Shown here: one piece after another, positions 1 through 28,313 of the stretch | Layout: the number at the start of each line of letters is the position of its first letter | How positions within the stretch are numbered: the stretch's first letter is position 1 | IMG/VR virus record: IMGVR_UViG_3300031857_014747 | Coordinates: 1-28,313 of that record | DNA: 28,313 nt | Strand: one strand, 5' to 3' | Source: a virus | Program-made: the position numbers and the translations under genes | Notes under the pieces: generated by a model | What the model saw: only the letters and a program-made list of their open reading frames with translations | What the model was told of the DNA's origin: nothing | Database searches by the model: none

Positions 1-547
1 TCGTGGTGCGAGTTGGGAACAAGTCGCGAACACGCTTGGTGCGCTTTGGCTGCACAACGATTGGGTCACGCTGTACGGTACCGAACTGTGTTGGGAAACC
101 GCTTGGCATTGCCGTGTATGCATCCTTGGCACTAAAACCACTTACACCAGCAAGGCTTCCGCCGTACTGGAATGGTGATGGCATGTTTGCACCGTTGCGA
201 CCATTTGCGAGCGACTTGAATTCTGCTGAGTTCAAGAATGCTTCGCCGATGCTTTCGCTGCGGAGGCTTTGTGAAAATGCAGAACCTGCTGCGGCTGCTG
301 CTGCAACTGATTCACCCTTTGCCTGTGAGCCCCATGAGTCAACTTCGCTCATTTGCTCAAGGCCTGAGATGAGGCTCTTGATTTCCTTGATGTCTTGCAT
401 GTTCTTATCAAATGCGGTCTTCTGTGCGCTGGAAACAACGACATTGCCGTCTTCAATTTTGAACGAGTCTGCGATAGCCTTGTTGTCGGCCATCTTTGCG
501 CGAAGTGCACTTTGCAGTTCGCTGAGTCTTGCCTTGTCTTCTGACAT
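1..547 (-). CDS. Major capsid protein, HK97-like, N-terminal part (runs off the left edge)
   Basis: The first 182 residues are visible; the reading frame stays open to the window edge. It starts at ATG 547, with an AAGGA ribosome-binding site (558-562) separated from the start by an A-run. Residues 1-70 are charged and helical, like the delta/scaffolding domain of HK97-type capsid proteins. A small-residue stretch with six alanines follows (about 74-90), then SLRSESIGEAF (94-104) and AEFKSL. The segment KRTKRVRDLFPTR (168-180) resembles the 'R-x-R-D-L' strand near the start of many HK97-fold capsid domains. It is the last gene of a protease-to-capsid series and has its own promoter-like region upstream. 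SLRS at 94-97 is a plausible maturation cut, since it resembles the GLxS sites of the neighbours. The fold is inferred from the layout and these local motifs; most of the domain is outside the window. Confidence 0.82.
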   Translation of the reverse strand, partial: MSEDKARLSELQSALRAKMADNKAIADSFKIEDGNVVVSSAQKTAFDKNMQDIKEIKSLISGLEQMSEVDSWGSQAKGESVAAAAAAGSAFSQSLRSESIGEAFLNSAEFKSLANGRNGANMPSPFQYGGSLAGVSGFSAKDAYTAMPSGFPTQFGTVQRDPIVVQPKRTKRVRDLFPTRTT

Positions 548-557
548 GATTTTTTTT

Positions 558-562
558 TCCTT
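558..562 (-). promoter_or_regulatory. Ribosome-binding site of the capsid gene
   Basis: AAGGA on the minus strand lies about 10 nt before ATG 547. A run of nine adenines fills the spacer. This supports the chosen capsid start, which falls inside a 148-bp gap after the preceding gene. Confidence 0.6.
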
Positions 563-626
563 AGAGATTGAGGATGGATTGTTTTTACTTACGGCTCAGG
601 TAAGCACCCAGCCCTTAGTTATCTAG

Positions 627-668
627 AGTATCCGAGTATTGCGATATTCCAGTGGAACTAATACTTTA
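627..668 (-). promoter_or_regulatory. Candidate promoter of the major capsid gene
   Basis: On the minus strand the 17-nt element at 668-652 reads TAAAG-TAT-TAGTTCCAC. It is followed after exactly 19 nt by the -10-like hexamer GATACT (632-627). The gap before the gene at 23805 holds TAAAG-CGA-TAGTTCCGC, with TATAAT at the same 19-nt distance. There is no TTGACA-like -35, so the conserved element may be an activator or alternative sigma-factor site. A start near 620 would leave a leader of about 70 nt. The repeated arrangement is seen in the sequence; promoter activity is inferred. Confidence 0.45.
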
Positions 669-690
669 TTACACAAACTACTGTGTGTAA
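669..690 (-). terminator. Hairpin just after the zeta-toxin-like gene
   Basis: TTACACA and TGTGTAA form a perfect 7-bp stem around an 8-nt loop, five bases past the stop codon at 696-698. No T-run follows; the sequence goes directly into the TAAAG element. It could be a weak or factor-assisted terminator, an mRNA 3'-end or processing structure, or a protein-binding site. The stem is certain; its role is not. Confidence 0.35.
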
Positions 691-695
691 ATGGC

Positions 696-3293
696 TTATC
701 GTGATTTAGCGTACTTTTTCTTGTAGTACGCCAAGTTCTTGTCGCCAGCAGACCCGCCACGACCACCTGTTGACCAAGATTTGAATTTGTCTTCATCATT
801 GACAACAAATACTCCGCCCTCAACTTTTGCAATCAGTTTTGGCGCGGCACCTTTCGGAACATCGGTATCCCAAAGGTAAAAACTGCTCATTTCACCGTTT
901 CTTAGGTGGCCACTTACAATGTTGTACGAAATATCGGCAACATGGTCAACGATATATTCGGCAATCTCGCGCCCGTCTTCCAGTTTTCGCTTGCGGATTC
1001 TATCTTTTGCTCCAGAGGGCGCAATCCAGGCCGCATGTCCAACCATGTCGTATCCGTCGGCGAGGTTGAGGTAATCCATGAGCCGCTTTCCAGTTCCTTC
1101 AGTGACAATGTCCATTTTTTGCTTAACGGCATCTCTGTAGATGTGCATTGCCGCCATTGCAGATTCCCTGTGGACATCTCTTGCCCCAGCACCGCCGTTA
1201 TAGCCCTCCATGCCTTGCTTGACAAAGTCTGGGTCAATATGCGCTGCTTCAGAATCGGTTGGAATTATTGCAGTTCGTGACAAGAAATCGTAAAGGGTCG
1301 TTTTGCCCATTCCTGGTGCACCTATTACCGCATGATGCTTTCTTTGTCCAGGCCTATCTCCAGTGTGCTCTGGCTTGACGCGACCAAGAATGATTTGACC
1401 CATGCGCTTTGCCCCAACATTTGGCGTACCAGTGTAAGTTGATGTTGAACGCAATCCAGTAGGGGTTATGTTGCGTGAACGAGAGTTTGCGCCGTATCGG
1501 TCATAGAACTGCTTTAAGAGTCTCCAGTCTTTGTCGGACAAGAATTTATCTTTGTTGTACTTAACAACAAGGCTGTAAGGAACAACGAAACTAGGTCGCG
1601 CATTTGCCCAGTTGAGATAATGCTTCTTTTCGCTCTCTGGCCATTCAGATGGTGGAATGCTCTTTTTGCGCGCTGACCTCAGTCCAGTCATTGGTGTGTC
1701 AAGCATTGATACCGATGGAGCATCTGCTGACTCTGGTGTCACATTAGCGTTTCGTTTTCCACCTAGCAAAATGTCAATTTCATCGTCTGACATTCCAATT
1801 TTTTTGAGACTTGCAACTGTTTTGTCAAACACTTCTTTGCGCACATCTTTTTCAATGATTACTTTTCCAGTTGAATCGCGCTTAACCATCCCAGATGATT
1901 TTGGAACTCTGGTTGGAACAACATTTGGTTTCTTTGTGTCTTTATCAAATTCACGCGAGTTTGATTCAAGTGCGCGCTTGTGCAACTGATTTGCGCGCTC
2001 TCTTGTTATTCCTAACTCTTTACCAATCTCATCAAATGTCTTGCCTTCATCGCGCATCTTGAGGATTTGCCTATCTCGGTCATCAAGTTCACGCATTTTT
2101 CGTGTTCGCTTTGGAACTTCAACTTCTGGTGCATCTGGCTTCAACCAGTCATCACCCCAAATTGAAGTTGGGTTGAGACCAAGTGCAACGGATAGCCTGT
2201 CTGCTGCGTATGGGTCAATTGTTGCATCTGGATTTTCCATTTGCTTAATTACATCAACAGATACGCCAAGCATTGTGGCTTGGTCCTCTCTGCTCCTATT
2301 GCGCAATCTGTCTGAACGCAATATTTCTCGTGCCTTCAAGTTTCCACCAGTGGAAATATCCGACGAACTTACTCTTGTTGGAGTACTTGGCTTCTTTGGT
2401 TTACTTGGGTCGTAGGCTTCTACACCTCTGTCCCTATAATCCGAAAGCCTGTTCTGCGAGCGGCGCATTGATGTGAGGCCTTCTCCAGTGTCTGGAATCG
2501 CCCTAGTTGGGTCTGGCATTTCTCTTGATGTTCCATCAAAAATAAAACCATCACCATCAACATCTCGCCTTAGTCGTGGGTCAAGTATTCCGTCAATGAC
2601 TTCAATAGCGCGACGGATTTTGCCTCGTCTTGAACTAGAGCCAACTGCACGACCGATTGCGCGACCCAGACCTTTTTCTTCATACATTTCATCAAATAAT
2701 GATTTTTTGCGACGCGGGTTCTTGAGTTGCTCGCTAACAATTTTTCTAATTGCCAAGTTTGCTGCTTGACGCTGATGCCTTCTTCCAAGAGCCGTTGTTC
2801 CAGCAAGTCGTGCGTAATCGGTATTGGTGGTGCACGGCATCCATACTGTGCGACCACTTTGGGATGTGAGTCGTCTCACCCCGATGCAACCTAAACGAAC
2901 TGAACGCTTTCTTGCTGATTCAATTTCACTGTAAACATCATCATCACTATCTCGTGGCGCAAGACCTGGGATTCCTGCTTTAACCGAAACTATTGGGGCA
3001 GAAACAATTGAACCATTTGTCAGATTGTCAATTCCTCTTGGCCCTCTTTGACCGAGGTCTTCCCATTGACGCTTCTTACCTTTTCTGCTTCGCCTTTTGA
3101 ATCTTTCTTCAACCTCTACTAATGCAGTTTTCTTTTTTGGTTCAGCGCTTGTGGAGATTTCCTGTAATTCTTCCATGGTTGAACATGGCATCCACTTGCC
3201 ATCTTTTTTGTGCGCGCCAGTGCAGCCAATGTTCTGCGCAATACGAAGAGCAAATGCTTTGCTATTTGTTTCTGATTTTTCTACATCAGCCAT
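696..3293 (-). CDS. Multidomain protein: Cys modules, calcium-loop module, two HTH segments, zeta-toxin-like kinase
   Basis: 865 residues from ATG 3293, nine bases after the upstream stop. Two Cys modules come first: GC..WMPC at 23-37 and GC..TVWMPC at 135-154. The shared head module follows, with KGLGRAIGRA (207-216), RRDVDGDGFIFDGT (242-255) and REMPDPTR (257-264). Residues about 319-385 look like an XRE-type HTH. Residues about 398-445 (DRDRQILKMRDEG... EIGKELGITRERANQL) match sigma-70 region 4 closely. The C-terminus (about 650-800) is a P-loop kinase resembling zeta toxins: GAPGMGKT (658-665), HIDPDF (685-690), HRES (708-711) and TEGTGK. Known zeta toxins phosphorylate UDP-activated sugars. 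GLxS sites at 272, 537 and 613 fall between these parts. Inference: a packaged polyprotein delivering DNA-binding and toxin-like pieces. The HTH and P-loop assignments are firmer than the biological role. Confidence 0.85.
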   Translation of the reverse strand: MADVEKSETNSKAFALRIAQNIGCTGAHKKDGKWMPCSTMEELQEISTSAEPKKKTALVEVEERFKRRSRKGKKRQWEDLGQRGPRGIDNLTNGSIVSAPIVSVKAGIPGLAPRDSDDDVYSEIESARKRSVRLGCIGVRRLTSQSGRTVWMPCTTNTDYARLAGTTALGRRHQRQAANLAIRKIVSEQLKNPRRKKSLFDEMYEEKGLGRAIGRAVGSSSRRGKIRRAIEVIDGILDPRLRRDVDGDGFIFDGTSREMPDPTRAIPDTGEGLTSMRRSQNRLSDYRDRGVEAYDPSKPKKPSTPTRVSSSDISTGGNLKAREILRSDRLRNRSREDQATMLGVSVDVIKQMENPDATIDPYAADRLSVALGLNPTSIWGDDWLKPDAPEVEVPKRTRKMRELDDRDRQILKMRDEGKTFDEIGKELGITRERANQLHKRALESNSREFDKDTKKPNVVPTRVPKSSGMVKRDSTGKVIIEKDVRKEVFDKTVASLKKIGMSDDEIDILLGGKRNANVTPESADAPSVSMLDTPMTGLRSARKKSIPPSEWPESEKKHYLNWANARPSFVVPYSLVVKYNKDKFLSDKDWRLLKQFYDRYGANSRSRNITPTGLRSTSTYTGTPNVGAKRMGQIILGRVKPEHTGDRPGQRKHHAVIGAPGMGKTTLYDFLSRTAIIPTDSEAAHIDPDFVKQGMEGYNGGAGARDVHRESAMAAMHIYRDAVKQKMDIVTEGTGKRLMDYLNLADGYDMVGHAAWIAPSGAKDRIRKRKLEDGREIAEYIVDHVADISYNIVSGHLRNGEMSSFYLWDTDVPKGAAPKLIAKVEGGVFVVNDEDKFKSWSTGGRGGSAGDKNLAYYKKKYAKSR
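2502..2669 (-). repeat. Shared head module, copy 1 (calcium-loop type)
   Basis: Residues 209-264 of the 865-residue protein. The order is LGRAIGRA, a basic helix, GILDPRLRRD, the DVDGDGFIFDGT loop and REMPDPTR. The loop has Asp at positions 1, 3, 5 and 10 with Gly at 6 and Ile at 8, as in EF-hand or dockerin-like calcium loops. A GLTSMR site follows eight residues later. The same module occurs in three other proteins of this window. Confidence 0.8.
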
Positions 3294-3302
3294 TACCTGA
3301 AC

Positions 3303-3695
3303 CTACTTTTTTGGCTCGGTTTCTGGCTCCTTGTAAATTTCCTGTGCAGCCTCAAGCGCAACGATTGGGTCGTTGTAGCGCTTTTTGTAAAGTTTTGCTT
3401 CTGCGAGGTCGTCTGCAAATTCAATTGAAAGCGTTGAAAACGGACGCGAAAACATTTCTGGAGTTAAATCTTTTTCAGTTTCAGCATCCTTTGAAAGAGA
3501 ATGAATACGACCCATTTCCTTCTTTATTGCTGCGTCAAACTTTTCACCCAATGGCGTAAATCTCGGGAATACCAAGTCCCCGTTTGGGTCTTTTGGCATG
3601 ACACTAAACGGTGGATACTCCCTGAGTTCAACCATTTCGTCACGCATCTCTGCGTATGCCATATGCGCTTTTACACCTTCAGAAAGATTCTTCAT
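3303..3695 (-). CDS. Small hypothetical protein, 130 residues
   Basis: I do not recognise this protein. It starts at ATG 3695 behind AGGAGGT, the strongest ribosome-binding site seen here. It lies 20 bp after the 1948-residue gene and 9 bp before the zeta-toxin-like gene. The sequence is charged and mostly helical, with a central Pro-rich stretch (PPFSVMPKDPNGD, about 28-40) and a Lys/Glu-rich C-terminus ending EPETEPKK. There is no signal peptide, membrane segment or Cys motif. The strong translation signal suggests that much of it is made. It might be a structural component, an accessory factor, or a partner or antidote of one of its large neighbours; none of these can be shown from the sequence. 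Confidence 0.75.
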   Translation of the reverse strand: MKNLSEGVKAHMAYAEMRDEMVELREYPPFSVMPKDPNGDLVFPRFTPLGEKFDAAIKKEMGRIHSLSKDAETEKDLTPEMFSRPFSTLSIEFADDLAEAKLYKKRYNDPIVALEAAQEIYKEPETEPKK

Positions 3696-3702
3696 GCTAT
3701 TT

Positions 3703-3709
3703 ACCTCCT
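3703..3709 (-). promoter_or_regulatory. Strong ribosome-binding site of the 130-residue gene
   Basis: AGGAGGT on the minus strand lies 7 nt before ATG 3695, in the 20-bp gap between two genes. It is a nearly full anti-Shine-Dalgarno match, unlike the weak sites of most neighbouring genes. It fixes the start of the small gene. Confidence 0.75.
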
Positions 3710-3715
3710 AATTTC

Positions 3716-6700
3716 TCAGCCATACCTGTCAATTAAGTCTTGACGGCGAGCAATAAGGGTATCAGCAAGTTTCTTGGCTTGTGCAGAATCCGAAATAATT
3801 GCATCTACTTGGGCTTTAATTTGGTTTGCCGTAATGGACTTGAGAGCCTTTACCTGCTCCTTGATTTGAGCGTCAGTAATGTCGGCATAAACAGAATTTC
3901 GTTGACGAAGGGTGTCAATTTCTCCAACCGAGTTACCGAACTGCGCCCCCTTCGCTCCGCCACGGGCTCTGAAAAGCATTGAACCGCCAACATCAATCTT
4001 AACTGGATTTCCAGATGAATCAATGAGCGTATTCTCGTTCAGAACCGCATCCCAGTTTGCGAGCCATGCATCTGCAACGAATGCGCTTTGCATTGCTTTC
4101 TTATCTCGCGCTGTCGCCGAGCGAACACCTTGGACAATCTTTGAAACAGTCTTTACCTGGCCATTGTCGTCACCGACTTGAACATCTGCTGCTCCAACTC
4201 CAGCAAGTTTGTACATTGCCGATGCAAGACTCTCGTTTTCTGCATGCAGAGGAGTGTCTGGTGTTTTTACATAGTGCTCAACGCCAGACTGGTCCTTGAA
4301 TGTTCCACCAGCGTTTGAACCTCGTTGTCCACCAACTTTCGTCCATCCGCTTACATCAACTTTTCCTGAAGATGAAGCAGGGCTTGCTGGCTTGCTCGCC
4401 TTTGGTGCCTTTGGTGCCTTTGGCGTCTTTGGTGCAGCAGGAGCAGACTCTGGCATAGGGCTTGTCACCTTGTCTCGTCCCCAAGACTTCCAAAGTGATT
4501 TCTTGAACTGTCCAAGTTCCTTGCCTTCTTTACGGGTGAGTGGACGCTGAACAGCGGCAACAGCACCACGGTTGTGAAGCAGGAATACACCAGAATCGCC
4601 ATCTGGTTCATGCGCATCAACTCCGAGCAACGGCGCAATATGACCGATGTCGTTACGCTTAGCGAGTCGTTCCATGTAGTCAAGACCGTCAACAACCTGA
4701 CCTCGCAATTGCGATGTATCTTCGCCTGCGTTGTCTTTTTGTTCAAGTAGGTCAAGCATGCCCTTGATTATTTGCGATGCGCGCGTATCATCCGACATGT
4801 CGCCAGCAGCCTCGCGCAACTCTTTGACGAGTTCTGGTGTTCCCATTTTGGATGCACCATCTCGTCCGCCAAGTTCACCAACTCGTTCGCTAATTTTATC
4901 TAGGTGGTCTTTGAGTTTGCGAACTTCACCGTTCAGTTCAGATTGCGAAACGATATTCGCCGTAGGAGGCACAAGCGCAAGAATTGTGTGTCGTGCGTTT
5001 TCTCCTCCAGTGTAACCACTATCCCATCGCGACTCTCCTGGGAATGTGAAGTACTCTCCAACACCGTAAGCGCGTGCGCCTTGACCAGGGATAAATCGTC
5101 CTTCAGATGTTAGGAACTGTTCAACATAACCTTCACTGTTTACTTTTTCTCCACCAGTTCCGCGAACAATTGGCTGCCATCCAGCCTTGATGAGTTCGTC
5201 AACTTCTTCTGGGCGAATGAGGATTGGCTTTTGTGCAAAACCAGTGTTTTCCCAAAGGTCGGCAAGCAGTCTGTCAAATACTTTCTGCTCTGCTTTTTCA
5301 CCCTTCTTCTTATTCGCATGTAGCGAGCCAGATAGGAATGCAAGCATGTCTGGGAACGCTGGGGTCATCGTGATGCTTCCATCTGGATTGAATGTCAATG
5401 GATGCAGTTCTGACCTCTGCCCTTCAATCTGCTTTGTGACTTTTGCTGCATCTCGCTTGCCCTTGAACTTGCTCTTAATTCCGCGAATCCTTGCTTGCGC
5501 GCGCAACTTCTTTTGCTTTGCCGCAAGTGTTGGGTCAAGGATTTCTCCTCGTCGTCCAGGCTTGTTTGAGACTCGGTTCTTTCGTAATTCACGCCTTCTC
5601 GCACGCTCTGGGTTAACACGGAGAATACGCTGACGGAATTTAATAGTTGACGCATCTCTTTTCTTCTTGTCTTTTACTGCTTCTGCTTCTGTTAAATCCG
5701 CTGCTGTGCGCGTTATGCCACCTGCGCGCCCGAAGTATGTAGATTTTGTCGTACCCTTAAATTCCTTATCGCCACCTTTTTTGCCAATTGCTTCAAGAAC
5801 GATTCTCTTCTGCGCTGGATGAAGGTGTTCAAGTTTTGAATAATCTTTTGCTTTCTCCATATTCAAAAGGACACTTAAAGTGTCAATTTCTTTTTGGTAT
5901 ACATCCGCCTGTGATTGCGCCAGAGTGCCGTCTTTGTTTACTTTTGGCTTTCCGTCTTTATCAACAGCAACACTAGGTACGCTTCCGTTTGCAATAGCAA
6001 TATCAAGTTGACGCTGCATTTCCGTAATGTCGCCGAAGTTGAGTGAATCGTCTTCGTCTCGTGGCGCAAATCTTCCACCGCGAACACCTTGTTTTAGCGC
6101 TCCGCGAACCTGTCCACGCCACCATGATGCGTAACGCTCCTTGAGTTTCTTTTCCATGTCTAACTTATGTTTTTCTAGCGCCGCTTGAGCCTTTTGTTGC
6201 TCTTCTGGTGTCAGCGTGCTCCAGAACCGTCCGTCTTTTTCATCAATTGCGTCAACACCTGGAACAGCGTTGCTGGTCTTCTTCTTAACCTTCGGCTTTG
6301 GTCGGTCAGATGCAAGTCCTCGCGGTGCTGCTGCTCGCTCGGTGGTTGCTGTTGCACGACGCGAACTCATGTTTTGAGGAACAGCATTGCGCTGACGGCG
6401 TGCTGAGTCTGGCATGTTTTCTATAGCGCGACGAACCCTGTCTTCAATTTCTGATTGACGACTTGTATTACGACCGATGCGACCGTCTCGTATTCCAGCA
6501 GCCTCTAGTTGCCGCTGTGTTCTTTCATTTAGGTCCCTAAGACCAAGAGAGTCTCTTATCCTGTTTGCCCGTTCTTCAGCCTCACGCATGCCTCTTCCGT
6601 CAAGGTAGTTCGGACTGTTCTTATCTATTCCTTCGCGACGAGGGAAAGAAACCTGCCCACTACTGCGTCGTGAAGCAAGCCCACTTGGTGCCGACCTCAT

Positions 6701-9562
6701 CTCTTTATTGAATTCGCGAAGTGCCTCTTTAAGAATCTCGCTCTTGGCATCATCATCTGTCAATTCATCAGGAAGTGAATCTATTTTTCGTATTGCTCTT
6801 GGCTTTGATTCAGCAATATCGTAAACAAGGCTTGAAAGTTCATTTTGCGCGTCAAAGTCAAGTGCTAATCCGCGAGCAACGCTACGAATACCAGAATCCA
6901 AGTCGGCACCACCTGATTGCGTGCTGTTCAATCCGTCTCGGATAATTCGCTTTGCTGCATCTGGGGAGGTAATTCTTTCAGGGTTAGTCAGGTTCGTAAA
7001 CTCATTAACTGCAGCCTTAAGAACTTCTCGGTGTGTCTTGTTATTGGTTATCTTGTCAATTGACTCATCGCTTGTTTCTGGTCGGCTGACAGTCCTTGGT
7101 TCAGCAATATCGTAAATCAGTTTGGAAAGTTTGTCTTCAGCGTCCTCGTCAAGTCCAAGCCATTGTGAAACTTGACGAATACCAGAATCAAGGTCGGCAC
7201 CACCAGCCTCTGTGCTGTCGTAGTTGCGCGACATGATTTGCTTGGCGACATCCGCTGGCATTCTGTCGCGGCGTGAAGCCAGTCCACGAGGACCATCTCC
7301 GCCACCCTTTAGGTCGTCAATAAGTTTCTTCAGACGCGGGTCATCGGCTAATTCGCCATTGTTGTACTCGTTTGTGAGTTCTTCAATGATGTCCGCTTTT
7401 TCGTTGTCATCAAGACGAGGCCAAATTCTTAGTTTTTGCAACTTTGGTGTTATTGAATCATTTGCACCAGATGCGCTATCTAGCAGTTCGTCAATTACTT
7501 CACTATTTTCATTTGATGAACCTAGGCCGCGACTTCCAAACTGCTCACGAAGACCCTGAAGGTCTGGCTCAACCAGCCCGCCATCAGACTGTTTCTTTTT
7601 CTTTATCTTCTTGATTAACTTGTCAAGTCTTTCGTCTCCAGCAAGGTCTCCATTGTTGAACTCATCATTAAGCATTTCAAGAAGGTCAGATTTTTCTTCA
7701 TCTGACAAATTGTTCTTCTTGAGTTTTTGTAGCAATGGAGTAATTCCGTCATTTGCTCCATCAGCCCTATCAAGCAGTTCGTCAATAATGTTGTCGCCAA
7801 ATTCTTCTCCAGATGGGACCTTATTTCCTTGTTGGCGTGCAACAACTTCGGCGCGACGAGCAGCGGCTTCCCGAGCGGATTCACGCATTTTCTCAAAGTC
7901 TTCATCGGTGAAGTCTGGGAGTTCTGGAAGAAGTTGTCCTCGCCTATTCCCTATGCTTTGACGCTCACGCCCCCCTCTTCGTGAAGCAAGTCCACGAGCG
8001 CGGGATGGTTCTTGTCCTGATTCTGGAACATCATCTTCAAATGGTGCTTTTTCTTTTGCATCAAGAAGTTCAGCACGGCGCTCGTCGTAGTCCATTTGCG
8101 CCTGTGTGTATTCATCGTAAAGGTCGCGCCAGTCATCAACTGCCTTCGCTGCTTCGCGCTTTGTCATTCCATATTCGTCCATGAAACGCTTAGCAATTTC
8201 TTCATCTTCCCAATAGAACATGTCCTCCATGAGGTCTGCTTCCATTGTGCGCTTACGCTGCTTCCAGTCTTCCCGCAGGTCGTAAAGAAGGTCGTCAATT
8301 TCCTCCTTCGTCATCTTTGAGGGGTCTTTTGGCTTGTCTTTTGGAGTTACATTTGGTTTCTTGTCACCGCGCTGCGAGCGAAGACCTAATTGCGTGCGAT
8401 TATTAATCTCCCTGCCCGACATTCCGCGATTTCTTAATTCAGCGCGCACATCTTCTAATCTTGTGCGCTCTGCTCGTCGCTGTTCTTCGGTTCTTCTGCC
8501 AAATGAGTCAATTCCCCATCCAGTTCCAATTCCCCCTGAGCCTCGTTCCAACTCTCTCAGCAATTCCTCATCGCTCATATTTTTTGGATTAAACATGTCC
8601 GCAAAAGAAGTTGATGGAGCGCCAGTGTCCTGACCAGGCCTGAACGGGCGTTGTGATGCGACTCCAGGCATTCTATTTGGAACTCGTGCACCTGGTTTGA
8701 ATCTTGTTGGGTCTGGCATTTCGCGCCATGTGCCATCAAAAATCATTCCGTCACCGTCAACATCTCGTCGCTTGCTTGGGTCTAGAACACCAGAAATAAA
8801 CCTGCTTGCATCACGACCCATACCACGACCACGACCGCCAAAAGAAGTTGCACGACCGATTGCGCGACCGAGACCCTTTTCGTGGAACTCAATGATTTCT
8901 GCAGTGTTGATACCAACCTTGCCGCGACGCTTCGTCCAGTCGTCTTCAACTCTTACTTCAGATATTGAGTTGTTGATTGACTTTACAATTTGCTGGCCGA
9001 ATCGGCGCTCTGCACCAGAGTTGATTTTCTTGCGGATATTTGCAAATTCAATGTTCTTTGTTTCAGAATTAGGGCGTGGGTTAAAACGACTAATTTCGTG
9101 GTTGAACGCAAGTTGTCCAAACCTTGACTTGAGCGCCAATTCTCCTCTTGCTTGTTCACCGCGGAACAAGCGTGCCTTGAAGTTAATCGCTGTGAAATTA
9201 TGTACTCCGCAAGCCCTTAATGGGGTATCAGAAATGCTCACCAACCTTGATGCACTGTTGAGTGATTTTGATTCAACAAACTTGTTAAACCTACGCGATT
9301 CTGTAAGCACCTCAGACTTGATTTCTACTTCTGAAGAGTCAATATCAAACTTCACCAAGATGTCTTCCGTAAGAGTCTTGAATTCGCCAACAGTAATCCC
9401 ATCTGGCAGTACTGATTCAGCACTCTTTACGCTATTGGCCCACTTTGACCATTCCGCGCCGTGCTCAGTGAATCCAAAGAACTTTGTTGCTTCATCTGAT
9501 TTGACAACTATTCCAAAGTTCTCATTTCGGATTGCGTCTTTTAGGATTGCGTATTGCTTCAT
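3716..9562 (-). CDS. Giant modular protein (1948 residues): calcium-loop module, repeats, ART-like domain, kinase-fold C-terminus
   Basis: Starts at ATG 9562 in an ATGA overlap with the upstream gene. Residues 1-220 are an unrecognised domain. The shared head module spans 229-287, with the DVDGDGMIFDGT loop at 267-278. Residues 300-1090 are a charged helical chain cut up by GVASQR (300), GLRSQR (393), GLASRR (524, 760, 961), GLGSSN (679) and GLASDR (1082), and containing two pairs of 97-residue-period repeats. Residues 1300-1385 are strongly basic, suggesting nucleic-acid binding. Residues about 1460-1535 (PIVRGTGG, then ARAYGVGEYFTFP) resemble ADP-ribosyltransferase folds of polyvalent proteins. 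After an Ala-Pro-Lys linker (1703-1733), residues 1738-1890 look like a HipA/PI-kinase-like fold: YVK at 1764-1766, NESLASAMYKLAGV, WLANWD (1833-1838), N1844 and KIDVGG (D1857). The kinase-fold assignment is moderate and the ART-like one tentative. It is probably a packaged, processed polyprotein. Confidence 0.85.
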   Translation of the reverse strand: MKQYAILKDAIRNENFGIVVKSDEATKFFGFTEHGAEWSKWANSVKSAESVLPDGITVGEFKTLTEDILVKFDIDSSEVEIKSEVLTESRRFNKFVESKSLNSASRLVSISDTPLRACGVHNFTAINFKARLFRGEQARGELALKSRFGQLAFNHEISRFNPRPNSETKNIEFANIRKKINSGAERRFGQQIVKSINNSISEVRVEDDWTKRRGKVGINTAEIIEFHEKGLGRAIGRATSFGGRGRGMGRDASRFISGVLDPSKRRDVDGDGMIFDGTWREMPDPTRFKPGARVPNRMPGVASQRPFRPGQDTGAPSTSFADMFNPKNMSDEELLRELERGSGGIGTGWGIDSFGRRTEEQRRAERTRLEDVRAELRNRGMSGREINNRTQLGLRSQRGDKKPNVTPKDKPKDPSKMTKEEIDDLLYDLREDWKQRKRTMEADLMEDMFYWEDEEIAKRFMDEYGMTKREAAKAVDDWRDLYDEYTQAQMDYDERRAELLDAKEKAPFEDDVPESGQEPSRARGLASRRGGRERQSIGNRRGQLLPELPDFTDEDFEKMRESAREAAARRAEVVARQQGNKVPSGEEFGDNIIDELLDRADGANDGITPLLQKLKKNNLSDEEKSDLLEMLNDEFNNGDLAGDERLDKLIKKIKKKKQSDGGLVEPDLQGLREQFGSRGLGSSNENSEVIDELLDSASGANDSITPKLQKLRIWPRLDDNEKADIIEELTNEYNNGELADDPRLKKLIDDLKGGGDGPRGLASRRDRMPADVAKQIMSRNYDSTEAGGADLDSGIRQVSQWLGLDEDAEDKLSKLIYDIAEPRTVSRPETSDESIDKITNNKTHREVLKAAVNEFTNLTNPERITSPDAAKRIIRDGLNSTQSGGADLDSGIRSVARGLALDFDAQNELSSLVYDIAESKPRAIRKIDSLPDELTDDDAKSEILKEALREFNKEMRSAPSGLASRRSSGQVSFPRREGIDKNSPNYLDGRGMREAEERANRIRDSLGLRDLNERTQRQLEAAGIRDGRIGRNTSRQSEIEDRVRRAIENMPDSARRQRNAVPQNMSSRRATATTERAAAPRGLASDRPKPKVKKKTSNAVPGVDAIDEKDGRFWSTLTPEEQQKAQAALEKHKLDMEKKLKERYASWWRGQVRGALKQGVRGGRFAPRDEDDSLNFGDITEMQRQLDIAIANGSVPSVAVDKDGKPKVNKDGTLAQSQADVYQKEIDTLSVLLNMEKAKDYSKLEHLHPAQKRIVLEAIGKKGGDKEFKGTTKSTYFGRAGGITRTAADLTEAEAVKDKKKRDASTIKFRQRILRVNPERARRRELRKNRVSNKPGRRGEILDPTLAAKQKKLRAQARIRGIKSKFKGKRDAAKVTKQIEGQRSELHPLTFNPDGSITMTPAFPDMLAFLSGSLHANKKKGEKAEQKVFDRLLADLWENTGFAQKPILIRPEEVDELIKAGWQPIVRGTGGEKVNSEGYVEQFLTSEGRFIPGQGARAYGVGEYFTFPGESRWDSGYTGGENARHTILALVPPTANIVSQSELNGEVRKLKDHLDKISERVGELGGRDGASKMGTPELVKELREAAGDMSDDTRASQIIKGMLDLLEQKDNAGEDTSQLRGQVVDGLDYMERLAKRNDIGHIAPLLGVDAHEPDGDSGVFLLHNRGAVAAVQRPLTRKEGKELGQFKKSLWKSWGRDKVTSPMPESAPAAPKTPKAPKAPKASKPASPASSSGKVDVSGWTKVGGQRGSNAGGTFKDQSGVEHYVKTPDTPLHAENESLASAMYKLAGVGAADVQVGDDNGQVKTVSKIVQGVRSATARDKKAMQSAFVADAWLANWDAVLNENTLIDSSGNPVKIDVGGSMLFRARGGAKGAQFGNSVGEIDTLRQRNSVYADITDAQIKEQVKALKSITANQIKAQVDAIISDSAQAKKLADTLIARRQDLIDRYG
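6695..7255 (-). repeat. Two tandem protein repeats, about 90 residues each, period 97
   Basis: Residues 770-860 and 867-956 of the 1948-residue protein align. Both contain GGADLDSGIR, followed by a short helix, LIYDIAE or LVYDIAE, and a final helical part ending near E/N-F-x-N/K. The DNA copies are clearly related but diverged at synonymous positions. The pair is bounded by GLASRR sites at residues 760 and 961. The fold is unknown. Confidence 0.8.
7301..7792 (-). repeat. Second pair of protein repeats, about 67 residues each, period 97
   Basis: Residues 591-657 and 688-754 of the 1948-residue protein align. Both have IDELLD, GAND.ITP, LQKL, a short acidic helix, E[FY]NNG[DE]L and a Lys-rich end. 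The period is again 97 residues. A GLGSS site (679-683) sits between the copies, and GLASRR sites bound the pair at 524 and 760. Confidence 0.8.
8702..8875 (-). repeat. Shared head module, copy 2 (calcium-loop type)
   Basis: Residues 230-287 of the 1948-residue protein. GLGRAIGRA precedes a Gly/Arg-rich linker, SGVLDPSKRRD, the DVDGDGMIFDGT loop and REMPDPTR. A GVASQR variant of the putative cleavage site follows at 300. The DNA differs from the other copies mainly at synonymous positions, which points to old duplication under protein-level selection. Confidence 0.8.
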
Positions 9563-11607
9563 TTCTTAGCGCTCACAATTTCGTAGATTGATTCTCTAGC
9601 ATTTGTCAAACGACCAAGGCGTTGATTAAACAATTTTTCAAGAATGTTCAAGTGTATTTTTTCGCCTTGCGACAACTTGCCATCGTTGTAAAGCCTTGAC
9701 TTAAAGTTGCTAAAGTTAAAGGCTCTCGCCCTCTGAATAAGTGTAGCAATAAATTGCTGGTACTGAGCCCGCTGTAGTTCTTTTAGGTTCTGGAAGTAGT
9801 TTGCGTAAATAGAATTCTCGCCAGGATTTAGCAATTCCTCAATACCCATCTCGGTCCGTTTTGTGATTGATATTTCATCAAGCCCAACAAGGCCAGAACC
9901 AGGGTTTGATGTTGCAAGGGTGTACTTATTGCCCTGTCCAGCCAGCATGGCGACTGTTCCTATGTTTCGGTCCCTCGTATCGCTAAGAATGTCGGCAAAC
10001 ATCAACCTGGTTACATCCATCGGGTTGGAGTCGGCAAACTTAGAGTTTCTGTCAATCTTTGCCCCACGAATTGCAGTTTCTGCATCTTGGATGAGATAGT
10101 TACGCTTCTCGCCCGTGCCGACAAAGTAAACATCTGGCGCCTTAATCCCAAGGTGTTCCTGGATTTCAGAGGCAAGACGCTGTCCAATGTGCTCAAAGTT
10201 GTTAGCAGACGAGTTGAGGAATAGTTTGTCGCCGTTAGGCATTGAGACGAGTGACTGGCGGTCGTTGATTTTCTGCGTCTTAATTTCGCGCATTTTCTTC
10301 AAAACATCTTGCAAGATATCTGGGGCAATGTCTGCCAGACTTCCACCCTTTGACAAGTGATTAATCGCACCATCAACGGTCCCAATATCTGTCTGCTGTG
10401 CTGCTGGCGTCTGCGCTGGTTGTGCAGTTTCTGCTGCGGTTGGCTTTGCCGTGCGCTTCTTATTGAATACAGTGGTTGCCCAGCGCTCCCGTCCGTCTGG
10501 TCCAACTTCGTTTGGATTGGAAATTCCAACGAACTTCTCGCTGTATCCGATTCCATCTCCAGTTTCGGTTGCAACCATCTTTAGTCTTGACGCTGGGTCT
10601 TTGTCATTTGACGACGCGATTGCTGCGTTCACTGTCCGACCAAGTTTGCGACGCTCGCCCACGGTTAGTGGTCGCTTCTTCTCAAGGGTCAATGTTGAGC
10701 CACCAGGAAGAACATACTTGAGACTTTGAATTCCCGTGTTTGACAAAAGCCCCAACTCATCTTTCCCGATGGTGTCAGGGGTTAGATGGTTGGAAAGGTA
10801 TGTTGCGCCTTCCATGTCTCGGTTATCTGGAATGGTTCTTAAAACGGAGGCTGGAACTACTGGTTCAAGAATGAATCCGTCTCGTCTAACCATTCGTGCG
10901 GCTGGAGCAGTTTGAGCGCCAAGCGGAGTCACTAACTTGTCAACTTCAAGTTTCAACTTCTGTGGATTTGAAATCGCAACTTTTGGAATTTGCGGTTTTC
11001 GTGAATCAACAATGCTTCCTGGATACTCGCCAGCACCAAGCGTTTCGCCCTGCGTTGTTTCACCAGGCCTAACCGCGTTTCGTACTGCACGAATTGCTGC
11101 AATAGCCAAACCAAGTGGGCCAGGAATATCAAATAGTTTTGCACCACAGTTTGAGAACTTTTTATCAGTGAATCGCCCACCGTACTGATAGCCCTCAGGG
11201 CAGTGGTATGTCCTGTCTCTTCCACCAAGACCGCGACCTGGAATTCCAGGAACGCTTGGCATGCCTGGGGTTAGTGCGCCGAATACAGTGCTTCTAATTG
11301 GGCTTCTGATGATGCTTGAGTCACCAGGAAGGGCTACTGAGCCAGCAGCCTGAATTCCCTGCAGAATTGGATTACTTGAGCCGATTGAACCAACTCGCTT
11401 TACCTCGTACTCGCGCATGCGACCGTTGCGTTTTGCGAGAGCCTTAAATGTAATTAGTTCCCCACGATTTGCGGGCAAAGAGCGCATTACATTGTTCGGC
11501 GCCGTTTTTCCCGACGCAAACACTACGCGCACTTTGGTAATCATTGAGTTCGGGCAGCAAGCACTTGCAAATTCAAGTGTCTTGATTTCCTGTACTAATT
11601 CATGCAT
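9559..11607 (-). CDS. Cys-module protein with kinase-fold C-terminal domain (682 residues)
   Basis: Starts at ATG 11607, 15 bp after the previous stop, with only a weak GGA upstream. It ends in an ATGA overlap with the 1948-residue gene. Residues 1-75 form a small N-terminal domain. A Gly/Pro linker (113-127) precedes the Cys module C136-P-E-G...GRFTD...C154, then FDIPGP. Residues about 452-600 resemble a HipA/PI-kinase-like fold: NGDKLFLN (458-465), QRLASEIQEHLGIKAPDV (476-492), DTRDRN (543-548) and GLVGLDE (572-578). The LAS...LG[IV].A.DV stretch aligns with the kinase-fold domain of the next gene, so the two look homologous. There is no calcium-loop module; the Cys module occupies its place. 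Function is inferred from the fold. An inactive structural version is possible. Confidence 0.82.
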   Translation of the reverse strand: MHELVQEIKTLEFASACCPNSMITKVRVVFASGKTAPNNVMRSLPANRGELITFKALAKRNGRMREYEVKRVGSIGSSNPILQGIQAAGSVALPGDSSIIRSPIRSTVFGALTPGMPSVPGIPGRGLGGRDRTYHCPEGYQYGGRFTDKKFSNCGAKLFDIPGPLGLAIAAIRAVRNAVRPGETTQGETLGAGEYPGSIVDSRKPQIPKVAISNPQKLKLEVDKLVTPLGAQTAPAARMVRRDGFILEPVVPASVLRTIPDNRDMEGATYLSNHLTPDTIGKDELGLLSNTGIQSLKYVLPGGSTLTLEKKRPLTVGERRKLGRTVNAAIASSNDKDPASRLKMVATETGDGIGYSEKFVGISNPNEVGPDGRERWATTVFNKKRTAKPTAAETAQPAQTPAAQQTDIGTVDGAINHLSKGGSLADIAPDILQDVLKKMREIKTQKINDRQSLVSMPNGDKLFLNSSANNFEHIGQRLASEIQEHLGIKAPDVYFVGTGEKRNYLIQDAETAIRGAKIDRNSKFADSNPMDVTRLMFADILSDTRDRNIGTVAMLAGQGNKYTLATSNPGSGLVGLDEISITKRTEMGIEELLNPGENSIYANYFQNLKELQRAQYQQFIATLIQRARAFNFSNFKSRLYNDGKLSQGEKIHLNILEKLFNQRLGRLTNARESIYEIVSAKK
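11128..11202 (-). repeat. Shared Cys module, copy 1
   Basis: Residues 136-160 of the 682-residue protein: CPEG, then GGRFTD, then NC and FD. It is matched in the 1897-residue protein by CPPG, NQFTD, NC, FD with similar spacing. The two Cys could form a disulphide or a metal site, although only two are conserved. It occurs in the two giants that lack the calcium-loop module. Confidence 0.65.
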
Positions 11608-11622
11608 TTAAAATTCCGTTCG

Positions 11623-12246
11623 TTATCCGCAGCACTTGGTTGGCAGGTATTCTGCGGTAATCATTTTCCCGTCTGGTGACTCGCCAACTGTCTCCCAGTT
11701 GTCGTTGTTGCGTAGGTAATCAGAGAAATCTGGCTCCATCTCAACAAAGTCAGCAAGTACTTTCATGGCATGCGACATGTCTTCGTTTGTCACTACTGGG
11801 TTTGCCTTGCTTTCGTTTTGGCTCCACTCAATAGGCGAAAAGAAAACATCGTCATCGTCGTAAGCACTCTTGCCGCCAAGTTTTCCTGGGGCGTTAATTG
11901 GCCTTTTGAGTCGGCGTGCAAAATCGGCATCTGTCCAGTTGTTTTTCTTCAACTTTCCTTTGCAATTCTTCATTCCTGGGTGATGACAACCCTCGTTTGG
12001 CCATAGACCAGTTGTTTCGTGGTGGAGCCATGCACAAATGTTCTCAAGTGGGTAAAGTTCTGGATGGTCAGCGAGGATGACGCGACAACGACTGAATCCG
12101 CCTGGCTTCTTCATGATTGGGCGCCAGTAGCGCAATAGGCGCTCAAGGTTCCCACGGCGAGGACCACGGCCCTTGAGAATGTCACCAGTGACGCGCTCTT
12201 GTGGAATTATTCCGCCAAGTGGGTCGGCCTTGTAGTTATCAATCAT
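11623..12246 (-). CDS. Cys/His-rich small protein, 207 residues
   Basis: I choose ATG 12246, which overlaps the preceding gene by 8 bp, rather than a start far upstream at 12465. The upstream option would read about 73 residues through a well-formed gene in another frame. The protein begins MIDNYKADPLGG. Visible features are a basic patch (KGRGPRRGNLERLLRYWRP, 25-43), SRCRVILADHP (52-62), CAWLHHETTG (71-80), GCHHPGMKNC (86-95), an acidic DDDD stretch (130-133) and a CC pair near the C-terminus. The Cys/His cluster may bind zinc. The 'RC ... C..LH..TG' pattern resembles a short domain I associate with capsid-region proteins of actinobacterial phages; that is recollection, not a verified match. 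The product is otherwise unknown. Confidence 0.7.
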   Translation of the reverse strand: MIDNYKADPLGGIIPQERVTGDILKGRGPRRGNLERLLRYWRPIMKKPGGFSRCRVILADHPELYPLENICAWLHHETTGLWPNEGCHHPGMKNCKGKLKKNNWTDADFARRLKRPINAPGKLGGKSAYDDDDVFFSPIEWSQNESKANPVVTNEDMSHAMKVLADFVEMEPDFSDYLRNNDNWETVGESPDGKMITAEYLPTKCCG

Positions 12247-12721
12247 TGTTTTCTTGTTTCTCTCGCATTTTCTTTCTAGATAAAACCTGTTTGCGCAGTT
12301 GCTCCATTGTCGGAGCCTGCTTTGGTTTGCGGGGTCCTTCTTTTGCGTACTTTTCAAGGCCTGGTCTAATCCAGTCCATGAAATCTTTGGTTGGGATGAT
12401 GCTTCCATCATTCCACATTTCATAAACCTCAATGTCTCTTTCATCCAAGAATACCAGTTTTGCAAATGCCTCGTCCCTACCTATTGATTTAGGTGCAGTG
12501 GCGATTGCAGATGCTTCAAACCCATCTTTCAATTGGTTTCTTTTTGCCGCATGAATGTCTTCACCATCAACAAACTTGCGAAGATTACCAACAAATGTTG
12601 ACATGCCAGTCATCTCTTTGTTTGTGGTTGGCCATGCGGAACCAAAAATCCTAAACCATTTTTGTTGCCAAACTGGAAGGTCGTCGTAGCCTTTTATTTT
12701 GCCTATGCCTATTTTGTCCAT
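12239..12721 (-). CDS. Small hypothetical protein, 160 residues
   Basis: Starts at ATG 12721, overlapping the end of the 1268-residue gene by 13 bp, and ends 8 bp inside the next gene, so translation is probably coupled. It is not a recognised family. The N-terminus (DDLPVWQQKWFRIFGSAWP, 14-32) is aromatic and amphipathic. The middle holds LVFLDERDIEVYEMWNDGSIIP (88-109). The C-terminus (about 122-160) is a very basic helix rich in Lys/Arg/Glu, ending KKMREKQENND. No Cys, signal peptide or membrane segment is seen. Its position between giant effector-like genes would suit an assembly factor or a protective partner. That is inference only. Confidence 0.75.
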   Translation of the reverse strand: MDKIGIGKIKGYDDLPVWQQKWFRIFGSAWPTTNKEMTGMSTFVGNLRKFVDGEDIHAAKRNQLKDGFEASAIATAPKSIGRDEAFAKLVFLDERDIEVYEMWNDGSIIPTKDFMDWIRPGLEKYAKEGPRKPKQAPTMEQLRKQVLSRKKMREKQENND

Positions 12722-15700
12722 TTTGTTCCGACTACCGTTCTTTTGTTGTCAATAACAATGTGATTTTCTGATTTTATAGACTGTTCCAAATCGGTTCCTG
12801 GACTATGGAGAAGCCAAGTCGCATATTTCGTCAGTGCCGCTGTTTCTTCTGGTGTCAGCCTCTGTCCACCAAGGATGTTCATCCCTGACTTAATCGCCGC
12901 ATTAAGTTCAGATGGCAGTTCTCTATACCCGTATTCCCCTAGATAGGAAAGAATTTCAATACCGCTTTGTGCTGCTGTTGTTGCTTTGCGATACCCCTTT
13001 TCAACATACGACTCACCTCCAGCAACAGCCATTTTTTTGACTATGCCCTTTATCAAGTTTTTCTCGTCAGGATTTAAGTCATCAAGGCTGAATTGTTGAC
13101 TAATTTTGGAAAAAAGCGCATAGCCGAACCTGTCACCACCACCCGAACTGTAGTTATTGCGCTGGTGCATTCTTACATCTTCGGCGACACCTCTGCGAAC
13201 AGCAATTTTTTGTTCTGGGGTAAGAGAATCCCATAGTTCGCCCCATGGTTTTGTTCTTGCTTTTTCCATAATGTCACTGTCGCTATACAGAGAAGCAATA
13301 AAATTTTCTAGACCAATATTTGAGCCGTCGCCAAGGAGCAGCACAGAGCCATCGTACGGCGACATGCTTGAGTTTCTGCCTTCGGCAAAAAAGGAATCAG
13401 ATTCCGCGAGGTTCGCTAGGTGCTGAATAAATTCAGATGGGTCCATGTCCAGGGATGGGAGCGTCATCCCGCTGTCTGGGTCGGTGCCAAAACCTAAATC
13501 TTGAGGATTCTGTGCTGTCTGGAACATGTGGCTTGCTCGCGCTGTCATGCCCATCGCCTGAAGCGCCCGTGCGAACTTTGCATTTGCTTCCGAATCATCT
13601 CCAAAAATCTCTGGCAGCCCGTTGCGCATGAGGTCTTTAATAACGGCAAATTGATTGCTATTTCGTGCTAGACCATCCACAACTCCACCGTACTGGGAGA
13701 ATCCTCCATCTGACTGTGGTGCAATATTTGTGTCTTGCGTCATCGTGATGAAGCGCGCGCCACTCGCAATGTTGGTCATTGAGAGCACGCGCCCAGCACT
13801 GATAATGGAAACTAGTTCTCCAGTGGTGAGTTCATCACTTCTGATTTTTGCCTGACGAACAACGGATGCAAGTTTTGCTCCGCTACCAGGGCTAGGCCTT
13901 GTGGGGATTGCGCTATCTGGCATGCCCTCAAGAATTCGTGCATAATCTTCAAGCAGTTTATTAAACTTCCTTCTTTGTTCTTCTGAAACTTTAACTGTTG
14001 ACCTTGTTGATGGGTCAAATAGCGGCTGAGAATCTAGTAGGTTGATTTGTTTTTGGAAATCAGCGATTGCTAAATCAATGTTTTTTATATCTTCTTCAAG
14101 TTGTTTAACATCTTCCCTAATTTTTTGGAGCAGAGGCGCAGCAAGTGGGTCTGTTTGTCTTTCCAAATTTTGAATGATTCGCCTATTTTCGGCGAGAGTA
14201 TCTGCGGCATTTTTTCTATTCACCTTCAAGACCATAAAGGCTGCTCCATGAAAACCTTCAATCAGGCCCTGTTCTTCAGGGTCAATTAAAAATAGGGTTT
14301 CGTATCGCTCTAGAAAACCATATGCCGCCATCTCTTCCAAAGACGAAGTAAGCGATTCTTTGAATGGTTCTTCTGGACCGTTCTCAATTTGGTCAATCTG
14401 GTACCAACTCCATAGTTCGCGATGGTCGGTTGCAGATGAAAGCAAATTTAATTCGTTTCTTTCGTCCCTGCGAAGGCTGCTCTTTGCCTTTAGTTCGTTC
14501 ATCCGTATGTCACGCCGTGCTAAGACTGCTTTTTCCAGGTCATTATAAATGGCTATGTACTCATGACCATGACCGTGTTCGTGGTGGGCGGTGCCTAGGG
14601 CGAGCATTTCGGATAGGTCTTTTGCTTTTTTTGCTCTTCGCTCTGGGGTGTCAACATCTATTTTTTCTTCAATATCCGCTATCTCTCCGACAATTTTTTC
14701 TATTTCCTGTCTGATTTCAGAAATATCTTTTTGCATGTTGATGTTTTGTTCTGGAGAAAAAACTCCAGAATCACTAGAAATCTTAAATTGTCGTTCTTTG
14801 TCTTTTAATTTTTTTTCTAAATCTTGCACAGATTTTGACAATTCTTCTTTCTTCGCTGAAAGTTTTTTACTAGTAACTTCATCTTCATCAGAAAGCCATG
14901 CGGTAACTGCAATTCTATTTCCAGTTTGCTGAGTCAAACGAAATAGGTCAAGTATTGATATGTTGCTATTTGTCGCTTCCTCTCTTGGAAGTCCAATTTG
15001 ACTCAACAGTTCTGATTCTGCACGCTGATAGGCAACAATATGACCTGGTGCATAAAGTTTTTCAACTCTTCCATTACTTCCTATTTTGAGGCCAGGCTTG
15101 AATCCCCAGTAACCGCTAACACCACTTGAATAACCAATATGACCTTGCGTTTGAACAAGTGCCCATCTGGTTATTCGCTCAAGCAATTCTCTTTTATCGC
15201 TATTTGTTGATAAACTTTGTAGTTCTCCGTCAATGTAATTCTTAAGAGTTAATAGTTCTGCTGGATTTGATACTCGGAATGTTGGTCCACCGCGACCAAG
15301 TTGCATCTTAAGGTCTTGGAACCCCATTGGAAGTGGCCTCATTGATGATTCACCCTTTAGATATTTCATCAAGTCCCTTGCAACTTTTGCAGATACTTTT
15401 TCAGCCCTGTCAAGGTCCATGTAATAGAAGTTATGCCCAATGGGTGAATTCGGTAGGTTTTCTGACTCTTTCATAAATAGCAAATGTGAAGCAAGAAGCG
15501 AAATTTCCCAAGATTCCAATTCTTCTGTTGCATCTTTATCCAGAAGGAAATCAAATGAAACATGTTTCTGCAACTCATCGTGCCTTGCTGGCCTGTCCAT
15601 TAGGTATGTCGGGTGGATTTTTGCAAGAATCTCGTGTGCGTCGGCAACAGTTTTTGGAACTACCCCATTATTCCAATGTTCAAATGCTTCTAATTCATGC

Positions 15701-16515
15701 TCATTCAATTTATCTTTTATCTTTTTAAAGCCAAATTTTGACGCGAAGTTTCGGCGCGTGAACTCTGTAAGTTCCCTAATGGTTGCTGGTATCCCAATAG
15801 CGGAAGAAATTGCACGCATTTGAGATGAAACCCTTTTTCTTCTTGCGTCAACATTGATTAATGGTCCATCAACATCTGGTAGTTGAGAATCAGCGGTGAC
15901 GCTTGACAAGGTATTCATAAGTGCGGTGCTAGATACTCTTGATGGGTCTGGCATTTCCCTTGATGTGCCGTCAAAAATCATTCCGTCACCATCTGAGTCG
16001 CGGCGCTTCTTTGGGTCTAGTACGCCCTCAATCTCCTCCATTGAGCGACGAACAAATCTCTTGCCTGTGCTTCTTTTTGGAGAAAAGGCACGACCAATTG
16101 CCGAACCAAGCCGACCCCTCACCGCCTTTTCTTCAAGCGTGTTGGAGCGCCTTGCGATGTCAAAATCAAGCGCCCGATTCATAAGGCCGTGAAGGATTGA
16201 TTTACGACCGAGGATGTCGTCTTTTATCGGAACCGTTTTTAGAAGTTCATCGTCTGGCAGGAAGGCTTTTGCAATAAAAACATTGTTCCAAAGTGCTTTT
16301 TCTCTTTGGTTCAGCGAGTCTTGCCACAGAAATTTGTGGAAATCGCTATTCTTCATTTTTTTAACTCGCGGCTCAGAGCGAACAAACTGCCAGAAATCTA
16401 TTAATTGTTTTCCGCCGAGGTCATCAACGAGGACGCCGTCATTCCGCGTTCCCTCTGCATCAATGATGTAGTACAACTTTTTGTTGTCAATTTTTCCAAC
16501 AAGTACGGATTTCAC
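12709..16515 (-). CDS. Giant modular protein (1268 residues): calcium-loop module, zincin-like metallopeptidase, coiled coils
   Basis: Starts at GTG 16515 in a GTGA overlap with the preceding small gene; AGGA lies upstream. Residues 1-125 are an unrecognised N-terminal domain. The shared head module spans about 133-193 (GRLGSAIGRAF, RRDSDGDGMIFDGT, REMPDPSR). Residues 200-540 are a long helical region. A predicted coiled coil (about 549-620) leads to the His-rich motif HHEHGHGHE (644-652), which contains HExxH at H645-E646-x-x-H649; EEMAAYG (727-733) could supply the third zinc ligand. This suggests a zincin-like metallopeptidase, common in phage polyvalent proteins. A second coiled coil spans about 775-830. 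The C-terminal 400 residues are unrecognised. No canonical GLxS site was found here; the module is followed by TLSSVT (202-207) instead. The gene call is firm and the peptidase assignment moderate. Confidence 0.85.
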   Translation of the reverse strand: MKSVLVGKIDNKKLYYIIDAEGTRNDGVLVDDLGGKQLIDFWQFVRSEPRVKKMKNSDFHKFLWQDSLNQREKALWNNVFIAKAFLPDDELLKTVPIKDDILGRKSILHGLMNRALDFDIARRSNTLEEKAVRGRLGSAIGRAFSPKRSTGKRFVRRSMEEIEGVLDPKKRRDSDGDGMIFDGTSREMPDPSRVSSTALMNTLSSVTADSQLPDVDGPLINVDARRKRVSSQMRAISSAIGIPATIRELTEFTRRNFASKFGFKKIKDKLNEHELEAFEHWNNGVVPKTVADAHEILAKIHPTYLMDRPARHDELQKHVSFDFLLDKDATEELESWEISLLASHLLFMKESENLPNSPIGHNFYYMDLDRAEKVSAKVARDLMKYLKGESSMRPLPMGFQDLKMQLGRGGPTFRVSNPAELLTLKNYIDGELQSLSTNSDKRELLERITRWALVQTQGHIGYSSGVSGYWGFKPGLKIGSNGRVEKLYAPGHIVAYQRAESELLSQIGLPREEATNSNISILDLFRLTQQTGNRIAVTAWLSDEDEVTSKKLSAKKEELSKSVQDLEKKLKDKERQFKISSDSGVFSPEQNINMQKDISEIRQEIEKIVGEIADIEEKIDVDTPERRAKKAKDLSEMLALGTAHHEHGHGHEYIAIYNDLEKAVLARRDIRMNELKAKSSLRRDERNELNLLSSATDHRELWSWYQIDQIENGPEEPFKESLTSSLEEMAAYGFLERYETLFLIDPEEQGLIEGFHGAAFMVLKVNRKNAADTLAENRRIIQNLERQTDPLAAPLLQKIREDVKQLEEDIKNIDLAIADFQKQINLLDSQPLFDPSTRSTVKVSEEQRRKFNKLLEDYARILEGMPDSAIPTRPSPGSGAKLASVVRQAKIRSDELTTGELVSIISAGRVLSMTNIASGARFITMTQDTNIAPQSDGGFSQYGGVVDGLARNSNQFAVIKDLMRNGLPEIFGDDSEANAKFARALQAMGMTARASHMFQTAQNPQDLGFGTDPDSGMTLPSLDMDPSEFIQHLANLAESDSFFAEGRNSSMSPYDGSVLLLGDGSNIGLENFIASLYSDSDIMEKARTKPWGELWDSLTPEQKIAVRRGVAEDVRMHQRNNYSSGGGDRFGYALFSKISQQFSLDDLNPDEKNLIKGIVKKMAVAGGESYVEKGYRKATTAAQSGIEILSYLGEYGYRELPSELNAAIKSGMNILGGQRLTPEETAALTKYATWLLHSPGTDLEQSIKSENHIVIDNKRTVVGTKWTK
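15937..16119 (-). repeat. Shared head module, copy 3 (calcium-loop type)
   Basis: Residues 133-193 of the 1268-residue protein. GRLGSAIGRAF, a basic stretch, EGVLDPKKRRD, the DSDGDGMIFDGT loop and REMPDPSR are all present. It differs from the others by Ser for Val in the loop and Ser for Thr at the end. No GLxS site follows closely. Confidence 0.8.
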
Positions 16516-16808
16516 TTCTTATTATCCTGCTCTTTTAGGCGACGGCTTAACCTATAGTTTGACACGCTTTCCCACGGCTCTGGCGTGCCTGGTGCGTATT
16601 TCATCAACTCTTGACGAATCTCATCTGGAGCAACATTTACCCAACTCATTGTTGCTAGGTGTCGCATTGCTTTAGATTTTTCTGGTTCTTTTTCTGAAAT
16701 GTTGAAATGCTTGTAAAACTGCTTCAGCGTTTTAACTCCTGGAAAGTCAAAAGCATTTGTTTTAATCCAGTCGGAATTCTGCTGTCCGTCGTCAACCCTG
16801 ATTGGCAT
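16512..16808 (-). CDS. Small hypothetical protein, 98 residues
   Basis: Start and stop are both fused to neighbours: TAATG with the 1897-residue gene (the stop and start share base 16808) and GTGA with the 1268-residue gene. This is strong evidence for a real, translationally coupled gene. The sequence is unrecognised. It is helical and charged, with KTLKQFYKHFNISEKEP (26-42), a central WVNVAPDEIRQELMKYAPG (56-74) and a basic C-terminus (LSRRLKEQDNKK). There is no Cys, membrane segment or signal peptide. Like the 160-residue protein, it sits between giants and could be a chaperone, regulator or antidote for one of them. Its context is the only support for that. Confidence 0.78.
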   Translation of the reverse strand: MPIRVDDGQQNSDWIKTNAFDFPGVKTLKQFYKHFNISEKEPEKSKAMRHLATMSWVNVAPDEIRQELMKYAPGTPEPWESVSNYRLSRRLKEQDNKK

Positions 16809-19800
16809 TAGAAGTCGCTCCCAGTATCTTTCAGCGTTTCAGCAAACTCGTCCAATTCGGACCATAGTGCAGCGTTTGACCTTGCTGCCTGCATTTTAGT
16901 AACTCGCCTAACGAATGCTTCTCTTCCACGAATCGTTCCGCTCAAACCACTTCGCCCAAGAACGATTGCTTCTGATTCTCCGAGACAACCACTTCCAGTT
17001 AATGGTAGAGCAATTATGTCTTCTGCGTTGATTGTTGACTCCATAACAACTAGACCGAATCCACTGGCAATGTTTGGGTCAACAGAAAATGAAGACAATG
17101 GCCTAAGTTCAAGAGTGTCAACAATTTCTCTATCTGAATCACCAAGTTCGTCTCTGATTTCATCGCTGTGATATCCACGATAAACCGCCATTTTTTTAAT
17201 ACCTTTTTTCTTCAAATACTCCTGCGTTTGACTGTATTGCGCTTTCAGGAAAACAGTAAGGAGTTTCTTTTGTTCTGGAGAAATTGGAAGAGGGGCATGC
17301 TCTTCTGGACCTAGAACCCCCTCCCTTTCACCAACTTTTGCACGCCAGCCAAGTGAATCATTTAATTCAAAAATTTCACGCGCAACATCTTGGACTCTTA
17401 TGCTCATTATATTCTTATCATTTGATGTTATCTGCCATTGTTTTACCAACACAGATGCCGCATCGTCGTATAGCGCTTTAGTCGCGTCATCGCTCGGGTA
17501 GTTGTATGGCATCCAGTCATCGGTGTATCGCTCGTATTCGCCATCAATCCCTCGGGGGCGCTCTTTTTCAATTGTTCCAGTTTCTGGGACATACCAGAAA
17601 GTCACTAGACTTCCATCTCCATTGTTGTATGAATCAACAATATCCGAAATGTGCTGAAAAATATTTTCACCATAAGATGGCAAGTCATAGACTCTTTCAG
17701 ATTGTCCTGCCTTTATAAGTTCTTCAATGGTGAACTGTTCGGATAAAGCATCGCCGATATGCGCTGATACCAGGCTCTTGGCTGCCCGCGCCAATACCTC
17801 TTTATCCGAATAGCCAATTGTTTCACCTGGTTTTTGTAGTGCTTCTTTCCTCAATTTCATCCACCTAGCAAGCCGCTCAATAGGAACTTCATCGGCCATG
17901 TCAAATATGTCTTCAAGAATTTCGTTTTTTAGTAAAGATGTAACTTGATTTTCGTCAAGTTCGCCAGCATCTGCGACACCTTCTTTTTGAGCCCTCAATG
18001 GGGTCACATTTGCAAGTCGCTTGATACCTGGGTGTTTTTGGGAAGAGCCATTTTGCCGCTGGGCGTTCAACGAATCTGGTGTGGTGCGACGAACTTTCGC
18101 AAGAATGCGACCAAGTTTTTGCTCTAAGCCCATTACTTCATCACTGCGAATATCGTCTAATTTCCCCCAACTCGTGCCTTTTATGCGCCGTAAAAAATTT
18201 CCTCGCAAGTCATCTGACATTTCTCCCAAGCGGCGGTTGCCATTGGATAACTTTTCTTCAATATCTTTTGTTATTCCTTCAAACATGTCATCAACTTGTT
18301 TGCGGAAATCAGAGCCACTAATTCCAGATTTTTCAAATTCATCCTGTGCCCGATAAATCATTTTTTTTGCAGTCGCTATTGTGTATGCGGTCGGAGTCGG
18401 TCCCCCAGCATCCCAGATGTGAAGTAGTTCTTCCGCAAAATCAATTTCATGTTCTTCAAAATCACTCATCCAACTAGAGATTTTTTTATTTTTTCTTCCT
18501 CGCCATGCTGCTGCGGCGGTCATGGCGATAGTTGAACCATACTTGAGCGCATTTTTTGTTGAAGGTTTCATCCCCTCCCAGTTAGATGCATCTTCTTCAA
18601 CCTTCTCTAATGCCTCATCATAGTACTTGTGGGACTTCGCTCCAATTCTGTCTCTTGCAGAAGCAAGACCAACTGGAGACATTCGTGCAACTCGGTCATC
18701 TCCGCGTTTTCCTACTGGCAAGTTGATTGAGCGTGCTGCATCTATGGCGTTGATTGCTTTTTGGGCTTCCATCCTGCGAGATGCTGGTGTATTCGGGTTT
18801 GAAACAATTTCTTGCAACGGCTCGCGCATGCTTGAAAGAACTTCGTTTGGACTTGCCTGCTCAACAAGGCGTGCAACTATTGTGCCGTCATCTTGACGAC
18901 TGACTATTTTAATTTTTCCTGGAGGCATAAGCAATGCGGAATATGATTTCTTGCCGTTTCTGCCAGGCATGAAGTCTTCATCTGGGATTGCGCTTGTTCC
19001 TCGTGGGAGAGTTAGGACTAAGCGTGTTCCTGATGAATCGCGATTTGGGGTCAAGACTGTTTTTTGGTCAGCAATAATTCCTCTGAACATATTTGACACT
19101 TCAACCGAAGAGCCTTCAACAAGTCCATCCCGACCAGGGATATCCATGTCAAGCATTACCGTGTAGTCGTCATCAAGGGTGTGCCTATCCATGACGCTAA
19201 GAAGTGGGGCAATATCTTCTTCAATACGCTTATCAAATGTTTTTCCAAGCGCTAAGCCTTTTCGTATTCTTGCACTTTCCGTTACGGAGTATGAAACATG
19301 CGAAGGAACCGAGAGTATTCGTGCGTCACTTCGTTCTGGCATGACTTTTTCCATTGCAGCAATTTCCATTGGAGTTGAACTGGAAATAACTTCATCACGC
19401 ATTTTTGCGCCATGGCTTCTTGCAGAGGCGCGGCCCTTGAATGGACGAGTTTTCTCAACCCCAGAAGACAGTATGGATTCGGCAAAGCCGCGCAAATCCC
19501 CTGCCCGCAATGGTTCATACTCGCCTTCTGGTGTAAGTTTTGAAAACCCGAGAGGTATCCCGCTGCTTTCCTCAAGAGACACTGTAAACAATTCTGCTAC
19601 TGATTCAGATACGACCATCTCTGAGCCTTCGCGCCAGCGCTTCCTACGGACAAGATTTATTGTTAGTGGCATATCTCCAGAAGATGCTTGCTCAAGTGAC
19701 CATTCTGAATTTTTCAAGTCGCTAAAAAACTCAACTGCGCCAACTGCTCGCTCCAGCCACTTGCGCTTCTTTGATTCTTTTACTGCTACGACTTCTTTCG

Positions 19801-22501
19801 CAACCTTGTCCATTGGGGCATCAAGGTGGGCAAGCGCGGCAGTTACACTTTCATCCTTGGGGTCAATTATCCCCATCGCGCGAGCGGCACTTAATTCGGC
19901 GGCTGATTCAGCAAACATTAAAGCGCGTTGATTTCTAACCGAATTTTGTAATTGCTCATCATCAAATGAATCAATGCCTCGTATTGTTGAAATAGCGTGA
20001 TTAAGAACTTTTAGTTCCATTGACTCTTCTGGGGTTAGGTCTTTATCAAACCCCGAACGCTCGCGAAGTGTTGCGAACCTATCCTCAAGGTCGTTGATGA
20101 AGGTTGCTCGGTCTTCATCTTTTAAGTCCATTATTTTATTTAGTATGTGCATTGTCTCAAGATGCATTCGTGGATAAATGCCAGACATTCCATCCTTGAC
20201 CATTGAGTCCATAACAATGCCAACTTTTGCATGAACCGCCGACATCGCTTTTTCGTCAGCGAAGAGCATCTCCATTGTAAGCCCTGGGAAATTTCCAGTA
20301 ATTATGTCATCCGCAAGTTTTGCAATTTCAACATTTGACAGCGTGCTTATACGGCGACCTTTTTTGTCATGAGAAATCATGTACATAACCATTGCGTACT
20401 GTTGTGCGTGTGTCATTTCGTGCTGGAAGACAAACATCGCATGGCCAATTGCTCCACCATGATTTTTTGCCACATCACCCATATATCCATGGGTTTTAAT
20501 TGAGTCAAAAACATCTCCGCCCAACATGTCGTTGAGCATCGCCATCTTTGTTGCAGAGTCAACCGCTTTCTTCACTTCGTCAATTTTTGAGACTTCAAGT
20601 CCGCTTCCGCTAGTTCCGTATAAACGCCATGCTTTTGGGTTTCTTGGCGCTGGTGGCTTACCATCAAGAACCATGCCCAACGGGTTCCAAAGCATTGATA
20701 TGTTTCCATCTTTATCTGGAACAACCATCGCTTCAAGACCAGTTCCAACACGGGGGTCAAATGGGTCCATAACACCGACGCGCTTTAGCAATTCTGCTTT
20801 TGCTGGATTCATTTTGTGTTCAGCCAGCATCCCAAGCATGAATCCGTGTTCGGCTGCAAAATAGTTATTCATTCTGTGAGCCATGTTGCGATGAAGTGCT
20901 CGCTCTAGGTCAGTCTTCAATGTTTCTGGAGCGTCGCCATTTAGGTAAGCCATCGTTGCGTTGCGAATTGCTTCTTCTTTTTTCTTTTTGGTTAAACCAG
21001 TCCACATCCTCTTGACAACCGAAGCATCCCTCGCTTCAAGAGTGCCATCAGGGTCTTTAACCATGTTCTGAACAATCATGTTCAACACATTGGCGTGATG
21101 CTGAGCGACTTGCTCCTCAAATGGAAGAGTTCTATCAACACCCGTCCATAGAGTGTCTTCAAAGTTGATGTCCCATCCAGCCTTGCGGAGTTCCTCCATC
21201 GCCTTCATATATCCAGCACTGACGCTTTGCGGGCTGCTTGGGTCTATATCTATTCCAAGGTCTTTCATGAGTTGCAGAGCAACATCAATTCTTCCGTTAA
21301 GAGCATCGGTCATTCGTGCTTTTTGCTCGGCGAGCATGACGATTCTGTCTAGTTCTTCTGGAGTTATGTCTGGGTGAGCATCAAGAACACGAGCACGAAC
21401 TTCAGCAGCAAATGCATCTGGGTCAATTCGTGCAATCGGGAGTGAGTCTGGACCGATTAAATCATCTGCCGACTCTGGGACTTCTGGAACTGCATCAACT
21501 TTTATAATTGGCGTTGCGGATGCCGCAGAGCCTGACCCTGGTTCTATACGGCCTGTTCGCTTGAACCCTTCCGCTCCTGCTTCATCAATCAGGTCGGTAT
21601 CATCAAACGGCAACCAAACAGTACGCTTTCCATCAGTCATCTCTATGCGCGCTCTTGAACTTGCAAGACCACTAACGATGTCAACCAAACTGTCGTATCG
21701 TTTTTCTGGGAACCTGGCTGTTCTCCCATCTATGACAAATCTTTCTTTTGGAGAATAGGTCATTGCTTCATTCAGCAAAGACATGTCATCAATTAGAGAA
21801 AGGTTTTGATTTATTGTTGACCGCAAAAGCCTGCTTGCCATTCCTTCAGTGATGTCAAAACAGTTTGAGCCAGATGAGTCGGTGAATTGGTTGGCCGCAG
21901 GAACGCCAGGTGGACATCGCAGTTTTCCAGCGGCATCCTGCCAGAGACCGAGTGCCGATGCTGCTCGTGTTGCTATTTCTCCACCTGGAACAAGTTGACC
22001 AATAGTCCTTCCTAGCGATTTTGTATCAAATTCTCCAGTCCGTGGATTCCGCACAACATCCGAGTAAGTGACGCTAACTCCGTTCTTCTTTTTTTCGCTA
22101 GCCTGCGCCATTCGCGCACTTGTTTGACTTGGCTTTAATTCGGCGATTGGGTCTATCCAGCCAAAGTTTGGAAACTCATCACTTCCAGTTCTCCCCCATT
22201 GAGCAATCCATGGAATGAAAACCTGACCAGTTTTTTTCTTTGCGTTAGGGTCAAAAACAGCAAGGCCGAACCTTTTGTTTGGGCCTTTGCCCTTTTTGCG
22301 CTTTTCCTTGTTATCTGCAGACGGCGGCTTTTTACCAACATTTTTGCCGAGTGCTTTTACGGAAAGTTCAGCGTCAAATGACTTTGTAACAACTTCTTTT
22401 TTTGATGCAAGAAACTCAATGGCGCGTTCGTCTGCCGATTTTGGCGGTGCAAACTTCCTGCTTACAAGCGTGCGTGTAAGACGAAGTGATTTACCCGTCA
22501 T
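16808..22501 (-). CDS. Giant modular protein (1897 residues): Cys module, metallopeptidase, C-terminal ADP-ribosyltransferase
   Basis: I choose ATG 22501, preceded by GGAG at a 6-nt spacing, over a TTG four codons upstream that lacks a good site. Residue numbers count from this ATG. SLGRTIGQLVPGG (162-174) leads to the Cys module (C196-PPG, NQFTD, NC214-FD). GLASSR (278-283) is followed by RTVWLPFDDTD, like the WMPC modules of the 865-residue protein. Helices surround HEMTH (694-698), a zincin HExxH in FVFQHEMTHAQQYAM. Residues about 1105-1215 may be a degenerate ART-like domain. GRASAR (1023) and GLASAR (1278) are further putative cut sites. The C-terminus (about 1767-1866) is an R-S-E ADP-ribosyltransferase: VYRGY (R1775), PLSSFS (1801-1806) and GESE (E1842, E1844). 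Such enzymes transfer ADP-ribose from NAD+ to protein targets. Likely a packaged host-takeover polyprotein. Confidence 0.87.
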   Translation of the reverse strand: MTGKSLRLTRTLVSRKFAPPKSADERAIEFLASKKEVVTKSFDAELSVKALGKNVGKKPPSADNKEKRKKGKGPNKRFGLAVFDPNAKKKTGQVFIPWIAQWGRTGSDEFPNFGWIDPIAELKPSQTSARMAQASEKKKNGVSVTYSDVVRNPRTGEFDTKSLGRTIGQLVPGGEIATRAASALGLWQDAAGKLRCPPGVPAANQFTDSSGSNCFDITEGMASRLLRSTINQNLSLIDDMSLLNEAMTYSPKERFVIDGRTARFPEKRYDSLVDIVSGLASSRARIEMTDGKRTVWLPFDDTDLIDEAGAEGFKRTGRIEPGSGSAASATPIIKVDAVPEVPESADDLIGPDSLPIARIDPDAFAAEVRARVLDAHPDITPEELDRIVMLAEQKARMTDALNGRIDVALQLMKDLGIDIDPSSPQSVSAGYMKAMEELRKAGWDINFEDTLWTGVDRTLPFEEQVAQHHANVLNMIVQNMVKDPDGTLEARDASVVKRMWTGLTKKKKEEAIRNATMAYLNGDAPETLKTDLERALHRNMAHRMNNYFAAEHGFMLGMLAEHKMNPAKAELLKRVGVMDPFDPRVGTGLEAMVVPDKDGNISMLWNPLGMVLDGKPPAPRNPKAWRLYGTSGSGLEVSKIDEVKKAVDSATKMAMLNDMLGGDVFDSIKTHGYMGDVAKNHGGAIGHAMFVFQHEMTHAQQYAMVMYMISHDKKGRRISTLSNVEIAKLADDIITGNFPGLTMEMLFADEKAMSAVHAKVGIVMDSMVKDGMSGIYPRMHLETMHILNKIMDLKDEDRATFINDLEDRFATLRERSGFDKDLTPEESMELKVLNHAISTIRGIDSFDDEQLQNSVRNQRALMFAESAAELSAARAMGIIDPKDESVTAALAHLDAPMDKVAKEVVAVKESKKRKWLERAVGAVEFFSDLKNSEWSLEQASSGDMPLTINLVRRKRWREGSEMVVSESVAELFTVSLEESSGIPLGFSKLTPEGEYEPLRAGDLRGFAESILSSGVEKTRPFKGRASARSHGAKMRDEVISSSTPMEIAAMEKVMPERSDARILSVPSHVSYSVTESARIRKGLALGKTFDKRIEEDIAPLLSVMDRHTLDDDYTVMLDMDIPGRDGLVEGSSVEVSNMFRGIIADQKTVLTPNRDSSGTRLVLTLPRGTSAIPDEDFMPGRNGKKSYSALLMPPGKIKIVSRQDDGTIVARLVEQASPNEVLSSMREPLQEIVSNPNTPASRRMEAQKAINAIDAARSINLPVGKRGDDRVARMSPVGLASARDRIGAKSHKYYDEALEKVEEDASNWEGMKPSTKNALKYGSTIAMTAAAAWRGRKNKKISSWMSDFEEHEIDFAEELLHIWDAGGPTPTAYTIATAKKMIYRAQDEFEKSGISGSDFRKQVDDMFEGITKDIEEKLSNGNRRLGEMSDDLRGNFLRRIKGTSWGKLDDIRSDEVMGLEQKLGRILAKVRRTTPDSLNAQRQNGSSQKHPGIKRLANVTPLRAQKEGVADAGELDENQVTSLLKNEILEDIFDMADEVPIERLARWMKLRKEALQKPGETIGYSDKEVLARAAKSLVSAHIGDALSEQFTIEELIKAGQSERVYDLPSYGENIFQHISDIVDSYNNGDGSLVTFWYVPETGTIEKERPRGIDGEYERYTDDWMPYNYPSDDATKALYDDAASVLVKQWQITSNDKNIMSIRVQDVAREIFELNDSLGWRAKVGEREGVLGPEEHAPLPISPEQKKLLTVFLKAQYSQTQEYLKKKGIKKMAVYRGYHSDEIRDELGDSDREIVDTLELRPLSSFSVDPNIASGFGLVVMESTINAEDIIALPLTGSGCLGESEAIVLGRSGLSGTIRGREAFVRRVTKMQAARSNAALWSELDEFAETLKDTGSDF
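21854..21916 (-). repeat. Shared Cys module, copy 2
   Basis: Codes for CPPG...ANQFTD...SNCFD in the 1897-residue protein, about 30 residues after an LGRTIG helix like that in the calcium-loop modules. This joins the two module types. The GMASR variant of the cut site follows at residue 220. Confidence 0.65.
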
Positions 22502-22507
22502 GACGGG

Positions 22508-22511
22508 CTCC
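22508..22511 (-). promoter_or_regulatory. Ribosome-binding site deciding the start of the 1897-residue gene
   Basis: GGAG on the minus strand lies 6 nt before ATG 22501. The alternative TTG at 22513 overlaps this site and has no purine-rich stretch at a suitable distance. The ATG is therefore the better start. Confidence 0.65.
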
Positions 22512-22539
22512 AATTTCTAGAATCTGTTTTTGATTCTTT

Positions 22540-23805
22540 TTAGAGGTTGTTGTCTTCTTCGGCATTAAGGAGTTCAAACTCAAGCAATGATGCCATGAAA
22601 CTGTTGTCAGCGACTTCAATGCTGTCGTCATCCTTCTTGCTCATTTCTGCTCCTCCAGCAAGCCAGTTCGCTGGAATCATGCTTTCAGCACCGAGTTCTT
22701 TTGCGCGCTTCATGATGTGACGCTTTGCTGCCTCTTTGTCCTTAGCGCGACCATAAGCGGAAATTGCATTCTGCAAATCACCCTTGTTGCCGATTGGGTA
22801 TGAGCCGTCTGGAAGAGCGTTGCCTTCTTTGGCCATTGCGGTTCGTTGGTCTTCAGTGAATGCACGCTTGAGAGCAATTTCTGCTGCTTCGGCTTCAATG
22901 TCTTCTGCTTCCTCTGGCTCGTACTTGTCGTAACCAAGGACTTCACCATCAAGAGCAACGAACACATCGTAAGACTTGCCATCAATGCCGTCAATTTCAA
23001 CAGCGTATGCGTCGTAGCCTTCAAATACATCTGGCTCTACAGCAACTACGCTTCCTTCAATTGACTTGACTGCAATTTCTGCTGCCTCATTGAAGTCAAT
23101 GAGCATCATCTCGTCAAGAAGTGACTTCTGCTCAAATGCATCTTGGTCAAGTTTGTGCCAGCCAAGAACTTCGCCGTTAGTTCCGTCAACGAAGACTTCA
23201 ACCGCGCGACCGTCTTTTGCTTGAACATCAACAACGAACATGTCTGCCTCTGCTGAGTATCCAGAGTCAAGAATCTTTCCTTCAAACATGTCTTCTGCAA
23301 GACCTTCAACATGGAGCAAGCCTGGCATTCCTTTTTCGGAAACGCATCCACCTGGGCAGTCATCGCAGACGCCAGTTCCGCCTGGGTACACCTTGCGGTC
23401 AACCGCACACAGGTATCCAGTGCGACCAACATCAGCGGACTTCATTCCCATTGAAGCAAGACGACGATTGCGCATGGCTTCCATGTCGCCAGCCATTGGC
23501 TCTTCTTCGTCTTCCTCTTCTTCTTCTTCTTCGTCTTCTTCTTCGGCCATTGGAGCAACAGGCTTCTTCTTTGGCGCAGGCATCTCTTCGTCTGTGGAAA
23601 TGTCTTCAACCATTTCCTCTTCTGGCATCTCTTCTTCTTCGTCTTCCATCATTGCCTTCATTTGCAATGGCATTGCTCCGCACTTGCCGCAAACTTTTGC
23701 GCCAGGAGTAAATCCGCATTCTTCTGCGCCAAGAGATTTAGCGCACTTGAGCACCGAACCGTCAGCATCAATCTTTACTACTGCTTTATCGCCGTACTCG
23801 CCCAT
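22540..23805 (-). CDS. Acidic zinc-ribbon/PepSY-like head-assembly protein, 421 residues
   Basis: Starts at ATG 23805 behind AAGGAG. Residues 21-43 hold Cys pairs (C21, C30, CGKC at 39-42) suggesting a zinc ribbon. A very acidic stretch (54-103) is nearly all Glu/Asp. RLASM (115-119) follows and resembles the putative protease sites. A second Cys cluster lies at 133-154 (C133, C147, C150, C154). Two PepSY-like repeats follow: about 172-218 and 236-295, each ending in GEVLG[WY]. The C-terminus (315-382: AFTEDQRTAMAKEG, ALPDGSYPI, AKRHIMKRAKEL) is a short domain frequent near prohead proteases and portal genes of phages. It lies between the protease and the effector genes. No other scaffold gene is visible, so it may act as scaffold, decoration protein or protease regulator. 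The domain reading is moderate and the role is inferred. Confidence 0.82.
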   Translation of the reverse strand: MGEYGDKAVVKIDADGSVLKCAKSLGAEECGFTPGAKVCGKCGAMPLQMKAMMEDEEEEMPEEEMVEDISTDEEMPAPKKKPVAPMAEEEDEEEEEEEDEEEPMAGDMEAMRNRRLASMGMKSADVGRTGYLCAVDRKVYPGGTGVCDDCPGGCVSEKGMPGLLHVEGLAEDMFEGKILDSGYSAEADMFVVDVQAKDGRAVEVFVDGTNGEVLGWHKLDQDAFEQKSLLDEMMLIDFNEAAEIAVKSIEGSVVAVEPDVFEGYDAYAVEIDGIDGKSYDVFVALDGEVLGYDKYEPEEAEDIEAEAAEIALKRAFTEDQRTAMAKEGNALPDGSYPIGNKGDLQNAISAYGRAKDKEAAKRHIMKRAKELGAESMIPANWLAGGAEMSKKDDDSIEVADNSFMASLLEFELLNAEEDNNL

Positions 23806-23813
23806 TTTACTAA

Positions 23814-23819
23814 CTCCTT
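23814..23819 (-). promoter_or_regulatory. Ribosome-binding site of the acidic protein gene
   Basis: AAGGAG on the minus strand lies 8 nt before ATG 23805. It is one of the stronger sites in the window and fits a highly produced head protein. Confidence 0.7.
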
Positions 23820-23823
23820 AGAA

Positions 23824-23865
23824 GTGTTGCCGCAGAAAGAAATGAAGTCGCTGACGCGACAACAC
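23824..23865 (-). promoter_or_regulatory. Structured leader upstream of the acidic protein gene
   Basis: Two alternative hairpins can form just before the ribosome-binding site: GTGTTG (23865-23860) with CAACAC (23829-23824), and inside it GTCGC with GCGAC around a 4-nt loop (23860-23847). They compete only at one base. The structure could protect the mRNA or affect translation. The pairings are seen; function is a guess. Confidence 0.3.
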
Positions 23866-23901
23866 CACTTACCTCGTTATATGAAAATTTCTATTTGACA
23901 A

Positions 23902-23943
23902 ATTATACTTCACCGCGTGTTATATGGCGGAACTATCGCTTTA
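23902..23943 (-). promoter_or_regulatory. Candidate promoter of the acidic protein gene
   Basis: On the minus strand, TAAAG-CGA-TAGTTCCGC (23943-23927) is followed after 19 nt by a perfect TATAAT (23907-23902). A start near 23895 would give a leader of about 90 nt. The capsid gap has the same arrangement and spacing, with 13 of 17 element bases identical. No TTGACA-like box lies 17 nt upstream of TATAAT, so recognition would rely on the element. It is the best promoter candidate in the window. Confidence 0.5.
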
Positions 23944-23962
23944 ATCGCGATTTCTTATCAAA

Positions 23963-26900
23963 CTAGTTTCTTTTCGGTTTTTCTGCCGATGGAGTTGCTT
24001 TTTCTATAAATGTAGACATTGATGATTGTGCAATCTTCTCCAGAAGTTCAGCAAAAATCTCTCCTCGCGAACCACCTTTTTCCATTTGTCGGTCAACAAC
24101 TGTCATCACGGCGTCAAGGATTGAGTCCGCTTCGCTTTGAGTGACATTCAGGGTTCCAACATTTGTTCTACGGGAACCAGTTTTTCCAGACTCTTGACGC
24201 TTGAGCAAGGTTGACAGTCTTGTCAGGGCGTCAGATGTTGCCTTGTCTTTTGCTTCTCGTATTTCCTTCGGAAGTGATTCTTCAATCTTCTTCCACCAAG
24301 TTGCCTCAGCGATGATTTCAGTCCGAGGTTCAACTTTGCCCCTTTCAGAGCGCAATCCACCTGGGGTTCTATTCTGGAATGTGAGACCTGCACCTGAAGT
24401 CTTTCGTCGGGAACTTGCATCCCTGTATGAGCGTGCAAGTTTTAGCGAGTTCTGCATTCTTGACGGAATATCTGTTTCGTCAAATCCGCGAACTCGGCCC
24501 GAGACCGCTCTTTCGGATAGGTCCAACTCGCCTTCGTCGCCTCTGTCCGCAGTGGATTCGCGACGGCGCTCAAGCATTTTGTCAAGCGCCTCGTTAACGG
24601 TCGTGAAGTAACTCCTAAATTTTCCAGCAGCACTAGAAATTTTGTCTGGTGTTTCTGGCTTGCCTTCTTCTTCGGCTTTTGGCTTCTTAGGCTTTGGACC
24701 GTACGAGGTGTTCAATTCCCTTAGCAGTTTTGAGATTGCGTCTTGTGCGTCATTAATTGCATCTTCATTTGCACCATCGCCAAGTGCGTTGTCAATTTCC
24801 GATAGCGCGTTGTTGACTAATTCGGCAACATCGTTTTTGCCAGTTTCATCAAGTTTTGCGTTAGTTGCACGAAGTCGCTCTGTCAGTTTCCCGATAACGG
24901 CGGCCTCATAGATGTCAACTTCTTCTTTTTCGTCATCGGTCAAGGATTGATACCGCTTGCGAAGTAGCGCAGGGTCTATGGTCAGGTCATCATCGGTTTG
25001 CTTTGAAGCCTTTGGTTCTGGCTTTGCTTCTGGTTTTGGCTCTGGCTTTGGCTCTGGTTTTGGAGCAGTAGCAGCGCGACCGACCGAACGCTGGCGAGCC
25101 TGAGCCCTCCTATCGCGCCTATCCATTTCCTCGTAGACCTGCGCCAGAATTCTGTCTCTGTCGCGAGTCGCAAGTTTGGCCGTAGTCGCTGATGTTGCAA
25201 GCCAGTTTTCTTTATCCTCAAGGGACATTAGGTCCCAGCCTTCTGGTTTTACTTTTTCAAATGAATATCCTGCAAAATTCTGCTGACCTTCTTTTTTGGG
25301 TGCTGCAGCGCCAGTTGGGCGACCAGCACGACTGCGCGCATTATTTTGCCCGAATGCGCCAGTTGTTTTCATTTCGTTGAGGGCGTCTTCAAGGAATTTA
25401 TCAACGGCTTCACCATTTGCCTTACGATTGTTTACTTCTTCAAGAGCAGAATCAAGCATGCTTGGCGAGATGTTTGGGTCGCCGATGTACTTACGGCGGT
25501 CAATTTCATCACGAAGGTCCTTTAGTGGGCCGTCTGAATCGCTGCCAGAAAGTTTTTTAATGCCATCAAGCATTTTTGTTGCTTGGGTGCGAGTAAGTCT
25601 GACATTTAACTTTTCATCAGACTTAGGGATGGTATTTCGCTGCCTTGTTGACATCAAGCCAGTTGCGTTTGGAACAGCCCGTGTTGGGTCTGGCATCTCT
25701 CGCCAAGTTCCGTCAAAAATCATGCCGTCGCCATCAACATCGCGACGCTTTGAAGGGTCTAGGACTCCTTCTATCTGGGTGAGAGCGCGCGCTGCGCGCC
25801 TACCTTTTTTTGGACCACCTGGCCCTATTCTCCGTCCAATGCGGCCAAATAGCGACTTTGTTGCAGTCTCAATTGCTTGGTATGCGTCAAGGTCAATGTC
25901 TGATGTGATGAGAATTCCCTCTTCAGTAACCAGTGTTTCAACTTGGTGGTAATCAAAAACTGGGTCAAGAAGTTGCTTTGCTTCAAAGGCATGCTCTGGG
26001 GCGCATTGAATAATTAGTTCAGACTTTTCTTCAACTTCGGTGCCGATTATTTCTTGCAAAGTTCTTACAACCGAGTTAAGTTTTTCAATTGCGTCTGACT
26101 TGATTGAAACATTTTCATCATTGTCAATCTTCTCAAGAAGCATGTCAATTTCGTCTTCAAGAGACTTTTCAGTTCCCTTTGGCTTGACCATTCCGAACAT
26201 CAAACTCATGTCGTCTTGTGGCGCAGGTGTTGGGTACTGTGCGGCTGGCGACCCAATGTTTGGCTTTCCGCTAATTCCAGGAATTGGCGTTGGACCAGAA
26301 ATGTTTGGTCGTGGCGGAACATTCTGAACAACCGCGACTGGTTTCTGACCCATTGGCTCTGGCTTGCCAAACATGAATTGCTCGCCGTCAAAGTAGTAAC
26401 CAAGTCTGAATAATCCACGACCTGGCTTCATGAAAACGACAGATGACTCTGTTGCTTTAAGCACATGAATAGGTCCGCCAGTTCGGCTGATTAGTTCTTG
26501 CTGAACGGCTGAACGGCGCTCATCAGAAAGGGGTTGTGCTACGCCCATCGCAAATGGGTCACGAGGTTCTTGCGGACCTTCGTACTCTGGTCGGGCAATG
26601 ACAACTGCCTGTGGCATTCCCATTCCGCCCATCATGTGCATCTTCTCTTCGTCGCTCTTAACGGAGATTGTTCCAGTCAATTGGTTTGCACCGTGAAGAA
26701 CTGGAGATACTTCGTAGAGTTCAACCTCTCGCAGCAAGTTTGCTTGACGGGTGTTGTCAAAAATTGCATCAAGTGTTTTGTACCCAATTGACCACTCTTG
26801 TTCCACACCAAAGAACGCAACATTTGCGAAAGCCTCTCGCCCTTTTTCTGAGTTGAGGTTGAATTGGACTTTTGCAAATAGACCACCAATGCCAGCCATT

Positions 26901-27160
26901 TTCATTTTTGCTGGAAGACGAGGGTCGCTTGATGGGACTTCGTAAATTTCAAGAACTTTCCCGATTGGGTCATTCCAGTTGTGGCCCCAAACAACACGAG
27001 GCTTGCGGCGCATAAGACTCTTTGTGAAAGCGCCAGAGAGAACAATGTCGCCTACTGAGTCCTTATTACCAATTCCAGCAACGAAGCATTCAACAATTCC
27101 TTCTGCTTGGTCAATGTTTACCTGACCAGAGTTTGCTTTGAATTGAATTTCGTTGTACAT
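23963..27160 (-). CDS. Prohead protease fused to a long modular extension (1065 residues)
   Basis: Starts at ATG 27160 behind AAGGA (27168-27172). Residues 1-170 form an S78/U35-type prohead protease: VWGHNWNDPIGKV with His60, EQEWSIGYK with Ser124, and the ELYEVSPVLHGAN strand (148-159). Such proteases digest scaffold and trim capsid proteins inside the prohead, and normally have about 200 residues. Here about 900 more follow: a Pro/Gly-rich linker, a helical segment (about 329-375), the shared head module with the DVDGDGMIFDGT loop (474-485), GLMSTR (501-506), helical regions, a PKPEPK linker (700-718), GLRSER (935-940) and a basic C-terminus. The protease itself thus carries both the module of its presumed cargo and the presumed cut sites. 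It lies between the portal and the acidic protein, as expected for a maturation protease. The long tail may serve as scaffold or cargo and be removed by self-cleavage. Confidence 0.9.
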   Translation of the reverse strand: MYNEIQFKANSGQVNIDQAEGIVECFVAGIGNKDSVGDIVLSGAFTKSLMRRKPRVVWGHNWNDPIGKVLEIYEVPSSDPRLPAKMKMAGIGGLFAKVQFNLNSEKGREAFANVAFFGVEQEWSIGYKTLDAIFDNTRQANLLREVELYEVSPVLHGANQLTGTISVKSDEEKMHMMGGMGMPQAVVIARPEYEGPQEPRDPFAMGVAQPLSDERRSAVQQELISRTGGPIHVLKATESSVVFMKPGRGLFRLGYYFDGEQFMFGKPEPMGQKPVAVVQNVPPRPNISGPTPIPGISGKPNIGSPAAQYPTPAPQDDMSLMFGMVKPKGTEKSLEDEIDMLLEKIDNDENVSIKSDAIEKLNSVVRTLQEIIGTEVEEKSELIIQCAPEHAFEAKQLLDPVFDYHQVETLVTEEGILITSDIDLDAYQAIETATKSLFGRIGRRIGPGGPKKGRRAARALTQIEGVLDPSKRRDVDGDGMIFDGTWREMPDPTRAVPNATGLMSTRQRNTIPKSDEKLNVRLTRTQATKMLDGIKKLSGSDSDGPLKDLRDEIDRRKYIGDPNISPSMLDSALEEVNNRKANGEAVDKFLEDALNEMKTTGAFGQNNARSRAGRPTGAAAPKKEGQQNFAGYSFEKVKPEGWDLMSLEDKENWLATSATTAKLATRDRDRILAQVYEEMDRRDRRAQARQRSVGRAATAPKPEPKPEPKPEAKPEPKASKQTDDDLTIDPALLRKRYQSLTDDEKEEVDIYEAAVIGKLTERLRATNAKLDETGKNDVAELVNNALSEIDNALGDGANEDAINDAQDAISKLLRELNTSYGPKPKKPKAEEEGKPETPDKISSAAGKFRSYFTTVNEALDKMLERRRESTADRGDEGELDLSERAVSGRVRGFDETDIPSRMQNSLKLARSYRDASSRRKTSGAGLTFQNRTPGGLRSERGKVEPRTEIIAEATWWKKIEESLPKEIREAKDKATSDALTRLSTLLKRQESGKTGSRRTNVGTLNVTQSEADSILDAVMTVVDRQMEKGGSRGEIFAELLEKIAQSSMSTFIEKATPSAEKPKRN
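25007..25063 (-). repeat. Pro-Glu-Pro-Lys linker repeat
   Basis: Residues 700-718 of the protease fusion are tandem PKPE units (PKPEPKPEPKPEAKPEPK). On the plus strand the DNA shows repeated 'ggctctggcttt'-like units. It is a rigid, charged linker between two helical regions of the extension. Confidence 0.75.
25679..25855 (-). repeat. Shared head module, copy 4 (calcium-loop type), in the protease
   Basis: Residues 436-494 of the protease fusion: SLFGRIGRRIGPGG, a basic helix, EGVLDPSKRRD, the DVDGDGMIFDGT loop and REMPDPTR. GLMSTR follows seven residues later. From GVLDPSKRRD to REMPDPTR the protein sequence is the same as copy 2, while the DNA differs at many third positions. Confidence 0.82.
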
Positions 27161-27183
27161 AATGCCGTCCTTGCGTACTAACG

Positions 27184-27226
27184 ATAATAAACGACAGACA
27201 TCGCAAATTGAAGCAAGTATTCTTTA
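27184..27226 (-). promoter_or_regulatory. Possible promoter of the protease gene
   Basis: The 97-bp gap before the protease gene contains, on the minus strand, TAAAG-AA-TACTTGC (27226-27213), a weaker relative of the element in the other two gaps. About 20 nt further on is TATTAT (27189-27184), five of six matches to TATAAT. Element similarity is modest and needs a one-base shift, so this is the least certain of the three. Confidence 0.3.
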
Positions 27227-27229
27227 TAG

Positions 27230-27257
27230 TTTCAGTAAATTAAACTAATTACTGAAA
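27230..27257 (-). terminator. Hairpin directly after the portal stop codon
   Basis: TTTCAGTAA and TTACTGAAA form a perfect 9-bp stem around a 10-nt loop, touching the portal stop TAA (27258-27260). It is AT-rich and has no following T-run, so classical intrinsic termination is doubtful. Like the hairpin at 669-690, it sits between a stop codon and a TAAAG element. Confidence 0.4.
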
Positions 27258-28313
27258 TTAACTTGCAAATCCCCAAGCACGACGGGCTTCTGATTCAGAA
27301 ACCTCGTATCTGGTCTTGGCCATCAAGTTTGTGAAGATACCAACACACGAGGCCCTAAAGACGGTGCTGCGATTGTCTTCATTAGGCACTGGCAATGCTG
27401 ACATGTATGCGGAAACAAGTTGCTCATGCGTTTCTTGGTTGACCCTCTTGAAGCGAGCAATGTGTGAATCAATTTGAGAAACTACATCAACCCTGTTGAG
27501 CGACTTCTTAGAAGTTTCTTGTGAATCTTGAATGATTGTCGCAATCACTGGACGAATATCTTCTTCCATCTGCTTATTCCAGATTTCAACAGAAAAGATT
27601 GATTCAATGTCAAGAGTCCCAGCAGCAAGCGCCTTCTTTGACTTCATGCCGTTGACTTTTTCCATTGTGACCCGTTGCTGACGCTCAATTACTCGCTCAA
27701 AACTGCGACCGAGAATTTCTTTCCAACGCTCAAGTTCAAGGTTTTCCTGTTTTGTTTCAATTCCGCCAAATGGCTCAGCCGATGCGACTGCTGTTGGAGG
27801 TGGAGCCATTGCTGTCTCTGGTGCTGCCCCACCTGGAGGTGGTGCTGCTTGTGCTGCGGCGAGCGAACCAGCCATGGTGTTCGGGTCAAGCGGGCTTGCC
27901 ATGCTTCCATCTGGCCCAACTTCAAGACCAGGTGCGCCTGCTGCTTCTGGTGGCATCCCTGGCATTCCTGGCATTCCTGGTTGCCCTGGAGGCATTCCTG
28001 GCATTCCTGGAACTGCGCCTTGTGCTGCTTGTTCCATTTCTTTTTCAGTGTTTGCAATCGGTGTCAAGTTCGGGTTCATCAACAACGAGTCAGCAAGGTC
28101 AGACTTCACGGTCTTGCGACCTGTTGAATCTCTGTACTCATTCGCGCTCAGCAAGCCAGCATTGAACTCGTCAAGGTGGTAACGCGAACGCTCCTGCTTG
28201 TAGAGAATCAGAATTGGAACATGTGATGTATCAAAGTCAACATAGTTAACTTCGTCAAGTTCGTCTAATGCACGAGCAAGCAAATCAAGATGTGGAAGCA
28301 TTGTTTCGTTCCA
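27258..28313 (-). CDS. Portal protein, C-terminal part (runs off the right edge)
   Basis: The frame is open to the right edge; the residues before the first Met read WNET, so the start lies outside the window. The order is LLPHLD-like text (MLPHLDLLARALDEL), FNAGLLSANEYRDSTGRK (about 46-63 from that Met), a Gly-Met-Pro-rich tail (97-118), and a helical C-terminus with RQQRVTMEKVNGMKSKK. 'GL(L)S-x-NEYR..(T)G' is typical of portal proteins of tailed phages. The portal forms the dodecameric ring at the head vertex through which DNA is packaged. Position directly upstream of the protease agrees. GLLS here is part of that portal motif and should not be counted as a cleavage site. Confidence 0.8.
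   Translation of the reverse strand, partial: WNETMLPHLDLLARALDELDEVNYVDFDTSHVPILILYKQERSRYHLDEFNAGLLSANEYRDSTGRKTVKSDLADSLLMNPNLTPIANTEKEMEQAAQGAVPGMPGMPPGQPGMPGMPGMPPEAAGAPGLEVGPDGSMASPLDPNTMAGSLAAAQAAPPPGGAAPETAMAPPPTAVASAEPFGGIETKQENLELERWKEILGRSFERVIERQQRVTMEKVNGMKSKKALAAGTLDIESIFSVEIWNKQMEEDIRPVIATIIQDSQETSKKSLNRVDVVSQIDSHIARFKRVNQETHEQLVSAYMSALPVPNEDNRSTVFRASCVGIFTNLMAKTRYEVSESEARRAWGFAS
27948..28013 (-). repeat. Collagen-like Gly-Met-Pro repeat in the portal tail
   Basis: Codes for PGMPGMPPGQPGMPGMPGMPP-like triplets. The plus-strand DNA repeats 'ggcattcct' units. It is a flexible or collagen-like linker between the portal core and its C-terminal helices. Such short repeats are prone to length variation. 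Confidence 0.75.

Follow-up and report, generated by a model that had tools for sequence, protein, structure and literature searches.

The prohead protease gp245 of the giant Salmonella phage SPN3US uses a single motif both to cut off its C-terminal propeptide and to cleave further head proteins (PMC7411985, PMC10052503), and in phage T4 a leader steers IPI-III and Alt into the prohead and is then removed by the prohead protease (PMC7411985). The polyvalent proteins, in turn, are very large multidomain proteins with effector-like and zincin domains, which are thought to be packaged and processed (PMC5512222). The locus presented here lies on an IMG/VR virus contig of 28 kb (28,313 nt, the whole stretch that was analysed, hereafter the window), in which several very large ORFs sit between the portal and capsid genes. 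SPN3US gp245 resembles the protease of the window in being a prohead protease with a motif in its own extension, AXE in its case, that is common to packaged head proteins; however, its propeptide has 64 residues against about 890 in the window, the motif is a different one, and a drift of the motif between lineages, as seen in the window family, is not described for SPN3US. The leaders of T4 measure 10–20 residues, whereas those of the window family have roughly 200–500 and, unlike the former, end in an EF-hand-like DGDG loop or in a CP..FTD..SNC module, with many sites after it. Polyvalent proteins are paralleled by the large multidomain head-cluster proteins encoded at 696-3293 and 16808-22513 and only in part by the protease, whose domains D1, D2 and C-terminal domain have no known function; unlike the polyvalent proteins, the set is held together by a common module, by a site motif specific to each lineage and by the fact that the prohead protease follows the same plan.

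Among cultured phages, myoviruses of Gordonia and Brevibacterium are the closest relatives. The proteases of the Bendigoviruses (GMA6 gp19, Gray gp34) and gp13 of Brevibacterium phage Cantare share with the window an S78 domain (38–42% identity) and a gene located in a myovirus head cluster, just ahead of the capsid gene; in contrast to the protease of the window, they have 417–484 aa, continue into an acidic C-terminal part without a gene boundary and lack both the module and the motif. The gp27 of Gordonia phage DalanDe (L149, 11632-16533) is an S78 protease with about 1120 residues fused N-terminally, on the side opposite to that of the window.

The protease gene of the window (23963-27160, minus strand, ATG start, 1065 aa) lies between the portal and the major capsid genes: the portal gene (PHROG portal protein) is directly upstream on the same strand, and the capsid gene, represented by the part encoding the N-terminal region (2-547, minus strand; PHROG), closes the cluster. 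The large genes described next are likewise on the minus strand. Next to the protease gene is that of an acidic 421-aa protein with two PepSY stretches (22540-23805), and then that of a 1901-aa head-cluster protein (16808-22513) with the second module (CPPGVPAANQFTD..SNC at 200), sites at 282 and 1282, a zincin HEMTH at 698 and an ADP-ribosyltransferase-like (DRAT) stretch at 1759-1853, whose Pfam score of 24.1 is just under the cut-off of 25. These are followed by a 1268-aa protein with a DGDG module (175) and HEHGH (12709-16515), a 682-aa protein with the second module (9559-11607), a 1948-aa protein with a DGDG module (269) and then seven GLxS sites, every one downstream (3716-9562), and an 865-aa protein (696-3293) with a DGDG module (246) and sites at 272, 537 and 613. 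This last protein combines, in a single head-cluster product, DUF3721 (WMPC), present twice, with sigma-70 region 4 and a Zeta-toxin-like domain. A further ORF of 280 aa (11623-12465) has a TTG start and overlaps 12239-12721; the length of its orthologues (about 207–240 aa) suggests that the true start is further in. Relatives were collected from 33 loci by protein search of viral contigs and from 71 loci by a module-only search, and gene order is nearly unchanged in the closely related contigs. Cultured relatives of 696-3293, 9559-11607 and 11623-12465 were not found in the phage collection.

The preliminary description had read the protease gene as that of a prohead protease with an extension of about 900 residues, the catalytic part, with His60 and Ser124, ending near residue 170, and this reading holds. 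Residues 1–175 (26636-27160, minus strand, as are all the parts that follow) form an S78 prohead protease domain, matched by Pfam Peptidase_S78 at residues 19–174 (43.1 bits, cut-off 21) and by the PHROG head maturation protease at residues 2–175 (E = 4.5e-29); H60 and S124 are invariant across 20 homologues, and the match to GMA6 gp19 stops at about residue 186. The comparison with related protease genes that had been proposed to locate the start of the fusion places it at about residue 175 in every relative, and the extension has about 890 aa. It begins with two conserved domains predicted with pLDDT of about 80, the beta-rich D1 (residues ~210–270, 26351-26533) and D2 (residues ~380–440, 25841-26023), followed by the DGDG module (residues ~441–495, 25676-25840), in which a basic stretch precedes I.GVLDP..RRDVDGDGMIFDGTWREMPDP. 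Next come site A, GLMS (residues 501–504, 25649-25660), a charged helical region (residues 505–934, 24359-25648), site B, GLRS (residues 935–938, 24347-24358), and a linker with a helical C-terminal domain conserved in relatives (residues 939–1065, 23966-24346). The shared module, the two GLxS sites and the charged region (36% KRDE in 504–938) earlier assigned to the extension are all there.

The alignment of 11 divergent proteases gives the order protease, D1, linker, D2, module, site A, charged region, site B and C-terminal domain; both sites hold their positions, in varying form, across the 18 divergent homologues compared, although their flanks cannot be aligned, and the charged region varies in length and sequence. 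In a more distant contig (G008) the same parts occur in another order, with D1 elsewhere and D2 at the C-terminus, and the protease includes a fused domain that in the window is the separate gene 11623-12465. The structure prediction gives D1, D2 and the C-terminal domain with confidence and places both sites in stretches under pLDDT 50, within a full-length model that is poor as a whole (mean pLDDT 54.9) and in which, owing to a shallow alignment, the S78 domain itself comes out badly; both sites are predicted to lie in linkers. A structural search with this model returned only generic helical bundles for residues 725–874, with a best Z of 11.6, too low to carry much weight where models are helical.

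The DGDG module of the protease is also present in 696-3293, 3716-9562 and 12709-16515 (E = 8e-19 to 2e-20). It had no sequence match in the PDB, did not turn up in a scan of bacterial and archaeal genomes and had no credible match in cultured phages (best E = 0.6), and a description of the motif or of the module was not found in the literature searched. A second shared module, CP.G...FTD...SNC, occurs in 16808-22513 and 9559-11607 and in four proteins of G008 (L140, L141), where it is the commoner tag. Module and sites, in short, characterise the head cluster as a whole, and the family, and are no peculiarity of the protease gene: the link between extension and head proteins suspected from the window stands, the site-like motifs being real, conserved and common to other head proteins, and the observation is stronger family-wide than the window alone could reveal. 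In G001 a 3355-aa protein encoded more than 20 kb from the head cluster has a diverged N-terminal module followed by the same motif form as the cluster; this protein (80836-90900, in L117) carries eight GLxS sites, two HE..H motifs and a C-terminal HTH-like stretch.

Counts over the head-cluster proteins from eight related contigs reach 118 for GL.S, where shuffles predict 27.2, and 63 for GL.S[STR][TRS], where they predict 1.2; most scrambled or substituted control patterns are near 1. GL.T, on the other hand, is rare where GL.S is enriched (3 against 19.9 expected, same proteins). An unbiased search for over-represented three-residue patterns, in which regional composition was kept and the motif was not supplied, ranked the motif top in 9 of 12 contigs. 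The signal of the window alone is weaker than in its relatives because its form, GLxSxR, is looser. All the 18 divergent proteases, with the exception of the distant L027, have a recognisable site between the module and the C-terminal domain, in the forms GLMS, GLRS, GLAS, GARS, GMRS, SLRS and RLAS. The position of the sites is equally regular. As in T4-type proteins, the leader is upstream of all of them: the 132 sites counted in 38 proteins are, without exception, downstream of a DGDG or second module, even though 17% of the length is upstream of the module (log10 P = –12.1 if sites were uniform). In the protease the distance from the DGDG loop to site A is about 20–35 residues, in the 865-aa type often about 25, and hydrophobicity around the sites is lower than around positions drawn at random (p = 3e-18).

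The motif takes a form common to non-homologous proteins within each contig: GLxS[ST]T in G001, G006 and G010, GLxSxR in the window and G003, LRS[SG]G in G011 and G012, GARS in G013 and L[RAK]SG[RG] in G014. The form in the protease agrees with that in its neighbours (mean cosine 0.89 against 0.26 permuted, p = 5e-5), in a permutation that treats contigs as independent although they are related and motif forms follow portal clades; what gives the result its weight is the concerted change of sites across proteins that are not related. The forms are shared by protease and neighbours as if they were read by one enzyme. Architecture, conservation, polarity, linker position and this concerted change across non-homologous proteins are directly supported.

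Taken at the level of sequence, the pattern of motifs and modules fits a motif-directed processing of packaged polyproteins. In the explanation that we favour, to which we would give even chances, module-tagged head-cluster polyproteins enter the prohead and one phage protease, most likely the S78 enzyme, cuts them at lineage-specific sites. The polyproteins would follow a common plan, with an N-terminal leader closing with the shared module, processing sites in flexible linkers and then cargo domains; the module would carry the polyprotein into the prohead, and the protease would cut during head maturation at a lineage-specific site with the consensus G-L-x-S. In the protease polyprotein the leader would consist of protease, D1, D2 and module (1 to ~504), and cuts at A and B would free residues ~505–938 and ~939–1065, the S78 domain probably processing both itself and its neighbours. 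Self-processing of this type is plausible and has, by analogy, a precedent in SPN3US gp245 (PMC7411985, PMC10052503). Packaging, cleavage, the identity of the enzyme and the exact scissile bond are the parts of the model that we infer. A bolder proposal, offered tentatively and at somewhat less than even chances, is a drifting processing code in which one protease, possibly a packaged zincin, and 10–20 sites over at least four unrelated polyproteins, the prohead protease included, change together, so that the capsid would be a processing chamber for injected effector polyproteins. If the processing model were right, the motif would predict from sequence the packaged proteins and cut positions in uncultivated phages without proteomics, the family would offer a natural data set on change of protease specificity with all substrates following, and the module would be a candidate tag to load proteins into phage heads.

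Some observations speak against the favoured explanation. Unlike in SPN3US, where the capsid protein shares its cleavage motif with the other substrates, the capsid protein of the window has neither GLxS nor a lineage-form site at the expected maturation boundary; in the window lineage only SLRSE[ST]IGEAF is found there, and it is absent from other lineages. However, the capsid protein of HK97 is cut at K103/S104 (PMC10275583), and therefore an S78 enzyme could cut the capsid site and the motif sites by different rules. Furthermore, the 1268-aa protein carries a module without any site, no column of the S78 domain separates the GLxS[ST]T form from LRS[SG]G, and the GARS lineage is set apart by F7Y and S169T alone. 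The sites could be real processing sites and the cutter be the zincin in 16808-22513, with S78 maturing only the capsid, a solution that we regard as unlikely, though it is the main rival. Its HExxH is at the same place in the 13 contigs examined (13/13), the processing of polyvalent proteins by a zincin was proposed by Iyer et al. (PMC5512222), and the protein evolves fast (0.29–0.47 identity between lineages), as could be expected of a partner that follows a shifting motif, while S78 and the capsid protein are nearly unchanged across motif forms. This rapid evolution, however, covers the whole protein and thus shows no specificity, and G008 argues against either enzyme: its S78 domain is 78% identical, yet the contig has no sites, and a zincin-like HEALH and module proteins are also present there. 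As a separate observation on the capsid gene, the capsid proteins of G012, G013 and G014 (L155-L160) are 94–95% identical, other head genes being more distant and motif forms different, which suggests exchange of the gene across lineages that differ in form.

The joint change of the motif and its linker position would also be explained if the motif were bound and not cut, as a short docking motif read by a head protein and anchoring the polyproteins in the prohead. That up to nine copies lie between the domains of one protein and that the leader is free of sites favours cutting, and we consider docking improbable.

The preliminary description went further and saw an apparent protease-scaffold fusion that could process itself; on such a reading the extension would be the phage scaffold and be removed during maturation. 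The middle part of the extension is indeed charged and helical, and an acidic C-terminal part does occur on GMA6-type proteases: in cultured GMA6 the S78 protease, the acidic part and an AMPDGSFPI-type C-terminal domain make up one 484-aa protein. In the window, however, the acidic, scaffold-like part is encoded by the next gene, 22540-23805, which matches the C-terminal part of the GMA6 protease with 52% identity over 90 residues (E = 3e-24) and is strongly acidic (102 DE, 41 KR), whereas the extension between 504 and 938 is balanced (79 KR, 78 DE). Neither the acidic part nor the AMPDGSFPI-type domain, which in both GMA6 and DalanDe is on the protease, is found on the protease polypeptide of the window, and the module of the extension recurs in giant non-scaffold proteins. 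The scaffold fusion is therefore not supported, and we now find it very improbable.

That the repeats of the motif are recombination hot-spots or linkers copied in domain shuffling, devoid of protein function, would suit the rearranged domain order of G008 and the 3–9 GLxS sites per orthologue, but it is scarcely credible, since codon choice at the sites varies just as background usage in the contigs does, both serine codon boxes included, which argues for selection on the peptide and not for a DNA repeat; a DNA-repeat origin was rejected.

A minor observation regards the expression of the protease itself. In L094 and L095, from two metagenomes, the protease stretch is identical and the frame stops after 435 aa, a little way into the module; the remainder runs in the –1 frame and is open as far as the C-terminal domain (junction at 2689-2721 in L094 and 1571-1603 in L095). 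This split was seen only in these two among the contigs examined, and the hairpin of L094 is not clearly more stable than shuffled sequences (z = –0.77 and –1.72). At the junction a slippery A_AAA_AAA is followed, after 6 nt, by a 6-bp GC hairpin, and the arrangement looks like a programmed frameshift, from which both a short protease and a longer, fused product would result.
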